Shown in pieces: positions 1-64,000 of a DNA stretch of 64,000 nucleotides. A model generated the notes under the pieces. That model searched no databases. It worked only from the letters and a program-made list of their open reading frames with translations, and had not been told where the DNA came from. Position 1 is the stretch's first letter. Each line of letters begins with the position of its first letter. Position numbers and translations under genes: made by a program. The DNA is taken from NCBI GenBank assembly GCA_947486785.1, contig CANKUU010000008.1, positions 62,001-126,000 on the forward strand. The letters run 5' to 3'. The stretch is from an uncultured Flavobacteriaceae bacterium. Lineage in GTDB: Bacteria > Bacteroidota > Bacteroidia > Flavobacteriales > Flavobacteriaceae.

Positions 1-65
1 TATCATAAATTGAATAAGACAAAAAGTTTTTAATTGATAAAAGTATAGTATCTAGATTTTCCATC

Positions 66-1403
66 TTAGTATTTTAACCATTTAAAAATTTCCTTATAAC
101 TTGGTTTTTTACCATACATTAAAATACCTACCCGATATATTTTAGCCGCCATCCAAACGATACCAATAAACGTCAATATCAGCAAAAAAATTGATGTTAC
201 AACCTGCCAAATGGGCACCCCACCCTCGCCTAAGCCGTTAGGCAATCGCATTAACATAACAATAGGAGAGGTTAAAGGAAAAAGCGAAAAACCAACTGCA
301 ATAGGCCCATGAGGATTGCTAAAAACAGAGAAGAACCCAACGTAAATAGCAAGCATTAAAGGTAATATAACAGGAAAAATAAATTGTTGTGTATCTGTTT
401 CATTATCAACCGCAGCGCCTATTGCTGCATAAATGGAGCTATAAATTAAGTAGCCCAAAATAAAATAAATAAAGAAGAAAAAAATAAGCATACCCCATGG
501 TACTTTGTAAATTTCTTTCGCATATTGTATTAGCTGACTATTGGACGGAATAGGGCTGTCTACATTTACACCCATATTTGCTGTTAAATCTGCGGTTGAA
601 TTCATAGTTGCAGGATCAATTTTAAAAACAGCAAAAGCGACAAATAAAAGTAGCGAGGCAGAAATAATCCAAATTGCAAACTGTGTAATACCCGCCAAAG
701 ATGTTCCTATGATTTTACCTAGCATTAATTGAAAAGGCTTTACTGAAGAAACGATTACTTCTATGATTCTACTGGTTTTTTCTTCGATAACACTTCGCAT
801 CACAAATCCCCCATAGATAATAATAAACATCATAATTAAGTACCCAAAAGCACCACCAATGGCAACTTTAAGTTCATTAACACCCTTTAGGTTTTGTTCG
901 CCATCAAAGGTTGAGGTCTGTATTTCAAAAGTATCTCCTATTTGAGCAAATTCTTCTGATGACACACCAAGTTTCTCGAGTTTACGCTGCCTTAATCGTT
1001 CTTGAAAACTATTTTCTATTCTAGATAATAATTGAGTGCTAGCAGCTTCTTTAGAATAGAAATATGCCTTTTCTGCTACAGTTTCTAAATTTTCTTCATC
1101 AGGTATATATAACAAGCCGTAAAATCCTAAATTAGCCGCTGAATCCTTTGCTGTTTCTAAATCAAGATTAGTGAAATGTATATAACCTACACTTTCTGTT
1201 GAAATGAAATCTTCAGAAAAATAATCGCTATTATTTAACACCGAAATGACATGTTTTTCGCTATCATTAAGTTTAGTGAGATAAGCAATTAATACTACCA
1301 TACCTACCATTAGTATCGGGCTCAAGAAAGTCATTACCACAAAAGACTTGTTACGAACTTTTGCTAAATACTCTCGTCTGATTATTAAACCTAGTTTATT
1401 CAT
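66..1403 (-). CDS. ABC-2 type transporter permease (NatB-like)
   Basis: Membrane subunit of an ABC exporter, encoded with the ATPase just upstream. I start it at MNKLGL; this start overlaps the ATPase stop by 8 bases, typical of translational coupling, whereas the longer frame only extends back into the ATPase. One N-terminal membrane segment (about residues 20-43) is followed by a soluble extracytoplasmic domain of about 140 residues and then five or six membrane segments. This is the ABC2_membrane_3/NatB layout. The loop containing EEKTSRIIEVIVSS is the conserved segment next to the second membrane helix. Substrate cannot be read from sequence; the Na+ exporter NatAB is the nearest named relative. 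Confidence 0.85.
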   Translation of the reverse strand: MNKLGLIIRREYLAKVRNKSFVVMTFLSPILMVGMVVLIAYLTKLNDSEKHVISVLNNSDYFSEDFISTESVGYIHFTNLDLETAKDSAANLGFYGLLYIPDEENLETVAEKAYFYSKEAASTQLLSRIENSFQERLRQRKLEKLGVSSEEFAQIGDTFEIQTSTFDGEQNLKGVNELKVAIGGAFGYLIMMFIIIYGGFVMRSVIEEKTSRIIEVIVSSVKPFQLMLGKIIGTSLAGITQFAIWIISASLLLFVAFAVFKIDPATMNSTADLTANMGVNVDSPIPSNSQLIQYAKEIYKVPWGMLIFFFFIYFILGYLIYSSIYAAIGAAVDNETDTQQFIFPVILPLMLAIYVGFFSVFSNPHGPIAVGFSLFPLTSPIVMLMRLPNGLGEGGVPIWQVVTSIFLLILTFIGIVWMAAKIYRVGILMYGKKPSYKEIFKWLKY

Positions 1404-2331
1404 GAGCATCTTTATCTTGAACAGTTCGTATAAAAATTTCGTTTGCCGAAGGTACTTGCTCCACAAACTGATTTACAATTGTTTTATCTGATAAATAGGT
1501 TAAGAAGTCACTAGTATCATTTGATGGCAACTGAATTTTAAAATTAAGTAGCTCTTCATCTTTGTGGTAGGTACTATGTGATATTTGAAACTTCTCTTTC
1601 ATAGGGTTTAATAAAGCATCTGCATTTGCAACCTGTACCCCTACATCATAAATATTATTTTTATATGCCTTTTTAATATCAGACAACTTACCATCTAATA
1701 TTTTCTCGGATTGATGGATAAGTGCAATATGGTCGCATAGCTCTTCTACAGACTCCATTCGGTGTGTTGAAAAAATAATGGAAGTTCCTTCATTTTTTAA
1801 TTCTAGTATTTCATCTTTAATTATGTTGGCATTAATAGGATCAAAACCACTAAATGGTTCGTCAAAAATTAAAAGCTTAGGACGATGTAAAACCGTAACA
1901 ATAAACTGTATTTTTTGAGCCATCCCCTTTGATAGTTCTTGAACTTTCTTATTCCACCAATCGCCAATTTCTAAACGGTCGAACCAATATTTTAAGCGGT
2001 CTTTTGCTTCTGACTTACTTAAACCTTTTAATTGTGCTAAATAAAGTGCCTGCTCACCCACTTTCATACTTTTGTACAAACCTCGCTCTTCTGGCAAATA
2101 ACCAATCATTGAAATATGTTTAGGTTCGAGGGGGGCACCATCAAAAAAAACAGTTCCACTATCTGGAAAAGTAATTTGATTAATAATACGTATTAGTGTA
2201 GTTTTTCCTGCGCCATTTGGTCCTAACAAGCCATAGATGCTATTCTTAGGTATTTCTAAAGACACTTTATTAAGGGCCTTGTAGTCTCCAAATTGTTTGG
2301 TTACTTCCTTTGTGACCAAAATATTGTTCAT
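1396..2331 (-). CDS. ABC transporter ATP-binding protein (NatA-like)
   Basis: Cytoplasmic ATPase that powers the permease encoded next to it. Walker A is GPNGAGKTT (residues 38-46), the signature is LSKGMAQK (133-140) rather than the usual LSGGQ, Walker B is LLIFDEP (153-159) and the switch histidine is in FSTHRME (H190). The roughly 90-residue C-terminal extension beyond the nucleotide-binding domain fits the DUF4162-type tail of NatA-like exporters. The two genes form an operon on the minus strand. It lies downstream of grpE-dnaJ but is separated from it by a terminator. Confidence 0.9.
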   Translation of the reverse strand: MNNILVTKEVTKQFGDYKALNKVSLEIPKNSIYGLLGPNGAGKTTLIRIINQITFPDSGTVFFDGAPLEPKHISMIGYLPEERGLYKSMKVGEQALYLAQLKGLSKSEAKDRLKYWFDRLEIGDWWNKKVQELSKGMAQKIQFIVTVLHRPKLLIFDEPFSGFDPINANIIKDEILELKNEGTSIIFSTHRMESVEELCDHIALIHQSEKILDGKLSDIKKAYKNNIYDVGVQVANADALLNPMKEKFQISHSTYHKDEELLNFKIQLPSNDTSDFLTYLSDKTIVNQFVEQVPSANEIFIRTVQDKDAHE

Positions 2332-2430
2332 GTAAGCTGTTTTATCAAAGATAAATAATCGTTTAAAACGGTGGTGAGCTGGGTATTAATTTTTAATTAA
2401 AAAAGCGGCTAAAGGTGTTAAAAAACAAAA

Positions 2431-2456
2431 CCCACCCTTAATGAATCAAGGATGGG
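2431..2456 (-). terminator. Rho-independent terminator after dnaJ
   Basis: Read on the minus strand, CCCATCCTT and AAGGGTGGG form a 9-bp stem (one G-T pair) with an 8-base loop, followed by a T-rich run. It lies between the dnaJ stop and the ABC ATPase start and separates the two transcription units. Confidence 0.75.
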
Positions 2457-2545
2457 AAAAAAATTGCTATGAAAAAGAAAATTTGTGTTAGTTGCCTAAC
2501 ACGTTCTCAAATATACGTTTTTTATTTAAATGCGTGCGATAAACA

Positions 2546-3658
2546 TTAAGAGAACATATCTTTTACTTTTTCGAAGAAAGATTTATCTGATTTTTCAGGG
2601 TTTGGAGTAAAATTCTCATTCGTTTGCATTTTCTCAAAGAACTCTCTTTGTTCTTTATTTAATTCTTTAGGTGTCCAAACATTAACATGAACTAACAAAT
2701 CACCGCTGCCATAGCCATTTAAACTAGAAATTCCTTTTCCTCGTAATCTTAAAATCTTTCCCGATTGAATGCCTGGTTCTAATTTTATTCTCACCTTACC
2801 ACCAACGGCATCTATTTCTTTTGAGGTACCTAAAACAGCTTCTGAGATACTAATATAAAGGTCGTAATGTAAATTATCTCCTTCACGTTTTAGCGTTTCG
2901 TGGTCTAAAGTTTCAATAGCCACCAATAAATCACCAGGCACACCATTGCCTGGTGCTTCATTTCCTTTATTAGGTACTTTGAGCTGCATACCTTCCTCAA
3001 CTCCTGCAGGTATATTTATTGAGACTGTTTCTTCTGAAATTTTCAATCCTTGGGCATCTGCATCACTTGGACGCTTATCTATCATCTGCCCACTACCTCC
3101 GCACGCGTTACATGTGGCTGCGGTTTGCATTCTACCTAAAATGGTATTTGTTATTTTAGTTACTTGACCGCGACCAGCGCAAGTACCACAAGTTTTGTAT
3201 GTGACACCAGATGCTTGTACTTTTCTACGAACTTTTACCTTTTTTTCTACACCTGTAGCTACTTCCTCTAGATTTAACTTTACCCGTATTCTAAGATTGC
3301 TGCCTTTTACTCTACGCTGACCTCCACCGCCGAAGCCACTAAATCCACCTCCGCCGAAAGCACCACCAAAGATATCGCCAAACTGACTAAAGATATCATC
3401 CATATTCATACTGCCGCCGCCATGGCCGCCGCCACCTTCAAATGCAGCATGACCAAACTGATCATATCTAGCTTTTTTATCAGCATTACTTAAAACCTCA
3501 TAAGCCTCCGCAGCTTTCTTGAAATTTTCTTCTGCCTTTGTATCATCTGGGTTTTTATCAGGATGATACTGAACTGCTTTTTTACGATAAGCCTTTTTAA
3601 TCTCGGCAGCGCTAGCATTTTTACTAACACCTAAAATCTCGTAATAATCTTGCTTCAT
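2546..3658 (-). CDS. dnaJ: Chaperone protein DnaJ
   Basis: Hsp40 co-chaperone that stimulates DnaK ATPase and delivers unfolded clients. The J domain has HPD at residues 32-34, followed by a Gly/Phe-rich linker (about 74-114), a cysteine region and the two C-terminal beta domains. Only two CxxCxGxG-type motifs are present (CGTCAGRG 157-164 and CNACGGSG 183-190), corresponding to repeats 2 and 3 of the four in E. coli DnaJ. The outer pair is missing, so only one zinc site can form. As far as I know other flavobacterial DnaJ proteins share this layout. It starts 9 bases after the grpE stop, so the two are co-transcribed; dnaK is not nearby. Confidence 0.95.
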
Positions 3659-3667
3659 TCTTTTTTC

Positions 3668-4234
3668 TTAGTTCCCGACAACCACTTTTGGGTGACGAAT
3701 GATTTTATCTCCTAACTTAAATCCTTTTTCAACAACATCAACTATCTTACCTTTTAACTTCTTATTTGGTGCGGCAATTTGAGTAATCGCATCGTGAACT
3801 TCAGCATCAAACGCATCTCCTTGCTTCACTTCCATCTCAAGTAAACCTTTGTTTTTTAAGGTTTCTTTAAACTTATTGTTAATCAATTCAATACCCTTAA
3901 ACATTTCTTTTTCTTCTGACTTTGAAAGCTCTTTTAAAGCACGGTCAAAATCGTCTATTACGGGTAATAAAGAAATTATAACTTCTTGACCTGCGGTTTT
4001 AAACAGCTCTATTCGCTCTTTAGACGTACGTTTTTTATAATTTTCAAATTCGGCAAAAAGACGTAAAAACTTATCCTTTTCTTTAGCTAAATCTTCTTGT
4101 AATTTTTCTTCTATTGATACTTCCTCTATTTTTTCAGGGCCTACTTGCTCTTCGGGGCTTACCTTCTCTTCGGTATTTACTTCTGCATCAGAGCGTATAT
4201 CTTCTACTTCTTCAGATTTATCTTTTTCACTCAT
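3668..4234 (-). CDS. grpE: Nucleotide exchange factor GrpE
   Basis: Releases ADP from DnaK. I chose the start MSEKDKSEE at 4234; the longer frame up to 4318 would run through the sigma-54-type promoter seen at 4267-4283. The 188-residue protein has a very acidic N-terminal tail (about 55 residues), the long coiled-coil helix ending in FENYKKRT, and the C-terminal beta domain with the family signature around KGFKLGDKIIRHPKVVV. First gene of a grpE-dnaJ operon. Confidence 0.93.
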   Translation of the reverse strand: MSEKDKSEEVEDIRSDAEVNTEEKVSPEEQVGPEKIEEVSIEEKLQEDLAKEKDKFLRLFAEFENYKKRTSKERIELFKTAGQEVIISLLPVIDDFDRALKELSKSEEKEMFKGIELINNKFKETLKNKGLLEMEVKQGDAFDAEVHDAITQIAAPNKKLKGKIVDVVEKGFKLGDKIIRHPKVVVGN

Positions 4235-4266
4235 TAGAACTTGTATTTTTTCATTCAATTTTGATT

Positions 4267-4283
4267 TGCAAAAGTACTGCCAA
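4267..4283 (-). promoter_or_regulatory. Sigma-54-type promoter of grpE-dnaJ
   Basis: Minus-strand TTGGCAGTACTTTTGCA has the -24 GG and -12 GC exactly 10 bases apart, as in the sigma-54 consensus (TTGGCAC-N5-TTGCW). Predicted transcription start is near 4256, about 20 bases before the GrpE start. Just upstream (4294-4299 and 4303-4308) lie two direct copies of ATGTCA, the same half-site that forms a dyad upstream of hsp20 at 53568. Confidence 0.65.
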
Positions 4284-4447
4284 TTCTTTAAAAATGTCAA
4301 AATGTCATAAAAAAACATAGAAAATTTTGATCGATAGTCTATCTAAAAAAAGAATACCGACACAAAAAAACGAGAGATTACAAGCCCTAAACTAAAACCA
4401 TAGTTTACGACATTAAAGTACGAACATGAAGGAGTAATTGTATTGTA

Positions 4448-5389
4448 TTAATTTGTTTTTGGAACCAACGAGGTTGATGCTTCAGAATACAAATCTTGCA
4501 ATGCCCTATAGATGTTAGGATAAGCAAAAACAAAACCTGTTTCTTCAATTTTTTTACTACTTACCCGTTGACTTGCAAATAAAAGGTAAGACATTTCACC
4601 TAAAACTGTTTTCATTACAAACTGCGGAATATTAGGCAAAAACAAGGGCCGCTTAAACACTTTAGCAATCTCTTTTACTAATTTAGCATTACTAATTGGG
4701 TTAGGGCTTACCCCATTAAAAACTCCGTTTTTATCTGAATCTAAAACGAATAAGAACATTCTCGCCAAATCGTTGACATGAATCCAAGATTGCCACTGAG
4801 AACCTTTACCAAAAGCGGCACCTAAACCATAGGCTATGGGTTTTGCCATTTGGGGTAGCGCACCACCTTTATTAGACATCACCAAACCAATTCTAATTTT
4901 TGAAAGTTTTATATTAAATGTATTTAATGCATCTATTTCTCTTTCCCATTCGGTAACAACCTTTCCAAGAAAACTATCGTCAATTTTCGTCTCTTCTTCG
5001 GTATAAAAGTTTGATAATGAATTAGGGTATATACCTATTGCAGAAGCTGCTACTATAGCCGTAATTTTTGAGCGATCAATTTTATCAAGGGCTTGGCTTA
5101 AGGTTCGCAAAGTGTTTACCCTACTAGAAAGAACTTTCTTTTTGTATGCAGGAGTCCATCTCTTTGAAATTGACGCACCAGCTAAAGTTATTATCGAAGT
5201 AACACCTGCAAAACAGTTCATGTCAATTTCTCGAACATCTGGATTCCAATAATAACCTTGAAAGTTAGGTTCAGATACAATTTTAGACCTGCTAGTTGTT
5301 AGATAGTTAACATCTATACCGCGCTCTTTACACAAACATACAATCTCGCTACCTACCAAACCAGTAGCACCTGTTATCAATATCTTCAT
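4448..5389 (-). CDS. TIGR01777 family epimerase-like protein
   Basis: Atypical SDR of the YfcH/TIGR01777 family. Biochemical role is unassigned; members are sometimes annotated as sugar nucleotide epimerase or cell division inhibitor without firm evidence. Start MKILITGATGLVG at 5389 puts the Rossmann motif TGATGLVG at residues 6-13; the 25 residues before it in the open frame have no counterpart in the family. The middle contains the WxSWIHVNDLARMF segment and the C-terminus carries a DUF1731-like tail with RVSSKKIEETGFVFAYP. Size (313 aa) is normal. Confidence 0.85.
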   Translation of the reverse strand: MKILITGATGLVGSEIVCLCKERGIDVNYLTTSRSKIVSEPNFQGYYWNPDVREIDMNCFAGVTSIITLAGASISKRWTPAYKKKVLSSRVNTLRTLSQALDKIDRSKITAIVAASAIGIYPNSLSNFYTEEETKIDDSFLGKVVTEWEREIDALNTFNIKLSKIRIGLVMSNKGGALPQMAKPIAYGLGAAFGKGSQWQSWIHVNDLARMFLFVLDSDKNGVFNGVSPNPISNAKLVKEIAKVFKRPLFLPNIPQFVMKTVLGEMSYLLFASQRVSSKKIEETGFVFAYPNIYRALQDLYSEASTSLVPKTN

Positions 5390-5511
5390 GCTCAAATATA
5401 TCGGATTTTGCAATGCAGTCAAGATAATTTTGTGGTGATTTAACACTCTTTTTAAACATTTCATACTTTAAGTAATGCACCTCTTACTTTTTGAAAATAA
5501 AATCACACAAT

Positions 5512-6177
5512 TTACTTCGTTTTAATCGCACGAAGCATCTCGCGTTTGCCGGGCGGACCCGGCAAACGCTCTACCTTAAAGCCTACTGCCTGCATTGCTC
5601 TTCTAACACTACCCTTTGCCGCATAGGTAACTAAAACACCATTACTTTTTAAAGATTGAAACATTTTGCAAAACATCTCCTCTGTCCATAATTCGGGTTG
5701 CACCCTTGCCCCAAAGGCATCAAAATAAATTAGATTAAACTCTTCAATATTATCTATTTTCATAAAATTTTTTTGCTGTTTATGCAGCCAAAAATGATCT
5801 AAAATTTTAGTTGGCTCTTCCCATAAACAGGCATGCATTTTAAAAAAATATTCTTCAAAATTTTCCGCATCTAATTCAGAAACATAATTAAGCTGTTGAA
5901 GTTCATCAGTAGTTATCGGGTACGCTTCAACCCCTGTATAAGCAATATTTAAGCCTCTGCTTTTAGCTTCTAAAAGGCTAATAAAAGCATTTAATCCTGT
6001 ACCAAAACCTATTTCAAGCAATGCTAAGTCTCTGTTCTTAAAAAGTGATAAGCCCGATTTTATAAATACATGATAAGCTTCTTGAATTGCGCCATGTTTG
6101 GAATGATACTGCTCGTTCCAATCTGCAATATGTATGGTTTTAGAACCATCCGATGTAGTAATGATTTTTCGTTGCAA
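5512..6177 (-). CDS. mnmD: tRNA U34 methyltransferase MnmD (DUF752)
   Basis: SAM-dependent methyltransferase that completes the mnm5 modification of the wobble uridine (nm5U to mnm5U). The SAM-binding motif LLEIGFGTGLNAF is at residues 53-65, and the family signatures FDAFGARVQPELW and the C-terminal PGPPGKREMLRA are present. At 221 residues it matches the stand-alone methyltransferase domain; the FAD oxidase half found in enterobacterial MnmC is absent. It begins 1 base after the DUF4920 gene ends, so the two are likely co-transcribed. Confidence 0.88.
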   Translation of the reverse strand: MQRKIITTSDGSKTIHIADWNEQYHSKHGAIQEAYHVFIKSGLSLFKNRDLALLEIGFGTGLNAFISLLEAKSRGLNIAYTGVEAYPITTDELQQLNYVSELDAENFEEYFFKMHACLWEEPTKILDHFWLHKQQKNFMKIDNIEEFNLIYFDAFGARVQPELWTEEMFCKMFQSLKSNGVLVTYAAKGSVRRAMQAVGFKVERLPGPPGKREMLRAIKTK

Positions 6178-6178
6178 A

Positions 6179-6682
6179 TTATTTTTTTAAGAATACACCA
6201 TCCGCCTCAAAACTAAGTGATTTTTTCACCGAAGTAATTTTTAAAATATCCGCCTCAGATTTACCCCCATCTTTAGCGTAATGTCTTTGATCTTCAACGC
6301 TCATTTCTTCCACATAAGCGAATCCATTAACCATCACCTCTCTGCCCTTTAGGTCTACTGGCATAAAAAATGCGTAATCCTTAAACCGCACCATCGTTTC
6401 TGATCCATCTCCTAAAGCTAACTTCATCCAACATCCTTTGGCCTGACAAACATCGGTAACAATTGCTTTAAATTTGGTTTTTATGGTATCTGTAGCCCTC
6501 ATTTGCTCATATATAGTGGCCATCTCTGAGGCGCTTACTGCTTTACTTTGGTCAAATTCAAGTCCGAAATAAGTATTTTGTGCTGCTTTTTCAGATGTAG
6601 TTTGTGAAATTGATTTTTTATTTTGAGCGAAAATTGCAGCAAAAACAAAGAAAAAGCCAAGAAAAATGTTAAAACGCAACAT
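6179..6682 (-). CDS. DUF4920 domain protein, secreted
   Basis: Small exported protein with a signal peptide (hydrophobic core within the first 18 residues, likely cleavage after FAQ). The mature part shows the DUF4920 pattern: VTDVCQAKGCWMKL, then MVRFKDYAFFMP, then VMVNGFAYVEEMSVEDQRHYAKDGG. The two cysteines of CQAKGCW could bind metal or form a disulfide; that is inference. Function is unknown. The gene sits directly upstream of mnmD in a probable two-gene operon, without an obvious functional link. Confidence 0.82.
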   Translation of the reverse strand: MLRFNIFLGFFFVFAAIFAQNKKSISQTTSEKAAQNTYFGLEFDQSKAVSASEMATIYEQMRATDTIKTKFKAIVTDVCQAKGCWMKLALGDGSETMVRFKDYAFFMPVDLKGREVMVNGFAYVEEMSVEDQRHYAKDGGKSEADILKITSVKKSLSFEADGVFLKK

Positions 6683-6787
6683 ATATTTATATTTATTAAT
6701 AGTTTTTTACAAAATTGCTAATTTTTAACGAAAAAACAGCTTCAAAACAGGATATTTCATTAATTTTATTTTTTAAATAAAACTTAA

Positions 6788-7855
6788 ATGAAAAGCACTC
6801 TAAAGACCGCTATAGCTATACATAAAGCTTCCACTTCTAAAATTGATAAAGTTGATTTTGACAACCTTGCCTTCGGAAGTACTTTTACAGATCATATGCT
6901 TGTATGCGACTATAAAAATGGTGCGTGGGAGTCCCCCACTATAGTACCATACGGACCTTTAAGCCTAGACCCTTCTGCAAAAATATTTCATTACGGTCAG
7001 TCAATTTTCGAAGGAATGAAAGCTTATAAAGATAATAATAACGATATATTTCTCTTTAGACCATCAGACAACCACAAACGTTTGAACATTTCAGCTAGTA
7101 GAATGTCGATGCCAGAATTTCCCGAAGAATATTTTTTAGAAGGTCTTAAAGCACTTTTAAAACTAGAGGAGAAATGGATACCACAAACAGACGGAAGCGC
7201 CATGTATATTCGCCCGTTTATGTTTGCTTCAGGAGAGGGTTTTCATGCCTCACCAGCCGATGCTTATAAATTTCTTATTTGCTTAGCTCCATCAGGCGCA
7301 TATTTTTCAGGCAAGGTAAAAGTGAGAATCGAAGAAACTTATTCTCGTTCGGCAAATGGTGGCGTGGGATTTGCCAAAACAGGAGGTAATTATGCAGGTC
7401 AATTTCATCCTACACAATTGGCCAAACAAAAAGGCTATAGTCAGGTAATATGGACCGATGATAATACCCATGAAAATATTGAAGAAGCAGGTGCCATGAA
7501 TATATTTATCCGCATTGGCGATACTTTAGTAACCGCTCCAACAAGTGACAGAATTTTAGATGGCATCACTAGAAGAAGTGTACTGAAAATAGCAGAAACG
7601 GAAGGGATAAAAACTGAAATTAGAAATATTACAGTTACGGAAGTTGTTGAAGCTGCAAAAAAAGGAACACTTAAAGAAATGTTTGGAGCAGGTACCGCTG
7701 CGGTAATATCACCAATTGCTACTTTCGGTTTTAGAGAAAGTGATTATGATTTACCTGAGTTAGAAAATAGCTATGCAACGATGCTTAAAAAGCGTATTAC
7801 TGATATTCAATATAACCGAACAGAAGATAATTTTGGTTGGCGTGTAAAACTATAA
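6788..7855 (+). CDS. ilvE: Branched-chain amino acid aminotransferase
   Basis: PLP enzyme for the last step of Leu/Ile/Val synthesis and the first of their breakdown, using 2-oxoglutarate/glutamate. It is of the longer eukaryotic/BCAT2-like type (355 aa). The Schiff-base lysine is in GFAKTGGNYAG (K197). Substrate-loop motifs YGQSIFEGMKAY (69-80) and MFGAGTAAVISP are intact. It is transcribed divergently from the DUF4920-mnmD pair; no attenuator or leader peptide is visible upstream. Confidence 0.93.
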   Translation: MKSTLKTAIAIHKASTSKIDKVDFDNLAFGSTFTDHMLVCDYKNGAWESPTIVPYGPLSLDPSAKIFHYGQSIFEGMKAYKDNNNDIFLFRPSDNHKRLNISASRMSMPEFPEEYFLEGLKALLKLEEKWIPQTDGSAMYIRPFMFASGEGFHASPADAYKFLICLAPSGAYFSGKVKVRIEETYSRSANGGVGFAKTGGNYAGQFHPTQLAKQKGYSQVIWTDDNTHENIEEAGAMNIFIRIGDTLVTAPTSDRILDGITRRSVLKIAETEGIKTEIRNITVTEVVEAAKKGTLKEMFGAGTAAVISPIATFGFRESDYDLPELENSYATMLKKRITDIQYNRTEDNFGWRVKL

Positions 7856-7920
7856 TATACCCGAATCAACCTGTTAGCTCCATCTACTGATTTTCATATA
7901 TATATGATTCTTATTTTAAG

Positions 7921-7968
7921 ATAATAAAACCCCGAATATAAGTGTAAGGCTTTAAAACGGGGTATTAT
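7921..7968 (-). repeat. Dispersed terminator-like hairpin, copy 1
   Basis: ACCCCG at 7929 and CGGGGT at 7958 enclose 23 bases; read on the minus strand the second arm is followed by TTTTATTAT. Related copies with the same loop length or loop sequence lie at 50361 and 56945, each downstream of a gene. Probably a terminator family. Confidence 0.55.
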
Positions 7969-8717
7969 CTGATATAGGAATATCTTTAGATTCTAATTTT
8001 CAACAATTTACAGCGCAAATTTTCTTTCACATCATAAATAGAAAATTTTAACTTTTTTTCAATCGCATTTTAGAAGCCAATATAAACAACATATGCGCGC
8101 GCCATGGATTGATTTGATAAACGCTTTTGGTATAGTTGAACAGCGCAACGAAAATATCAATTATCCGTTTTTTTTCATGATCGATTTTCGTAATGAGCGT
8201 CTTCTCAACTATACGATTGTCGGCGATATTGGCAGAAAAATGACAAAGTAACTACAATAGGCAGCCAAACAAAAATTAAAAACAGCGCAAAGGGACTGGC
8301 CCAAACCTCATTCAAATCAAGTTATAAATCTATAGCATTGAAAAAAGCTCTTTGATGAACATAAAAAAACTCACCAAAAATTCATAGGCATTATTAATTC
8401 ATCCTAATTCTAAAAATTGGCTTACTACTGAAAGTGCCTATTTATTAAAACTCAAAAGCCCAAAGTGATTTTGTTTTTTTTGAAATTAATTTTAACAAAA
8501 CTAGTTATTGCAAGGAGCTAACAATATTTGCAAGCACATTATACAAACGTTGTTCTTTAGAGAAGCCCAAATCATAACAGTATTAAAAAAAAGACAACTA
8601 AATCATTTAAAAGCAAACAACTTTAAAAGGTTTAGAGAAATAACCACCCTATTTAGTGAACAAGCAGTTAAGAAAAACAAGAACTACTTCACCAATAAAA
8701 CACTTAATAAACTTCTG
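7969..8717. other. Gene-poor gap with possible gene remnants
   Basis: No convincing gene in about 750 bases. A 52-codon frame at 8093-8251 (+) starts MRAPWIDLINAFG and contains YPFFFMIDFRNER, which faintly resembles the N-terminus of PabB-type chorismate-binding enzymes, so it may be a decayed fragment. A Lys/Asn-rich frame at 8508-8729 runs into the convergent MazG-like gene and looks non-coding. Confidence 0.35.
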
Positions 8718-9104
8718 TTAAGACGCTAAGATTTCTAAAATATTTGGCTTAAAATAATTTGGTCCTTTTAAAACTTTACCGTCCTCACGGTAAATTGGTT
8801 TACCATCAGCACCTAATTTACTCATGTTACTGCGCTGTATTTCATTGAAAACTTCTTCTATCTTATGCTGCATGCCGTGCTCTAAAATAGTACCGCACAA
8901 AATATATAACATATCGCCAAGCGCATCTGCAACCTCAACCATATCATTATTCATTGCTGCTTCTAAGTATTCTTTATTTTCTTCGTCCATTAGATTAAAA
9001 CGAAGCTTATTTTTATCTTCTCCTAAGTTGGCTTGTTGTGTTTGTGAAATACCTAGACCAAAAGAAGAATGAAACAAGGCTACGGCTTTAATTTTATCTT
9101 GCAT
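8718..9104 (-). CDS. MazG-like all-alpha NTP pyrophosphohydrolase
   Basis: Predicted house-cleaning nucleotide pyrophosphatase of the all-alpha NTP-PPase/PRA-PH superfamily. The metal-binding signature is DEENKEYLEA followed by EVADALGDMLYIL (the EExxE...ExxD pattern), about residues 40-69. The C-terminal third with NMSKLGADGKPIYREDGKV is typical of the phage/bacterial subfamily whose members hydrolyse nucleoside di/triphosphates; the precise substrate is not predictable. Length (128 aa) is normal. Confidence 0.8.
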   Translation of the reverse strand: MQDKIKAVALFHSSFGLGISQTQQANLGEDKNKLRFNLMDEENKEYLEAAMNNDMVEVADALGDMLYILCGTILEHGMQHKIEEVFNEIQRSNMSKLGADGKPIYREDGKVLKGPNYFKPNILEILAS

Positions 9105-9145
9105 AAATGTTTGTATTTAAGTTAGCTTTGCGTAAAAATAAAGAT

Positions 9146-9334
9146 ATGTTTAGCACTGGGCAATTAATATTTGCAGCACTTTTTGCAGTTAGTTTTTTCG
9201 TTATAATTATTTTTTCTTACCAAAAAGACAAAAACCTGCACGCTAAAAACTATAAAGGCGTCAAATGGATAGCAATTTCATTTGTAATATTTCTAATTAT
9301 TTTGTTTGTTATTAAGTTTACACTTAAAAATTAA
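9146..9334 (+). CDS. Small two-helix membrane protein
   Basis: Predicted 62-residue protein starting MFSTGQLIF. Two hydrophobic segments (about 7-23 and 42-58) flank a basic Lys-rich loop (QKDKNLHAKNYKGVKW), giving a helical hairpin. I prefer the ATG at 9146 over the start at 9107 because the extra N-terminus overlaps the 5' region of the divergent MazG-like gene and breaks the membrane-protein pattern. No function recognised; proteins of this kind are common and conserved in Flavobacteriaceae. Confidence 0.6.
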   Translation: MFSTGQLIFAALFAVSFFVIIIFSYQKDKNLHAKNYKGVKWIAISFVIFLIILFVIKFTLKN

Positions 9335-9450
9335 CGTTCATCTTACGAATTTGTTAAAATTTACGTCTTTAAAGATCTAAAGTGCATTTTATCCCGTAAA
9401 TTATACTGAACATCGTATTTTTACGTTGTAAAGTTTAAAGAGGCGAACTA

Positions 9451-9618
9451 ATGTTAACATTTTTTACCATTTTATTTAGCATTTTAGGTTTAAATATCAT
9501 CTTAATGATTCTTAGCCTTAGAAACTCAAATAAAAACCCCAAAAAAAAAGAAGGTACCACACCCTCTAAAGTATATCCAATAGATATAATCTCTTCTAAA
9601 TACAAAAAAGCAGTATAG
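9451..9618 (+). CDS. Short single-span membrane protein (55 aa)
   Basis: ATG at 9451 is preceded by AAAGAGGCG, a plausible ribosome-binding site. The frame codes for a hydrophobic N-terminal helix (about residues 2-23) followed by a basic tail with KNPKKKEG and a short C-terminal segment, and it stops 16 bases before crcB. The layout suggests a small membrane protein co-transcribed with the fluoride channel. Its reality rests on the RBS and position only. Confidence 0.45.
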   Translation: MLTFFTILFSILGLNIILMILSLRNSNKNPKKKEGTTPSKVYPIDIISSKYKKAV

Positions 9619-9634
9619 GTTTTTACCTTTAAGC

Positions 9635-10006
9635 ATGAAACAATTAGTACTCGTTTTTTTGGGCGGCGGTATGGGTAGCGTGCTGAGATACCTCATATCA
9701 AAAAATTTCAATCCCTTTTTTCAACATTTCTTTCTTGGAACCTTTTTAGTAAATGTAATCGGGTGTTTATTAATTGGATTAATTTTAGGACTTTCACTTA
9801 AAAGTAATTTTTTATCTACAAATCAAACCTTATTACTTGCAACAGGTTTTTGCGGTGGTTTTACAACCTTTTCTACCTTTGCCTTTGAAAAGTTAACATT
9901 ACTTCGTTCTGGCGAACTCATGTACTTTTGGCTATATTTAATTGCGAGTATTATAGTTGGAGTCTTAGCTATCGCATTAGGACTATGGTTTTCTAGAGCA
10001 CTATAA
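9635..10006 (+). CDS. crcB: Fluoride channel CrcB/Fluc
   Basis: Dual-topology fluoride exporter subunit in the inner membrane, which lowers cytoplasmic F-. The 123-residue, four-helix protein carries the family signatures GGMGSVLRYLIS (11-22), GTFLVNVIGC with the conserved pore Asn (N40), and GFCGGFTTFSTFAFE (71-85) with the phenylalanine ladder and central sodium-site break. A single crcB gene suggests a homodimer inserted in both orientations. I looked for a fluoride riboswitch upstream and saw none. Confidence 0.92.
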   Translation: MKQLVLVFLGGGMGSVLRYLISKNFNPFFQHFFLGTFLVNVIGCLLIGLILGLSLKSNFLSTNQTLLLATGFCGGFTTFSTFAFEKLTLLRSGELMYFWLYLIASIIVGVLAIALGLWFSRAL

Positions 10007-10566
10007 AGTGTTTCTGCAATCTTTCACCTCTTCAAAATATAAATCAGATTAATTAGCTATATTTCTTTATTCGAAAAAATTGAAGCCCAAATCAATCTTA
10101 TAAAAAACCAAACGCCAAGCCCTCTATCGGTTTTTAATAAAAGCTATTTCTTTACATGTTGTTATATACAGCAATAAAAGATACCAGGCACCTACTACTC
10201 CACTTTAGGCTTTACCATTTTCAACGGAAATAACTACCTTCTTTAGTGATACAACTAATTCATTTACCTAAAAACCAAATACAACTTTATACTAAGACCA
10301 AACAGGGTACTCCCCATTGCTGATACTAGAGAGCAAAATATAAATAAAAGCACTTAACTCTTGAGTACAAAGAATTAACGCCTTACACCACACTAGGTAG
10401 ACAAGTGAGCTTGATACACGTTTTAAACCCCTATTAGATGAAATAAAACCAAAGCACCTATTCTAATTAAATTAGCGATAATTAAATTCTCAAAATTCAA
10501 CATTAAAATAAACAAACCCCTCAATACAAAAGGGTCTTTTTAAAATTATATGTAAATATTTATAAA
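10007..10566. other. Gene-poor gap before P-II
   Basis: About 560 bases without a supportable gene. A C/G-rich arm pair near 10515-10540 followed by T residues could terminate crcB transcription. Nothing else recognised. Confidence 0.4.
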
Positions 10567-10590
10567 TAACCCCTACTTTTTTAGGGGTTA
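10567..10590. promoter_or_regulatory. Perfect dyad upstream of P-II/amtB
   Basis: TAACCCCTA, a 6-base spacer (CTTTTT) and TAGGGGTTA form a perfect 9-bp inverted repeat directly before the promoter boxes of glnK. The core ACCCCTA...TAGGGGT resembles the ACCCTA-N7-TAGGGT dyad between GSIII and GSII at 30429, so it may bind a common nitrogen regulator. It could also be a terminator for the upstream region, but the T-run lies inside the loop, not after the stem. Confidence 0.5.
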
Positions 10591-10594
10591 GATT

Positions 10595-10613
10595 TATATT
10601 TGACATATATTTG
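10595..10613 (+). promoter_or_regulatory. Candidate -7 boxes of glnK-amtB
   Basis: Two overlapping-range copies of TATATTTG (10595-10602 and 10606-10613) match the Bacteroidota -7 consensus TAnnTTTG, 23-34 bases before the P-II start. No good -33 TTTG is visible at the right spacing, which would fit an activated promoter. Confidence 0.5.
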
Positions 10614-10635
10614 ATTATCAACAAATAAAATAAAC

Positions 10636-10974
10636 ATGAAACAAATCGAGGCAATTATCCGAAAATCGAAATTCGACGAGGTCAAAAAGGCGCTGCACAG
10701 TATTGAAGTAAATTTCTTCAGTTACTGGGATGTAACTGGTGTTGGAAATGAAAAACAAGGTCATGTCTACAGAGGTATATCCTACAGCACAAGTGACATT
10801 CAAAGGCGCTATTTATCTATTGTTGTATCTGACGAATTTCTAGAAAGAACGATAAACATCATTTTAGAATCAGCATATACCGGCAATGTCGGCGATGGTA
10901 AAATATTCGTTTCCGAAATAAAAGAAGCGTATAGAATACGAACCAAAGAAAGCGGAAGTGCAGGCATCAACTAA
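10636..10974 (+). CDS. glnK: P-II family nitrogen regulator (GlnK-like)
   Basis: Trimeric signal protein that senses ATP/ADP and 2-oxoglutarate and blocks AmtB when nitrogen is ample. The 112-residue sequence aligns with E. coli GlnB/GlnK throughout. The T-loop (about 36-54) contains VYRGISY, with Y50 at the position of the uridylylated Tyr51. The B-loop TGNVGDGKIFV (82-92) and C-terminal RIRTKESG are intact. Placement 27 bases before amtB is the classical glnK-amtB pair, so I use the glnK name by context. A dyad and two -7 boxes precede it. Confidence 0.92.
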   Translation: MKQIEAIIRKSKFDEVKKALHSIEVNFFSYWDVTGVGNEKQGHVYRGISYSTSDIQRRYLSIVVSDEFLERTINIILESAYTGNVGDGKIFVSEIKEAYRIRTKESGSAGIN

Positions 10975-11001
10975 CCGAATCTAACTAAAAAAAAAAAAAC
11001 T

Positions 11002-12243
11002 ATGGACGAAGGATTATTTACCGCAAATAATGTTTGGATGATGTTGGCTACTGCCTTGGTATTTTTCATGCATACAGGCTTTGCATTTTTAGAAATTGGC
11101 CTAACGAGATCTAAAAACACAATTAATATACTATTTAAAAATATTTTCATAATAACTGTAGGGCTACTACTCTATTATGCATGGGGTTTTAACTTAATGT
11201 ACCCTGGTTTTGAAGAAGGCTCTTTAGGAATTATTAAATTCGACTTCTTCAGTAGCTTCGGAATTAGCCCACCAGAAAATGGAATGACTGCAGATTACGC
11301 CAATGGAGGATACACTTGGTGGACTGACTTCTTATTTCAGGGTATGTTTGCTGCCACAGCAGCCACAATTGTTTCTGGCGCTGTAGCCGAACGAATGAAA
11401 ATTGGCTCTTTTATGATATTTACTGTGCTATACATTGGACTGGTTTATCCAATTGTTGGAGCATGGAAATGGGGTGGTGGATTCTTAGACACTTGGGGCT
11501 TTTATGACTTTGCAGGCTCTTCGTTGGTTCATTCCGTGGGTGGCTGGGCGGCTTTGGTTGCCATAACCCTGCTGGGCGCAAGGCATGGAAAATTTGATGA
11601 AGATGGTCAGCTTAAAGCAATACCAGGTCATAGCATTCCATTAGCCACTACAGGTGTACTTATTTTATGGCTTGGTTGGTTTGGATTTAATGGAGGATCT
11701 GTTTTATCTGCAGATCCAGCAGCTACTTCACTAGTACTAGTTACAACAAGTTTATCAGCAGCAGCTGGTGGGGTTGCAGCAATGATACTATCATATATCT
11801 TTTACAAAAACCTAGATCTCACTATGTTCTTAAATGGCATATTAGGTGGCTTAGTGGGCATTACCGCAGGAGCAGATTTAATGTCGCCTAACGAGGCTGT
11901 TCTTATAGGTTTAATTTCGGGGGTGTTGATTGTTTTAGGTATTGCTTTAATTGATAGATTGAAACTGGATGACCCTGTAGGGGCAGTAGCCGTTCACTTA
12001 TTTTGCGGTATTTGGGGCACTCTAGCTGTAGGTGTTTTTGGTTCTAAAGCAAGCATCAGTCAATTAACAGCGCAGTTTTCGGGCATCATCATCATTGGAG
12101 TGTTTTGCTTAATTTCTTCGATGATAATTATTTACACATTAAAAGCTATAAGTGGTATTAGAGTTACTAAAAATGAAGAAATAGAAGGTCTTGACCTTCA
12201 TGAACATGGTATGGATGCCTACCCAGACTTTATGAATGACTAA
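11002..12243 (+). CDS. amtB: Ammonium transporter AmtB
   Basis: Trimeric inner-membrane channel that takes up NH4+/NH3. The 413-residue protein has eleven predicted membrane helices and the conserved substrate-path residues: Asp in DFAGSSLVHSVGG (D169), first pore histidine H177, and the second pore histidine in AVHLFCGIWGT (H332). It has no long cleavable signal peptide. It lies downstream of the P-II gene and upstream of a strong terminator and a porin gene. Confidence 0.95.
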   Translation: MDEGLFTANNVWMMLATALVFFMHTGFAFLEIGLTRSKNTINILFKNIFIITVGLLLYYAWGFNLMYPGFEEGSLGIIKFDFFSSFGISPPENGMTADYANGGYTWWTDFLFQGMFAATAATIVSGAVAERMKIGSFMIFTVLYIGLVYPIVGAWKWGGGFLDTWGFYDFAGSSLVHSVGGWAALVAITLLGARHGKFDEDGQLKAIPGHSIPLATTGVLILWLGWFGFNGGSVLSADPAATSLVLVTTSLSAAAGGVAAMILSYIFYKNLDLTMFLNGILGGLVGITAGADLMSPNEAVLIGLISGVLIVLGIALIDRLKLDDPVGAVAVHLFCGIWGTLAVGVFGSKASISQLTAQFSGIIIIGVFCLISSMIIIYTLKAISGIRVTKNEEIEGLDLHEHGMDAYPDFMND

Positions 12244-12251
12244 TTAAAGGC

Positions 12252-12284
12252 AAACGGAGCGTTTTGCAGAACGCTCCGTTTTTT
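12252..12284 (+). terminator. Rho-independent terminator after amtB
   Basis: A perfect 12-bp stem (12252-12263 with 12270-12281; AAACGGAGCGTT/AACGCTCCGTTT), 6-base loop, then a T-run. Confidence 0.92.
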
Positions 12285-12373
12285 ATAATCCTTTCACAAT
12301 CTAAACATTTCTGCCTTAAAGCAGATCCATTAAAAATAAGATCCTCCGCTGGGAAAACCTAAAATTTATAATT

Positions 12374-13423
12374 ATGAACATGATTACAAAAACAAATTTC
12401 GTAAAAAATATTATCTTTTTACCTATGTTAATTTTAACACAGGTAAGTATTTTTGCTCAAAAAGAAGAAGTTAAAGAAGAAAAAGCAAAAATTACCTTTG
12501 AAGGTAGTGTTGATGCTTATTTTCAAACAAATTTAACCGATTCTGATGCCAATGCACTTTCATTCGGATCTTCTTTTGCAAATCAAACTGGTTTTGCCTT
12601 AGGAATGGCTAATGTTATCGCCGGCTACAAAGGTAAAAAAACAGGTGCTCTTGCAGATCTTGCTTTTGGCCCAAGAGGTTTAGATGCTGTTGGTGGAAAT
12701 ACGGGAATCTTTATTAATCAACTCTATGCGTTTTGGCATGTTTCTGATAAAATTAGCCTAACGCTTGGTAGATTTAATACCTTTTTGGGATACGAGCTTA
12801 TTTCGCCGGTAGAAAACTTTAATTATAGCACCTCTTTCTTGTTTTCTAATGGCCCTTTTTCTCATACTGGTCTAAAGGCAGATTTCAATTTATTTGATGA
12901 TTTTAGTTTGATGCTAGCGGTAATGAATGTAACAGACGAAAACTTTAATTCTGGTATTTTGGCAGGCTCTGTACCTGGAGCATACGCTTTAGGGGCTCAA
13001 TTTTCCTATTTAGGTCAATCTCTTAACCTTTACTATGATGGCAAAGCAAAACTTGGCTTTGAGGTAGATTACACAGGTGGTTTTAACCTGTCGAATAACT
13101 TTTTCTTAGGCATTAATGCGGCCTACGCCGACAATAATGGCGTCGGTTTCTCGGGTGCTGCCTTATACCCACAATTAAAAACTTCAAAAAATTTATCCCT
13201 TGGCTTAAGAGGTGAATATTTTACATCGACAGATGATGATAATAATACAGATAATTCAAGTGTTTTTGCAGCTACGCTAACCGCCAGTTATACCTACGAA
13301 AAATTAATAATTAAACCAGAAATAAGAATAGATTCTTGGAATGATAACAATTTTTTAGATTCTAATCTAAACCCCACCAAAAGCCTCTCTAGCTTTTTAA
13401 TCGCAGCAATCTATTCCTTTTAA
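12374..13423 (+). CDS. Outer-membrane porin (BBP2/OmpL-like)
   Basis: Predicted outer-membrane beta-barrel with a signal peptide (cleavage likely after SIFAQ, about residue 29) followed by a Glu/Lys-rich spacer. The body is built of alternating strands rich in Gly, Phe, Tyr and Asn, contains SLTLGRFNTFLGYELISP (a pattern of the putative OmpL-like porin-2 family) and ends in Phe (AAIYSF), the usual barrel-assembly signal. Its position after glnK-amtB suggests it admits ammonium or other nitrogen compounds; that is inference from context. Confidence 0.75.
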   Translation: MNMITKTNFVKNIIFLPMLILTQVSIFAQKEEVKEEKAKITFEGSVDAYFQTNLTDSDANALSFGSSFANQTGFALGMANVIAGYKGKKTGALADLAFGPRGLDAVGGNTGIFINQLYAFWHVSDKISLTLGRFNTFLGYELISPVENFNYSTSFLFSNGPFSHTGLKADFNLFDDFSLMLAVMNVTDENFNSGILAGSVPGAYALGAQFSYLGQSLNLYYDGKAKLGFEVDYTGGFNLSNNFFLGINAAYADNNGVGFSGAALYPQLKTSKNLSLGLRGEYFTSTDDDNNTDNSSVFAATLTASYTYEKLIIKPEIRIDSWNDNNFLDSNLNPTKSLSSFLIAAIYSF

Positions 13424-13466
13424 AACCAATAACCTACAAAGCACAAATTTTGTGTTTTGGCTAAAC

Positions 13467-14132
13467 CTACTTATCTACACCCATCTTAAATGCCTTTTCA
13501 CCCGCTAAGACTTTTATATTTAAATGGTTTACTTTAGGAACAATGGGGCATGAATACTTTCTATTATACGCACAAAAAGGATTATAAGCCTTGTTAAAAT
13601 CGATGATGATACTATCTCCCTTCGGAATTCGCAAATCAATATACCTACCTCCACCGTAGGTTTCTTCATCATTCGTTAAATCAGTAAAAGGAAGAAACAA
13701 ATAATCCTCTAAATCCTTTTCCTGAATTAATTCTGCGTTCTGATAAATTTCAAGTTGATGTTCTTGCCCATTAAGCATAAAATAAGCTACACCATATACC
13801 ACCTCAGTAAATTTGCGATTCGAAGTCGTCTGCATTTGAAAAGGAACTGCGTTTGGTGTTCGCACTAACTTTGCGTAAACTGCATAATTTGTATCTGGCG
13901 CAAAAAAATCAAGGGCTATAAAGTTTTTTCGATATCTATCGGGCAAAGGTGAGGTTTTCGGGTTGCTAAATTTCTCATTTTTAGCTTTTTGAAAACTTAA
14001 AATATCTTGCAGCCTGTTATCAACAACTAAAGATTCTTGTTTACTTTCTTCATCATGATATCTTTTTCCTTGCTTGCACCTCAAAAAACTAACACTTAAA
14101 ACTAATATAAAAACAGAAACTAACTTTCTCAT
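13467..14132 (-). CDS. DUF1684 lipoprotein
   Basis: Predicted lipoprotein: hydrophobic N-terminus ending in SFLRC (C19) followed by a polar stretch. The remainder matches DUF1684: LDFFAPDTNYAVYAKL, then TYGGGRYIDLRIPKGD, then IDFNKAYNPFCAYN and YSCPIVPKVNHL near the C-terminus. The conserved Asn/Cys/Pro-rich C-terminal block is intact. Function of the family is unknown. It converges on the porin gene and is divergent from the DJ-1-like gene. Confidence 0.8.
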   Translation of the reverse strand: MRKLVSVFILVLSVSFLRCKQGKRYHDEESKQESLVVDNRLQDILSFQKAKNEKFSNPKTSPLPDRYRKNFIALDFFAPDTNYAVYAKLVRTPNAVPFQMQTTSNRKFTEVVYGVAYFMLNGQEHQLEIYQNAELIQEKDLEDYLFLPFTDLTNDEETYGGGRYIDLRIPKGDSIIIDFNKAYNPFCAYNRKYSCPIVPKVNHLNIKVLAGEKAFKMGVDK

Positions 14133-14220
14133 GAGCTAAACTTATTTTACAAAAATACAATTTAACATGAATCGTATTTACAGTTTGTGTTGTACTTTTC
14201 AACCCTAAATATAAAATAGC

Positions 14221-14961
14221 ATGAAAAACTATATCTATTTTGCACTATTAATACTAAGCTTTAGCTCTTGCAACGAAAAAAAACAAGAGCTACCGGAAAC
14301 TTTAGAGAACAAAAGAATACTTCCGCAATTAGTTCCAAATCGCTACAATGTCGCCTTTCTTATTATGGATGGCACGTATAATACTGAATTTACAGCTCCT
14401 TATGATATTTTTCAGCATACGCAATCACGAAAAAATATTAAAGGCATGAATACTTTTACTGTTGCAAATACCCTAAAACCAATTACTACTTTTGAAGGAT
14501 TGCGAATTATACCTGACTACGACTACACTAAAGATATACTACCCAAAATTGATATTTTAGTAGTACCGAGTGCAGAACACCATTTAGATACTGACCTAAA
14601 CGATATCGCACTGCTTAATTTTGTTAAAGAAGTAGATAAAACTGCACAATTTATGACCAGTCACTGTGATGGGGCCTTTATTCTCGCCAAAGCTGGAGTG
14701 TTAAACGAAGTAAGTTGCACAACGTTTCCAAGTGATATTGCATTATTTAAAAAAACATTTCCTCAATTAGACGTAAAAGACAATGTACTTTTCGTTCATG
14801 ATGGCAAGTATATTACTTCTGCCGGTGGAGCTAAAAGTTTTGAAGCTGCTCTGTATTTATGTGAATATTTATACGGTAAAGAGATAACAAAATCAATTTC
14901 TAAAGGGCTCGTTATCGATTGGAATTTAGACGAAATACCAAAACTTATTGTCAACCCTTAA
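14221..14961 (+). CDS. DJ-1/PfpI family lipoprotein
   Basis: Lipoprotein (SFSSC, C17) with a DJ-1/PfpI or GATase1-like domain. It retains the nucleophile elbow: TSHCDGAFILAKAGVL with C149 at the family's active cysteine. Upstream segments YNVAFLIMDGTYNTEFTAPYD and IDILVVPSAEH fit the flavodoxin-like core used by AraC-linked GATase1 regulators, but no HTH domain is attached. Probably periplasmic or membrane-anchored; substrate unknown. Its stop overlaps the stop of the convergent esterase gene by 4 bases. A second DJ-1-like lipoprotein at 47153 lacks the cysteine. Confidence 0.78.
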   Translation: MKNYIYFALLILSFSSCNEKKQELPETLENKRILPQLVPNRYNVAFLIMDGTYNTEFTAPYDIFQHTQSRKNIKGMNTFTVANTLKPITTFEGLRIIPDYDYTKDILPKIDILVVPSAEHHLDTDLNDIALLNFVKEVDKTAQFMTSHCDGAFILAKAGVLNEVSCTTFPSDIALFKKTFPQLDVKDNVLFVHDGKYITSAGGAKSFEAALYLCEYLYGKEITKSISKGLVIDWNLDEIPKLIVNP

Positions 14962-16376
14962 TTTTCCTCAATCGGAACTTTATAGCGCTCTACTTTTAAA
15001 TATCTTGCGACTAACTCATTAAATTCTGGTGTTAACCTAAAAATTGCGGTATTTGGTATGGCATATAATTCTTCTTTATTGGTGTAACCGATTTTTAAAA
15101 GCTCTTCAAGATAAAATAAAGCCGTGCCATAATCTTCTACCTTAGCGCTATTGGAAATAACCTGCATATACGGATCAGGATTTTGAGGATCTGTAATTGT
15201 TTTTAACATGTAAAGAAAAGTTAAAGCTTCTTCATCTAGCGGAACATGATTTAATAACTCATAAACATGATCGTCTATAAGGGCATTTAAAAAGCCTTTT
15301 AAGCGTTTGGCCATATGCTTCTCAAAAACATTATTCCCCGCTTCTAACTTTGCCAATTCTTCTATTTTATACTTCCACCAACCTAAATTATCATAGTTAT
15401 AGGTTGCTACATCTTCCTCAACTAAATAGATGTATTCATCTTTAATAAAATTTTCTATTAAAAATGCCGCATTTCGACTACGATTTTGCTCTTTAAACAA
15501 TGGGCTTTTTCGAATATTTTTCAAATTAGCTTTTAACGAATCAACATCTTTAAAGGTTCTAAAAACATCTATCATTTCGACAAGTAATTTTTCTGTAAAA
15601 AGGGGCTTTCTTTGAGCAAGTAAAGCACTAACCTCCCCCATATTTTTATTAAACGAAACGTTCACAAAATGTTCATCCTCTAGTTCAATACCTTTTGACA
15701 TAGCTGCAATTGTAAAAAATGCTAAAGCTTTGGATAAATATTTAGATTCTGGCCAAACAGATCCTCCTTCAAAAATTAAAAGCTGATTAAAAAATTTTAA
15801 CTTTTTTAGTTCTTTTTGAGTGCTTAACATTGGCCGAAAATTATAATCTTCATTGCCCACAATACCTATAAAATGAAATTTATTTTTAGTACTTAGCACC
15901 TCAACATTTGCTATTGGAGAACCACACGAAATAACACCTGACACACCTTTAATGAAAGAAGGTATTAGCGAAGCCATTCTAGCTCCACTACCAAAACCAG
16001 CAGTATATACCCTGCCCCTTTTAATAGGTAGAAGATCAAAAACCTTATCTAATAATCGACTAGCTATTAAAATATTTTTAGAAAGTGATAAGGTATCATA
16101 ATTATTGTTAGAAGCAGCTAAAATATACCCTTGCTCCTCGGCCGCCTGTTTAAACATACCCACTACTTGCTTACCCCGACCTTGCATATCAAACAAAAAA
16201 ACTACAGGCCATTCTCTAGTTTTTGAAAAATTTTTGGGTAGGTAAATTGCAAAATTTTCTGAAATTGAATCATGTATCGTTAGGTTGTCTGTAACAACGC
16301 CTTTGTATAAGCTAATTTCTTGCGCAGAGAGACAAAAAGAGAAAGATAAAAAGAAAACGATTAATGCTTTTTTCAT
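14958..16376 (-). CDS. Putative secreted alpha/beta hydrolase (esterase-like)
   Basis: Exported protein, start MKKALIVFF with cleavage after CLSAQ; the ten codons before this start are unlikely to be used. The N-terminal half (about 25-220) resembles PHB-depolymerase/esterase-type alpha/beta hydrolases: WPVVFLFDMQGRGKQV and VYTAGFGSGARMA. At the nucleophile elbow relatives usually read GFSGGA; here it is GFGSGA, so the serine is shifted or the protein is not an active esterase. The C-terminal half is helical and TPR-like, with YGTALFYLEELLKIGYTN. Function unknown. Confidence 0.65.
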   Translation of the reverse strand: MKKALIVFFLSFSFCLSAQEISLYKGVVTDNLTIHDSISENFAIYLPKNFSKTREWPVVFLFDMQGRGKQVVGMFKQAAEEQGYILAASNNNYDTLSLSKNILIASRLLDKVFDLLPIKRGRVYTAGFGSGARMASLIPSFIKGVSGVISCGSPIANVEVLSTKNKFHFIGIVGNEDYNFRPMLSTQKELKKLKFFNQLLIFEGGSVWPESKYLSKALAFFTIAAMSKGIELEDEHFVNVSFNKNMGEVSALLAQRKPLFTEKLLVEMIDVFRTFKDVDSLKANLKNIRKSPLFKEQNRSRNAAFLIENFIKDEYIYLVEEDVATYNYDNLGWWKYKIEELAKLEAGNNVFEKHMAKRLKGFLNALIDDHVYELLNHVPLDEEALTFLYMLKTITDPQNPDPYMQVISNSAKVEDYGTALFYLEELLKIGYTNKEELYAIPNTAIFRLTPEFNELVARYLKVERYKVPIEEN

Positions 16377-16440
16377 ACTTAATTTATTAATCAAAAATCT
16401 AGCCAAAATTTGATTCTCGCTAAAAAGGTGGTCAATTGGT

Positions 16441-17265
16441 TTATTCGCCGATAGATCCCATCTCTACACCTTCTGAGTAAGCTACTTTAATATTGTTTTC
16501 ACTAAACGCTTTTTTAATTGCCCTATTTGATTCAAAAACAACCGACCAATATTGATCTGGTTCTACATAAGGGCGAACCAACAACTGAACGCTGTGACTA
16601 TCAAAATTTTGAATACCTACATCGGGCAAAGGATCTTTAACAACCTGTGGAAGCTCAAGTAAGGCATCAATAATAATCTGTTTAACCTTCGGAAAACTCT
16701 CATCATAAGGCATAGTTACCTCTAACTCTAGCCGTATTTTTCCACGCTCTGAAAAATTCGTAACCACCGTTTCGGTAATCATAGAGTTTGGGATAATCAA
16801 AATTTTATTACCTGGGGTTAGCACATCTGTACTAAAAATACCTATTTCCTGTACTTGGCCAAATTTATCCTCTAACTGAATCCAATCGCCAATTTTATAA
16901 GGTTTAAGTGTTAAAATTAATATTCCAGAGGCAAAATTACCTAAACTGCCTTGCAATGCCATACCAATAGCAAATCCTGCAGCTGCAAGTATTGCAAGTA
17001 GGCCCGTTAGGTCTGCACCAATTATAGAGGCAACACCAAATAACAAAGCACCTTTTAAAACAAAGCTGAACGTAGAGCGCAAAAATGGGCGAAGCGTTTC
17101 TGAAACGCTGGCTTTAACTAAAGCTAAATCAATAAATTTTATTACTTTCTTTATTATTTTAAAACCAACCCATAAAATCAGAGCCGCTAATGCTATTTTT
17201 TTAACAAAGGGATACGCCTCTACGGCAATGATTTTAAAATACTCCCCAATTTTATCGATTTCCAT
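16441..17265 (-). CDS. MscS-type mechanosensitive ion channel
   Basis: Small-conductance osmotic safety valve of the inner membrane. Three N-terminal membrane helices; the pore-lining third has the Gly/Ala pattern GLLAILAAAGFAIGMALQG (88-106), followed by GNFASGILILTLKPYKIGDWI and the cytosolic beta domain with GQVQEIGIFSTDV and PNSMI. The 274-residue length is close to E. coli MscS (286). Stand-alone gene in the same direction as the preceding Lrp gene but 300 bases away. Confidence 0.92.
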   Translation of the reverse strand: MEIDKIGEYFKIIAVEAYPFVKKIALAALILWVGFKIIKKVIKFIDLALVKASVSETLRPFLRSTFSFVLKGALLFGVASIIGADLTGLLAILAAAGFAIGMALQGSLGNFASGILILTLKPYKIGDWIQLEDKFGQVQEIGIFSTDVLTPGNKILIIPNSMITETVVTNFSERGKIRLELEVTMPYDESFPKVKQIIIDALLELPQVVKDPLPDVGIQNFDSHSVQLLVRPYVEPDQYWSVVFESNRAIKKAFSENNIKVAYSEGVEMGSIGE

Positions 17266-17569
17266 TTGATAAAATAAAGAATTAAATTTCGCAGCTACAA
17301 ATTACCAAGCAATTATCCTCTATTTTTTAAGCTACCTGTTTAGTTCTTTAACCTGCTGATTGGCTTAAACAGAAAAATTAAATTTGTCCATATTATCGCA
17401 AAGCAAATGTGGCACTGCAATTACAATAAAAAAAAATCAATTGCAGTTTAGAACTATCGCAAACATAATTTATAAGAATCAAAAAAACCGATGCAGATAT
17501 TTGCTTAGATAAAGTAACAAAGAACCGCAGATCATTTTTAAACTATCCACGTATTTAAATACACTAAAG
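17266..17569. other. Gap between mscS and lrp-type gene
   Basis: About 300 AT-rich bases; no gene, strong hairpin or recognised site seen. Confidence 0.4.
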
Positions 17570-18022
17570 CTATTGCTCTGGCATTAAAATAGGGGCATTA
17601 GTTACAACATTAGACAAAATAATATGTGTTCTTGTTTCTCCATACTGAATAAGTTGATCAATAAATAGTTCTAAATGAAACTGATCTTTTAGTATCACCT
17701 CCATAACAATATTCTCATTTCCCGTAATTCTGTAGCAATTAACTACTTCTTTAAAATCTACAACTTTGGTAAGAAAGGGTCTTAATTTACCCATAAAAGC
17801 ACGCAAAGTAATGATAGCTTTTAATTGATGACCTGTTTTAGCATGAGAAACCCTTGCGGTATACCCTTCAATAATCTCCAGGTCTTCCATTTTCTTCACC
17901 CGTTCAGCTACCGCAGGTGCTGTTAGGCCAACCTTTCTGCCGATTTCGGTAAACGAAATACGAGAATTTACCTGCAGCTTTTCTAATATTTTCCAGTTTA
18001 ATTCGTCTATCTTAAAATTCAT
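17570..18022 (-). CDS. Lrp/AsnC family transcriptional regulator
   Basis: DNA-binding regulator, usually octameric and amino-acid responsive. N-terminal HTH (residues 1-60) with LQVNSRISFTEIGRKVGLTAPAVAERVKKMEDLEIIEGY, split here as the two HTH helices and the wing. The RAM/AsnC effector domain follows (about 65-150) with ITGNENIVMEVIL. The 150-residue length is standard. Effector and targets are not evident; it is divergent from the gene at 18145. Confidence 0.9.
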   Translation of the reverse strand: MNFKIDELNWKILEKLQVNSRISFTEIGRKVGLTAPAVAERVKKMEDLEIIEGYTARVSHAKTGHQLKAIITLRAFMGKLRPFLTKVVDFKEVVNCYRITGNENIVMEVILKDQFHLELFIDQLIQYGETRTHIILSNVVTNAPILMPEQ

Positions 18023-18144
18023 AAGTAAAATGAAATAAAAATTAATAATCTAAAGCAAAAGTACTGTTAAACTATTGAATGCAAATTAAAAAAATTAACA
18101 ATGCCCTTAAATTTGTAGGCTAACTTAAGTTTAAATTAAAGAAA

Positions 18145-18540
18145 ATGCCCGACAGAAATCGTGGACCCATACTTGTTTACAAAAAAGCACTTCAGCTTTA
18201 CGAGCTAAGCAGACATGTAGTTTCTTATGTTTCTTTTAATAAAGACCTTATAAAACTATACCAATCTAATAGTCTTAGAGACAGTATTGCAGGCTCTTTG
18301 TTAACAGATACTGCGCTAATTTCGAAAAAAATTGAGCAAGTAGTTTACTCAAATTCTTATACTGTACGGGTACAAAACACCACTTTTATAAACATCATGA
18401 TCCGCAATCTCAATTCGTATTGTACCGGACTCGAAAAAGATGGTGTTAAAGAAAAAGAGTATCTTCAGTTACTGCGCCAAGAAATAAAAAGCTTTAGAAA
18501 GGCATTTAAAAAATGGACTAATTCTTTAAACAACACCTAA
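18145..18540 (+). CDS. Conserved-type helical protein, unknown function
   Basis: A 131-residue soluble, mostly helical protein with no signal peptide. Basic and Tyr/Ser-rich; segments SLRDSIAGSLLTDTALISKKIEQ and YLQLLRQEIKSFRKAFKKW suggest a helical bundle. Gene-like codon use and its isolated position between divergent lrp and purU support a real gene. I do not recognise the family. Confidence 0.6.
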   Translation: MPDRNRGPILVYKKALQLYELSRHVVSYVSFNKDLIKLYQSNSLRDSIAGSLLTDTALISKKIEQVVYSNSYTVRVQNTTFINIMIRNLNSYCTGLEKDGVKEKEYLQLLRQEIKSFRKAFKKWTNSLNNT

Positions 18541-18653
18541 TTATTTTCTTAGAGCTTAACCTAAGGTAAAATTTGGCACTAATTTTAAATACACAATTTC
18601 TCAACTTTGATGTATAAAATGTTCTAATTTTGGCTTTTTTAAAAATTAGAATC

Positions 18654-19505
18654 TTGAAAACTACCTTTCTCATCAATTGCCCTGACCAACCCGGAATAAT
18701 TTGTAATGTCACCGGCTTTATTCAATCTCAAGGAGGAAACATTATTTATTTAGACCAGCATGTCGACAAGCAAGCAAATATTTTCTTCATGCGCTTAGTA
18801 AGCGACTTTGAAAATGATAGATTTTCTTTAACCAATTTTAAAGAACAATTTGAAAGTCAACTTGCCGAGCCATATCAAATGAAATGGAGCTATCGCACAG
18901 ATGGCGAAACCCCTAAAATGGCCATATTTGTATCAAAATACAATCACTGTTTGTATGATCTACTAAGTCGCCATAAGTCTAAAGAATTGAAGGTTGAAAT
19001 TCCCTTTATCATTAGCAATCACATCGACTTAAAAGATATTGCCGACCAGTTTGATATTCCCTTTTATCACATACCTGTTTCAAAAGAGAATAAGGTTGAA
19101 GCAGAAGAAAAACAACTAGCGCTTTTAAAAGAAAAAGAAATAGATTTTATTGTTCTTGCTAGATATATGCAAATCGTGAGCGCTAAACTTATTGATGAAT
19201 ATGCTAATAAGATAATTAATATACATCATTCATTTTTACCCGCATTTGCCGGAGCCAAGCCGTATCATGCTGCCTTTAAACGTGGTGTTAAAATCATTGG
19301 TGCAACCAGCCACTACATTACCGAAGCTTTAGACGCTGGCCCAATTATTGAGCAAGATGTTACTACCGTAACGCATTCTCACTCGATTGATGATTTCATT
19401 ATAAAGGGAAGAGATCTAGAAAAAATAGTACTTGCTAGAGCAGTAAAATTACATTTACAAGGAAAAACAATGGTTTACAATAATAAAACTGTCATATTTT
19501 CATAA
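18654..19505 (+). CDS. purU: Formyltetrahydrofolate deformylase PurU
   Basis: Hydrolyses 10-formyl-THF to THF and formate, balancing one-carbon pools. The likely start is a TTG at 18654 (MKTTFLINCPDQPG), because the family begins at this ACT domain; eight more codons in frame upstream add nothing conserved. ACT domain about 1-80, then the formyltransferase fold with the catalytic Asn-His-Asp set in NIHHSFLPAFAGAKPYHAAF and EALDAGPIIEQD. The length of about 284 aa is normal. Confidence 0.9.
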   Translation: MKTTFLINCPDQPGIICNVTGFIQSQGGNIIYLDQHVDKQANIFFMRLVSDFENDRFSLTNFKEQFESQLAEPYQMKWSYRTDGETPKMAIFVSKYNHCLYDLLSRHKSKELKVEIPFIISNHIDLKDIADQFDIPFYHIPVSKENKVEAEEKQLALLKEKEIDFIVLARYMQIVSAKLIDEYANKIINIHHSFLPAFAGAKPYHAAFKRGVKIIGATSHYITEALDAGPIIEQDVTTVTHSHSIDDFIIKGRDLEKIVLARAVKLHLQGKTMVYNNKTVIFS

Positions 19506-19675
19506 GTATTTTAAAAAAATCGATCGTTCACAAATTAAACTAGTCTAAAGATACTATTGATGATTCAAAAACGTTTTGGGTCTGCAAACCAAATCTTATA
19601 TTTAGTAAACATCAACTCACTAAAATTAAAACTACATTTTTTTTAACCCTAGTAATTAAACAAGAGAATAACCCT

Positions 19676-20380
19676 ATGAAAAAGATAACTATCATTTTAA
19701 TCGCATTTCAACTTTTAGCCTGTGCAGAGCTACAGCAAGTAGTTAATCAATTACCGCAAGGAACCTCAGAAATTGGTTCTGCTCAAATTGCATCTGGTCT
19801 TAAACAAGCCTTAGACTTTGGCATTGATAAACAAGTGACCAAATTAACCCAAAAAGACGGTTTCTATAAAAATACCTTAGTGAAAATATTGCTTCCAAAA
19901 GAATTACAAAAAGTAGACAAAACCTTACGAGATATAGGACTAGGTAGTTTGGCTGATGAAGGCTTAAAGGTATTAAACAGAGCCGCAGAGGATGCAGTTG
20001 GTGAGGCTACGCCAATTTTTATCAATGCCGTAAAAAATATGAGCTTTAATGACGCTAAAACTATATTATTAGGCAAAGACGATGCAGCAACGCAGTATCT
20101 TACAAACAGCACCAAAACCGCGCTTTATGCTAAATTTAACCCCGTCATTAAAAATTCTTTTGAAAAAGTTGGGGCAGCTAAAATTTGGAAAAATATAATT
20201 AAAAAATATAACAGCATACCATTAACAAAAAATGTAAATACCGATTTAACTGATTATGTAACCAATGAAGCACTTAACGGTGTTTACAAGATGATTGCGG
20301 TAGAGGAAAAACAAATTAGAACCAAGGCTTCTTCACGAACCACAGATTTATTGAAGAAAGTTTTTGTCTTACAAGACTAA
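19676..20380 (+). CDS. DUF4197 lipoprotein
   Basis: Predicted lipoprotein (QLLAC, C16) whose whole mature part matches DUF4197: LKQALDFGIDKQVTKL, YKNTLVKILLPKEL, NRAAEDAVGEATPIF, LLGKDDAATQYL and the Lys/Ala-rich C-terminus LTDYVTNEALNGVYKMI. Helical, periplasmic side of a membrane. Function of the family is unknown. Monocistronic, with its own terminator. Confidence 0.85.
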   Translation: MKKITIILIAFQLLACAELQQVVNQLPQGTSEIGSAQIASGLKQALDFGIDKQVTKLTQKDGFYKNTLVKILLPKELQKVDKTLRDIGLGSLADEGLKVLNRAAEDAVGEATPIFINAVKNMSFNDAKTILLGKDDAATQYLTNSTKTALYAKFNPVIKNSFEKVGAAKIWKNIIKKYNSIPLTKNVNTDLTDYVTNEALNGVYKMIAVEEKQIRTKASSRTTDLLKKVFVLQD

Positions 20381-20518
20381 ACTTTATTGTATTTAAAACG
20401 ATAGTATAATAATTTAAGTTTTACCTCGTTATACTTACATAAGAAATGTAAATTCTATTTCACTAAAATAGAAAGTAATTTTTTGAGTTAGTAATTTTTT
20501 TGAGTTAGTTAGTTATTC

Positions 20519-20546
20519 AAAAACCGGTGGGAGCACCGGTTTTTTT
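20519..20546 (+). terminator. Rho-independent terminator
   Basis: An AAAAACCGGTG/CACCGGTTTTT stem with a GGAG loop and a T-run, about 140 bases after the DUF4197 gene. Confidence 0.88.
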
Positions 20547-20626
20547 CATTTAAGAAAAAGTTTACCAAATTATAGCTTTTGTATTTCGCTTCAGTAACAG
20601 ATTTTAAAATACCCAAAAACAGGTAG

Positions 20627-21469
20627 CTATACCTTAGAATGAAGCTTCTGCTGCTCTTTCAATGTTTTTAAAACGAGAATTGTTTCCCAACTAATATCAG
20701 AGATATAATCTATTACTAATTGATTAAATATTTTTGGCTGCTCTACATTCACAACATGACCGCAATATTCAATTATAAGCAAGCTTGAGTTTTCATGATT
20801 TTCAACTGTTTTTTTTACAGCAGGCAAAAAAAGATAATCTTCACTACCCATTACATAAAATGTAGGAATTTTATTTGGTGTGCTCCTGAAAAATTTTAGA
20901 AGGGGATTAATTTCTGCGGTTAATTTAAACCATCGAATAAACTCTTTTTGACATAGTTTTTTTGCTTCGCGAATAAATAGTAAACGAGAATGTTTATGAT
21001 TACTATTAGGCATAATAATAAATGCAAAAAACCGATACAACCATAAATAGGGTAATACTGATTTAAAAATAATACCTAAGCGCATAAGTATTTGCGATCT
21101 AAAATTAAGCTTCATTATTGCGCCGGCTAAAATCATACTCTCTACACGATGTGGATACTTTTCTGCATAATTACGAATCAAAATAGTACCCAAAGAAATA
21201 CCTACAAAATGTGATTTCTTTATCTTTAAATGCTCAATAAGCTCAGAAATATCATTAGTAATTGCGTCAAAAGTATAACTTGTATCAAAAGCATCTTTTA
21301 AACTTGGCTTTGATTTACCGTGTCCTCTTAAATCTAAAAGAAGTACATTGAAATGTTTTCTAAACTCACGCACTTGCTGATACCATATGGAGGAGCTACC
21401 TCCGGCCCCATGGATAAAGGTTACCCAAATTGTAGTTTCTTTATGTATATATGTTGTATAATCTAACAC
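20627..21469 (-). CDS. Alpha/beta hydrolase
   Basis: Cytosolic alpha/beta hydrolase with oxyanion-hole motif HGAGG (20-24), LDLRGHGKS, nucleophile elbow GISLG (S92), acid residue in GSEDYLFLP and catalytic His in YCGHVVN. The middle lid region (about 125-185) is hydrophobic and basic (MRLGIIFKSVLPYLWLYRFFAFIIM), suggesting membrane association or a lipid-like substrate. Substrate unknown. Confidence 0.85.
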   Translation of the reverse strand: MLDYTTYIHKETTIWVTFIHGAGGSSSIWYQQVREFRKHFNVLLLDLRGHGKSKPSLKDAFDTSYTFDAITNDISELIEHLKIKKSHFVGISLGTILIRNYAEKYPHRVESMILAGAIMKLNFRSQILMRLGIIFKSVLPYLWLYRFFAFIIMPNSNHKHSRLLFIREAKKLCQKEFIRWFKLTAEINPLLKFFRSTPNKIPTFYVMGSEDYLFLPAVKKTVENHENSSLLIIEYCGHVVNVEQPKIFNQLVIDYISDISWETILVLKTLKEQQKLHSKV

Positions 21470-21695
21470 GTTTTTAGGGTATGTCGTAAATTTCGTCTTA
21501 GACCAATGTATTAAATTTTAAGTGTTATTTTTTAATAAACAGATATTTTAACACAATATTCTACATATTCATAAAACAATAGTTGCTAATTACTTAAGTA
21601 ATCAGCAATAGAACTAATATTTTATTGAATATAACGAACTTTAAGATCTAAAACTACTTCTTGCCCGTATATTTGATGAACTAATTATGCTAATC

Positions 21696-21884
21696 ATGGA
21701 AAATCAATATTGCAAAGTAGGCGCTATTACCCCAATTAACAATAGCCAACAAAACATAGATATTTTAGAATATCAATACCAAAATTTTATGAACAAAGCG
21801 TCGTCTATTAACGATATTCGTTTGGTTGAATTTTTTGAATCAAAAGCGCAGAAAGTTCAAAAAATGTTAGAGAACATTGCCTAA
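21696..21884 (+). CDS. Small protein, unknown function
   Basis: A 62-residue frame from ATG 21696 (an alternative ATG lies 9 bases earlier). No membrane segment; the C-terminal half, FMNKASSINDIRLVEFFESK, looks like an amphipathic helix. It ends one base before the convergent pyrF stop. Not recognised; supported only by an uninterrupted frame with balanced composition. Confidence 0.5.
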   Translation: MENQYCKVGAITPINNSQQNIDILEYQYQNFMNKASSINDIRLVEFFESKAQKVQKMLENIA

Positions 21885-22709
21885 CTACTTGTTTAGTTTA
21901 TTCAGCTCAATGCTCATTTGGCCTTGAATGTGCTTTGCATTTTCTGCCGCAGCTAAAGCAAAATTCTCTTGGTCTGAAGCATAAATAATACCTCTAGAAG
22001 AATTTACTAACAAGCCTATATTTTTAGTCATCCCGTAACGGCATACTTCTTCTAAACTACCACCTTGGGCACCAACCCCCGGAACCAATAAAAAACTATC
22101 AGGAACTAATTTGCGTATTTCCGCAAGAAAAGTAGCTTTGGTAGCTCCTACTACATACATTAAATTCGCTGCATTCTCGTAAGTTTGTGAGGTATTTAAT
22201 ACTTTTTCATAAAGCGCTTTACCCTCTTCCATTTGGGTCTGAAAATCATATGCCCCTACATTAGAAGTTAATGCTAAAAGTATAGTATGCTTATCTTTAA
22301 AAGCTAAAAAAGGCTCCACGGAATCTTTTCCCATATAGGGAGCAATAGTTACGGCATCAAATTCTAATTCTTCAAAAAATGCTTTTGCATATCTTGTAGA
22401 AGTATTTCCTATATCGCCACGTTTTGCGTCTGCAATGGTAAAAATATCAGGATAATTTTTATTTAAATATTGAATAGTCTTTTCCAAAGCCTGCCAGCCT
22501 TTTAAACCATAAGCTTCATAAAATGCAGTATTTGGTTTATAAGCAACACATAAATGATGTGTTGCATCTATAATAGCTTTATTAAAGGCATACAACGGAT
22601 CTTCTTCTTTGAGCAGATGCTTCGGAATTTTTTCTAAATCGGTATCTAAACCAATACAAAGAAACGATTGCTTAAGCTGTATTTGTTGAACTAAAAATTC
22701 TGTTGTCAT
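21885..22709 (-). CDS. pyrF: Orotidine 5'-phosphate decarboxylase (group 2)
   Basis: Last step of UMP synthesis. The 274-residue sequence is of the longer group 2 type. The catalytic Lys-Asp set is in [19 protein letters not shown] (about 91-109), substrate phosphate contacts in [10 protein letters not shown] and [10 protein letters not shown]. It starts 10 bases after the prfA stop on the minus strand, so the two are probably an operon. Confidence 0.94.
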
Positions 22710-22719
22710 TTGCGGATTT

Positions 22720-23796
22720 TTAGAATATCTCCGAGGCCTCTTTCAATTTCTCAGTATTTTCTACTAAACTAAGCTCATCTATTATTTTTTGAATATCTCC
22801 ATTAATAATATTCTGTAAATCATATAGCGTTAAACCGATTCGATGATCAGTAACCCTGCCTTGAGCGTAATTATAGGTTCTAATTTTTGCAGAACGGTCT
22901 CCGCTACTCACTTGTGAGTTTCTTCTGGCAGCATCTTCTTCTTGTTTTTTAGCTAATTCTTGATCATATAGTCGCGAACGCAACACTTTAAATGCTTTTT
23001 CTTTGTTTTTGTGCTGTGATTTCTGATCTTGACATTGTGCCACTAATCCAGTAGGTATATGCGTGAGCCTTACCGCAGAATAGGTGGTGTTTACCGATTG
23101 TCCACCTGGTCCTGAAGAGCAGAAAAAATCAATTCGAACATCTTTCGGATCTATTTGAACATCAAAATCTTCAGCTTCGGGTAACACCATTACTGTTGCT
23201 GCACTTGTATGCACCCTACCTTGAGTTTCTGTTTGTGGCACACGTTGCACTCGGTGTACACCTGCCTCAAATTTTAAGGTGCCGTACACATCTTTTCCTG
23301 TTACTTCAAATTCTATCTCTTTATAGCCGCCACTTGTACCTTCACTTAAATCGATCACATTGGTTTTCCACCCTTTAGACTCACAATATTTGGTATACAT
23401 TCGAAATAAATCGCCTGCAAATATACTTGCCTCATCACCTCCTGTGCCTGCACCTATTTTCATTACCACATCTTTGGCATCTTCAGGATCTTTTGGAATA
23501 AGCATTAACTTTATTTCTTCTTCTAATTTTGGAAATCCTTCTTTTGCCTCATCCAATTGCATCCTTGCCATTTCTACCATTTCAGCATCACTACCATCGG
23601 CGATAATTGCCTGTGCTTCTTCTAAATTGTTGGTAAGCTCTAAATACTGCTTTCGCTTTTCTACAAGCGCTTTTAAATCACTATACTCTTTAGTTAATTG
23701 CACATACCGTTTTTGATCAGAAATTATATCAGGTTGAATAATCAAGTCTGACACCTCATCAAAACGTTGTTTTACAATGTTTAATTTATCTATCAT
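22720..23796 (-). CDS. prfA: Peptide chain release factor 1
   Basis: Recognises UAA/UAG and triggers peptide release. Contains the GGQ motif in [20 protein letters not shown], the N-terminal helical domain, and the conserved [27 protein letters not shown] block near the C-terminus (read here as two adjoining segments). The 358-residue length is standard. First gene of a prfA-pyrF pair. Confidence 0.94.
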
Positions 23797-24420
23797 GTTA
23801 CACTCGTCTGTTGTATTGCGAATTTACAATAATTTTGTACATTGATTGTAAATCCTATCTATTGATATCAACCACCATTCGGTTATATATTAATTGAGCC
23901 TTCATTTCAATTTTACAAGCAGTATCTTCCTGTAAGTTGTTTTACCACCCCCACAATTTATTTTAATGCAACTACTCCTATTTTAAAAGCTGAACATCAT
24001 TTTAAAAAACCTTTTATACCGGTCAAATTTCTTCTGGTGCGCCAAAAGTGCTTCAACTCTAAAATTACAAATTCTGAAAAGCACTTTATTTTACGAAAAC
24101 AACCTTGTTTATCTATCGTCCGAATTATGTTGAAAAACTAAACTATTAATTGCTACAAAAAAGAACAGATCAAATTTATAATTACCCATTATTTCCACCA
24201 TAAAATTTTTGCAATGAGTGATTCTATCTTTCATAAAAAAAACAGATCATTTAAAACAGACTTAAGCAGAAAAAATCATAAAAACGAAGGCTATATCGAC
24301 TTAAAAAAGGGCTGCAAACCATAATATTCACTTCTTTCTTTGTACTTAAATAGCACATTCACCAACTATAGTAGTTTAAGTAGTATTGAGCTACTTGCAT
24401 TTTATATAAGGCTAGCCTTA
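23797..24420. other. Gene-poor gap
   Basis: About 620 bases upstream of prfA and downstream of apbE. No supportable frame, RNA gene or strong hairpin seen. Confidence 0.4.
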
Positions 24421-25398
24421 CTATTGAACACCTGCGCTTTTATGTACTTCATTATCGCTATCAAAGAGAATAACATCAATACCTCCTAATTGGTCTATTA
24501 AGGTAAGCCCTTCATCTTTACCCAATATAAAAACCGCGGTAGCAAGCGCATCGCAAAGCGCCGCACTCTTGGCAAAAATAGAGACTTGTTTTACAGCTGC
24601 AGAAGGGTAACCTGTTCTTGGGTCTATAATACAAGAATATCGCTTACCATTGTATGCAAGATATTTAGAAGAATCACCAGAGGTTGCTATTGATGATTCT
24701 ACAATAGGAAGCCACAAGAACTTTTTATCGCTCTTGAGTGGGTTTTTAATAGCAGTCATCCATTTATCGCCATTTGCCTTTGTACCCCATGTTGTAGCAT
24801 CACCATCTGCATTTATGGCGCCCCCTGCTACGCGTCTTGAAACCAAAAACTCTTTAGCCTTGTCTACCGCATAACCTTTACCAATTGCATCAAAAGACAC
24901 TTTCATACCTTTTTCTTTTAAAAAAACAGTTCTTTCGCTTTCGTTTAAAATAATCTTATCATAACCGATTTTAGAAATCGATCGCCGCACTTCCTCAGCC
25001 GAAGGAACATCCATCATGGTATTATCAAAGTTCCAAACTTTATCTAATGAAGCATAAGTTATATCAAAAGCACCATTCGTAAATTCTGAAATCTGGCGGC
25101 AACGCTCTATTAGAGAAAAGAGCTCTTCTTTTACCTTTACAGGCCTTAGTCCTGCATACTTATTAATTTTAAATACTTCTGAGTTTTGGTAATCAACAGA
25201 AATTAATCTTTCTATTCTCTTAATTTCTTCAATTGCCTCATTTATATTTATTTCTGCTATATCTTTATTCACAACCACAACGGTTATTTCAAAAGTAGTA
25301 CCCATTAAATCGACAGTTTGAGTAGCCTCAATATTTTTGTGCTGCGCAAACATTTGAATATAATAAAACCCGAAAAATAAAAAGACAAACTTTTTCAA
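24421..25398 (-). CDS. apbE: FAD:protein FMN transferase ApbE
   Basis: Periplasmic flavinyltransferase that attaches FMN through a phosphoester to Thr/Ser of target proteins such as RnfG/NqrC. A signal peptide (cleavage near FAQ, residue 19) is followed by the ApbE fold with INADGDATTWGTKANGDKW, TSGDSSKYL, IIDPRTGYPS and CDALATAVFILG, covering FAD and Mg2+ binding. The 325-residue length is normal. The adjacent Rieske gene raises a redox-chain context, but they are 226 bases apart. Confidence 0.92.
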   Translation of the reverse strand: MKKFVFLFFGFYYIQMFAQHKNIEATQTVDLMGTTFEITVVVVNKDIAEININEAIEEIKRIERLISVDYQNSEVFKINKYAGLRPVKVKEELFSLIERCRQISEFTNGAFDITYASLDKVWNFDNTMMDVPSAEEVRRSISKIGYDKIILNESERTVFLKEKGMKVSFDAIGKGYAVDKAKEFLVSRRVAGGAINADGDATTWGTKANGDKWMTAIKNPLKSDKKFLWLPIVESSIATSGDSSKYLAYNGKRYSCIIDPRTGYPSAAVKQVSIFAKSAALCDALATAVFILGKDEGLTLIDQLGGIDVILFDSDNEVHKSAGVQ

Positions 25399-25624
25399 AT
25401 TAAATAAAATTTTAATTACAACACTAGATTTTAGACTAAGTTTACTGCGATTAAAGGTCTCTAAAAAAACAATAGTAGTTTACGTGAAAATAAGAAACGG
25501 ATTAACGAAATACTTAATCAATCCTTTAATCTTTACTATTATATTTATAACTATTTACTTAGCTGCACTTTAGCCCTCAATTAGTAAACGACTTAAAAGC
25601 GTTCGCTATTATAACGCTTATTGC

Positions 25625-26062
25625 TTATTCGAAAATTCTTAAGATATTATTAGACAATGCAGTTCTATATACTTTTAGGGGCCTTGCTGAATTTGAATCT
25701 ACCTGATTAATAGGTGTACCATTTTGCTCGAAACGAGAACCGTGTACATCGCAAAAAAATATACCTCCATTTTGGTTAGTAAAACGAACTTGATCAAATG
25801 CTTGATGGCTACAAATTTGACTAGCAGCTATAAATTCACCCTCTAGATTTTTTACAATTACGACTGAATTTTTTAAAATAAAGCCGCCATTTTCACTCAA
25901 ATTGCTTGCTTCATCTGACCTAAGATCAACGGTAAAATCAACCGGAGAAGTATCAGCACTAGTACTATCATCATTTTTAGAACAGCCTACATAGCAAGGA
26001 AAAACAAGTGCAAAGGCAGCACCGGCACCCAAGGTTTTTAAAAATTTTTTTCTTTCTATCAT
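25625..26062 (-). CDS. Rieske [2Fe-2S] lipoprotein
   Basis: Small exported electron carrier. The N-terminus has a hydrophobic segment ending in a lipobox-like VGC (C27), preceded by MIERKKFLKTLG, so it may be a membrane-anchored lipoprotein. The cluster ligands are the canonical C-x-H and C-x-x-H pairs: CSH at residues 84-86 and CDVH at 104-107. The 145-residue size fits a stand-alone Rieske domain, not a cytochrome bc subunit. Partner unknown. Confidence 0.87.
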   Translation of the reverse strand: MIERKKFLKTLGAGAAFALVFPCYVGCSKNDDSTSADTSPVDFTVDLRSDEASNLSENGGFILKNSVVIVKNLEGEFIAASQICSHQAFDQVRFTNQNGGIFFCDVHGSRFEQNGTPINQVDSNSARPLKVYRTALSNNILRIFE

Positions 26063-26925
26063 TTTGAAATTAATTATATTTTAGAATTATAACCGCAACT
26101 TGAAATATTCCTAGCAGTTAAACTTCAATTAAGTTAACAAATTAAATGCCAAAAAGAGTTATTTTATATTCTAAAAATAAGCCTATTCCTATTTGGTTGA
26201 ATAAATTAATTGTTTTTTTTACCGAAGTGGTTTTCTTCTTCATCACTAATTTTATCTTGCGGTTTAAAAATTTTAGTATCCCCATTTGTCACTAATCATA
26301 TTCCCTGGTAGCCACAATTATTTTAGGAACATGCTGTTTTTAGATCAATACATGATTTTGCAGGTATTCTTAAATCACCTCTTAATTTTAACTTGCAACC
26401 ACATTTATAGCTAACAATTTACTAAGAATACATAACTTTTTAGAGCACTAAATCACAAAATCGTCTTTCACAACTTATATAAGAAATGGCGCTAACCAAA
26501 ATAGCTGAGCTGTTATAATTTTATAACTTTCTTTATGCCTTTAAACTTATAAAAACCCAGATATACATTACTGATAGTGACAGTAGTATTTTTTTATGCT
26601 TTTAAGCTAGGTTTAGCTTCTAGACACACTAAAAAGAGCATCTTTAGTATTGATTCTAAAAAATATTCCCCTCATAATTAATATGAAAAATATACTTAGT
26701 TTCGGTCTTTTCGATTGCATTTATTCAGCGGCTTATCTACAGTTGCAGATAGAATAACTTATACTTTACACAGTATACTACTTGCCGTTTTTGGCAAAAT
26801 TTTAATAGCACAAGGTCTCGTGACCACAAAATGAATTTTGCTGATATTCATTAAAATTATATCGGCAATAATTCGAACAAGTCATACACGACGACAACCA
26901 AAACACACACAACTATTCGTAAGCT
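26063..26925. other. Gene-poor gap
   Basis: About 860 bases with stop codons in all frames; no gene, RNA or repeat recognised. Confidence 0.4.
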
Positions 26926-28104
26926 CTAGTAGGTGTACTGACCATAAGGACTTTTTATTGTAAGTTTTTTTGAAGCACTTTCTTCAACTCGTCCAATCAC
27001 CTGAGCATCAACATTAAAGCTAGATGCAATCGCAATTAAATCCTCTGCGATACTTTCATTTACATAAAGCTCAAGCCTATGCCCACAGTTAAATACTTGA
27101 TACATTTCTTTCCAATCGGTACCCGATTGCTCTTGAATTAATTTAAAAAGTGGCGGAACTGAAAATAAGTTATCCTTAATTATGTGAAATTGATCTACAA
27201 AATGAAGAATTTTTGTTTGTGCCCCTCCACTACAATGTACCATGCCATGTATATCTTGCGAGGAATATTTTTCTAGTATTTTTTTAACTATTGGCGCATA
27301 AGTTCTTGTAGGCGACAATACCAATTTACCCGCATCAAGCGAGGTGCCTTCTACCGTATCGGTAAGTTTTGTTTTACCAGAATACACTAATTCTTTTGGT
27401 ACCGCAGCATCAAAACTTTCAGGATAACAGTCTGCTAAATATTTTGAAAAAACATCATGGCGCGCAGAAGTTAATCCATTACTTCCCATACCACCATTAT
27501 ATTCTTTCTCATAAGTAGCTTGCCCAAATGAAGCAAAACCTACAATTACATCACCTGCTTTAATATTTGCATTATCAATTACCTTACTGCGTTTCATTCG
27601 AGCAGTTACGGTAGAGTCAACAATTATTGTGCGAACTAAATCGCCCACATCAGCAGTTTCTCCGCCCGTAGAATGTATGGTAATACCATGCTTTTTTAAA
27701 TCAGTAATTAACTCTTCTGTACCGTTGATAATTGCAGATAAAACTTCGCCCGGAATCAGGTTTTTATTTCTACCTATGGTAGAAGAAAGCATAATATTGT
27801 CGGTAGCGCCCACACAAATAAGATCGTCAATATTCATAATGAGTGCGTCTTGTGCAATGCCTTTCCAAACTGATACGTCGCCAGTTTCTTTCCAATACAT
27901 GTAGGCTAAAGAAGATTTAGTACCCGCACCGTCGGCATGCATTATTAAGCAATAATCTTCATCATTAGTTAAGTAATCCGGAACAATTTTACAAAAAGCC
28001 TTAGGAAACAAACCTTTATTAATACTTTTTATAGCGTTATGAACGTCTTCCTTTGATGCAGAAACACCTCTTTGATTATACCTTTCACTATGTGATGAGC
28101 TCAT
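26926..28104 (-). CDS. purM: Phosphoribosylformylglycinamidine cyclo-ligase
   Basis: AIR synthetase, the fifth step of purine synthesis (FGAM + ATP to AIR). The sequence starts RYNQRGVSASKEDVHNAI and has the PurM-type ATP-binding segments ADGAGTKSSLAY, MNIDDLICVGA and STGGETADVGD. This is the longer Bacteroidota form (392 aa versus about 345 in E. coli). The final catalytic/AIRS_C domain contains HCSGGAQTKILHF and FNCGHRLELYV. Stand-alone gene. Confidence 0.88.
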   Translation of the reverse strand: MSSSHSERYNQRGVSASKEDVHNAIKSINKGLFPKAFCKIVPDYLTNDEDYCLIMHADGAGTKSSLAYMYWKETGDVSVWKGIAQDALIMNIDDLICVGATDNIMLSSTIGRNKNLIPGEVLSAIINGTEELITDLKKHGITIHSTGGETADVGDLVRTIIVDSTVTARMKRSKVIDNANIKAGDVIVGFASFGQATYEKEYNGGMGSNGLTSARHDVFSKYLADCYPESFDAAVPKELVYSGKTKLTDTVEGTSLDAGKLVLSPTRTYAPIVKKILEKYSSQDIHGMVHCSGGAQTKILHFVDQFHIIKDNLFSVPPLFKLIQEQSGTDWKEMYQVFNCGHRLELYVNESIAEDLIAIASSFNVDAQVIGRVEESASKKLTIKSPYGQYTY

Positions 28105-28164
28105 TTTTCTAGATATTTATCGCAAAAATAAGTGAATTGTTTCTAGTAAAAGAAACTCTACATA

Positions 28165-30351
28165 CTACTTTATAAACAAAAGTTCGCGATATTTTGTTAA
28201 TGGCCATATTTGATCAGCCACTAATCGTTCTAACTTATCAGAATGATAGCGAATTTCATCAAAATAAGGCTTAATATTTTTAGCATATGCTGTTGCTTTT
28301 TTATGACTATCTGTTAATTTATTTGCATTTTTTCTAGCATCAATCATAGTGTCTGTTTTCTGTTTCAATTGAGACATATGCTCGTTAATTTGCTCAATTA
28401 TTTGTAATTGGCATTCAGCAATATTTTTATGAGCTTCACCGTAAATATCTTTAAAGCCCATTACATTTTGTAGTACTATATTTTGATAATCTATAGCCGC
28501 TGGTATGACATGATTATACACAAGCTCATTTAACACCCTACCTTCTATTTGAACTTGAAGAATATAAGTCTCCATTTCAACTTCTTGTCTTGCTCTAAGC
28601 TCTACTTCGCTCATCACATTCATCGATTCAAAAAGTTCTAAGCTTGCAGCAGAAGTTTGCACTTTAAGTGCCTCTGGCGTAGTTTTATTATTACTTAATT
28701 TTCTTTTTTTAGCCTCTTTCTGCCAATCATTACTATAACCATCACCATCAAAACGTATTCTTTTTGAAGTCTTTATATACTCTCGCAACACATTAAAAAC
28801 TGCCTCATCTTTCTTTAAACCATTACCTTCAACCAATTGATCAACTTCCTTTTTAAATGCTATTAATTGTTTTGCTACAATGGTATTTAAAACGGTCATA
28901 GGTTTAGCACAATTTGCGGTTGAACCTACGCCACGCATTTCAAATTTATTCCCTGTAAACGCAAAAGGTGAGGTGCGATTACGATCGGTATTATCCATCA
29001 AAATTTCAGGAATTTTACCTACCACATTCAATTTAAGCTCTGTTTTTTCTTCTGGCGATAACTTTCCTTTCGAAACCCCCTCTAGCTCATCTAAAACACG
29101 ACTCAGCTGATCGCCAATAAAAATAGAAAGAATGGCTGGTGGTGCTTCATTTGCCCCCAAACGATGATCATTACCTGCCGAAGCTATAGACGAGCGCAGC
29201 AACTCTTCATACGTATCAACAGCCTTTATTGTATTTATAAAAAAGGTTAAAAATTGTAGATTTTTCATTGGTGTAGACCCCGGACTCAAAAGGTTTACAC
29301 CTGTATCTGTAGCAAGTGACCAATTGTTATGTTTACCAGAACCATTTATACCCTTAAAAGGTTTTTCATGAAAAAGCACCTTAAAGCTATGTTTGTCGGC
29401 AATTTTATCCATCACATCCATCAACAATAGGTTATGATCAACCGCCAAATTTGCTTCTTCAAAAACAGGTGCTAATTCAAATTGATTGGGCGCAACTTCA
29501 TTATGACGCGTTTTTACTGGAATACCTAATTTAATACACTCCTTTTCTAAATCACTCATAAAACTCAAAACCCTACCCGGAATAACACCAAAATAATGGT
29601 CGTCTAATTGCTGCCCTTTTGCCGCGGAGTGCCCCAACAAAGTTCTACCTGTTAAGCTAATATCTGGTCTTGAATTAGCAAGGGCTTTATCAATAAGAAA
29701 ATACTCTTGCTCCCAACCTAAAGTTGCATTTACTTTACTCACATTTTTATCAAAAAACTTAGCTACAGCGGTGGCAGCAGTGTCAACTGCACTTAAAGCA
29801 CGCAATAAAGGCGCTTTATTATCTAAGGCTTCACCGGTATACGACACAAAAATGGTAGGTATACATAAGGTAGTTTCATAAATAAAGGCGGGTGAGGTAG
29901 GATCCCAAGCCGTATAGCCTCGAGCCTCAAAGGTGTTTCTAATACCTCCGCTAGGAAAGCTAGAGGCATCTGGTTCTTGCTGTACCAACTGACTACCGTC
30001 AAATTTTTCTAAGGCTCGCCCATCGAGTAATAAATCAAAAAAAGCATCATGTTTCTCTGCGGTGGAACCTGTTAGTGGTTGAAACCAATGGGTGTAATGG
30101 GTTGCCCCCATAGTAATAGCCCAACCTTTCATTGACTCTGCAACTTGATCTGCAATTTTTCGATCTATTTTAGAGCCCGAAAAAATAGCGTTCTGCACGC
30201 TACTCAATGCATCTTTTGTTAAATATTGCAGCATGCGCTGCTCATTAAAAACGTTTTGCGCAAAAAGCTCTGAACGCCTTCCCTTCTCTTCTATCAATAT
30301 TCGGTTTCTACTGCTACTTTCTTTTAAGGCTTCAAATCTTAATTTTGACAT
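28165..30351 (-). CDS. glnN: Glutamine synthetase type III
   Basis: Hexamer-type GSIII that makes glutamine from glutamate, ammonia and ATP. I start at MSKLRFEAL (728 residues, the normal GSIII length) and not 24 codons upstream. Signatures include WFQPLTGSTAEKHDAF, GWEQEYFLID (metal-binding glutamates), HEKPFKGINGSGKHNNWS and NDHRLGANEAPPAI. Transcribed divergently from the GSII gene, sharing a 205-base intergenic region that carries a nested dyad. Confidence 0.95.
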   Translation of the reverse strand: MSKLRFEALKESSSRNRILIEEKGRRSELFAQNVFNEQRMLQYLTKDALSSVQNAIFSGSKIDRKIADQVAESMKGWAITMGATHYTHWFQPLTGSTAEKHDAFFDLLLDGRALEKFDGSQLVQQEPDASSFPSGGIRNTFEARGYTAWDPTSPAFIYETTLCIPTIFVSYTGEALDNKAPLLRALSAVDTAATAVAKFFDKNVSKVNATLGWEQEYFLIDKALANSRPDISLTGRTLLGHSAAKGQQLDDHYFGVIPGRVLSFMSDLEKECIKLGIPVKTRHNEVAPNQFELAPVFEEANLAVDHNLLLMDVMDKIADKHSFKVLFHEKPFKGINGSGKHNNWSLATDTGVNLLSPGSTPMKNLQFLTFFINTIKAVDTYEELLRSSIASAGNDHRLGANEAPPAILSIFIGDQLSRVLDELEGVSKGKLSPEEKTELKLNVVGKIPEILMDNTDRNRTSPFAFTGNKFEMRGVGSTANCAKPMTVLNTIVAKQLIAFKKEVDQLVEGNGLKKDEAVFNVLREYIKTSKRIRFDGDGYSNDWQKEAKKRKLSNNKTTPEALKVQTSAASLELFESMNVMSEVELRARQEVEMETYILQVQIEGRVLNELVYNHVIPAAIDYQNIVLQNVMGFKDIYGEAHKNIAECQLQIIEQINEHMSQLKQKTDTMIDARKNANKLTDSHKKATAYAKNIKPYFDEIRYHSDKLERLVADQIWPLTKYRELLFIK

Positions 30352-30420
30352 AATAATTAGTTCTAAGGGAAACAATAATTTTAAGAATTGTGTAAAATTA
30401 ACATCATTATTTAAACTATT

Positions 30421-30454
30421 CACAATTCACCCTATAAAAATTAGGGTCTTTGTG
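30421..30454. promoter_or_regulatory. Nested dyad between GSIII and GSII genes
   Basis: An inner perfect repeat, ACCCTA (30429-30434) and TAGGGT (30442-30447) with a 7-base A/T loop, is flanked by an outer pair CACAA (30421-30425) and TTGTG (30450-30454). The inner core resembles the dyad at 10567 before glnK. Its central place between two divergent nitrogen genes suggests an operator. Confidence 0.5.
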
Positions 30455-30516
30455 AAAAATAATAACTTTTTTAAAAAAATACCCCCATTAAAAATAAGAT
30501 ATTAAGTTAAAAAACA

Positions 30517-30524
30517 TATTTTTG
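30517..30524 (+). promoter_or_regulatory. Candidate -7 box of the GSII gene
   Basis: TATTTTTG matches TAnnTTTG about 33 bases before the chosen start. No clear -33 element. Confidence 0.4.
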
Positions 30525-30556
30525 CTTGTCTTTAAAAACAAAAAATGACTCCCATT

Positions 30557-31573
30557 ATGAGTAAATCAAAATTAGAATACATTTGGCTGGATGGTTATTA
30601 CCCCACTCAAAACATGCGTAGCAAAACAAAAGTAGAAGAAAATTTTAGTGGAAAACTAGAAGATTGTCCAATATGGTCTTTTGATGGTTCTTCTACACGA
30701 CAAGCTTCTGGAGGCTCTTCTGATTGTTTACTAAAACCAGTTGCAATCTACCCAGATCCTGCACGCAGAGATGGTTTCTTAGTAATGACCGAAGTTTTAA
30801 ATGCAGATGGTACGCCTCACGTATCAAACGCCCGATCTACCATTGAAGATGAAGATGATGATTTCTGGTTTGGCTTTGAGCAAGAGTACTTTATTATGGA
30901 TACCAAAACGCAGTTGCCTTTAGGTTTTCCTATTGGCGGATATCCTGCCCCACAAGGAATGTACTATTGCTCTGTTGGTGGCAAAAACACACACGGTAGA
31001 GATTTAGTAGAAGAACACGCCGATTTATGTATTGATGCTGGACTAAATTTTGAAGGTATTAACCAAGAAGTTGCCTCTGGACAGTGGGAATTTCAACTTT
31101 TTGCTAAAGGAGCTAAAAAAGCCGGTGATGAAATATGGGTTGCTCGATATTTATTAGATCGATTAACAGAAAAAAAAGGATATTATATTGAGTACCACCC
31201 GAAACCATTAGGTAAAGATATGGATTGGAACGGCTCTGGTATGCACGCCAACTTTTCTAACACCACACTAAGAACTTGTGGTTCGCAAGAGGTTTACGAG
31301 AAAATTTGTGAAGCGTTCAGACCTGTAGTTAAAGAACATATTGCGGTATACGGAGAATTTAACGATCAACGTTTAACAGGCGACCACGAAACAGCATCTA
31401 TCACTGATTTCTCCTATGGTATTTCAGATAGAGGTGCATCTATTCGCATACCAATTATTACCGTAGAAAAAGGCTGGAAAGGTTGGCTAGAAGATAGAAG
31501 ACCTGCATCAAACGGTGACCCGTATAAAATTGCAGCTAGAATTGTAAAAACAGTTAAAACGGCTGAACTTTAA
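30557..31573 (+). CDS. Glutamine synthetase type II (eukaryotic-like)
   Basis: GSII-type enzyme of 338 residues, start MSKSKLEYIWLDGY (an in-frame ATG lies four codons earlier). The beta-grasp part includes CPIWSFDGSSTRQA; catalytic segments are WFGFEQEYFIMD, GINQEVASGQWEFQ, DWNGSGMHANFS and RLTGDHETASI. GSII has no adenylylation site, so control is likely transcriptional. Having GSIII and GSII head to head is known in Flavobacteriia. Confidence 0.93.
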   Translation: MSKSKLEYIWLDGYYPTQNMRSKTKVEENFSGKLEDCPIWSFDGSSTRQASGGSSDCLLKPVAIYPDPARRDGFLVMTEVLNADGTPHVSNARSTIEDEDDDFWFGFEQEYFIMDTKTQLPLGFPIGGYPAPQGMYYCSVGGKNTHGRDLVEEHADLCIDAGLNFEGINQEVASGQWEFQLFAKGAKKAGDEIWVARYLLDRLTEKKGYYIEYHPKPLGKDMDWNGSGMHANFSNTTLRTCGSQEVYEKICEAFRPVVKEHIAVYGEFNDQRLTGDHETASITDFSYGISDRGASIRIPIITVEKGWKGWLEDRRPASNGDPYKIAARIVKTVKTAEL

Positions 31574-31594
31574 ACTAAAATTAATTGTTGTCTT

Positions 31595-31632
31595 AAAACC
31601 GCTTTCAAAATTATTTTGAAAGCGGTTTTTTG
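31595..31632 (+). terminator. Rho-independent terminator after GSII
   Basis: A 16-bp perfect stem (31595-31610 with 31614-31629; AAAACCGCTTTCAAAA and its complement) with a 3-base loop and T-run. With A- and T-runs on both sides it can serve the convergent antiporter gene too. Confidence 0.92.
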
Positions 31633-31643
31633 GTTTGTAACGC

Positions 31644-32582
31644 TTATGTGATCGTAAGATATACAAACACGATATAGAAACTAATTAGTACTAAGCCCTC
31701 TCGCCAGCCGAGCTTTAGTTTTTGTGGCAAAAAGACCAAAGGCAATACTAAAAATGAGATGCCCAACATCCACCAGATATCATTACTAAGTAAACCGGTA
31801 TCTACCACCTGTATCGGCGTAATGATAGAAGTGATACCCAAGACCGCTAAAAGATTAAAAATATTAGAGCCAATTAAATTACCTAAAGAAATTGCTTTTT
31901 CCTTCTTTACTATAGCAATTACCGATGCTGCTAACTCAGGTATGCTAGTACCCACCGACACCACGGTAATACCAATTACCCGTTCGCTAACCCCATATGA
32001 AGATGCCATACCTACCGCACCGTTAATTAGCAATTCAGAACCTCCCCAGAGTCCCAAACCCCCTACAGCTAAAAACAAAATAGTTTTATACAAGGGTAAA
32101 GGTGCAACATCTTCAGGCACAACATCAGCTACTGCAATTTTCTGAAATTTTAAAATATAAACTAAAAAACCAATAAGAAAGCTTACCATAAGAACGCCCT
32201 CATATTGCTGTAGCTCACCATCAAAATAAATGAACATAAAAAACATAAGAGAAGCCAATATCATTACGGGCCAATCGGTCTTGTAAAAACTCTTAGCTAC
32301 ATCGATACCACTTAGCAAAACAGTTACTGCTAAAACCAAACCCAAATTAGCAATATTAGAGCCTACTACATTACCCAAAGCCAAATCAGGAAAACCATCT
32401 AAAGCTGCCTTTATACTAACAATAAGCTCTGGTGCAGAAGTGGCAAAAGACACCACAGTCATACCTATCACTATTTTAGGGATATTTAATTTTAGTGATA
32501 AGGCCACCGCAGCTTTAAGCAACCAGCTACCTCCAAGAATTAGAAGCAGCAGACCTGCCAAAATATAGCATGTATTTTCCAT
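31644..32582 (-). CDS. Calcium/sodium antiporter (YrbG/CaCA family)
   Basis: Inner-membrane cation/Na+ exchanger with about ten helices in two inverted halves. Each half has the alpha repeat: VVSFATSAPELIVSI with GNVVGSNIANLG, and VVSVGTSIPELAASV with GNLIGSNIFNLL; the acidic and Asn residues of the ion site are intact. Start at MENTCYILA (32582) places the first helix near the N-terminus; twelve upstream codons are less likely. Confidence 0.9.
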   Translation of the reverse strand: MENTCYILAGLLLLILGGSWLLKAAVALSLKLNIPKIVIGMTVVSFATSAPELIVSIKAALDGFPDLALGNVVGSNIANLGLVLAVTVLLSGIDVAKSFYKTDWPVMILASLMFFMFIYFDGELQQYEGVLMVSFLIGFLVYILKFQKIAVADVVPEDVAPLPLYKTILFLAVGGLGLWGGSELLINGAVGMASSYGVSERVIGITVVSVGTSIPELAASVIAIVKKEKAISLGNLIGSNIFNLLAVLGITSIITPIQVVDTGLLSNDIWWMLGISFLVLPLVFLPQKLKLGWREGLVLISFYIVFVYLTIT

Positions 32583-32618
32583 AGGTAAATTTTGACAAAT
32601 ATACATTGAAGAATTCAA

Positions 32619-33742
32619 AACCGGCTCTTTTAAAACTCCTCAAAACTTAAAATGCACTCAAAAAAAATAGTTGTAAAACCATACTCAAAGAAGAAGAAAT
32701 AATGAACCCACTTTGGCGCCATAAATCAGTATTTTTTTAAGTAATTATAGCAGCAGTAGCCTGCAAAATAACCACTACAACTCTTTATCTACCCACGGGC
32801 ACCATTGATAAGAAAAGACAGATGTAGCCCATGCAACTTTTAAAAATACGCATAAATACCCTGCAATAATTTCTAAAGAAGTTTAGCACAAAAAATTGGT
32901 AAACCTAAGTAACATAGCTAAGTATGACACTTGTAAAAATTTGGTTTCTTGCTCTTCATAGGAAGATAAAATTTATGCTACCAAATTAAAAGACAATATT
33001 AATTGTATTACAAAAAACATTTAAATAAAAACTTTGTTACTGTAGCTCTTGTAAATTGTAGTTTTAGTTTCGCTTTTTTTATGCCTTTTAGGGTATCGCT
33101 TTAACCCAAGAAACTTTTTTAAAGTAAACCATCTTTTTTTACTGTGTTTTTTTTACCCCCCTAACAGCTCAATTTATTCTCTCTCTAAAGTTATTGGTAC
33201 TGCGTGATTATACTACCCCCGCGAACTATTAAAACTTAACCCTAGCACCTTAACCCGAAAAATATACAGAACATGAGCTATTTCTACTATTTTTAGGCTA
33301 TCTGCTGTGCGTATTACTATTTTATATTTCGCTCTGCCATTTAACTAAGGGCACTTCTAAAGCCTATTAAAAAATAGTACTCCCTTAAAACCCATTAACA
33401 AAACACCCCCTTAGTATAGGTCTATTTTTGTGAGCTTTTAAACGAAAAGGCGAAAAAAAGGTGTTTTTAAGACGAAAAACGCCTTACAATACTAAAAAAG
33501 ATAAAAAAAAGCGCTATAAACATTATATTTTAAAATAATAAGATAATTTTATGCTTACATTTTATAATTATAATGTAGCATTAACTATAAATATTATAAT
33601 TAATAGTCTTAATTTGATTTCATAAGTGTATTCAGTTATATCGATTTTATCAAAAACACTTGCAAATGATAAGTAATACTACATATCTTGTTTGAATAGT
33701 CGATTATAAACTTTTAATATTAACCCTAAAAACCCTCCAATT
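32619..33742. other. Long non-coding, decayed-looking gap
   Basis: About 1.1 kb of AT-rich sequence with frequent stops and homopolymer runs in all frames. No gene, RNA or repeat recognised. Confidence 0.4.
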
Positions 33743-33805
33743 ATGATTACACTTGCAAAAGTTTTATTGTTTATGCTAGTAACTTTAATTAGCATGATTG
33801 CTTAG
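33743..33805 (+). CDS. Possible 20-residue membrane peptide
   Basis: ATG at 33743 opens a 20-codon frame coding for a hydrophobic peptide (MITLAKVLLF then MLVTLISMIA). It follows the Pro-codon-like run AACCCTAAAAACCCTCC and lies 61 bases before a strong terminator, so a short transcript from here is plausible. It may instead be part of a small RNA. Confidence 0.35.
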   Translation: MITLAKVLLFMLVTLISMIA

Positions 33806-33865
33806 TTGAGACTCATATAGGCCTATATAATATTGAGTAAAACTAGTTTGCTCAAAAGCAGTTAA

Positions 33866-33895
33866 AATAATCCTGTCGTGATCGACAGGATTATT
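33866..33895 (+). terminator. Strong terminator of a short transcript
   Basis: A perfect 13-bp stem, AATAATCCTGTCG/CGACAGGATTATT with a TGAT loop, followed by TATTTT. There is no conventional gene upstream, so it probably ends a small RNA or peptide transcript. Confidence 0.8.
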
Positions 33896-33920
33896 TATTT
33901 TAAAAAATTAATTAAGACCT

Positions 33921-33928
33921 TATATTTG
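33921..33928 (+). promoter_or_regulatory. Candidate -7 box for the small gene at 33943
   Basis: TATATTTG (TAnnTTTG match) 14 bases before the ATG. Confidence 0.5.
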
Positions 33929-33942
33929 TTAAAACTAGTGTA

Positions 33943-34095
33943 ATGAAAAAAGCTTTCTTCAAAATATTGGCAAGTGCGAATAAGGTTTTATTACCTTCTT
34001 TTACTAAAAAAAGACTAGACCTTTCAAAAGCATCAAAATTACAATTAGCCATTATAGGTTGGCGTTATTTTGTTACCACCAACGCTATTGACTAA
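33943..34095 (+). CDS. Small basic protein (50 aa)
   Basis: ATG at 33943 opens a 50-codon frame, starting MKKAFFKILASANKVLLPSF and ending WRYFVTTNAID. Basic N-terminal half with a Lys/Leu helix, then an IIGWRYF patch. From memory, very similar short proteins with the pattern LLPSxTKKxLDLxKASKxQxAIIGWR occur throughout Flavobacteriaceae, often mislabelled; that is recall, not a search. A -7 box sits right upstream, and the stop codon overlaps the convergent apt stop (shared CTAA at 34092-34095). Confidence 0.65.
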   Translation: MKKAFFKILASANKVLLPSFTKKRLDLSKASKLQLAIIGWRYFVTTNAID

Positions 34096-34604
34096 AAATG
34101 CAATAGCGATTTTACAGGATATTTTTCTATTTTTTGTGCTCCGTTTAAAAAATCGAGCTCAATTAAAAAGTTGCATTGCACTACTACACCACCCATACGT
34201 TCAATAAGTCTACAAACGGCTGCTGCAGTACCTCCTGTTGCCAAAACATCATCATGAATTAAGATACGTTCGCCTTTTATTATACTATCTGCATGAATTT
34301 CTAAGACATCATTGCCGTACTCTAAACTATACGCTTCCTTTAAACTGGTACAGGGTAGCTTACCTGCTTTTCTAACGGGCACAAACCCAGCATTTAGCGC
34401 TAGCGCTAAGATCGGAGCAAAGAAAAAACCTCTACTCTCCATACCTACTACTTTATCTATCTTTTGGTTACCCACTAAATTAAGAAGTGCTTTTGTGCTT
34501 TCATTTAAAGCCTTTGCATCTTTAAGGAGCGGGGTGATATCTTTAAAAACAATGCCCTCTTTCGGAAAATCTTTGATGTCTCGTATATAGTCGCTAAAAT
34601 TCAT
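34092..34604 (-). CDS. apt: Adenine phosphoribosyltransferase
   Basis: Purine salvage: adenine + PRPP to AMP + PPi. The 170-residue type I PRTase has the N-terminal IRDIKDFPKEGIVFKDITPLL and the PRPP loop ERILIHDDVLATGGTAAA (about 112-129). Length is standard for Apt (about 170). Confidence 0.95.
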   Translation of the reverse strand: MNFSDYIRDIKDFPKEGIVFKDITPLLKDAKALNESTKALLNLVGNQKIDKVVGMESRGFFFAPILALALNAGFVPVRKAGKLPCTSLKEAYSLEYGNDVLEIHADSIIKGERILIHDDVLATGGTAAAVCRLIERMGGVVVQCNFLIELDFLNGAQKIEKYPVKSLLHF

Positions 34605-34623
34605 TTCTTTTGTTCTGAGTTAT

Positions 34624-34654
34624 TTTGTGTTAAAAGTAAAAAGAAATATATTTG
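34624..34654 (+). promoter_or_regulatory. Promoter of tRNA-Arg
   Basis: TTTG (34624-34627), exactly 19 bases, then TATATTTG (34647-34654): a textbook Bacteroidota vegetative promoter, with transcription start expected near 34660, about 18 bases before the tRNA. Confidence 0.85.
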
Positions 34655-34677
34655 CAGCCCTTATGAAAGGCCATTTT

Positions 34678-34751
34678 GGCCCTGTGGCGCAACTGGATAG
34701 CGCATCTGACTACGAATCAGAAGGTTACAAGTTCGAATCTTGTCAGGGTCA
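34678..34751 (+). tRNA. tRNA-Arg (ACG)
   Basis: Cloverleaf of 74 nt: acceptor GGCCCTG pairs with CAGGGTC (one G-U), D arm with GGCGCAACTGGATAGCGC, anticodon stem TCTGA/TCAGA around loop CTACGAA giving anticodon ACG, T arm with GTTCGAAT. Discriminator A; CCA is not encoded. It marks the left edge of the cassette-like region. Confidence 0.95.
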
Positions 34752-34761
34752 CATTATTTTT

Positions 34762-34790
34762 AAAAAAACCTCGTACATACGGGGTTTTTT
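34762..34790 (+). terminator. Terminator after tRNA-Arg
   Basis: AAAAACCTCGT and ACGGGGTTTTT pair around a short loop (one G-U), ending in six T. Confidence 0.8.
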
Positions 34791-35247
34791 AAGTTTAACT
34801 CCTCTTTTTCATCTAATATTCACCTTCAAACTATACCATTTAAGGCGGCTCATCGTTTCCTAGGGCAAATGTTTAAAACCATTTATTTAACCTACCACAA
34901 CTACATATTTTCTCAAGGGCTTTAGATGTGGGTATTACTTGTAGCGTATTACCTTGCAGCACTCGTGCAGTTTTTTGGCAACTGATTAACCATGAGCTTA
35001 CACTATTTCGTACCTTATATAATTTGAATCTAAATGTATTAACCCTTATTTAGGTAACCCAGTTGGTTATGTCTTATGGTATTTGCAAAAATCTAATACA
35101 AACTTACTGTTGGGTGATTTAGGTAGGTATATTTGTTTGTTGACAACAATTTGACAGCTCATCGTTTAAAAACAACAATTCAGAATTTAATTTTTCTAAC
35201 AATAGAATTTTAGATTCATTTTTAATAAAAAATAATTAACTCAACAA
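34791..35247. other. Leader region before the cassette-like array
   Basis: About 460 bases between the tRNA terminator and the first array gene. It lacks a full copy of the array repeats. TATATTTG at 35128-35135 is a possible -7 box that could drive the array; no -33 element at perfect spacing. No integrase fragment seen. Confidence 0.4.
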
Positions 35248-36231
35248 ATGCGACACAAAATTTTTAAACGAATTATTAAGACTCTTTTAATAGGTCTTTT
35301 TATTTATACACTAATATGTTTAACTCTCATTTACTGGCCGATTAAACTTGAAAAAAATGTAAAGAATTATGATTATAGTTCTGTTAAAGAACAAACAGAA
35401 ATAACTATAGGAACTGAACAATGGCTAAAAATGAGAGATGGCTATGAAATTTTTAGTAGCGTTTATAAAAGTCAGAGCAAAGATGTGATGATTCTTATTC
35501 ACGGCTCTGGATCTGAAAGTAGATATTTATCAGAAATTTCAAATGAAATCGCAAGTAAAAATATTGCTACTGTAATAACTCCCGATATAAGAGGACATGG
35601 GAGAAATAAAGGCAGGCGAGGTGATATTGATTTTATTGGACAACTTGAAAACGATATTGAAGATTTAATCCAATTTAGTAATAAAAAACTTTCTGCAAAT
35701 AAAATCATTTTAGCTGGGCATTCATCGGGTGGAGGATTTGTCTTGAGGTACATTGGAAATCCAAAAAACATTCAAGTGGATAAAGCCATTTTACTTGCAC
35801 CCTATTTAGGATATAAGGCGCCAACAGTAAAATCCAATAGTGGAGGATGGGTAAAAGTCGCTTTAAAAAGAATCATCGGACTTTCTATGCTTAATAATTT
35901 GCAGGTAAAAAGTTTAAATCACCTACCTGTATTGTTTTTTAATCGTCCTGAAAACATTAATGACAGCCTACAAGTCCCTTCCTATTCATACAACTTAACA
36001 ATGAATTTTGACACAAAAGACTATCAAAATGAAATAAAAAACATTGATATACCATGTTTGGTCTTGGTCGGTAATGAGGATGAAAGCTTTTACCCTGAAA
36101 AATTTCCAATTGTATTTGAGCCTGCTAAAAAATTTGCACATGTTAAAATAGTAGAAAATGTAAAACATTTAGATATTGTAAAGAACAGTAAAACGTTCAG
36201 GTTAATTGAAGAGTGGAACGAAAAGAATTAA
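35248..36231 (+). CDS. Alpha/beta hydrolase (S33-like), membrane-anchored
   Basis: First unit of the array. One N-terminal membrane helix (about 9-30) anchors an alpha/beta hydrolase resembling monoacylglycerol lipase/serine aminopeptidase S33 proteins. It has HGSGSE (85-90), DIRGHGRNKGRRGD, nucleophile elbow GHSSG (S159), acid residue in LVGNEDESFYPE and catalytic His in ENVKHLDI. Followed directly by palindromic repeat R1. Substrate unknown. Confidence 0.83.
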   Translation: MRHKIFKRIIKTLLIGLFIYTLICLTLIYWPIKLEKNVKNYDYSSVKEQTEITIGTEQWLKMRDGYEIFSSVYKSQSKDVMILIHGSGSESRYLSEISNEIASKNIATVITPDIRGHGRNKGRRGDIDFIGQLENDIEDLIQFSNKKLSANKIILAGHSSGGGFVLRYIGNPKNIQVDKAILLAPYLGYKAPTVKSNSGGWVKVALKRIIGLSMLNNLQVKSLNHLPVLFFNRPENINDSLQVPSYSYNLTMNFDTKDYQNEIKNIDIPCLVLVGNEDESFYPEKFPIVFEPAKKFAHVKIVENVKHLDIVKNSKTFRLIEEWNEKN

Positions 36232-36232
36232 A

Positions 36233-36375
36233 ACTGTTGCCAATACCGTATAAAATTTATGCTATATTTTAAGAAAAATTGTAAATTCCAAACAACCAAT
36301 AACCATTGGTACTAGGCTGGAAATCTGGAGGATTTTAAGCCGCACAAATCTTATACAACCACGTTGCCAAACACT
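36233..36375 (+). repeat. Array repeat R1
   Basis: Begins 1 base after the hydrolase stop. Left end TGTTGCCAATACCGTATAA mirrors the right end TTATACAACCACGTTGCC; centre AAATC-TGGAG-GATTTT is a hairpin. It also contains a perfect ACCAAT-AACC-ATTGGT repeat. Confidence 0.65.
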
Positions 36376-36390
36376 ACAAACGATTAATCA

Positions 36391-37296
36391 ATGAAATACT
36401 ACAAAGCGCTTCTTTTATTACTTGTATTAACACTATTTTTAAATGCCTGCAATACTAAAAACCAAAAATCAAACAATGCTGATTTTCCAGTAGTTAAAGA
36501 TCGTTATTTTGGACAAAAGCCACCAAGTTTAATTCCTGAGCTTTTTGCTCCTGATATTCTTTCTCCAGAAGGCAGTTTAGAACAAGTTACATTTTCGCAT
36601 GATATGAAATCGTGTTACTTTACAAGAACAAACGGTACCTATAATAAACGCACTTTTTTCGTTATCAATTACGAAAATAATCGTTGGGGTCAGGAGGCTG
36701 AGACGGATATAAAATGGCCACAATTTTCAGCTGATGGTAGCAAGATGTTCATGGGCAAACTTTATAGAGAACGAAAGGGTAATACGTGGACAGAACCTAA
36801 AAGTCCTGGAGCTTTTCTCAAGCATATGGCGCATGGGCTATCTGTTTCAGCTAAGGGTACTTACTATTTTACAGCATACCATGAGCCAGGTCCGATTGGT
36901 GCTATTTACTATACGCGACTTGTTAATGGTAACTATGAAGAGCCCATCAAATTAAATGATGATATTAATAGAGGAGCATATATTGCGGGATCTCTAATCT
37001 CCCCCGATGAGTCTTATTTAATCTGGAATGTGGAAAGAGAAGGTGGATATGGGCAATCTGATTTATATATTAGCTTTAAGAAAAATGATGGCACTTGGTC
37101 AAAAACGATGAATATGGGGCCAACCATAAACACTGATATGCAAGAGAGCTCTCCACAAATATCGCCTGATGGTAACTATTTCTTTTTCACACGAGGGGAA
37201 TGGAAGTTAAATAAAGACGGAAAGCGTACTTACATTGGAAAACAATATTGGGTTGATGTTAAGATTATACAGAATCTAAAATCAAAAGAGAACTAA
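36391..37296 (+). CDS. PD40-type beta-propeller lipoprotein
   Basis: Lipoprotein (LNAC, C20) whose mature part holds WD40-like/TolB-type PD40 repeats: [43 protein letters not shown] and [18 protein letters not shown]. Similar exported PD40 proteins occur in Bacteroidota as stand-alone proteins. Function unknown; probably ligand or partner binding. Second unit of the array, followed 45 bases on by repeat R2. Confidence 0.78.
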
Positions 37297-37341
37297 AATA
37301 AAGGAATATACCAGAATTGAAAAGAGAAATAATAAAGAAAC

Positions 37342-37478
37342 GTTTGCGAACAATGTAAAAAATAATAACGGTTTAATCGCTAAAACGAAAGTAAGCGAAT
37401 ATAAAAAAGGTCTGTGTTTTACCGCAAAATTTAGTGTGTAAAAATTCGCTACTATTCTAATACAAAACCGTTGCCATA
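37342..37478 (+). repeat. Array repeat R2
   Basis: Left part AAATAATAACGGTTTAATCG is shared with R13 (AAATAATAGCGGTTTACTC); right arm has GGTCTGTGTTTTACCGC and ends ACAAAACCGTTGCCATAC, matching the right end of R1. Confidence 0.6.
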
Positions 37479-37497
37479 CATAATAAATGAACTAAAA

Positions 37498-38079
37498 ATG
37501 AAGAACCTAATAGTTTTAATTGTATTAACTAGCAGTATTAGTGTATGTAATGCACAAGATTATGAATTCAAAAAAACATCTTTAAAAACAGGAATAGGAA
37601 TTGGTTTTAATGAAGGAGAAAGAGAAACAGGAATCGGACTTGTTTATTCCATTGGATTGCAAAAGACGGTTGGAAAAAAACAAAGGTTCAGGTTAAATCC
37701 AAATTTAATGATAGGCGGTTTTCTGCCTTTTGGAATTACGGATACTCGTGACCAATTCTATAGAATAACTACCATTGGATATAATCTTCATTATGATTTA
37801 ATAAAATATAAATCAATATCAATTGTAACTACCCTTGGTCCTTTTGTATCATATTCTAGAGGACTTTTAGGAACTGGAGGAGATGGAGATTTTCGAAATA
37901 ATAGTTCTGAATTTTTTAATTCTTTCTATTACGGAGGAAATTTTTCAATTGGATTAAGAATAGACTCGCCTAAACGAAAAATAGCTTACGAAATAAGACC
38001 GATAAGCGGAATGGTTGGAAACAATTTTTTTTCACTAGGATATTTAATGTTTGGAATGGATTTTAAATTTAAAAAATAA
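37498..38079 (+). CDS. Secreted beta-barrel-like protein
   Basis: Start chosen at MKNLIVLIVL; an upstream in-frame TTG lies inside repeat R2. Signal peptide with cleavage after CNAQ, then a 170-residue beta-rich, Gly/Tyr/Phe-rich domain ending GYLMFGMDFKFKK, compatible with a small outer-membrane barrel. No family recognised. The unit ends in the 48-bp mini repeat R3. Confidence 0.65.
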   Translation: MKNLIVLIVLTSSISVCNAQDYEFKKTSLKTGIGIGFNEGERETGIGLVYSIGLQKTVGKKQRFRLNPNLMIGGFLPFGITDTRDQFYRITTIGYNLHYDLIKYKSISIVTTLGPFVSYSRGLLGTGGDGDFRNNSSEFFNSFYYGGNFSIGLRIDSPKRKIAYEIRPISGMVGNNFFSLGYLMFGMDFKFKK

Positions 38080-38084
38080 CGAAA

Positions 38085-38132
38085 TGCTAACAATGGCTCT
38101 AAGCAATTTAACACCACCATCGCTAAAACATT
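38085..38132 (+). repeat. Array repeat R3 (minimal copy)
   Basis: Only 48 bases: GCTAACAATGGCTCTAAGC fused almost directly to AACACCACCATCGCTAAAAC. The arms contain AATGG and CCATC, so the outer ends can pair while the central hairpin is lost. Confidence 0.6.
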
Positions 38133-38138
38133 AAAATT

Positions 38139-38858
38139 TTGAAAAAAGCAATTCTCAACGCGATTAAAACTGACTGGAAAACGATTGTAATTGTTTACGG
38201 AATTGCAATGCTTTTGACGTTTTTAGTTCTAAAACTACCAAATGGAATTCGTGGACTTGGATTACTGCTATTTGAATTTAGATTACCTTTCAATTGGAAT
38301 CACGGTATTGCACTTTTAGTAACAACAATAATTGGATACCTGTTTTTTAAGACAAAAAGAGAAACTACCTTATTAGGTAACAATAAAATAAAGAGTATAA
38401 TTTTCCCCGTAATAGTTTTGATTGCTTATTCTATAGTTGGAATTTCGAATAAGTACGGAATAAATCAAAATTTATGGGGTTTATTTTTCGTTTCAATGAC
38501 TTTGGTTTATGACATAATGGAGGAATCTTTTTGGCGTGGCTACCTAAACGACCTCATTAAACCAAAATATCTTGTTATCAAATATATCGTAACGGGAATT
38601 TTATGGTCTTTTTGGCATTTATTACTATTTGAGAATTTTAATCAATGGGGAGGATTTCATATTTACTTACTTTTATCAGTAATAGTTTCGTTTATAATCG
38701 GATTTGCAACAACCAGAACGAATTCGATTTTAGTCGCTGCGTCAATTCACGCTTTGCTGATTAGCCGAGATATGTATGTAACAATAATTTGCTTTGTGAT
38801 TTGGGTAATTATGATTTTAACGTGGAAAAAAACTACTTACAACAAAGCGTATAATTAA
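38139..38858 (+). CDS. CPBP family intramembrane protease
   Basis: Membrane-embedded CAAX-protease/bacteriocin-processing family protein with about seven helices. Active-site motifs are intact: EESFWRGYL (EExxxR, E128-R133), FWHLLLF (H160) and ASIHALL. Start is a TTG six bases after repeat R3. The last eight residues, TTYNKAYN, and the stop are encoded by repeat R4, so the native 3' end has been replaced or extended by it. Such proteins often act in self-immunity or maturation; the role here is unknown. Confidence 0.82.
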   Translation: MKKAILNAIKTDWKTIVIVYGIAMLLTFLVLKLPNGIRGLGLLLFEFRLPFNWNHGIALLVTTIIGYLFFKTKRETTLLGNNKIKSIIFPVIVLIAYSIVGISNKYGINQNLWGLFFVSMTLVYDIMEESFWRGYLNDLIKPKYLVIKYIVTGILWSFWHLLLFENFNQWGGFHIYLLLSVIVSFIIGFATTRTNSILVAASIHALLISRDMYVTIICFVIWVIMILTWKKTTYNKAYN

Positions 38859-38912
38859 TTGTTTAGCCAGTTTACGAAAGTCCTCGCAGACTTTCTATCT
38901 GTGTTTATTTGA
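38833..38912 (+). repeat. Array repeat R4 (3' truncated)
   Basis: CTACTTACAACAAAGCGTAT matches the R9 start CTACTGCCAACAACGTAT. Central hairpin GAAAGTC-CTCGCA-GACTTTC is the best preserved in the array; the right arm stops after CTGTGTTTA. Confidence 0.65.
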
Positions 38913-38937
38913 AAAAAACTTCCGTCCCTAATAAAAA

Positions 38938-39160
38938 ACTAAATGAGACAAGAGGAGATTTAAGACGTTCACCAGAAGTTGACAAACAAGGCCTTCATCG
39001 ATTGGAAAGAGGAACATATTTTTATAATGAGTCAAAGAAAATTGCATCGAAATTAAACGCTGAATTCAACTATAAATTAGTACTTATACCAAATATTGGT
39101 CACGATTTTCGAGAAATGAGTAACGCTGGAGCAGATTATTTATATAAAGTGAAAAAATAA
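38938..39160 (+). pseudogene. C-terminal fragment of an alpha/beta hydrolase
   Basis: The open frame carries about 70 residues resembling the C-terminus of Bacteroidota secreted alpha/beta hydrolases: LRRSPEVDKQGLHRLERG, FYNESKKIASKLN and IPNIGHDFREMS, which includes the catalytic His. The rest of the gene is missing. The formal TTG start (38909) lies in truncated repeat R4, so the deletion probably removed the R4 right arm and the gene's 5' part together. Not expected to be functional. Confidence 0.65.
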
Positions 39161-39380
39161 CTGCGTACAACAACATATCTAAAAAATTGCTATTAAAGTC
39201 TTTACAAAAGGTTTTTATCTTTTTACAAAGACCGGCAAATTTTTAAATTTGGCTTTTAAGGTGAATCAGTTAAAAACAAAATATAAACACTCGGCTCTAT
39301 GTTAACCCGAAAAGTTAGCGTCTTTTTACACGCTACGTTTCATACCCTACAACGCTGGGGCGCATTCGAGAAAAACATTG
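39161..39380 (+). repeat. Array repeat R5
   Basis: Starts at the stop of the fragment with GTACAACAACATATCT, has the right-arm block CCCGAAAAGTTAGCG and a small AGCGT/ACGCT hairpin, and ends CTACAACGCTGGGGCG-CATTCGAGAAAAA, similar to the end of R11b. Confidence 0.6.
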
Positions 39381-39387
39381 TAACTAA

Positions 39388-39972
39388 ATGAAAAACAGAA
39401 AATCTCTTTTGATAATTGATATGCAAAAAGGTTCTTTCACACCTAAAACACCTCGATTTGATACGGACGGCGTTGTTCAGCGAATAAACGAACTTGGTTC
39501 AATATTTAGAGAACAGAATTTTCCTGTGATTTATATTCAACACGATGGAACTGGAACTGGAGAATTTGAAAAAAACTCACCTGAATGGGAAAATCTGGAC
39601 GAATTATTGGTTGAACCAACTGATTTGCGAATTGACAAATATGCTAATGATATTTTTTACAAATCTCAACTTCAATCCGAGCTGATAGAATTGAATATCA
39701 GCGAACTGTTCATAACAGGCTGCGCAACCGATTTTTGTGTTGAATCTACAGTACAATCTGCTTTGACAAAAGATTACCATATAACTGTTGTAGCGAACGG
39801 ACACACAACTGGAGATAGACCTCATTTGAAAGCCGAAAAAGTGATTGAACATTACAATTGGGTTTGGCAGAACATGATACCTACAAAAGGAAAAATAGAG
39901 GTAAAAAACTTTGAAGAAATAAAAAACGACAACACAACAAGGACTAAAGTTAATACGGGTTTTGGAGCTTAA
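39388..39972 (+). CDS. Isochorismatase-family cysteine hydrolase
   Basis: Cysteine hydrolase superfamily protein (isochorismatase, nicotinamidase, ureidoacrylate or N-carbamoyl amidase types). Catalytic triad is complete: D11 in LLIIDMQKG, K84 in IDKYANDIF, C117 in TGCATDFCVESTV; cis-peptide region present. Substrate not predictable. The last 16 residues (ending TKVNTGFGA) and the stop are encoded by family-A repeat R6, which also occurs after the genes at 41431 and 46708. Confidence 0.85.
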   Translation: MKNRKSLLIIDMQKGSFTPKTPRFDTDGVVQRINELGSIFREQNFPVIYIQHDGTGTGEFEKNSPEWENLDELLVEPTDLRIDKYANDIFYKSQLQSELIELNISELFITGCATDFCVESTVQSALTKDYHITVVANGHTTGDRPHLKAEKVIEHYNWVWQNMIPTKGKIEVKNFEEIKNDNTTRTKVNTGFGA

Positions 39973-40060
39973 CCCAAAGTTTAGAACTTTTGAACAAGTT
40001 CGCAAGTTACCCCTTCCCTACTCCCGCACTACTCATAGCCAAAGTCGTAGGTAAAAAGCT
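39921..40060 (+). repeat. Array repeat R6 (family A)
   Basis: AAAAAACGAC followed by AACACAACAAGG and TTAATACGGGTTTTGGAGC matches R11a at 46708 nearly base for base. The right half has ACTACTCATAGCCAAAGTCG, shared with R10b at 46023. Confidence 0.65.
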
Positions 40061-40111
40061 AAAAACTGTAACAAAACTTTAGAAAACATATCCTTATGTA
40101 AAAAGACACAC

Positions 40112-41431
40112 ATGAAAAATATCTTATTCTTAATAATTCTATCTATTTCAATTTTAGGTTGCAAGCAAGAATCAAAAAAATCGGATTCAAAAATTATCAT
40201 TTCTGACATTAAGAACTTTTGGGAAGCTTATGATAAAGTGATAGCTACAAAGGACACTTTGCAACAAGAACAATATTTAAAAGAATTTTTTATTGACAAA
40301 GGAACCTCTGGACAAAAAGCAATGATAGCTGTTAGAGGATACTCCACAAAAGAATATTTATTTGCGATAAATAACTTTCCGAAATTTTGGACTTCGATAC
40401 GGCAAAATACACTTGGTGCGAAAAAGTATCATAAAGAACTTAAAAATGCTATCGATAAACTTGAACAAATTTATCCTGATTTAAAACCTGCCAAGATCTA
40501 TTTTACCATCGGAGCCCTAAGAAGTGGAGGCACTACAATGGACAGTTTAGTTCTAATTGGTTCTGAACTGGCTTTTGCAAACAAGGATATACCAACTAAT
40601 GAATTTCCAAAAAACCTATCTCATTTAAGAGCCTATTTTGATAATGAACCTATTAACAATATTGTTTTTCTCAATCTTCACGAATACGTTCATACGCAGC
40701 AAAAAACTACGATTGGTACAACTTTGTTATCACAAACATTAATTGAGGGTGTAGCGGAGTTCATAGCTTCAAAAGCCTTAAAGGTGGAGTCGCCAAATCC
40801 ACAAATAAAATTCGGAAACGAAAACAACGAGAAAATTAAAGCTGAGTTTTTAAAAGAAATGTTCTCACCATATCTATACAATTGGATTTGGAATAGTCCT
40901 GACAATGAATTTGGAATGCGTGATTTAGCCTATTATGTAGGTTATAAAATCTGTGAAGAATACTATCAATTGGCATCTAATAAATCAGAAGCAATTAAAC
41001 AAATGATAGAATTAGATTACAATAATGAAGATGAATTAATAAAATTTGTGGAAGCCTCAAATTATTTTGCCAAACCATTAATTAATTACAAAAAGTCTTT
41101 TGAAGATAGTCGTCCTAATGTTTTGAGTATTGCACCATTTGAGAACAAGGTGCAGAACGTAAGTTTGAAAACCGAGAAAATAACCATAAATTTCACGCAA
41201 CCAATGGATACTAGATTCCGAAATTTTGAGGTCGGACCACTAGGAAAAGATAATTTGCTAAAATTCAAAGGAAATTTGGCTTTTTCAGAAAATGCGAAGT
41301 CATTGAGTTTAGAAATTGAACCCTTAATACCAAACAAAACCTATCAAATTTTAGTTGGGTCCGGATTTAGAAATATCGATGGAATACCATTAAAACCTTA
41401 TCTAATAGAATTTTCTACTAGTGATAAATAA
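40112..41431 (+). CDS. HExxH-motif lipoprotein with Ig-like C-terminus
   Basis: Lipoprotein (ISILGC, C17). The N-terminal 330 residues carry a zinc-protease-like motif HEYVH (190-194) and a downstream glutamate in IEGVAEFIA (E212/E216), resembling DUF2268-type predicted peptidases. The C-terminal 100 residues (KITINFTQPMDTRFRNFE, IPNKTYQILVG, GIPLKPYLIEFST) look like an SbsA/Big-type Ig-like domain. Predicted membrane-anchored metallopeptidase; substrate unknown. Followed 5 bases after the stop by repeat R7. Confidence 0.7.
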   Translation: MKNILFLIILSISILGCKQESKKSDSKIIISDIKNFWEAYDKVIATKDTLQQEQYLKEFFIDKGTSGQKAMIAVRGYSTKEYLFAINNFPKFWTSIRQNTLGAKKYHKELKNAIDKLEQIYPDLKPAKIYFTIGALRSGGTTMDSLVLIGSELAFANKDIPTNEFPKNLSHLRAYFDNEPINNIVFLNLHEYVHTQQKTTIGTTLLSQTLIEGVAEFIASKALKVESPNPQIKFGNENNEKIKAEFLKEMFSPYLYNWIWNSPDNEFGMRDLAYYVGYKICEEYYQLASNKSEAIKQMIELDYNNEDELIKFVEASNYFAKPLINYKKSFEDSRPNVLSIAPFENKVQNVSLKTEKITINFTQPMDTRFRNFEVGPLGKDNLLKFKGNLAFSENAKSLSLEIEPLIPNKTYQILVGSGFRNIDGIPLKPYLIEFSTSDK

Positions 41432-41436
41432 AAACC

Positions 41437-41624
41437 AGCTACCAACATAACCTATAAACAATACGGGCTTCGAGCTTAATCGAAAGGTTTGTGTATTTTT
41501 AAAGCGTCTGTAAAATCTTTGTATTTTGCTTTTTAATGCGACAAAGAAAAAAATAAAACCAACGTATTTCGCTTTATGCTTGGCGGAAAGCAAACACTAG
41601 TTTGCTCCAGTACTGTTGGTAGCT
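41437..41624 (+). repeat. Array repeat R7 (family A) with 11-bp terminal inverted repeat
   Basis: Ends are a perfect inverted pair: AGCTACCAACA (41437-41447) and TGTTGGTAGCT (41614-41624). The interior has CAATACGGGCTTCGAGC at the left and AGCAAACACTAGTTTGCTCC at the right, both shared with R11a. Confidence 0.75.
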
Positions 41625-41684
41625 CAAGCCTTGGCAATACTTTAAACTCACTCAACTCTGAATGAAAATGTTACATTTGAATTA

Positions 41685-42722
41685 ATGAATTTTATAACTC
41701 AAATATTATTTTTCTTTGGTGCAATAGGAGTTTTTAACAGTTTTATGGTAGCTGTTTATTTGTTGATTAATAAATCGTATTCAAATTTAAGTAATCGACT
41801 CTTTGCATTATTCTTATTCATATTGAACTTAAGAATTTTAAAATCGTTATTCTATGCGTTTTCTACTGATGAACCTATTTGGTTTTTACAATCTGGGCCT
41901 TCTTTTTTCTTACTAATTGGTCCCTTATTTTTTTGCTACACATTACGTATTATCAAACCAAATTCATTTTGGATAACGTATTGGAAACATCATCTTCTAT
42001 TTTGGTTAAGTGTAGTTATTTTCTTGATGATTTTTGTTCCTTTTAAAGAAAATATTGACCTTAACAAAACAATAATTTTACCCATCATAAATTTACAATG
42101 GCTGTTTTTTATCTTACTTTCCGCCATTTTTATAAAATCAAATTTTAAAACGCAAAAGAACAATCAAATCAAAATAAAATGGCTTTTAATTTTAACCTTA
42201 GCCCTATTAACTCTTTGGTCAAACTACACCTTTATAAGTTTTGATTATTTTGTAAGTGGGTCTATTGTTTTTTCAATACTGTTTTATTTGTTCTTTGTGT
42301 ATTTTCTTATTAAAAAAAGATACGCATCAAAAATTTTTGAAAAAACAAAAAAGAAAAACACTTTTAGTTCTTCTCAAAAAAACCTACTTCTTATTAACCA
42401 ATTAAATGAAGTTATGGTTAATGAACAGTTATTTTTAAATTCAAACTTAAAATTATCAGAAGTAGCAGAAAAATTAGATATTTCTGCACACGAATTATCT
42501 AAATTAATTAATGATAGTACAGGTAAAAATTTTACAGATTTTATTAATGAGTATCGAATTGAACAAGCTAAACAATTAATTGAGGATAACTCTTTATACA
42601 CTATTGAAGCAATTGGAAATCAATCCGGATTTAACTCTAAATCAGCATTTTACAAGGCTTTTAATAAATTTACGAAAACTACGCCAGCTAAATATAAAGC
42701 ACAAAAAAGTTCTTTTTTATAA
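41685..42722 (+). CDS. Membrane-bound AraC-type regulator
   Basis: N-terminal part (about 1-215) contains six or seven hydrophobic helices; the C-terminal 100 residues are an AraC/XylS HTH pair with LKLSEVAEKLDISAHELSKL and IEAIGNQSGFNSKSAFYKAFNKF. This layout is common in Flavobacteriia, where a membrane sensor is fused directly to DNA-binding helices. The gene shares a unit with the S41-like lipoprotein 80 bases downstream without a repeat between them, so it may control it. Confidence 0.85.
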   Translation: MNFITQILFFFGAIGVFNSFMVAVYLLINKSYSNLSNRLFALFLFILNLRILKSLFYAFSTDEPIWFLQSGPSFFLLIGPLFFCYTLRIIKPNSFWITYWKHHLLFWLSVVIFLMIFVPFKENIDLNKTIILPIINLQWLFFILLSAIFIKSNFKTQKNNQIKIKWLLILTLALLTLWSNYTFISFDYFVSGSIVFSILFYLFFVYFLIKKRYASKIFEKTKKKNTFSSSQKNLLLINQLNEVMVNEQLFLNSNLKLSEVAEKLDISAHELSKLINDSTGKNFTDFINEYRIEQAKQLIEDNSLYTIEAIGNQSGFNSKSAFYKAFNKFTKTTPAKYKAQKSSFL

Positions 42723-42802
42723 ATCAGAACATTTAAAAGCAAGTACAATACTTCTTTATTTTTGCATTTGAATAGATTTGTTGAAATTCAAAAATAATTA
42801 AA

Positions 42803-44110
42803 ATGAAAATCAACCTTTTTAATATTCTTATTTTGTCAATTTTCTGCTTTTCTTCTTGTAAAGGACAAGAAGTAAAAAAAGAGGAATTAAACGAAAAAGC
42901 TCAAAATTATTTAGCAGATTATAATGAACTAATTGATACGTTGACTACCTATCATCCGGCTCTCTATGAATTTACATCAAAATCTGATTTCGAAAAGAAA
43001 GTTAAACAATTAAGAAATGAAATTGATAATACAACAACCAAAGAAGATTTTATTTGGAAGTTGAGCGAGGTCATTGCTAAAGTTAATTGTGGTCATACTT
43101 CATTAGGTTTTTTTAATCAACAAAGAGATTTACTAAAACCCAAAGACTATTTTCCTCTTCTAACAAGACTTATTCATAATAAACTTTATGTTATCGACAA
43201 TTTAACTAATAAAGATAAGGTAGAAATCGGTCAAGAAATAAGCCAAATTAATGGTAAGTCTATTAGTGAAATTATGTCTAATATTTATGCACATATCAAC
43301 TCTCAGGCAGATATCGAAAGTTCAAAAAGAAGACTTTTTAATGGGTATAATACCGCTATAATTCCTTACGCTTTAAATTTTCCTAATGCTTACAAAATAA
43401 AAATTGCAGGTAAAAATGGAACAATTAGTTTAAAATCACTTCATAAAAACCCGCCTTACGCACCATTATTTAGTAAAAAACACCCTTGCCAAAGTGATTT
43501 TTGTTTAACAGAAGTTAATGCAGAAACCGTTTTATTAACCTTACGAAACTTCGCCTATTATGGTGATAAAACAAAGCTTTTTTTAAATTTCCTAAATAGT
43601 TCTTTTAACGAAATTAAAACCGAAGGCTATAGAAATTTAATAATAGATGTTCGTGAAAATTTAGGAGGACCAGCAGAAGCTTCAATTCATCTCTTAAAAT
43701 ACACACTACAAGAACCTTTTCAATACTTTGTAAATAGTGATTTTGGAAGAAACGAGATATATCAACCTTTTGAAAACAATTTTAAAGGAAAAATCATTTT
43801 TGTAATGAATGGAGATGGTTACTCTACTGTTGGTCATTTAGCATCTATATACAAAGATAAAAATAGAGTAGTTTTTGTTGGAGAAACTTTAGGCTCAAAT
43901 CAATTCTGTACTGCAAATCAAAAACAGTTTGAATTAACGAACACAAAATTTACTTATTCTGTAGCTCGAAACATATTTATTACAGCTATTCAAGAAAAAG
44001 ATCCAAAGGCTGCTATTGAACCAAATATTGAAATTGAACAATCCATTGATGATTTTTTATCAGACAAAGATGTAGTTTTAGAAAAAGCGATAGCATTGAC
44101 TAAAAAATAA
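42803..44110 (+). CDS. S41-like peptidase family lipoprotein
   Basis: Lipoprotein (CFSSC, C19) with tail-specific protease (S41) features: NCGHTSLGF near residue 97, a PDZ-like middle (GQEISQINGKSISEIM), and the catalytic-core segments LIIDVRENLGGPAEASIHLL and NGDGYSTVGHLASIYKDK, where S in GYSTVGH is at the expected nucleophile position. The general-base lysine is not obvious to me, so activity is uncertain. Second gene of the AraC unit, followed by repeat R9. Confidence 0.75.
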   Translation: MKINLFNILILSIFCFSSCKGQEVKKEELNEKAQNYLADYNELIDTLTTYHPALYEFTSKSDFEKKVKQLRNEIDNTTTKEDFIWKLSEVIAKVNCGHTSLGFFNQQRDLLKPKDYFPLLTRLIHNKLYVIDNLTNKDKVEIGQEISQINGKSISEIMSNIYAHINSQADIESSKRRLFNGYNTAIIPYALNFPNAYKIKIAGKNGTISLKSLHKNPPYAPLFSKKHPCQSDFCLTEVNAETVLLTLRNFAYYGDKTKLFLNFLNSSFNEIKTEGYRNLIIDVRENLGGPAEASIHLLKYTLQEPFQYFVNSDFGRNEIYQPFENNFKGKIIFVMNGDGYSTVGHLASIYKDKNRVVFVGETLGSNQFCTANQKQFELTNTKFTYSVARNIFITAIQEKDPKAAIEPNIEIEQSIDDFLSDKDVVLEKAIALTKK

Positions 44111-44112
44111 AA

Positions 44113-44205
44113 ACTACTGCCAACAACGTATATAGCTTATTTGCCAAATTGATAAATTTAAAAATTTGACTTGTGCTTCACCAAAAAGTTACGCATACAA
44201 CTGAT
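44113..44205 (+). repeat. Array repeat R9
   Basis: Starts 2 bases after the stop with CTACTGCCAACAACGTATAT; centre CAAATT...AATTTG hairpin; right arm TTGTGCTTCACC then AAAAAGTTACGCATACAAC. Confidence 0.65.
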
Positions 44206-44244
44206 CTACTTTTCTTATATTAGACTAGTAGAGTAGCTTTAATT

Positions 44245-44952
44245 ATGAAAAAAACTAAGACTATTAAATTTTCAATTACCCTAATGCTGATTTTAATAGC
44301 TGGTATGGTAAAAGGAAATGCCCAAACTGAGAAAATTAAAAATTTGGATAATAACTCTTATTTTACGATAAATTTATTATCCTCATTAAATACGTTCAAT
44401 CCTCGTTGGCGCATTGGTTACATCAAAAATATAAATGAAAAGTGGAAAGCTGGACTAGACATTGGATATGGAAATCGAAATTTGTCTTTTTCTGATTTTG
44501 GCGATAAGATTGGGAAAGATTATCAAATATGGGAATTTAGACCCGAATTATATCATATTATCAATCCTGAACGTAAAACAAAAAAATACTTTTCTCTCGA
44601 ATTATTTTATATCAATCATAAAGATATTTTTTATAACCAACATTACTTTCCTGTTAGCGGAGAATCAATGTCCTATGATAAATCTGATTTTAAAAGACAG
44701 AAATATGGTTTAAACTTAAAATATGGTTTCATTATTTATTCAAAAAAGAGATTAGGATTAAACCTATATACTGGATTGGGACTGAGAATAAGAAGAAACA
44801 CTTTTTCAAATGTCATAAACCCGAATTTTGTAGATTTAGGTCCCGAAGGGGGTGATATGTTTGGGTTTGATGATTATAAAAACTTGGAAGGTACCGTTTT
44901 TGGCGCTAATTTTTCATTCGGAATTAAATTATACTACAGATTAAAAAGCTAA
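44245..44952 (+). CDS. Secreted beta-barrel-like protein
   Basis: Signal peptide (cleavage after GNAQ, about residue 27) followed by a roughly 205-residue beta-rich domain: YFTINLLSSLNTFNPRWRIGY, AGLDIGYGNRNLSF, FSLELFYINHK and a final LGANFSFGIKLYYR-like strand (here FGANFSFGIKLYYRLKS). It fits a small outer-membrane barrel. No family recognised. Its stop codon touches repeat R10. Confidence 0.65.
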   Translation: MKKTKTIKFSITLMLILIAGMVKGNAQTEKIKNLDNNSYFTINLLSSLNTFNPRWRIGYIKNINEKWKAGLDIGYGNRNLSFSDFGDKIGKDYQIWEFRPELYHIINPERKTKKYFSLELFYINHKDIFYNQHYFPVSGESMSYDKSDFKRQKYGLNLKYGFIIYSKKRLGLNLYTGLGLRIRRNTFSNVINPNFVDLGPEGGDMFGFDDYKNLEGTVFGANFSFGIKLYYRLKS

Positions 44953-45093
44953 AGCTAACAATAGCTATAAGTAATTGCTTGTTCTTGCCTACTTCTGAAA
45001 ATCTGCGAAGATTTTAGGTTTGGTCTGTGCTTAGAAAGTTAAATGCAAAACGACGAAACTAACCTTATACAAGACCATCGCCATTAATTTTGA
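44953..45093 (+). repeat. Array repeat R10 (full length)
   Basis: GCTAACAATAGCTATAAG at the left, central hairpin AAAATC-TGCGAA-GATTTT, right arm GGTCTGTGCTTAG then AAAGTTAAATGC, and right end CTTATACAAGACCATCGCC. A good example of the complete element. Confidence 0.7.
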
Positions 45094-45149
45094 CCCATCT
45101 TAAATAAAGGCTACTTAATCTTAAACCATTAGGTACAAAATGACAAGCT

Positions 45150-45865
45150 AATTAAACGATATTGCGAACCTTTATTCAAATACCAATGGCGTTTTTAAAC
45201 GTGGTTTAAGAACAATTGTAACTGAAAAACCAATACGTCGCGCTAATGCAGCTTTTATGCCCATTAATATAATAATGGAAATTTCAAGCTATTGCAAAGA
45301 GAATAATTATAGAATGCATTTAGATGGAGCACAAATACATCTAGCATTTGCTTTCTCCAGCACCTCACTTTCAGCACATGCATCATATTTTGATGCCATT
45401 TTATAGTTCTCTCTATAAATTTGTAAACGCCGCCGTTGGGGCGATACTATGTGGTGCTGCAAAAATCATTAACCAAATTTCACCTCAAATAAAAATACGT
45501 GGAAAAAACTGTATTTCAAAACTGCAACCATACGTCTGTAGCATTGCATTATTTACATAGTATTAATGAACGATTGAATGAAGTTGTTCAAATGTCTTTT
45601 AAAATAGTTTCTGAGTTACCTAAAATAGATGGCATAGGTATAACAAGTTTTAAAAACAACACCAATATGTATCATTTAAAATAAAGTGACGCCATAAGTT
45701 TAAAAAAACTTGCTATATTTCTATTTAATAAACATCACATTGGGTTGGTTAACGCAAATGATATAGGCGTTGTGAAGTTTACTGCTAATGAAAGTTTATG
45801 ATCAAAAGATGATAAAGACATTCTTTTGGCTCAAAAAAAAGGAATTGTAAAAGCGCGCCAATAAA
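45150..45865 (+). pseudogene. Decayed threonine aldolase-type PLP enzyme
   Basis: Frame pieces in several frames reconstruct the middle and end of a low-specificity threonine aldolase: PIRRANAAFMPIN, YRMHLDGAQIHLAFAFS, then after stops and frameshifts KFVNAAVGAILCGAAKIINQ, NCNHTSVALHYLHSINERLN and a C-terminal LVNANDIGVVKFTANESL. At least two frameshifts and in-frame stops near 45402 break it. The N-terminal third, including the first part of the fold, is missing or unrecognisable. The catalytic Lys segment is degraded. A dead cassette held between R10 and R10b. Confidence 0.75.
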
Positions 45866-46009
45866 AAGCCTTACTTTACATTATAGATAGCAAATAAGAC
45901 GGTTAGTGCTTGTTTGTAAAATCGCCATTTTTTTTGATTTAGTATTAAAAGAGAAAAATTAAAACAAAATAAACAGTTTTGACTAAGAGATTAATCGGAA
46001 GAACAGTTC

Positions 46010-46078
46010 CATTTAATCTATTACTACTCATAGCCGAAGCCGCTATAAAACATATAAGACCGCTATTAACTAAATTAA
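46010..46078 (+). repeat. Array repeat R10b (right half)
   Basis: ACTACTCATAGCCGAAGCCG (46023-46042) matches R6; right end CATATAAGACCGCTATTAAC resembles other right ends. The left half is not recognisable, probably decayed with the pseudogene. Confidence 0.5.
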
Positions 46079-46084
46079 AACGGA

Positions 46085-46708
46085 ATGACAGGACCAGATA
46101 AGCACATAAAATTTCCACTTAATAATTATGACAAGCTTTGCTTTTTAAAAAATATAGTAAAAAACCCTAACATAATTGTTGGAGACTACACCTATTATGA
46201 TGATTTTGAAAATGTGGAAAATTTTGAAAAAAATGTAAAATATCATTTTGACTTTGTTGATGACAAATTAATAATTGGAAAATTCTGTATGATTGCTTCT
46301 GACGTTAAATTTATAATGAACGGAGCAAATCATTTAACCAACTCATTATCGACTTATCCTTTTGCGATTTTTGGAAATGGTTGGGAAAATGCAATGGATG
46401 GAAAGAGCTATCCAAAAAAAGGAAATATTACTATAGGCAACGATGTTTGGATAGGTTACAATGCAACTATTATGGCAGGAGTAACAATTGGAGATGGCGC
46501 AATTATTGCCACAAACGCTACCGTAATTAAAGATGTAGCGCCTTATTCAATTGTAGGGGGAAACCCGGCTAAAGAAATTAAAAAAAGATTTTCAAAAGAG
46601 ATCATTAGCAAATTGTTAGCGCTGAAATGGTGGAATTGGGATATTGAAAAAATTACACAAAACTTACAGCATTTAACAGGTAATGAAATTAAAAATATAA
46701 CGGAATAA
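46085..46708 (+). CDS. Vat/CatB-family xenobiotic O-acetyltransferase
   Basis: Left-handed parallel beta-helix acetyltransferase of the streptogramin A/chloramphenicol (VatA/CatB) group. Hexapeptide repeats run from about 60 to 175 with ITIGNDVWIGYNATIMAGV and IGDGAIIATNATVI; the catalytic His lies in NGANHLTNSL (H83, near VatD His82); STYPFAIFGNGWE and the KWWNWDIEKI tail are family signatures. It would acetylate a hydroxyl of an antibiotic-like molecule using acetyl-CoA; real substrate untested. Followed immediately by family-A repeat R11a. Confidence 0.88.
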   Translation: MTGPDKHIKFPLNNYDKLCFLKNIVKNPNIIVGDYTYYDDFENVENFEKNVKYHFDFVDDKLIIGKFCMIASDVKFIMNGANHLTNSLSTYPFAIFGNGWENAMDGKSYPKKGNITIGNDVWIGYNATIMAGVTIGDGAIIATNATVIKDVAPYSIVGGNPAKEIKKRFSKEIISKLLALKWWNWDIEKITQNLQHLTGNEIKNITE

Positions 46709-46925
46709 AAAAACGAACACAAAACAAGAGCTATAATTAATACGGGGTTTGGTGCTTAATTTAAAATGAAGTGCCTTTTTATAAGATTCCCCATTTTTTT
46801 TTGGATTTTGCTCCTAACAGCAAAAAATAAATCAAAACAAAAAAATTTTGCAATTTACGTAGCGCAAAGCAAACCTTGGTTTACTCCTATATTGTTCTTT
46901 GCTTAAGTGTTAACTGCAAGCTAAA
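46708..46925 (+). repeat. Array repeat R11a (family A)
   Basis: Left end CAAGAGCTATAATTAATACG then GGGTTTGGTGCTTAAT matches R6 and R7; right part AGCAAACCTTGGTTTACTCC matches the R7 block AGCAAACACTAGTTTGCTCC. Confidence 0.65.
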
Positions 46926-46929
46926 AAAA

Positions 46930-47145
46930 CCTCACAGGTTCAAGCACATTTGGTTTTGCTTTTACTTTAAAAAATAAAAAGAGCTTGCCTTTTTCCACCA
47001 CAGACCAAACATAAAAACGAGCATAAAACTCACAATTTTATGAGATAAAATATTTATTTTTAAATAAGTAATAAACCGAAACAACACTACGTATCACCTG
47101 CCTTGTGTTTCATACACAAGACTGTTGAAAGCCATTTGAGAAAAA
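46930..47145 (+). repeat. Array repeat R11b (contains an inverted arm)
   Basis: CACAGACCAAACATAAAAAC at about 47002-47021 is the reverse complement of the GGTCTGTG right-arm block of R2 and R10. The right end CATACACAAGACTGTTG then CATTTGAGAAAAA resembles R5. Looks like two array repeats joined, one inverted. Confidence 0.5.
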
Positions 47146-47152
47146 TAGAACT

Positions 47153-47914
47153 ATGAACAAAATTTTGACCCTATTTTTAGTATTTTTTTTAGTTGCATCT
47201 TGTCATAAGAAAACTAAAAAAACGAAAATTCTTTTCATAACAACCAATGTTAATGAAATGAAAAATGAATCAAATGGTACTTACTTAATTGAATTAGCAA
47301 TTCCATTCAAGCAATTTTCTGAAAAACAGTTTTCAATTGATATTATATCACCAAAAGGAGGTAAAATACCACTCTACCATAGCGGAGACACAACGAGTTT
47401 AGTTAAATCTATTATCAGAAGTGAGCTATTTAAAAATAAGACAAATAATAGTTTAAAACCGACAGAAATAAATCCAGAAGCGTATTTAGCCGTTATCATT
47501 CCTGGTGGATATGGTCAATTTTGGGACACTCATAAAGATTCAGATATTCTTCGAGTGATATCAGAAATATATGATAATGGTGGAATTGTTGGAACCATCG
47601 GTCACGGAACAGCAACACTTATCGATGTGAAATTGAATTCAGAAGAATATTTAGTAAAAGACAAGACAATGACAAGTTTTCCTACTTGGAATGAAAAGAA
47701 CATAATGAAACAGTCCGACTATGGAAAGCTGTTGCCTTATGATATGGAAACGGAATTGTTAAAAAGAGGTGCTAATTTAAAAGTGTATAATCACGAAAAG
47801 AAAATAAATTATGAAATCGTAGATTCTGAAAATAGATTAATAACTGCTTCTTTTTCTACTAGTGGAAAATTTGTAGCTGATGAAGTTTTAAAGTTAATTG
47901 ATCAAATGAAATAA
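47153..47914 (+). CDS. DJ-1/PfpI-like lipoprotein lacking the active Cys
   Basis: Lipoprotein (VASC, C17) with a DJ-1/Hsp31-type domain: IIPGGYGQFWD (115-125) and the nucleophile-elbow region IVGTIGHGTATL. Active members read C-H-G here (for example AAICHGPAAL); this protein has G150-H151-G152, so the catalytic cysteine is replaced by glycine. Possibly a binding protein or inactive homologue, or glyoxalase-type chemistry is lost. Array unit between R11b and R12. Confidence 0.78.
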   Translation: MNKILTLFLVFFLVASCHKKTKKTKILFITTNVNEMKNESNGTYLIELAIPFKQFSEKQFSIDIISPKGGKIPLYHSGDTTSLVKSIIRSELFKNKTNNSLKPTEINPEAYLAVIIPGGYGQFWDTHKDSDILRVISEIYDNGGIVGTIGHGTATLIDVKLNSEEYLVKDKTMTSFPTWNEKNIMKQSDYGKLLPYDMETELLKRGANLKVYNHEKKINYEIVDSENRLITASFSTSGKFVADEVLKLIDQMK

Positions 47915-47918
47915 AAAA

Positions 47919-48065
47919 CGGCTTTTAAGATCTTGTAAAATTAAAAGCGAGCACTAGCCTACCTATGAAAATCATTGCAGATGTTCTATTTGGTTTGTGT
48001 TTGCTAAATTACCTGTGTAACCAGACAACGAAAACATACACAAAACCAGTTCATGGAATTATAAA
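47919..48065 (+). repeat. Array repeat R12
   Basis: Starts a few bases after the stop. Central hairpin GAAAATC-ATTGCA-GATGTTC followed by TATTTGGTTTGTGTTTGC, as in R4/R10. Right end ACATACACAAAACCAGTTCATG. Confidence 0.6.
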
Positions 48066-48074
48066 CAGACTTCA

Positions 48075-49520
48075 TTGAAAAAATTAAGATTCATACTTCT
48101 ATTAGCAATACTTCTTATTGCTTGCAAACAAAATCCCAAAATGGAATTGAGTTTAACCGCTATAAATTCAGAAATAGAGTTTAAAAAAAAGCGTACGCAA
48201 CTCAATCAAGATGTACTTAAATATGTAAAATTTAGCTCTGATACCATTGCTCTAAAAAATGCGACCGTTTATGATGGAAAAGGAAATCCCGCTAAAAAAA
48301 ACCAAACCATAATTGTTATAAATGGATATTTTAAATCCATTGTACAAAATTCAGAAATTAAGATTCCAAAAAATGCAGAGGTAATAAATTTAGAAGGAAA
48401 AACTATTATTCCTGGAATTGTTGGAGTTCATAACCATCTTCATATTCCAAGATTTCACTTTGTAGGAGATATTGCATCAAAATTATATTTGGCTTCTGGA
48501 GTAACCACTATTCAAACTTGTGGTTCAGCATCACCAGAACAAGACGTAGCACTTTCTAATAAAATAAAAAAAGGGGAGTCTCTTGGTCCAAACATCATAA
48601 CAAGTGGCCCTTATTTTACAGGAAAAGGAGGTAGCTCTAGTATGATTATTCCAAAAAACGAAAAACAGATTAGGGACACTATTAAATACTGGACCAAAAA
48701 AGGAGTTACTTGGTTTAAAGTGTACAGACATACGACCCCAAGCGATTTAAAAGTAATAATTGCGGAAGCTCACAAGCAAAATGCAAAAGTAACAGGTCAT
48801 TTATGTTCAATCACTTTTGAACAAGCATCAAAATTAGGAATTGACGGAATAGAACACGGATTTAATAGCACAAGTGATTTTAGAAAAAATAAAACCTTTG
48901 GAATTTGTGATGGTTCACGAGAATATATAGATGAATTAGATGTTGAAAGTAAAAGTGTACAACAACTTCAACAATTAATGATTGATAAAAATGTCTTTTT
49001 AACTTCCACTTTAGCGATTTATGAAACAAGTATTCCGCTTAGAGCTGTTGCAGATGAACGGACATTAAAAATAATGGCACCCTTTTTACTTTCACAATAT
49101 CATGAAAGAAGAAATAGTTATAATTCCCAAAAGTCACGTGAAAACCTAAGAGAAAAAAGACTAAAACGTATAATGGAATTTGAGTATCAATTTTTTAAAA
49201 TGGGCGGAACGCTAACAGCAGGTGTAGACGCCGCAAGGCACTTGCTTCCTGGTTTTGGTGACCAACGAAATTTTGAGCTACTTAAAGAAGCTGGTTTTAC
49301 AAATGAAGAAACACTTAAAATTATGACTAGTAATGGAGCGAAAGTACTTTCGGACTCTGAAATAGGAACTATTGAAAAAAACAAAAAAGCTGATTTTATT
49401 GTTATTAAAGGAACTATTGAAAAAGGCATACGAAATATAGATTTCGTTTTCAAAGATGGTTACGGATATGACCCACGGTTAATAGTAGAGGAACTGAATG
49501 GAAAATTTGGAATAGAATAA
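48075..49520 (+). CDS. Amidohydrolase-family lipoprotein
   Basis: Metal-dependent hydrolase (imidazolonepropionase/prolidase-like amidohydrolase). Start is a TTG giving MKKLRFILLL and a lipobox LIAC (C17). Metal ligands: HNHLH in IPGIVGVHNHLHIPRF, K in WFKVYRHTT, H in VTGHLCS, H in GIEHGFNS, D in TAGVDAARHLLPG. The C-terminal EIGTIEKNKKADFIVIKG returns to the N-terminal beta sandwich. Substrate unknown, possibly small peptides or cyclic amides. Confidence 0.83.
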   Translation: MKKLRFILLLAILLIACKQNPKMELSLTAINSEIEFKKKRTQLNQDVLKYVKFSSDTIALKNATVYDGKGNPAKKNQTIIVINGYFKSIVQNSEIKIPKNAEVINLEGKTIIPGIVGVHNHLHIPRFHFVGDIASKLYLASGVTTIQTCGSASPEQDVALSNKIKKGESLGPNIITSGPYFTGKGGSSSMIIPKNEKQIRDTIKYWTKKGVTWFKVYRHTTPSDLKVIIAEAHKQNAKVTGHLCSITFEQASKLGIDGIEHGFNSTSDFRKNKTFGICDGSREYIDELDVESKSVQQLQQLMIDKNVFLTSTLAIYETSIPLRAVADERTLKIMAPFLLSQYHERRNSYNSQKSRENLREKRLKRIMEFEYQFFKMGGTLTAGVDAARHLLPGFGDQRNFELLKEAGFTNEETLKIMTSNGAKVLSDSEIGTIEKNKKADFIVIKGTIEKGIRNIDFVFKDGYGYDPRLIVEELNGKFGIE

Positions 49521-49640
49521 CTGCTGGTAACTTGTTTAAAAATAATAGCGGTTTACTCACTTAAAAAAGTAAATAACGGCTTTGGTTAACCAAAAAGTTG
49601 GTGTGTGAAAACATGTTATTAATTATTTACTAAACTCTTA
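49521..49640 (+). repeat. Array repeat R13
   Basis: Directly follows the stop: CTGCTGGTAACTTGT, AAATAATAGCGGTTTACTC (shared with R2), ACCAAAAAGTTGGTGTGTG (right-arm block). Right end weakly conserved. Confidence 0.55.
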
Positions 49641-49650
49641 CAAAATCGAA

Positions 49651-50184
49651 ATGGAAAATTACCTATTTAAATCCGAACGATTAGGATTTAGAAATTGGAC
49701 AGCGCATGATAAAATAAAAATGGGGCGTATTAACGCTGACCCAAAAGTGATGGAATATTTTCCAACGAGTATATCGCAAAAACAAACTGATGCATTCATT
49801 GACCGAATGAAAACTCAATTTTCTGAAAATGGATATTGTTATTTTGCGGTTGAGAAACTTAAAACCAAAGAATTTATAGGTTTTATTGGAATCGCAAAAC
49901 AAACCTTTGAATCTGATTTTACACCTTGCGTAGATATTGGTTGGAGATTAGCTAAAACCGAGTGGGGAAAAGGTTTTGCTACTGAAGGCGCAAAGAAATG
50001 CCTAGAATATGCATTTGACAAAATAGGACTGCAAAATATTAAATCAATCTGTCCTAAGGTGAATGAAAAATCAGAAAAAGTGATGAAAAAAATAGGAATG
50101 AAAAAGATTAAAAATTTTAATCACCCACTACTTTCTAAATGCACAGATTTAGAAGAATGTGTATTGTATGAAATTGAAAAATAA
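49651..50184 (+). CDS. GNAT N-acetyltransferase (RimL-like)
   Basis: A 177-residue acetyl-CoA-dependent transferase. It shows N-terminal ERLGFRNWTAHD, mid-strand FIGFIGIAKQTF, the acetyl-CoA loop W-GKGFATEGAKKCLEYAF (motif Q/R-x-x-G-x-A equivalent at GKGFATEG) and motif B IKSICPKVNEKSEKVMKKIGM. Closest to RimJ/RimL-type proteins that act on small molecules or protein N-termini. Last gene of the array, followed by R14. Confidence 0.87.
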   Translation: MENYLFKSERLGFRNWTAHDKIKMGRINADPKVMEYFPTSISQKQTDAFIDRMKTQFSENGYCYFAVEKLKTKEFIGFIGIAKQTFESDFTPCVDIGWRLAKTEWGKGFATEGAKKCLEYAFDKIGLQNIKSICPKVNEKSEKVMKKIGMKKIKNFNHPLLSKCTDLEECVLYEIEK

Positions 50185-50290
50185 CGACTGGTAAAAACAT
50201 ACATCACATAGCGCTAAAATAGCCCTTAAAGCGCTTTTGTATACTTAAAAGGCAGGCCAAATCAACTTCTAAAAACGATTAAATTCTTCT
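50185..50290 (+). repeat. Array repeat R14 (terminal)
   Basis: Starts at the GNAT stop with CGACTGGTAAAAACATAC, like the left ends of R13 and R5, and contains an AGCGCT...AGCGCTT pairing. Weaker match than the others and the right end is unclear. Confidence 0.45.
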
Positions 50291-50360
50291 ATTTGTGATG
50301 TTTAAGATAATCGGCACAGTTATTTGTTGCATCTTGGTGCCGTAGGCATATCTATAAAAT

Positions 50361-50404
50361 ATGCGGTTTTTAACGCTATAGACTCATATTCGGGGTTTTG
50401 TTTG
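50361..50404 (+). repeat. Dispersed terminator-like hairpin, copy 2
   Basis: TATAGACTCATATTCGGGG then TTTTGTTTG, matching copies at 7921 and 56945; the left CCCCG arm is degraded to ATGCGG. It marks the 3' side of the array. Confidence 0.5.
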
Positions 50405-50552
50405 TCTAAAAATGAGAAGTATATATCTGAAAAATAAAAGATTAATCTACTTGTAGAAGTACCTCTAAAGAAAGTGCTAAAACGACTTTAAGGCTTTAAA
50501 GGCAGATGCCAATTCGCTTTAATATAAAAATGAAGTAACTCATTTATCGCAT

Positions 50553-50580
50553 AAAAAAAGGGGCTTTCGCCCCCTTTTTA
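50553..50580 (-). terminator. Terminator after degP
   Basis: Minus-strand GGGGC-GAAA-GCCCC stem followed by a T-run, directly after the protease stop codon. Confidence 0.85.
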
Positions 50581-50581
50581 A

Positions 50582-52105
50582 CTAAGAATCTAAACCAAAG
50601 GCATAATAATATTTACCGGGGTCTTTTTCATAAGTACCTTGAAGCATTACCCCACCCTTTTTGTCTTCGAGCAGTTTAGCAATATCGTCTATATCTGTTA
50701 CTTTTTTACCATCGATATGTGTAATGATAAACCCTTCTCTCATTTGTGTTTCTTTGCGAATTTTTCCTGGATACAAACGCACTACTTTTACGCCGCCATC
50801 AATACCAAGCTTTTTAGCAATGCTTTTATCTATAGTCTCAAAATCTGCACCTAAAAGATTCAATACTTCTTTACGCTCTTTCTTGAGAATATCGGTAGTA
50901 CCCTTTGCATTTTCAAGAACAACCTTAAATATTTTCTCTTTACCATCGCGTTTAACCGTTATTTTAACGGTATCGCCTGGTCTTTTACTTGCTATAATTT
51001 CTTGTAACCGAGGTGAGGTATTTACCATGACATCATTTACTTTTAAAATGATATCACCAGGCTCAATACCTGCTTTATCTGCAGCACTATTTTCCCCAAC
51101 GTTTTCTACCCAAACACCTTTTGAAAATTCAACATTTTTTTCTTTTGCAAGGGTACCATCCATGGTACGAATAGTAACCCCTAACATACCACGTTGAACT
51201 TTACCATATTTTAAAAGGTCTTCAACCACTTTGGTTATTATATTACTTGGAACTGCAAAGCCATATCCATTATAAGTACCTGTTCTACTGGCTATTGCCG
51301 TATTAACTCCGATTAAATTACCTTCTAAATTTACGAGCGCACCGCCACTATTACCCGGGTTAATAGCAGCATCGGTTTGTATAAAACTCTCTACAGCAAA
51401 TTTCTCTTTATTAATATTAATATTTCTTGCTTTTGCACTTACAATACCAGCCGTAACGGTAGAGTTTAATCCCATAGGATTACCTACTGCCAATACCCAT
51501 TCGCCTACCTCAACATCGTCAGAATTTACCATTGCCATGGTCTTTAAATTGTCTGCTCTTATCTGTAATAACGCTAAATCTGTAGTAGGATCCGTACCAA
51601 TTACGGTAGCATCATAGGTTTCATTATTATACAAAGTTACCTCAACCTCATCTGCGTTATCGATGACGTGGTTATTCGTAATAATATATCCTTCATCATG
51701 TATAATTACACCAGAGCCTGTACCGTATATAGGCTGTGGTTGTATTTTACCCTCGGGTGCCCTCTTAAACATATCACCAAAAAAATCTCTAAAAGGATCT
51801 GGTAACTGACGATATTCAAATTGTTCGGCAGAACCGCTTGCACTCGATTTTATAGACTTTATATGTACCACAGCATCAAGTACCTTATCGGTAGTTTTTG
51901 TAAAGTCTAATGGTTTAATATTACCCTCATTATCTGCGGTATATAGCACATGTTGCCCTTTTAATCCACTCACTTGCTGTATCGCTATGGGGTCTTCTTT
52001 TAATCTTTCATTCAAATTAATTACCCCAAAACTTACAACAAACGCTATAAGTGCAGAAAAGAGGTATGTTTTCCATCTCTTTTGAGGTTTTTCACTATTC
52101 TTCAT
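50582..52105 (-). CDS. degP: Periplasmic serine protease, DegP/HtrA type
   Basis: ATP-independent periplasmic protease/chaperone. Start MKNSEKPQKRW (52105) gives a basic N-terminus and one signal-anchor helix (about 12-32). Trypsin-like domain: His in ITNNHVIDNADEVEV, Asp in TTDLALLQIRAD, Ser in NPGNSGGALVN. Two PDZ domains follow, the first with GVWVENVGENSAADKAGIEPGD, the second, more divergent, ending the protein. 508 residues is typical. It borders the right edge of the cassette-like array and begins a stress-related cluster. Confidence 0.92.
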   Translation of the reverse strand: MKNSEKPQKRWKTYLFSALIAFVVSFGVINLNERLKEDPIAIQQVSGLKGQHVLYTADNEGNIKPLDFTKTTDKVLDAVVHIKSIKSSASGSAEQFEYRQLPDPFRDFFGDMFKRAPEGKIQPQPIYGTGSGVIIHDEGYIITNNHVIDNADEVEVTLYNNETYDATVIGTDPTTDLALLQIRADNLKTMAMVNSDDVEVGEWVLAVGNPMGLNSTVTAGIVSAKARNININKEKFAVESFIQTDAAINPGNSGGALVNLEGNLIGVNTAIASRTGTYNGYGFAVPSNIITKVVEDLLKYGKVQRGMLGVTIRTMDGTLAKEKNVEFSKGVWVENVGENSAADKAGIEPGDIILKVNDVMVNTSPRLQEIIASKRPGDTVKITVKRDGKEKIFKVVLENAKGTTDILKKERKEVLNLLGADFETIDKSIAKKLGIDGGVKVVRLYPGKIRKETQMREGFIITHIDGKKVTDIDDIAKLLEDKKGGVMLQGTYEKDPGKYYYAFGLDS

Positions 52106-52554
52106 TGTTTTAAAATTTAGGTTAAACATTTTATTTAATTTTAGTAACACGTATTTAAAAAGACGCTACCCTTTTTTTATAACCCTAAAAGCACTAAAGA
52201 CCTACTACTTTTAATTGATGCATAATTAAAATTTAGCAAGGCTACCTATGTATCTTATTTTTTTTCTTAGCCCTTGTGGCACTAGATTTTAAAAAAACAT
52301 CTTTTAAAATTGTTCTTGTAGTAAGGCACAAAAAAACTATATAAAGAAGGGTCAAAAACATGAGTATCACATTCCAATTTTTCATATCAAAAAAATTTAA
52401 AACTCTATTCCTCAGATTTTAATAGACAAATTTTAGACCAAAAAAAGCATTTATATTGTTAAAAATATTTTAAAATAGGGTCGTAAAGTATGCCAAATAA
52501 TTCAACGCTCTAACTCTTAAAAAACAACCGCTACACCCTTAAATTATAGGTAAA
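52106..52554. other. Gap between sigma factor and degP
   Basis: About 450 AT-rich bases upstream of degP. I looked for a sigma-54 or TAnnTTTG promoter with good spacing on the minus strand and found none convincing. Confidence 0.35.
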
Positions 52555-53340
52555 CTATGCGCTGTGTTTTCTAAATCTGTTTTCGAGACTTTTACGAATA
52601 CTATCTTTTGCTTGCTTTAGATAGCACTTAACTTGTTGCACAGAAATACGTTTAATCTTCGCAATTTCATTAGGGCTAAAACGTTGATGTACCGCAAGAT
52701 CATATATCGATCGCATTGGTGTAGGCAACCGATGTAAAACCATATCTATATGCTGATGAATTTCACTATTAGTTAAACCTGAATCTAAGGCCTCAAGGTA
52801 TTTTTCTTCAGAGTTATCCGTTACTAAAGCATCTTGCCAATGATATTCATATTTAGGGTAAGACACATCATCAAACTCTTCTAATAACCTTAGTTCTCCA
52901 TCAACATCGGCACTAAATTCTTCTTGCATTTGTTTCCATTCTGCCTTAGTAAACCTGTCTATATTCTCAAAAAAACTAGCGTCTTTATCTTCTGTACGAA
53001 TAGTTTCTTCTAAAAGCTCATCAGCTTTTATAAAGAGCCAAGGGTGTAGTTCTTTTTCATCGCTTACTTCGTTTATTTGATCATAAGCCTTTAAGTATAA
53101 CTCATCGGTAAAATCGGCCACCTTATATTTTTGAGGTGGTAAATCGCCGTTTTTAACCGCACTACTTAAACGACGGGCTATATACCCAGCTACATCTGGT
53201 AATAATCGCTCCATAATTCGATTAAATTCGGTTTGTTCGTTGATCTCTTTGAGTCGAATTAGTTGCTTAAACTGTAATGCTGAAAGACCAGATAAACCTC
53301 TCTTCTGACAAAACCTATTTTTTTGATTATTCAGTTGCAT
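52555..53340 (-). CDS. ECF-like RNA polymerase sigma factor
   Basis: Region 4 is clear at the C-terminus: LPTPMRSIYDLAVHQRFSP, EIAKIKRISVQQVKCYLKQAK. Region 2 is divergent but visible around VADFTDELYLKAYDQINE and LHPWLFIKADELLEE. At 261 residues it is longer than most ECF factors, with a roughly 75-residue acidic insert between the two regions. No anti-sigma gene is adjacent. Its place between degP and hsp20 suggests an envelope/protein stress role (inference). Confidence 0.75.
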   Translation of the reverse strand: MQLNNQKNRFCQKRGLSGLSALQFKQLIRLKEINEQTEFNRIMERLLPDVAGYIARRLSSAVKNGDLPPQKYKVADFTDELYLKAYDQINEVSDEKELHPWLFIKADELLEETIRTEDKDASFFENIDRFTKAEWKQMQEEFSADVDGELRLLEEFDDVSYPKYEYHWQDALVTDNSEEKYLEALDSGLTNSEIHQHIDMVLHRLPTPMRSIYDLAVHQRFSPNEIAKIKRISVQQVKCYLKQAKDSIRKSLENRFRKHSA

Positions 53341-53567
53341 AACAAACCTATTTTTAAAATTTTAAACAATAATTTTTAGCAAAAAAATACTTTTTAAAAA
53401 CTCTAAATTTTCTTGTAGCAGCAAAAATTAAAATGCAATTTTAAAGAATAGCGCTACTACGATTATGCGTATTTAGCTATTCTAATATTCAAAAAACAAG
53501 CCAGCACCTAATCAAATGACAGGCAGCTGTTTAAATATGAAAAAATGACATTTAAAGCGAGGTTAAA

Positions 53568-53582
53568 ATGTCAGAATGACAT
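53568..53582. promoter_or_regulatory. Upstream dyad of hsp20 (enhancer-site candidate)
   Basis: ATGTCA-GAA-TGACAT is a perfect inverted repeat, about 115-130 bases before the predicted hsp20 transcription start, the usual distance for a sigma-54 activator site. Another TGACAT lies at 53546-53551. The same half-site is repeated upstream of grpE. Confidence 0.55.
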
Positions 53583-53598
53583 TGGTATTTAAGATATT

Positions 53599-53626
53599 AT
53601 TAAGATTTAATGGGCTAAATCTTAAT
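53599..53626. promoter_or_regulatory. Second upstream dyad of hsp20
   Basis: ATTAAGATTTA, 6 bases (ATGGGC), TAAATCTTAAT: a perfect 11-bp inverted repeat about 70-97 bases before the predicted start. Not the CIRCE element. Confidence 0.5.
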
Positions 53627-53668
53627 GAAAATTTAAAATATTTTTGTTAAAAAAGAGTGCCTTTTTAT

Positions 53669-53685
53669 TTGGCATTTATTTTGCC
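53669..53685 (+). promoter_or_regulatory. Sigma-54-type promoter of hsp20
   Basis: TTGGCATTTATTTTGCC has GG and GC with exactly 10 bases between them, as required for sigma-54. Predicted start near 53696, about 43 bases before the ATG. A vegetative-like TATTTTTG at 53639 is a weaker alternative. Confidence 0.7.
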
Positions 53686-53738
53686 GATTAGTTTACCAAT
53701 AATTTGAATTATTGTTTAACCTAAAATTTTTTAAAATC

Positions 53739-54215
53739 ATGAGCAATCTTGTAACAAAAAGAAATGAAAGTTTAGCAAACACAAATTCGAATGGTACTAC
53801 TTTCCCCAAATGGTCTTCATGGATTGATGAAATGTTCAACAGAGATTTACCAACTGTTTTTACCTCAAATTTTAATACCGGAATAACCCTGCCTAAGGTA
53901 AACATCAGGGAAACTAAAGATGCTTATTTTGTTGATATGGCGGTGCCTGGTCTCAAAAAATCTGATTTTAATATTGATCTTGATAACCAAGTTTTATGCA
54001 TTTCTACTGAAGTAGAAGAAAACAACGAAAACCAAAAAGAGAATTATATTAGAAGAGAATTTGGTTATTCATCTTTTAAAAGGACCTTCTCGCTACCAGA
54101 AACTATAAAAGAAGATGATATTAAAGCAGAATATTACGATGGTATTCTAAGTATACACTTACCAAAGAAAGAGGAAGCCATTCAAAAACCTGCAAGGAGC
54201 ATCAAAATTTCATAA
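53739..54215 (+). CDS. Small heat shock protein Hsp20 (first)
   Basis: ATP-independent holdase. Start MSNLVTKRNE at 53739, downstream of the sigma-54 promoter. The alpha-crystallin domain covers about 50-150: TLPKVNIRETKDAYFVDMAVPG, REFGYSSFKRTFSLPE and the strand YDGILSIHLPKKE, and the C-terminal anchor I-x-I (SIKIS) is present. Followed by its own terminator, so the second hsp20 may need separate or read-through transcription. Confidence 0.93.
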   Translation: MSNLVTKRNESLANTNSNGTTFPKWSSWIDEMFNRDLPTVFTSNFNTGITLPKVNIRETKDAYFVDMAVPGLKKSDFNIDLDNQVLCISTEVEENNENQKENYIRREFGYSSFKRTFSLPETIKEDDIKAEYYDGILSIHLPKKEEAIQKPARSIKIS

Positions 54216-54228
54216 GGATTGAGTGATT

Positions 54229-54254
54229 AGAGGCCGGTGATGCCGGCCTCTTTT
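54229..54254 (+). terminator. Terminator between the two hsp20 genes
   Basis: AGAGGCCGG/CCGGCCTCT perfect 9-bp stem with TGATG loop and T-run. Confidence 0.88.
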
Positions 54255-54305
54255 AAATAAAATTGATATCGTTTAAACTACGTCGAAATTTTAAATGATA
54301 CTAGT

Positions 54306-54743
54306 ATGAAAGTATTTGGAAAAGAAATAGGAAAGGATATTAAGATACCCCCTGTTATCGATAATTTTTTCGGCAAACTATTACCCAATAAAAATAGTGA
54401 TAATGAAGAATTGGTTACCATTCCTTCTACCAATATTAGCAATGAGGAAAAGGCCTTTGAGCTTTCTTTTGCACTACCTGGTTTAGATAAAAACGATGTA
54501 AATATTCAAATACAAGACGATTATCTTATCGTTAGTGCGTATAAAAATGAAAGTCATGAAGAGAAACACAAAAACTGGGTAAGAACCGAGTTTGTGAGCA
54601 ACTCGTTCTACAGAGCCTTTGCCTTACCGTCGAATGCAGATTCTGAAAAAATTGAAGCTAAAATGAAGAATGGTCGCCTAGATATTAGGGTGGCAAAAGC
54701 TAAGCAGGGTACCGCTAAAAGCAAAAGCATTCGCATAAATTAG
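54306..54743 (+). CDS. Small heat shock protein Hsp20 (second)
   Basis: Divergent paralogue of the preceding gene (145 residues). Alpha-crystallin domain with AFELSFALPGLDKNDVNIQ, WVRTEFVSNSFYRAFALPS and MKNGRLDIRV, ending in SIRIN (I-x-I anchor). N-terminal arm is shorter and different, so the two may form distinct or mixed oligomers. Followed 65 bases later by the YfdX-type lipoprotein gene. Confidence 0.92.
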   Translation: MKVFGKEIGKDIKIPPVIDNFFGKLLPNKNSDNEELVTIPSTNISNEEKAFELSFALPGLDKNDVNIQIQDDYLIVSAYKNESHEEKHKNWVRTEFVSNSFYRAFALPSNADSEKIEAKMKNGRLDIRVAKAKQGTAKSKSIRIN

Positions 54744-54808
54744 TTATCGCGTAAAACCTTGTTCTTAGCGAACGAAATAAACATACGTAGAACCCAAAAT
54801 TTATAAAG

Positions 54809-55762
54809 ATGAAAGCAACGCTAAAATATATCGTAATTGGTTTATTAAGCTTTATGCTTTGGTCTTGTGGACAAGAGCATAAAGAATTAGATCGTAAAGA
54901 TCTGGCTATAAATAATTCAGAACCTACAGCATCTCTTGAAAAACCACTAAAAAATTATTTTGAAAAATCGCAATTACAGGCCGCAATTGATCAAGAAATA
55001 GAAAACACTTACAAATTAGCCAACGATAAACTTTTAACGAACGCTAAAGAAGTAGTTGAAGATACCAAAGCTGCAATGAAAGCCATTGCAGATAGTAGTT
55101 TTGCAAAAGCAAGAAAACATATTGAATCTGGTATTGGAAAAGCCGAAACCATAGTTGTTTTAAACCCAGAAATGGCCTTAGCGCCTTTAGATGTTAGCAT
55201 AGGGGTTAATGATGTGGTAACCGACCTAAAAACGGTTGAAAAAATAGCTAAACAAGCAGAAGATGCTCTAAATGACGGCAAAATACAACAGGCTCGAGAA
55301 CTTTTAGACGGCCTACAAAGTGAACTAAACATCAACGAATACAAATTACCCATTGCTACCTACCCTGAAGTATTAAAACAAGCTCTGGTACTAGCAAAAG
55401 AAAAAAAATACCAAGAGGCAATAGTGTTCTTAAATTCTGCATTAAACACTATTGTAATTGATAAAAAAACAGTGCCATTACCCTTGCTGAGAGCAGAACA
55501 TATGTTAAAAGAAATAGAGCTTCTGGTAAAAGAAGATGATTTTGATCAAGATGCTGTAAAAACTTTATTAGACAATGCAGATTATGAAATAAATTTTGCC
55601 GAAGCCCTAGGCTACGGAAAAAAAGATAAGGAGTTTAAAGAAATTCACGAAGCTATTGAAGAAATTGAAAAACAGATGCTCGATAAAACAAATACTGATG
55701 AAAAAGGCTTAGTAAAAAAACTGCGAATGAAATTAGAAAAATTTAAGAACAGAATTTCTTAA
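54809..55762 (+). CDS. YfdX-family lipoprotein
   Basis: Lipoprotein (LWSC, C20) with a helical YfdX-type domain: AKARKHIESGIGKAE, MALAPLDVSIGVNDVV, PLPLLRAEHMLKEIE and NFAEALGYGKKDKEF are the family's landmark segments. YfdX of enterobacteria lies in an acid/antibiotic stress operon and has been described as a periplasmic protein with possible chaperone-like activity; here the hsp20 neighbours support a stress role. Contains long amphipathic helices and little else. Confidence 0.82.
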   Translation: MKATLKYIVIGLLSFMLWSCGQEHKELDRKDLAINNSEPTASLEKPLKNYFEKSQLQAAIDQEIENTYKLANDKLLTNAKEVVEDTKAAMKAIADSSFAKARKHIESGIGKAETIVVLNPEMALAPLDVSIGVNDVVTDLKTVEKIAKQAEDALNDGKIQQARELLDGLQSELNINEYKLPIATYPEVLKQALVLAKEKKYQEAIVFLNSALNTIVIDKKTVPLPLLRAEHMLKEIELLVKEDDFDQDAVKTLLDNADYEINFAEALGYGKKDKEFKEIHEAIEEIEKQMLDKTNTDEKGLVKKLRMKLEKFKNRIS

Positions 55763-55959
55763 ATACATTTTGTTTTAGAAAGTTATTAGGGCTTTTTGTA
55801 AAATTATTTTAAAACAACCCACATATGGTATGTACACTTTTTTAAAACTATTTAAATCTGTTGTTTTCTGTTAAGTTTTATACCCCATGTGGGTTTGTAA
55901 ACCTATTTAAAAATGGCGACAATTAACTTCGCCATTTTTTAACTAGACAAATAGCAACT

Positions 55960-56193
55960 ATGAGAAAACGAAAATTTAAACCCGGTGATTGGGTAAAACT
56001 AAAAGGAAAATCAGATACTCCTAAAATGGAGGTGATAAAATATGTGCCTAAAAAACAGCCTCTTTTTGGGTGTGGTCACCCAAATACCTATTTAGAATGT
56101 GTTTTTTATAAAAATGGAGAAAGATTTTCGCCCATACTACACCAAAGTAGATTATTAAAACTGAACCATACAGGAGGAATTTTTAAAACTTAA
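55960..56193 (+). CDS. YodC/DUF2158-like small protein
   Basis: A 77-residue basic protein starting with the family pattern FKPGDWVKLKGKSDTPKMEVIKYV, then a Gly/Cys turn (FGCGHPNTYLECVFYKNGE) and a closing strand SRLLKLN. An SH3-like fold is likely. Function unknown. Same strand as the surrounding stress genes. Confidence 0.7.
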   Translation: MRKRKFKPGDWVKLKGKSDTPKMEVIKYVPKKQPLFGCGHPNTYLECVFYKNGERFSPILHQSRLLKLNHTGGIFKT

Positions 56194-56225
56194 GCACTAA
56201 ACGTTTCACTTAATACTTAAATAAA

Positions 56226-56711
56226 ATGAAAACATATGCAACATTTTTATGTGCCGCTTTTTTGGTTATCGGCTGCAGTAGTCAAGAGAATAAATTAAAA
56301 GAAGATAATAAAAACGAAAAACCCAGAGGTAATTGGGAAGTAAATAAAGAATATGATGAAGCAGGAAACCTAATTCAGTATGATTCTGTTTACTCATGGT
56401 CTTCAGGTAGCGATATAGAAAAATTATCTAAACTAGATCGTGATAGCCTCATAAAATCGATACAATCAAAATTTTATCGCAACTTCTCCAACTTTAATAC
56501 CGATGGCTTTGAAGAATTATTTAAAGAAGATTCTCTTTTTTCTAAAGGCTTTAACACCGAAGAGTTTTTCGAAAGCGAATTTGGTAAAGACTTCATGAAT
56601 ATTGATAAATTACACCAGCGCATGCGTACGATGCAGAAAAAATTTCTTAAACAATACCAATCAAAAATAGCAGAAAGAAAAGAGGATACAAGTGAAAATA
56701 AGAACAAGTAA
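56226..56711 (+). CDS. Acidic lipoprotein, unknown function
   Basis: Lipoprotein (VIGC, C17) with a polar, acidic mature part of about 140 residues: NWEVNKEYDEAGNLIQYDSVYSW resembles the Asn-rich repeats of YD-like proteins, and the second half (FNTDGFEELFKEDSLFSK, LHQRMRTMQKKFLKQYQSK) is helical and charged. Family not recognised. It starts 33 bases after the previous gene and probably belongs to its operon. Confidence 0.65.
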   Translation: MKTYATFLCAAFLVIGCSSQENKLKEDNKNEKPRGNWEVNKEYDEAGNLIQYDSVYSWSSGSDIEKLSKLDRDSLIKSIQSKFYRNFSNFNTDGFEELFKEDSLFSKGFNTEEFFESEFGKDFMNIDKLHQRMRTMQKKFLKQYQSKIAERKEDTSENKNK

Positions 56712-57143
56712 TTGCAAAAAAAAAATCAAATGGGTTGTCATTAGATCTAATCTAGATTTAATTTTTAGGTTCGATACCTCATAATTTTACGACTATAAAA
56801 ACCCAACGACATTCTTTTAAAGTAAATTTTTGCACAAACTATAGCGCTCTATAAAAAAATTAAAAACTTCTGATTTTGATGTGCAATAAAATCTACACTG
56901 TAAATTGTTGAATTTTAGTAGATTAAACACACTTCTAATAGATCATACCCCGTTTTAGAGCTACAGACTCATCTTCGGGGTTTTGTTTATCTAAAAAGAA
57001 GAATCGTCCACATGAAATTCAATAGCTTGAACCACTTCCAAAAGTGCTTTTTTAGGTTAAGGGTATTCCTAAGCTAATTAGCTACTACCTTCCTATTGTA
57101 GCAAATTATTACCTACACGAAATAAAACCAAAATTATTTGTAC
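56712..57143. other. Gap with terminator-like repeat
   Basis: About 430 bases between convergent genes; holds hairpin copy 3 (see 56945). Otherwise nothing recognised. Confidence 0.45.
56945..56990 (+). repeat. Dispersed terminator-like hairpin, copy 3
   Basis: ACCCCG (56947) and CGGGGT (56976) enclose 23 bases with GCTACAGACTCATCTT, followed by TTTGTTTATC. Best preserved of three copies. Confidence 0.6.
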
Positions 57144-58964
57144 CTATTTTTCATAAATACTAGCTATCTCTGCTTTATACTTTTGGAGAATAACACGACG
57201 CTTTAGCTTAAAAGTAGGGGTTAATTCGGCAGCACTACCATCTTCGTGAAATGGTAACCACGGCGACATCACAAGCCTAAACTTTTTAATTTGTTCGACA
57301 TGACTAAACTCTGGATTGCAACGGTCAATAATTTTTTGAAAGCGCTTAATTATTTTTTTATGTGTTGCCAGCTGCTCTAAACTTGTTGTAAAAATCTTCT
57401 TTTTAGCGCAGTAATTTTTTAAGGCTTCCTCTGCAGGAACTATTAATGCCGATACAAATTTTTGTTGATCACCAATCACCATAATTTGCGCTACCAAAAA
57501 CGCTTCTCTTATTCTGTTTTCTATGGGGGCCGGCGCAACATATTTTCCTCCGGTCGTCTTAAGCAATTCTTTCTTTCTGTCGGTAATTTTCAGAAAATTG
57601 GTGCCTTTTGGTCCTTTTACAATTTTACCGATATCACCAGTACAAAACCATCGCTTTTTATCTATCTCACGAAATACTTGTGCATTTATGTCTGGTTTTT
57701 TATAATACCCTAACATTACATTAGGTCCGTATGCCAAAATTTCGCCTTCATCCTCTTTATATTTACCCGATTCTTGATCAATAAATAGTTCTACTCCGTC
57801 AATCGTTGGGCCAGCAGACCCAAACATAGCACCATAAGGTTTTAATGTATTTAAGGTTAGTGTTGGTGAAGTTTCGGTAAGCCCATACCCTTCACGAATA
57901 GGAATACCTGCAGCACAGAACACCCGCAGTATTTTTACAGGACATGGGGCCGCACCCGTTACAATAGCTTTTACCTTTCCGCCTAATGCCTTGCGCCATT
58001 TACTATAAACTAAAGTATCTGCAATACTCAATTTTAACTGTTTAAACCATGATGATTTTTGGTCGAGCTCAAAATGATTCGTAAGTTCTAAAGACCAAAA
58101 GAATAGCTTTTTTTTAATGCCATCTAAAGCCAAACCTTTATTGTAAATAGCTTCATAAATTTTCTCTAATAACCGCGGTACTGCAGTAAAGCTTACCGGT
58201 TGTACAGCCAACAAATCTCCATTAGAACCACTGAGGTTATCAGTGCCTACAAAAAACGTTTTACACCCTTTATAATAATATGCAAAAGAAGCTGATCTCT
58301 CAAAAATATGACAGAGCGGAAGAAAACTTAGTACATGATCTCCTTCGGTTACTGCCATTTCAGGCGCAACATTTTTTACCACATGCATTATATTCGTATG
58401 CGTTAGCATAGCCCCCTTTGGGTTACCTGTGGTGCCCGAAGTATAGATAATGGTAACTAAATTTTCTTCGGTAATACGTGCTTTGGTTTGTGCCAATTCT
58501 TGCTTAAAATCTGTGCTAAAAATAGTCTCCCAAAATGGTTTGTTAGGTACTTCGTCAAAAGTGAATATGGTTTTGAGGCTGGCTACCTGTTCTTTTGATG
58601 CAGATAATTTATCAAACAAATCACCCGAACCACAAAAAGCAATTTTTACTTCAGTTTCATTTAAAATATACGCATACTCCTTTACGCTGATGGTAGGATA
58701 CAATGGTATGCTAATTAAACCTGCCATTTGAATGGCAAAATCTATTATTAGCCATTCGGGGCGATTTTTATAGACGACAATCGCTACTTTATCTCCAGGT
58801 TTCAAACCTAAGCCTATTAAACCTGCAGCCGCCTTTTCTGATGCATCAACTACTTGTTGAGAACTATACGATTTCCAATTATTTGCAGAATCGCGACCAT
58901 TTATTGCATTTGGTATGGGGTGATTTTTAAGTTGATAGTACAACAAATCGAAAAGTCTTGTCAT
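57144..58964 (-). CDS. fadD: Long-chain acyl-CoA synthetase (AMP-forming)
   Basis: Activates fatty acids with ATP and CoA for beta-oxidation. Start MTRLFDLLYY (58964) gives 606 residues. ANL-superfamily motifs: P-loop VTIIYTSGTTGNPKGAMLTH, A5 region GYGLTETSP, A7/A8 segment RWFCTGDIGKI and ITDRKKELLKTTGGKYVAP with the hinge/catalytic Lys in the C-domain. The long-chain/FAA1-like type with extended C-terminus. Last gene of the minus-strand acyl-CoA run. Confidence 0.9.
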   Translation of the reverse strand: MTRLFDLLYYQLKNHPIPNAINGRDSANNWKSYSSQQVVDASEKAAAGLIGLGLKPGDKVAIVVYKNRPEWLIIDFAIQMAGLISIPLYPTISVKEYAYILNETEVKIAFCGSGDLFDKLSASKEQVASLKTIFTFDEVPNKPFWETIFSTDFKQELAQTKARITEENLVTIIYTSGTTGNPKGAMLTHTNIMHVVKNVAPEMAVTEGDHVLSFLPLCHIFERSASFAYYYKGCKTFFVGTDNLSGSNGDLLAVQPVSFTAVPRLLEKIYEAIYNKGLALDGIKKKLFFWSLELTNHFELDQKSSWFKQLKLSIADTLVYSKWRKALGGKVKAIVTGAAPCPVKILRVFCAAGIPIREGYGLTETSPTLTLNTLKPYGAMFGSAGPTIDGVELFIDQESGKYKEDEGEILAYGPNVMLGYYKKPDINAQVFREIDKKRWFCTGDIGKIVKGPKGTNFLKITDRKKELLKTTGGKYVAPAPIENRIREAFLVAQIMVIGDQQKFVSALIVPAEEALKNYCAKKKIFTTSLEQLATHKKIIKRFQKIIDRCNPEFSHVEQIKKFRLVMSPWLPFHEDGSAAELTPTFKLKRRVILQKYKAEIASIYEK

Positions 58965-59066
58965 AAATTTTAGCTTTAAATAGATACCCCGTTCGTATAA
59001 ACATTGCGCATAGCGCAACATGAAGCCAATAAGTTACTCATTACTTTTGAAAAGAAAAAAAGCGAT

Positions 59067-59531
59067 TTATTCGAACATTAAACTAATAAACTCTGCTACA
59101 CAGGCTGGCTTTGCCGATTGTTCTATTTCTACTGTACAATTCCAAATCACTTTTAAACCTGCAGGCTTATATTCTTCAATTGCGTCAATAATTACATTTA
59201 ACCGAACTCGACTATTTACTACAACTGGGCTAGGAAAACGAACTTTATTTAAACCATAATTAACGGCCATAGTTGTTGACTTAATATAAACCGTATCAGC
59301 TAACATTTTAGAGAGTAGTGCTATAGACATAAAGCCATGCGCAACCGGTTTTTTAAAGGGTGAATGGTTATTTGCTTTTTCAACATCGACATGAATCCAC
59401 TGAAAATCCATGGTTGCTTTTGCAAAATCATTGATCATTTCTTGAGTAACAGTAAGCCAATCACTTGAAGGAAGCTTCTTTTTTTTCCAAGCTTTAAATT
59501 CTTCAAAATTATTTAGTTGTAACTGAGCCAT
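59067..59531 (-). CDS. MaoC-like (R)-hydratase
   Basis: Hot-dog-fold enoyl-CoA hydratase of about 154 residues. The hydratase motif is seen as FAKATMDFQWIHVDVEKA with PFKKPVAHGFMSIAL, giving the Asp/His catalytic pair. Probably hydrates 2-enoyl-CoA to (R)-3-hydroxyacyl-CoA. Starts 7 bases after the quinone-oxidoreductase-like gene ends, so they are co-transcribed. Confidence 0.88.
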   Translation of the reverse strand: MAQLQLNNFEEFKAWKKKKLPSSDWLTVTQEMINDFAKATMDFQWIHVDVEKANNHSPFKKPVAHGFMSIALLSKMLADTVYIKSTTMAVNYGLNKVRFPSPVVVNSRVRLNVIIDAIEEYKPAGLKVIWNCTVEIEQSAKPACVAEFISLMFE

Positions 59532-59538
59532 ATCTCTT

Positions 59539-60519
59539 TTATTTTGAGGTACGTACTACTAGTTTTCCTTTTACTTTTCTTTGCATCATTTCGTTTAAAG
59601 CTATCGCTGTATCTTCTAAATTATAAATTGCATGAATATGTGGCTTTAATTTTCCTTCGCTGTACCATTGTAACAGGTCTGCTGTATTTGCCATATTTTC
59701 TTTAGGCATTTTCATAGCAAAAGCACCCCAAAAGACACCCACAATGGAAGCCCCTTTCAATAAAGGTAAATTTAATGGCATTTTTGGTATTGTACCATTA
59801 GCGAAGCCAACTACCAAATAACGACCATTGTAGGCAATGCCCCTAAATGCTGCTTCGGTATATAATCCGCCAACAGGGTCATAAATTACATCAACACCTT
59901 TACCACCGGTTAATTGTTTAATACTACTTTTTAAATCTTGATTATTATAATTAATAGTGGCATCAGCACCATATGATTTGCATAGTGCTAACTTTTCATC
60001 AGTGGAGGCTGCGGCTATTACTGTGGCCCCCATTAATTTTCCTAAAGCTACAGCAGCTAAGCCAACTCCGCCCGAGGCACCAAGCACCAAGAGTGTTTCA
60101 TCTTGAGCTAACTTTGCCCTATCTTTTAATGCGTGATACGAAGTGCCATAGGCCATTAAAAATGAGGCTGCTATGTGATGCTCCATTTGCTTTGGCTTAT
60201 GAAAACAAGCCTGTGATGGCACAATCACTTCTTCTGCCAAGCCGCCATGCGATACAAAGCCAAAAACCTCATCGCCAGGTTTTAAATGCCGTACTGCTTC
60301 ACCTACTTCTTTTACAACGCCCGAAATATCACTGCCCGGTGTAAAAGGTAAGTCTGGCTTTAACTGATATAAACCTTGAATAATAAGTGTATCCGGAAAA
60401 TTAATTCCGCAGGCCTTTACGAAAACTACAATTTCATTTGAAGCCGGTTTTAAGGCGGGTACTTCTTGTAAAACCAGCGATGAAGGAAGACCGTATGCTG
60501 TACATCTAATTGCTCTCAT
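59539..60519 (-). CDS. MDR-family quinone oxidoreductase-like protein
   Basis: Zinc-independent medium-chain reductase of the QOR type. N-terminal GroES-like domain with ACGINFPDTLIIQGLYQ and PFTPGSDISGVV; Rossmann NADPH motif LVLGASGGVGLAAVAL (about 144-159); GKGVDVIYDPVGG. No Zn ligands evident. In acyl-CoA catabolic clusters such enzymes may reduce enoyl-CoA or quinones; substrate unknown. Confidence 0.87.
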   Translation of the reverse strand: MRAIRCTAYGLPSSLVLQEVPALKPASNEIVVFVKACGINFPDTLIIQGLYQLKPDLPFTPGSDISGVVKEVGEAVRHLKPGDEVFGFVSHGGLAEEVIVPSQACFHKPKQMEHHIAASFLMAYGTSYHALKDRAKLAQDETLLVLGASGGVGLAAVALGKLMGATVIAAASTDEKLALCKSYGADATINYNNQDLKSSIKQLTGGKGVDVIYDPVGGLYTEAAFRGIAYNGRYLVVGFANGTIPKMPLNLPLLKGASIVGVFWGAFAMKMPKENMANTADLLQWYSEGKLKPHIHAIYNLEDTAIALNEMMQRKVKGKLVVRTSK

Positions 60520-60614
60520 ATTTTTGGCATATTTTTATTATTCACAAAACCAGCGTACAGGTATTTTACGCTAAAAACAGAACCTTAAAATAAATTCGTT
60601 TTTGTTTTTTGACT

Positions 60615-61616
60615 TTAGTCTTCGCTCACTTTTAAAATAAGTTTACCCATTTTTTCTCCAGAAAAAAGTCGATTGTAGGTTTCTGGAAAATTTTCGATGC
60701 CGTAGTAAATATCTTCTCTACTTTTCAATTTTCCTTCTGCCAACCAGCCTGCTAATATTTTTGCACCTTCTACATATCGATCGGCATAGTCAAAAACTAC
60801 CATACCCGTCATGCTTGCTCTATTTACTAAAAGTGATAAATAGTTACTTGGCCCTTTTATTCTTGTTTTGTTATTATATTGTGATATTGCCCCGCAAATA
60901 ACAATTCTAGAGTGCATACGCAATCGCGTTAATGCAACATCTAATATTTCACCTCCTACATTATCAAAATAAACATCTATACCCTTTGGGCATTCTTCTT
61001 TAAATCGAGTAGCTATATTTTCATTTTTGTAATCGATACAGGCGTCAAAACCCAACTCTTCTACTACATATTTGCATTTCTCGGGGCCGCCTGCTATACC
61101 CACTACTTTACATCCTTTTATCTTAGCTACTTGCCCCACAATGCTACCTACTGCACCTGCTGCACCAGAAACCAAAACAGTTTCACCCTCTCTTATTTTT
61201 CCTACTTCCGTAATCCCAAAATAAGCGGTCATTCCGGGCATGCCTAAAGTACCAATGTACATAGGCAATGGCGCCAATTGTGGATCAACTTGATAAAAAC
61301 CTTTACCATCACTTACCGCATATTGTTGTACACCACCAGTACCGGCAACGTAATCGCCAACTTTAAATTTAGCATTTTTTGAAGCGATCACTTCACCAAC
61401 TGATCCGGCACGCATAACGGCTCCAATTTCTACTGGCGCGATGTATGATTTTCCTTCGTTCATCCATCCTCGCATTGCCGGATCTAATGATATGAAATGC
61501 TGTTTCACTAAGATTTCACCTTCATTAATTTGTGGAATTGGATTTGTTTCTAATGACCAAGTAGAAGCATCTGCTGCACCAACTGGACGTTTTACTAAAA
61601 CTAATTTTTTATTCAT
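60615..61616 (-). CDS. NADP-dependent oxidoreductase (2-alkenal/CurA-like)
   Basis: MDR-family reductase of the prostaglandin/2-alkenal reductase group: KQHFISLDPAMRGWMNEG, TLGMPGMTAYFGITEV, nucleotide motif VSGAAGAVGSIVGQVA (about 149-164) and GIDVYFDNVGGEILD. 333 residues, normal length. Likely reduces reactive alpha,beta-unsaturated carbonyls. Same-strand neighbour of the beta-oxidation genes, 91 bases from the next. Confidence 0.88.
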   Translation of the reverse strand: MNKKLVLVKRPVGAADASTWSLETNPIPQINEGEILVKQHFISLDPAMRGWMNEGKSYIAPVEIGAVMRAGSVGEVIASKNAKFKVGDYVAGTGGVQQYAVSDGKGFYQVDPQLAPLPMYIGTLGMPGMTAYFGITEVGKIREGETVLVSGAAGAVGSIVGQVAKIKGCKVVGIAGGPEKCKYVVEELGFDACIDYKNENIATRFKEECPKGIDVYFDNVGGEILDVALTRLRMHSRIVICGAISQYNNKTRIKGPSNYLSLLVNRASMTGMVVFDYADRYVEGAKILAGWLAEGKLKSREDIYYGIENFPETYNRLFSGEKMGKLILKVSED

Positions 61617-61707
61617 AATTTATATTTAAATAATCAACCTATAAAATGCCCAAATCAGCTACCTTATCGCAAAGCTCCAGTGCTTTAATTTTGTTCTTAG
61701 GCTTTAA

Positions 61708-62472
61708 CTATTTGCTACTAAAGCTGTCTACGTAAGCCTTCATTTTAGCTCGTATTTCGGGTTTCCACCAAAGTTCAGAAGCTTCTTTTAATGCGTTTTC
61801 TGCATTTAAATCTAACTTATCCCATAAATGTTTTCGAACTTTAGCTTTTGTACTTAACAAAATTTCTTGATCGGCCTTTAGGTATAATTGCATTTGTTTT
61901 TCTGCGCGATCGAGCACCTCATCTAAGGGCACCAATTCATCTACTAAGCCAGCTGCTAAGGCTTCTTTACCCGATAAGAGTTTACCCTCTAAAATGTACC
62001 TACTTGCTACACCAGCACCCATCCAAAAAGCATAAATTTCTGTTAGATTTTGACTAATCTGTATATGCACTGCTACCTCATTCAAGCCAATTACATATTT
62101 TTCTCCATCTGCCATATACCTATTGTCGCTCGTAACTGCAAGCACACAGCCCCCCGCTGGTGAATGACCTGTTATTGCAGAAATAAAAGGCTTTTTAAAT
62201 TGTACTAACTCTAAGTAAAGCGCACCAAAAGAGGCAAAAAACGCTTGTATTTGCTTTTTATCATATTCAAATAATTCAATTAAATCTAAACCTGCTGAAA
62301 AGTAATGCGGTTTACCTGTTAAAATTACGCCCTTTACTGCTTCATTAGCTTCTAAGCTTTTAAAAAGGGATCTTAACTCCGTTACCATTTCAAAATTAAT
62401 AGCATTTACTTTACCTCTGTTCATGTGAACAATGGCATAGTCTTCTTTATAACTTACTTCTAATGTGTTCAT
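61708..62472 (-). CDS. Enoyl-CoA hydratase/isomerase
   Basis: Crotonase-fold protein (254 aa): oxyanion-hole elements FSAGLDLIEL and GHSPAGGCVLAV; the second usual catalytic Glu region reads YVIGLNEVAVHIQIS, retaining a Glu. C-terminal trimerisation helices with LDRAEKQMQLYLKA. Hydratase versus isomerase activity is not decided by sequence. Starts 6 bases after the SDR gene ends; the two are an operon. Confidence 0.87.
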   Translation of the reverse strand: MNTLEVSYKEDYAIVHMNRGKVNAINFEMVTELRSLFKSLEANEAVKGVILTGKPHYFSAGLDLIELFEYDKKQIQAFFASFGALYLELVQFKKPFISAITGHSPAGGCVLAVTSDNRYMADGEKYVIGLNEVAVHIQISQNLTEIYAFWMGAGVASRYILEGKLLSGKEALAAGLVDELVPLDEVLDRAEKQMQLYLKADQEILLSTKAKVRKHLWDKLDLNAENALKEASELWWKPEIRAKMKAYVDSFSSK

Positions 62473-62477
62473 AGTTT

Positions 62478-63239
62478 TTATAATGATGTTCCTCCGTCTA
62501 AGGTAATTGTTTGTCCGGTAATAAATTTTGAATTTTCAGATGCTAGCCAACAAATGGCTTCTGCAATTTCTTCTGCTTCACCAAATCGGCCCATAGGAAT
62601 ATATCGTTTTAACTTATCTTCCATATCAGGACTAACCGCTACCAATTGTTCTAATAACGCCGAATGGGTAAAACCGGGGCAAACAGCATTAATTCTAATA
62701 TTCTTACGACCATATTCTAAAGCTGCCGATTTTGTCATTCCTACTACCGCAAATTTACTGGCACTATAAGATAGGTTGTTACCAGAAGCTTTTAAACCTG
62801 CTAGTGATGCTACATTTACTATACTACCATAACCCTGAATTAGCATTTGTTGCAAAGCCAATTTCATTCCATAAAAAACACCTGTTTGGTTTACTGCTAT
62901 TACATTATGCCAATCATCTAAAGTATGCGCAGCAGTTTTAAATTGATGTTTACCACCGATACCCGCATTATTTACCATTATATCTAAGCAACCATATTTT
63001 GAAACTGCAAATGCTATTAAAGCTTCAACTTCTTCAAAGCTTGTAACGTTAGTTTTTATAGCTATCGCTATACCCCCTGCCGCGGTTATAGCAGCGGCAT
63101 TTTTTTGTGCGTTTTCTAAATGAATATCTGATACAACAACCTTAGCGTTATGCGCAGCAAAAAGTTGTGCGGTTGCAGCACCTATTCCACTTCCTGCGCC
63201 GGTAATTACTACTACTTTATGTGCTAAATTCATTTGCAT
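62478..63239 (-). CDS. SDR-family oxidoreductase
   Basis: Classical short-chain dehydrogenase: TGAGSGIGAATAQL cofactor motif (14-27), VNNAGIGG (NNAG, about 90-97), catalytic Ser in IVNVASLAGL and YxxxK in LSYSASKFAVVG, final C-terminal ITLDGG. An Asp/Ser after beta-2 (VVSDIH) suggests NAD+ preference. Likely a 3-hydroxyacyl-CoA or related alcohol dehydrogenase by neighbourhood. An in-frame ATG two codons later is an alternative start. Confidence 0.88.
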   Translation of the reverse strand: MQMNLAHKVVVITGAGSGIGAATAQLFAAHNAKVVVSDIHLENAQKNAAAITAAGGIAIAIKTNVTSFEEVEALIAFAVSKYGCLDIMVNNAGIGGKHQFKTAAHTLDDWHNVIAVNQTGVFYGMKLALQQMLIQGYGSIVNVASLAGLKASGNNLSYSASKFAVVGMTKSAALEYGRKNIRINAVCPGFTHSALLEQLVAVSPDMEDKLKRYIPMGRFGEAEEIAEAICWLASENSKFITGQTITLDGGTSL

Positions 63240-63322
63240 TCTTTTAGATTGATTGAATAGAACTCCGAATATATTTTAAAAAAAATCTTTTTAGAGTACC
63301 ATCTTTACTAGGGCGAGTTATT

Positions 63323-64000
63323 CTAATATAAATGGTCAATTTGATTCTTTTGAATTGCTTGCCAAGCTGTATTACAACACCACTCAGAAGCCTTGTTGAG
63401 TTGTGCAAATTTTGGATCTTTGGTATGCCCTTTTTTGTATCTATAATAAATTTGTTGTGCAATAACTGCAATTTTGAATAATCCGTAAACATAATAAAAT
63501 GTAAGGTGTTCTATATTTCTGCCGCTTTTTAGTGCATATTGTTGCACTATTTCTGTACGACTTGGGTTGCCTTCCATCATGGTTGGTGATTGTAAACCTT
63601 GCTTCATAAACTCCGAATCTGCGATCGTAGTCCAATATCCTAATGAGGTTCCAAGATCCATAAGAGGATCACCTAATGTACACATTTCCCAATCTAAAAT
63701 AGCTGAAATTTCTTGCCAGCTATCATCCTTAAAAACTACATTATCATACTTAAAATCGTTGTGAATAAGCGTATGATCATATACTTTAGGTTGCTTTTCA
63801 TTCATCCATTTCACCACCTTCTCTGCGGTTGGCACCTCATCTGTTGCTGCTGCCAAATATTGTTTGCTCCAGTTTAACACCTGCCGCGCAACATAACCAT
63901 CTGGCCGGCCTAGATCTTGCAAACCTGCAGCATGATAATCTATGGTATGAAAATCTACAAAAGACTGTAACCAAGTTGTTGAAATATCTTTAAATTGATC
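63323..64000 (-). CDS. Phosphotransferase family protein (APH-like), 5' end outside the window
   Basis: C-terminal 225 residues of a kinase-like protein similar to the aminoglycoside-phosphotransferase domain of ACAD10-type proteins. Brenner motif LIHNDFKYDNVVF and metal-binding DWEMCTLGDPLMDLGTSLGYW are intact. The frame runs on to the window edge (HTIDYHAAGLQDLGRP before the formal start at 63922), so the true start lies beyond 64000. In such clusters it usually neighbours an acyl-CoA dehydrogenase, which may follow outside the window; the substrate may be a hydroxyacyl-CoA. Confidence 0.85.
   Translation of the reverse strand, partial: DQFKDISTTWLQSFVDFHTIDYHAAGLQDLGRPDGYVARQVLNWSKQYLAAATDEVPTAEKVVKWMNEKQPKVYDHTLIHNDFKYDNVVFKDDSWQEISAILDWEMCTLGDPLMDLGTSLGYWTTIADSEFMKQGLQSPTMMEGNPSRTEIVQQYALKSGRNIEHLTFYYVYGLFKIAVIAQQIYYRYKKGHTKDPKFAQLNKASEWCCNTAWQAIQKNQIDHLY

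Follow-up and report, generated by a model that had tools for sequence, protein, structure and literature searches.

A sigma-54-type promoter and a paired site upstream of grpE

The DNA analyzed (the window, 64,000 nucleotides) corresponds to G000:C8:62001-126000 of a 3.57-Mb assembly from a member of the Flavobacteriaceae, and positions are those of the window unless a contig is named. The locus considered here contains grpE and dnaJ, both on the minus strand and both taken from the list of open reading frames. The start of grpE was picked from the position of the promoter within an open frame of 3668-4318, and a profile search placed a PF01025 match for grpE at G000:C8:65674-66129. The name dnaJ is our assumption, based on its sequence. 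The features are as follows.

4307-4303, minus strand: first operator pentamer, TGACA, 24 bp 5' of the first T of TTGGCA; conserved
4299-4295, minus strand: second operator pentamer, TGACA, 16 bp 5' of the first T of TTGGCA; conserved, with a variable middle base
4283-4268, minus strand: sigma-54-type -24/-12 element TTGGCAGTACTTTTGC (GG-N10-GC), by sequence match
4269-4300, minus strand: putative housekeeping promoter overlapping the sigma-54 one, TTG (4300-4298), 21 bp, TACTTTTG (4276-4269)
3668-4234, minus strand: grpE, ATG at 4234
2546-3658, minus strand: presumed dnaJ

The minus strand 5' of grpE reads TGACAtttTGACAtttttaaagaaTTGGCAGTACTTTTGC, and the stretch containing both elements is ttaTGACAttTTGACAtttttaaagaaTTGGCAGTACTTTTGCA. 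The original prediction had placed a GG-N10-GC element on this strand with two tandem ATGTCA copies 9 bases apart just upstream. The element is present, as TTGGCA...TTTTGC at 4283-4268, and both copies are real; their spacing was misjudged, the copies starting at 4294 and 4302 with a period of 8 bp. The site has the form TGNCA-N3-TGNCA (13 bp), with 11 bp between the pentamer pair and TTGGCAGTACTTTTGC, and lies at approximately -51 to -39 if G4280 is taken as -24. The TTG of the housekeeping-type promoter overlaps the second pentamer. A supposed difference between direct half-sites at grpE and inverted ones elsewhere proved not to be real; the pentamers are alike except for their middle base, and at grpE that base is variable.

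By itself, the hexamer ATGTCA shows no enrichment, with 20 copies in the window compared to 25.6 expected by shuffling, and TGG-N10-TGC alone is not rare (19 compared to 17.9 expected). Because both are at chance level, bare GG-N10-GC and bare ATGTCA were rejected as evidence. What exceeds chance is the arrangement, a spaced pair together with a promoter, and not the hexamer or the bare promoter pattern.

The paired site in the rest of the genome

The sequence TGWCANNNTGWCA was found at 7 places in the 3.57-Mb genome, with 1 match for the reversed control. These places lie 5' of grpE, dnaK (L187), htpG (L034), hsp20, and the miaB operon (L032), with two others, at C2:75735 between genes and at C12:67188 within an open frame. 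The intergenic copy (G000:C2:75735-75747) has no chaperone gene seen nearby. Four of the 7 places fall within the six 250-bp regions upstream of chaperone genes (p about 1e-12, by a test devised after the data were seen).

The operators at the other chaperone genes resemble that of grpE in position. The dnaK operator TGACAtccTGTCA is located 11 bp 5' of TTGG[CT]A, as at grpE, and the same distance is found for TGTCAtttTGTCT at clpB and TCACAaaaTGTCA at groES, each with one mismatch, the groES operator having one good half-site. At htpG the full site TGTCAgttTGTCA lies one base further from the promoter than at grpE. The GG-N10-GC element is exact at grpE and hsp20, ends in GT at dnaK and groES, and ends in GA at clpB and htpG. 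The predicted sigma-54 regulon, whose members would share a half-site, is supported by the recurrence of the spaced pair 5' of grpE, dnaK, htpG, and hsp20. Among the further genes that had been put forward for checking, dnaK has the full site, and groES-groEL and clpB have it with one mismatch each. The outcome that would have refuted the idea, no enrichment 5' of chaperone genes, did not occur for the spaced pair; ATGTCA alone is uninformative on this point. That a single protein binds all of the sites is still an inference, as there are no binding data.

The hsp20 locus lies within the window and differs in layout. Both hsp20 genes are from the list of open reading frames, and their names are presumptive, given from sequence.

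53546-53550, plus strand: additional TGACA 5' of hsp20 (another at 53517-53521)
53569-53581, plus strand: distal operator TGTCAgaaTGACA, the sole TGTCANNNTGACA in the genome
53669-53684, plus strand: sigma-54-type element TTGGCATTTATTTTGC
53739-54215, plus strand: presumed hsp20, ATG at 53739
54306-54743, plus strand: presumed second hsp20, 3' of the first

The hsp20 pentamers start 92, 100, 123, and 152 bp 5' of TTGGCA, and no proximal site was found at hsp20 of this genome. The data for hsp20, htpG, and clpB are from this genome only.

The exact motif TGGCAN5TTTGC was rejected as a marker of the regulon. It has 15 matches in the genome, most of them inside open frames, so that a promoter match by itself is not enough to delimit the regulon. 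Promoter searches allowing one mismatch returned at least 100 places and were left out of the genome-wide counts. Two promoter-like sequences without an operator were observed: an exact TTGGCAAGACTTTTGC at G000:C16:61711-61726 (L060), approximately 20 bp 5' of a gene for a 232-aa putative secreted protein, and TTGGCATTTAATTTG at window positions 26138-26152 (minus strand), approximately 90 bp 5' of the open frame at 25625-26062 (minus strand), which we take from its sequence to be Rieske-like.

Conservation at grpE and dnaK

All 90 family genomes contain GrpE, and each of the 90 upstream regions was read. The composite TGACANNNTGNCA-N10..14-TGGCANNNNNTTTG has matches in 84 of the 90 genomes, compared to 0 of 90 for the reversed control. 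Counting from the initial base of NTGGCA, 87 of 90 grpE upstream regions have both TGNCA pentamers at -24/-16 or -25/-17, these being divided into TGWCA forms (70 at -24/-16 and 2 at -25/-17) and TGNCA forms (12 and 3, respectively). The three exceptions are L113, with the pair at -66/-58, and L152 and L155, in which the second pentamer is degenerate. Note that the presence of TGGCA in 90/90 is by construction, since the promoter was located by searching for it. When the analysis was anchored on the operator alone, one operator was found in 88 of 90 regions, and in 87 of these 88 it is followed by GG and TTG with the spacing of a sigma-54 promoter. DnaK was likewise found in 90/90 genomes. Of the 30 dnaK loci examined, 28 have the operator at -24 or -25 (26 were identified by script and the other two, L225 and L234, by eye), one (L240) has it at -66, and one (L224) lacks it.

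The grpE promoters also retain a housekeeping-type box. TAnnTTTG is given as the housekeeping (sigma-A) -7 consensus of Bacteroidota in the available text of PMC9723704. Its TA is in place at 79 of 90 grpE promoters, and for the 72 operators of the tighter form the gap from operator to box is 18 in 63 and 19 in 1, the box being absent in 8; a gap of 18 is also the modal value at miaB promoters. The spacer GTACT is kept in 69/90 grpE promoters, and the 21 without it keep TA in 10 cases and TTTG in 20. In the genome of the window, TAnnTTTG is absent from the grpE-equivalent position at dnaK, groES, and clpB, where the GG element is present. We read grpE as having, in most genera, two putative promoters that overlap, one of the sigma-54 type and one of the housekeeping type.

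Sites upstream of groES

For groES we compiled 77 upstream regions, from the genome of the window, 18 of 20 fetched family loci, and 58 of 80 loci from named genomes. TGWCA is found at -16/-17 in 53/77 and a distal full operator in 45/77; the script found neither a proximal nor a distal site in 14/77, partly because it missed the promoter. Any TGNCA-N3-TGNCA in the 260 bp 5' of groES was present in 56/77, compared to 0.23% of shuffles. The distal sites cluster near -44/-46, -54/-56, -64/-65, and -74/-77. With a period of 10.5 bp their phasing has an R of 0.75 for all 45 and 0.54 for the 16 unique positions, with a phase close to -24. None of 5000 random sets was as strong for the 45 positions, and unique positions without the main cluster gave a p of 0.006. 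A potential concern is that this test was devised after seeing the data and that its null assumes independent positions even for relatives that share spacing; shared ancestry thus weakens it.

Many of the distal groES sites are part of the secG terminator stem, which is followed by a T run. At L188, 5' of groES at about G000:C1:438356-438380, operator sequence is embedded in the stem of this intrinsic terminator, and the same is seen at many groES loci. The sequence TGACAAGCTGGCA in this genome was rejected as a proximal groES site because it is part of this stem, and was kept only as a possible distal site. One stretch of DNA at groES may thus be both terminator and distal binding site, a possibility for which there are no binding data.

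A candidate activator linked to groES-groEL

The genome contains four strong PF00158 proteins. One of these, 423 aa long, is the activator in the gene series miaB-activator-lptE-TPR-secG-groES-groEL, in which lptE, TPR, and secG are presumptive names given from sequence. A profile search identified PF00158 (7.7e-67), an AAA lid, and a Fis-type HTH (PF02954, 2.2e-10) in this protein, and no receiver domain. The alignment contains GAFTGA (GSFTGA in some relatives), and the HTH is almost invariant. The activator is present in 90/90 family genomes at 64-100% identity, as is RpoN (PF04552) in 90/90, this genome included, and 18 of 20 fetched family loci show the whole series miaB-activator-lptE-secG-groES-groEL. 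The structure predicted for the activator was of low quality overall (pLDDT 58.5), and no fold search was based on it; in the region of the C-terminal HTH, helices at 381-420 were predicted with pLDDT of at least 80. The alignment also reveals a conserved linker helix between AAA+ and HTH at residues ~280-310 (predicted helix 280-310, low confidence), which might serve in sensing or in binding a partner.

The paired site is also found at the operon of the activator. We scanned 80 Bacteroidota loci from named genomes, with titles that include Flavobacteriaceae, Pedobacter, Olivibacter, Hymenobacter, and Bacteroidales. TGNCA-N3-TGNCA was found within 300 bp 5' of miaB in 54/59 and within 260 bp 5' of groES in 41/58, compared to 6 occurrences in 928,180 bp elsewhere in these loci. 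The strict form TGWCA-N3-TGWCA gave 30/59 for miaB, 15/58 for groES, and 0 elsewhere; a narrower initial count, made before the site family was widened, had given 47/53 for miaB. Among the 20 fetched family loci, 15 of 19 have a site within 450 bp 5' of miaB. TAnnTTTG follows the site by 16-20 bp in 45/52 miaB promoters, and TGGYA was found within 20 bp after the site in 0/52. Because the site sits on the -33 region of a housekeeping-type promoter of the miaB-activator operon, autorepression is the natural, inferred reading. In Bacteroidales loci such as L307, L308, and L312 the activator is present and no site was found upstream of it; several related loci (L295, L300, L306, and L323) carry the site 5' of groES.

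A second sigma-54 activator gene is located just left of the window, at G000:C8:59889-61052 (minus strand). It encodes a 387-aa receiver-AAA+ protein without a C-terminal HTH and follows grpE-dnaJ-ABC-ABC-MscS in the same direction, five genes 3' of grpE. This protein may act without DNA binding.

We consider the 423-aa protein the probable sigma-54 activator of the chaperone genes. Its binding to the sites is inferred, and rests only on gene linkage and on the site at its own operon.

A model for chaperone control and its alternatives

We favor a model, likely in our judgment but well short of settled, in which grpE-dnaJ belongs to a sigma-54 chaperone regulon driven by the 423-aa protein at TGNCA-N3-TGNCA, with autorepression at miaB. 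The grpE-dnaJ promoter would be one member of this regulon, and the dedicated enhancer-binding protein, an AAA+/Fis-HTH protein encoded just 3' of miaB, would bind the 13-bp site. The end of the site is approximately 11 bp 5' of the -24 box at grpE, dnaK, clpB, htpG, and groES (one good half-site); at hsp20, 1 of 30 dnaK loci, and many groES loci, the site is located at a greater distance, largely on the same helix face. The bound protein is predicted to activate RNA polymerase-sigma54 through ATP hydrolysis, and where the site covers the -33 region of the miaB-activator housekeeping promoter, binding would result in repression. At grpE, where the overlapping housekeeping promoter has a miaB-like geometry, binding may also switch between polymerase forms. 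What is observed is the sites, their positions and conservation, the gene linkage, and that the genomes contain rpoN and the activator gene. No binding or expression data exist for the 423-aa protein, and its binding, activation, autorepression, and inducing signal are all inferred. A broader version, speculative and on balance doubtful, would have the Bacteroidota heat-shock response rely on a dedicated sigma-54 activator that has no receiver domain and is encoded near groES-groEL. Chaperones bound to its linker helix would report unfolded protein to it; it would turn on chaperone genes from a site abutting the promoter, repress its own operon through a housekeeping promoter, and switch between two overlapping promoters at grpE.

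Several points count against the activator model. Enhancer-binding proteins do not usually have sites as near to the predicted start as ~40-50 bp, and such a site would also suit a repressor. The grpE promoter also matches the housekeeping type, with GTACT conserved more than sigma-54 alone would need, hsp20 lacks a proximal site, 14 of 77 groES regions gave neither kind of site in the script, no site was found 5' of the activator in Bacteroidales loci, and there is the second activator gene 3' of grpE. A separate repressor with an HrcA-like role could bind TGNCA-N3-TGNCA while sigma-54 is driven by another activator such as the 387-aa protein, which matches PF00072 and PF00158, has no HTH match, and is in the same orientation as grpE-dnaJ. 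The abutment of site and promoter at grpE is suited to repression, but the far-upstream sites in helical register (dnaK -66, groES -44 to -85, hsp20 -100) suit an activator better, and the sole conserved non-chaperone location of the site is the operon of the 423-aa activator; we regard a separate repressor as improbable, while still the strongest of the competing explanations.

Somewhat less credible is that grpE is transcribed mainly from the housekeeping promoter (TTG-N21-TACTTTTG), the sigma-54 match being incidental there. The retention of TA in most grpE promoters and the 18-bp gap shared with miaB are consistent with this. However, promoters without GTACT keep TTTG twice as often as TA, the operator-anchored reading still recovers GG and TTG at sigma-54 spacing, and at dnaK, groES, and clpB the GG element occurs with no such box; moreover, the grpE start in Flavobacterium psychrophilum is sigma-54-type (PMC9723704). 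We give very little credence to the OmpR-type response regulator RprY as the regulator. According to the accessible portion of PMC3646045, which reports EMSA and a self-regulation test in Porphyromonas gingivalis, RprY binds the groES, dnaK, and clpB promoters of that species but not htpG, whereas htpG in our genome has a full site. By eye, no OmpR-type gene adjoins any of the 7 genome sites.

Comparison with known systems

That sigma-54 controls flavobacterial chaperones has been reported before. In F. psychrophilum, mapped starts with a sigma-54 motif include those of groES-groEL, lon, dnaK, grpE-dnaJ, htpG, skp, and clpB, and the SM4 (sigma-54) promoters of cluster B254 have the same gene set (groES-groEL, dnaK, grpE-dnaJ, htpG, and lon, with clpB in another cluster) and the same -24/-12 type (PMC9723704). 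That study derived promoters from mapped starts and expression; its available text names neither an operator nor an activator, and leaves the activator open, with three PF00158 proteins suggested as possible activators. A cross-bacteria survey based on promoter matrices reports sigma-54 enrichment at groEL, ibpA, groES, grpE, dnaJ, and dnaK in Bacteroidota, highest in Flavobacteriia; in the part of its text available, no dedicated activator is named and 'bebp' and 'upstream activating' have 0 occurrences (PMC12316311). A limited search of the open literature, judged from titles, abstracts, and passages, revealed neither this operator and its fixed position nor the candidate activator, and they appear to be new. 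Because the promoter and paired site recur with the same spacing before other folding genes and before the likely activator gene, the comparison of sequences points to a shared stress-response switch in Flavobacteriaceae. With one candidate protein and an exact site, the question of chaperone control in a large phylum is narrowed to a single binding and knock-out experiment.

The proposed regulator and its site each have a counterpart among known systems. PspF is a sigma-54 activator that lacks a receiver domain and represses its own expression. The 423-aa protein resembles it in having AAA+ and Fis HTH domains, no receiver, and a site on its own promoter, but differs in its long linker with a conserved helix and its linkage to groES-groEL; it does not meet the PspF equivalog cut-offs (268.9 and 220.7 bits compared to 443.55 and 529). 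The conserved site, TGNCA-N3-TGNCA, did not match the CIRCE operator. As in the HrcA/CIRCE system, a short operator is common to chaperone operons, but its sequence and spacing are different and it is coupled to sigma-54. If the model is correct, a site that abuts the -24 box, lies in helical register with distal copies, and doubles as a repressor site on a housekeeping promoter would, by inference, be an uncommon arrangement for sigma-54.

Follow-up and report, generated by a model that had tools for sequence, protein, structure and literature searches.

In integrons, including the superintegrons of Vibrio, the gene of a tyrosine recombinase adjoins the attI site; behind it comes a long array of small, unrelated cassettes that all point the same way, each gene having an attC site at its 3' end. 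GTT serves as the exchange triplet, the first bases of a cassette complement those at the left end of its attC, the bottom strand of attC folds best, and clusters devoid of an integrase (CALIN) occur. Judged by sequence, the system described here resembles integrons in each of these respects, with GTT as the presumed exchange triplet. Canonical integrons further have a cassette promoter, Pc, close to attI, one-gene cassettes that mostly lack promoters of their own, and an integrase that inserts and excises the cassettes. Genes are also moved by Xer-type recombinases: the pdif modules (XerC/D) of Acinetobacter plasmids carry short dif-like sites in inverted pairs and are not known to possess long foldable attC sites or an attI. 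Among tyrosine recombinases, IntI is set apart by a specific domain, the patch (PMC9668308). According to surveys, integrons are almost missing from Bacteroidota, and one complete integron has been reported for Bacteroidetes, that of Salinibacter ruber M1, outside Flavobacteriaceae (PMC9024848). The Bacteroidetes integrons (In0 elements and S. ruber M1) share their phylum with the locus studied here, but were detected with IntI-domain and attC models (PMC9024848).

We analyzed a 64,000-nucleotide stretch from an uncultured Flavobacteriaceae bacterium (the window, to which all coordinates refer). The ORF list, Pfam and the confinement of site matches delimit a cassette array without an integrase at 35140..50184 on the + strand. 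About 13 unrelated genes, every one on the + strand, are separated there by attC-like sites. We infer the left limit of the array from GTTGACAACA at about 35147, since TGTTGCCAAT at 36233 resembles it when reverse-complemented. The array is flanked by tRNA-Arg/apt on one side and by a degQ-like gene on the other, and a near orthologue of degQ, the right neighbour (at least 65% identity), occurs in only two congeners. No tRNA-Arg 3'-end direct repeat, of the kind expected at an island, was found in the window, and no integrase was found near the array. Profiles built from related arrays detected about 10 sites, all on the + strand and within 35.2-50.2 kb. The same search gave nothing comparable in the rest of the 64 kb, and the top match in the reversed window, used as a control, had an E-value of 0.069.

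The sites in the window are of two types, a short one and a second, longer one that the initial annotation had not distinguished. From the left, a predicted S33-type alpha/beta hydrolase gene (35248..36231; the single genes named in this paragraph are Pfam assignments, and all genes and sites lie on the + strand) is followed by site 1 (36233..36368), a decayed short copy with right end GTTGCCAAAC (profile match 36301-36365, E = 3e-4). A PD40 (WD40-like) protein gene (36391..37296) precedes short site 2 (37349..37472; AAC ... GTTGCCATAC; profile match 37360-37472, E = 9e-10). Site 3 (38089..38130), a weak candidate recognized by eye, retains only its left end (GCTAACAATGGCT) after an internal deletion. 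Next come a CPBP/Rce1-like protease gene (38139..38858), site 4 (R4 of the initial annotation; 38841..38927), which is short and lacks its right end (E = 1.7e-9), and long site 5 (39170..39348, E = 3.5e-20). An isochorismatase gene (39388..39972), short site 6 (39936..40048, E = 6e-8) and a GldB-like lipoprotein gene (40112..41431) lead to long site 7 (41444..41632, E = 3.7e-32), with GCTACCAAC ... GTTGGTAGC near its ends. The best-kept cassette of the window, delimited by direct reading (41630..44124), carries an AraC-type regulator and an S41 peptidase; it starts with CTTGGCAATAC and ends with CTACTGCCAAC, and 6 of the 7 variable bases are complementary. Site 8 (44122..44205) has a degenerate right half (AACAACGTATATAG .. 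CTTGTGCTTCACCAAAAAGTTA) and was read directly, the profiles being not significant. Site 9 (R10; 44957..45078), a short site and the best copy in the window, matched the profile at 44957-45075 (E = 3e-12, and 2e-26 with an earlier profile) and has 13 BLAST matches within its own genome. Long site 10 lacks its left part (45899..46042, E = 1.1e-14); a hexapeptide transferase gene (46085..46708), long site 11 (46723..46907, E = 1.2e-20), a DJ-1/PfpI gene (47153..47914), short site 12 (R12; 47934..48047, E = 2e-17), an amidohydrolase gene (48075..49520) and a GNAT acetyltransferase gene (49651..50184) complete the array. Only one or two cassettes in the window have ends that still match. The array is an old, partly decayed cassette stretch with no integrase adjoining it.

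Sequence comparison indicates that the repeats, to which the initial annotation gave no function, are very probably attC-like sites for the recombination of gene cassettes in the manner of an integron, presumably by a tyrosine recombinase of 375-400 aa. A cassette would consist of a gene and the repeat behind it and could exist as a circle. The recombinase, whose gene lies elsewhere in the genome and immediately precedes attI, would join cassettes to attI or to each other. Like integron integrases, it probably uses the single bottom strand of the repeat in folded form, and exchange would take place at the GTT triplet, between G and TT. The sequences themselves show the cassette units and their boundaries, attI, the strand bias of the fold and the spread of the system; circles, the point of exchange, folding in vivo and the role of this integrase are deduced from them.

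Intact arrays elsewhere sit behind a 375-400 aa tyrosine recombinase with an integrase domain (Pfam PF00589). The six catalytic residues R235, K260, H324, R327, H350, and Y359 are invariant among 11 sequences, and by these residues the putative integrase keeps a complete tyrosine-recombinase active site. The attI follows the integrase gene on its 3' side. In named isolates with family-A integrases, the GTT of the first cassette is located 44-48 nt past the stop codon and is preceded by a palindrome; outside family A the distance is 27-146 nt. The ends of the first cassette match in 26 of the 30 family-A loci with enough sequence, and across the phylum in 18 of 21, compared with 11% of control windows. 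Homology between integrase loci breaks off at the attI GTT, within 3 nt in 21 of 50 alignments and exactly there in 11. This arrangement, with attI past the integrase 3' end, the integrase co-directional with the cassettes and a palindrome present, differs from that of integrons.

The layout of integrase, attI, attC and cassettes, the GTT triplet and the bottom-strand fold would all be expected if this were a chromosomal integron of the usual kind, with a standard IntI, that had merely escaped annotation. The integrase itself makes this improbable. The IntI patch was not found in it: 13 residues (query 283-296) stand where VchIntIA has about 56 (188-244). The integron-integrase model TIGR02249 scores 189-218 bits, below its cut-off of 265, and matches in two pieces (profile 8-181 and 239-314). 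The protein resembles XerA as much, lying near NF040815 'recomb_XerA_Arch', and by sequence and fold its closest catalytic domains are those of XerA/XerC/XerD (NF040815, PDB 4a8e, 5hxy). Unlike these proteins, it is not part of a dif system but has a dedicated gene with an attI and cassettes, and its N-terminus is extended by a further domain of about 80-105 aa, which IntI does not share. This domain belongs to no Pfam family, and Foldseek returned nothing significant for it (best E = 0.2), with the HARP domain of SMARCAL1 at ranks 3 and 6 (E = 0.4-0.6). Comparison by VIA-align 2 gave a Z-score of 6.0 against XPB damage-recognition domains (rmsd 2.0-2.4 over 56-57 residues) and of 4.0 against HARP; the predicted likeness to XPB or HARP is only suggestive. 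As the integrase lacks the IntI patch, it is not safe to suppose that it recognizes a folded attC through the known mechanism.

The initial annotation had described a central hairpin shared by copies of the main repeat, and we found it close to the claimed positions in R1 (GAAATC-TGGAG-GATTTT, about 36321), R4 (GAAAGTC-CTCGC-AGACTTTC, about 38875), R10 (GAAAATC-TGCGAA-GATTTT, about 44997), and R12 (GAAAATC-ATTGC-AGATGTTC, about 47967). The right-side block TSTGTGYTT..AAAGTTA and the mirrored ends CAACAAYG-TATA / TATAC-AA-CC-GTTGCC, which it had also reported, are present. Its further proposal, that compensating changes preserve the fold, was borne out in tens of copies from relatives, the copies of the window alone being too few and too decayed. 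In the covariation check that the initial annotation had called for (57-58 copies), the score was 0.259, compared with 0.084 (sd 0.007) after shuffling (0/500) and 0.04-0.08 in slid controls. Double compensatory changes affect 19 of the 26 stem pairs among 57 distinct copies. The fold is not confined to the central hairpin; its strongest part is an outer stem of 16 bp, in which the mirrored ends pair.

The mismatches left in the stems distinguish the strands. On the + strand, A.C mismatches outnumber G.T by 141 to 4, and they correspond to G.T wobbles on the - strand; therefore selection appears to act on the fold of the bottom DNA strand rather than on an RNA transcribed from the genes. The bottom strand was the more stable in 52 of 57 copies, and RNAalifold gave -15.2 for the bottom strand and -1.4 for the top strand. 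These data argue that the folded form of the repeats is under selection and that the bottom strand folds, as in integrons. They also speak against the idea that the repeats act in mRNA 3' ends, as RNA structures or terminators kept for their RNA fold. Such elements would sit directly after stop codons and form stable hairpins, as the repeats do, but the A.C mismatches would break an RNA helix, the consensus fold is weak on the mRNA-like strand, and an Rfam scan of the window matched a tRNA as its sole hit, with the repeats unmatched. We consider an RNA function very unlikely.

The boundaries of the cassettes were determined in arrays of relatives. Each cassette has GTTR-N6 at its start and the reverse complement, N6-YAAC, at its end, across the gene. 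In a profile-only test, in which complementarity played no part in picking sites, at least 6 of the 7 bases at a cassette's start agreed with the reverse complement of that cassette's end for 21 of 38 consecutive sites, whereas the two ends within one repeat matched to this extent in 3 of 70 (random 2.7%; Fisher 2.5e-9). An RNA element would leave this match between the repeat's variable bases and the far side of the gene unexplained. AAC/GTT and the purine at position 4 are retained and positions 5-6 are free; the motif is GTTR rather than GTTRRRY, and the complementarity (GTT plus 7 bases, about 10 bp) exceeds the classical 7-base RYYYAAC/GTTRRRY box. With the anchor GTT[AG], picked after inspecting the data, 215 starts and ends were linked at site-length spacing, compared with 0-31 for 33 other triplet settings. 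Fixed-spacing controls were used for this comparison, because a triplet control without composition normalizing is uninformative (AAA/TTT dominate); forward and reverse chains could not serve as a control, since the pattern GTT..AAC reads the same when reverse-complemented. Site lengths are bimodal, at 120-125 nt (about 122) and 185-190 nt (about 187), and these two fixed attC size classes set the system apart from integrons. Altogether, 284 linked cassettes were recovered in 49 loci, and 89% of them have their main ORF on the + strand; the ORF occupies 90% of the cassette length and starts 31 nt past the GTT. Intact chains of 16 and 20 cassettes were found, the longest array having at least 20 in succession.

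These regularities speak against the view that a transposase scattered the repeats beside genes as MITE- or REP-like elements, which would fit the palindromic ends and the 39 matches of the repeat in its own genome. Scattering would not produce ordered same-direction arrays with one gene per interval, sharply fixed lengths, outer 7 variable bases that pair with the gene's other end and not with the repeat's, or arrays whose beginning has a fixed position relative to a tyrosine recombinase that precedes them, and we regard it as highly improbable. Equally improbable are Xer-driven modules like pdif, which would suit an integrase close to Xer proteins (NF040815) but not foldable sites of 120-190 nt that run in one direction from an attI beside a dedicated recombinase, and no inverted 28-bp dif-like pairs were noticed in the course of the site analysis.

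The cassette system is common to most Flavobacteriaceae. It appears to have been unrecognized so far, apparently because integrons are searched for by a feature that is missing from its integrase. If the cassette reading is true, most members of the Flavobacteriaceae, a family abundant in the sea, hold a large cassette exchange system for which present tools, with their demand for the IntI patch and a classical attC, are not designed. The need for the patch in recombining a folded attC could then be tested directly, and the system would offer a large unread store of cassettes encoding hydrolases, acetyltransferases, regulators, methyltransferases, and many unknown proteins. We tentatively suggest, as a possibility short of an even chance, that it is a second integron lineage, in which a patch-less Xer-like recombinase gained the use of folded single-stranded attC, possibly via an N-terminal domain similar to those with which XPB and SMARCAL1 (HARP) read forked or damaged DNA, and supplied most Flavobacteriaceae with large private cassette stores.

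A match to a Persicobacter plasmid had no array there. Among 80 Flavobacteriaceae genomes, the integrase was found in 64 and sites in 71. Genomes without sites made up 7 of the 16 that lack the integrase and 2 of the 64 that have it (p = 1e-4), and at least 5 sites still occur in 6 of the 16 integrase-negative genomes.

The cassette system of Flavobacteriaceae appears, from its sequences, to work like an integron. The initial annotation described five copies of the repeat with a common central hairpin and mirrored ends, and these motifs were indeed found in place. The copies in the window resemble one another poorly. A search with the copy at 44953-45090 gave 13 matches within the source genome, and 10 of the 14 genomes of the genus contained matches. 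Alignment of good copies yielded the conserved core AAC-AATGGCTATAAGTAATTGC...GAAAATCC-TCGC-GGATTTTC...TTGGTGTGTACTTGCAAAGTTAAGTGC...GCAACTACTCATAGCCGAGACC-GTT, and the bases beyond AAC and GTT are free. Using profiles built from relatives, ten sites of two length classes were detected in the window. These and a few further sites visible by eye all lie on the + strand in the interval 36.2-48.1 kb, and the rest of the window has none.

The outer boxes of an integron attC form a pair only once the cassette is circular; in a linear array the right one precedes the gene. The repeat likewise belongs to the unit of the preceding gene and pairs with its beginning, giving polar arrays of cassette units with defined boundaries. 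Among 38 pairs of neighbouring sites picked by profile alone, 21 agree in at least 6 of the 7 bases that follow GTT; the figure is 3/70 for the two ends of a single repeat and 2.7% for random pairings. The non-matching pairs probably enclose a site of the other class that escaped detection. Where arrays were found by complementarity, 215 links with a GTT[AG] anchor showed the correct spacing, versus 0-31 for other triplets, and the highest control (TTG[CT], 31 links) is the same signal shifted by one base. A typical cassette, about 0.8 kb in size, starts with GTT GGCATTA ATT, has its start codon about 31 nt after GTT, and ends with the gene, its stop codon, AAC TAATGCC AAC and the site, which is 120-125 or 185-190 nt long. 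Such cassettes would be excised as circles. Adjacent cassettes of equal length with the same ends (loci L139 9404-10561, 517 bp twice, and L133 12151-13723, 725 bp twice) are tandem duplicates.

The compensating base changes claimed in the initial annotation were borne out by double compensatory changes at 19 of 26 stem pairs in 57 distinct copies, aligned without fitting to structure. The covariation score of these copies was 0.259 versus 0.084 after shuffling, and 0/500 shuffles scored as high, a count not readable as a probability because the alignments include related sequences. The outer stem spans 16 bp, with variants G-C/C-G/A-T or T-A/G-C in register. Its non-Watson-Crick positions are A.C in 141 cases and G.T in 4, and therefore G.T pairs form only when the bottom strand folds. 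Bottom-strand DNA was the stabler in 52/57 copies, with consensus fold energies of -15.2 (bottom) versus -1.4 kcal/mol (top). The repeat fold is thus under selection, as the bottom strand, and attC would be single-stranded in the cell.

The arrays are linked with a dedicated recombinase and an attI. The integron-integrase model TIGR02249 matched in 14/14 genomes of the genus, all under the cut-off, and does not discriminate alone because 14 control genomes match likewise. Its strongest class is a protein of ~375-400 aa matched in two pieces, with the gap where IntI has its own domain. In genome G013, GTTGGCATTCATT lies 27 nt past the integrase stop codon and is followed by four consecutive cassettes with matching ends. 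The source genome encodes an intact integrase (G000:C24:384-1508) with attI ..ACAATTGTTGCCATT. In named isolates, including Arenibacter, Maribacter, Zobellia uliginosa, Cellulophaga, Flagellimonas pacifica and Leeuwenhoekiella aequorea, the first GTT stands 44-48 nt past the integrase stop, behind a palindrome such as AGTAACTTGTTACT, and the first cassette matches in 26/30 informative loci. Across Bacteroidota, attI with a matching first cassette was found at 18/21 loci versus 11% of control windows. Alignments of integrase loci between species stop at the attI GTT, and a near-identical stretch (98.5%, 1167 bp) shared by two unrelated arrays has the left boundary ACC-GTT. Cassettes would be captured at attI, with strand exchange presumably at GTT. 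Many draft contigs stop at the attI site, within ~50-160 bp of the integrase stop (L079, L151, L163, L165, L178, L181, L199 and other loci); the arrays are thus points of assembly breakage and stay hidden.

Profile searches placed the integrase in 92/296 well-assembled Bacteroidota species and in 64/80 Flavobacteriaceae genomes (about one per genus), and the short site in 71 of these 80, with up to 44 sites counted per genome. Sites were missing in 7/16 integrase-negative versus 2/64 integrase-positive genomes (p 1e-4). Two complete chromosomes carry site arrays of ~60 kb adjoining the integrase, in which 16 and 20 cassettes follow one another without interruption. A related integrase (L206 9001-10137) is encoded on a Persicobacter sp. 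JZB09 plasmid of 395 kb, where neither attI nor an array was recognisable around the gene.

For Bacteroidetes, IntegronFinder 2.0 reported a single complete integron, in Salinibacter ruber M1, and otherwise only In0 elements (PMC9024848); none of the models in the attC taxonomy study is for Bacteroidota (PMC8352920). No account of such a system was found in the open-access literature searched, and an earlier description may exist elsewhere. The archaeal-integron paper recognises IntI by its own domain (PMC9668308). This domain is absent from the Flavobacteriaceae integrase, in which 13 residues stand opposite 56 of VchIntIA in the alignment, and the system is therefore not classed as a canonical integron. 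The integrase also has an additional N-terminal domain, in which F24, K35, W42 and S43 are conserved and which was modelled as strand-strand-helix-strand-strand-helix (pLDDT 84). In structure this domain comes closest to the domains that read DNA damage or forks in XPB (Z 6.0) and, less closely, in SMARCAL1 (HARP, Z 4.0). Z values of this size often arise by chance, and that the domain might read folded attC is therefore proposed as a hypothesis only.

The window array is an integrase-free cluster, with tRNA-Arg/apt on one side and a degQ-like protease on the other. The unit at 41630-44124 (AraC regulator and S41 peptidase) keeps matching ends, CTTGGCAATAC / CTACTGCCAAC, and the ends of the remaining units are eroded. 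The cassette genes encode a hydrolase, PD40, CPBP protease, isochorismatase and GldB-like protein, as well as a hexapeptide transferase, DJ-1/PfpI, amidohydrolase and GNAT, accessory functions typical of cassettes. By eye, 45150-45660 holds an apparently broken threonine-aldolase-like remnant (run YRMHLDGAQI), which fits with decay of the array. The tRNA-Arg(acg) gene (34678-34752) lies beside apt, and the array begins directly behind. Three congeners have tyrosine-integrase genes 1-2 kb from apt (G001:C16, G006:C42 and G012:C16), and the tRNA locus therefore looks like an island insertion hotspot.

In related arrays the cassette proteins are highly diverse: 57 Pfam families occur among 91 of them (alignment A5), scarcely any twice, and the set includes DNA methylases and single matches to anti-phage defence models. 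Maribacter sp. 1_MG-2023 carries two integrase-attI loci (L158 and L198) in one genome, and the homology between them stops at the attI GTT.
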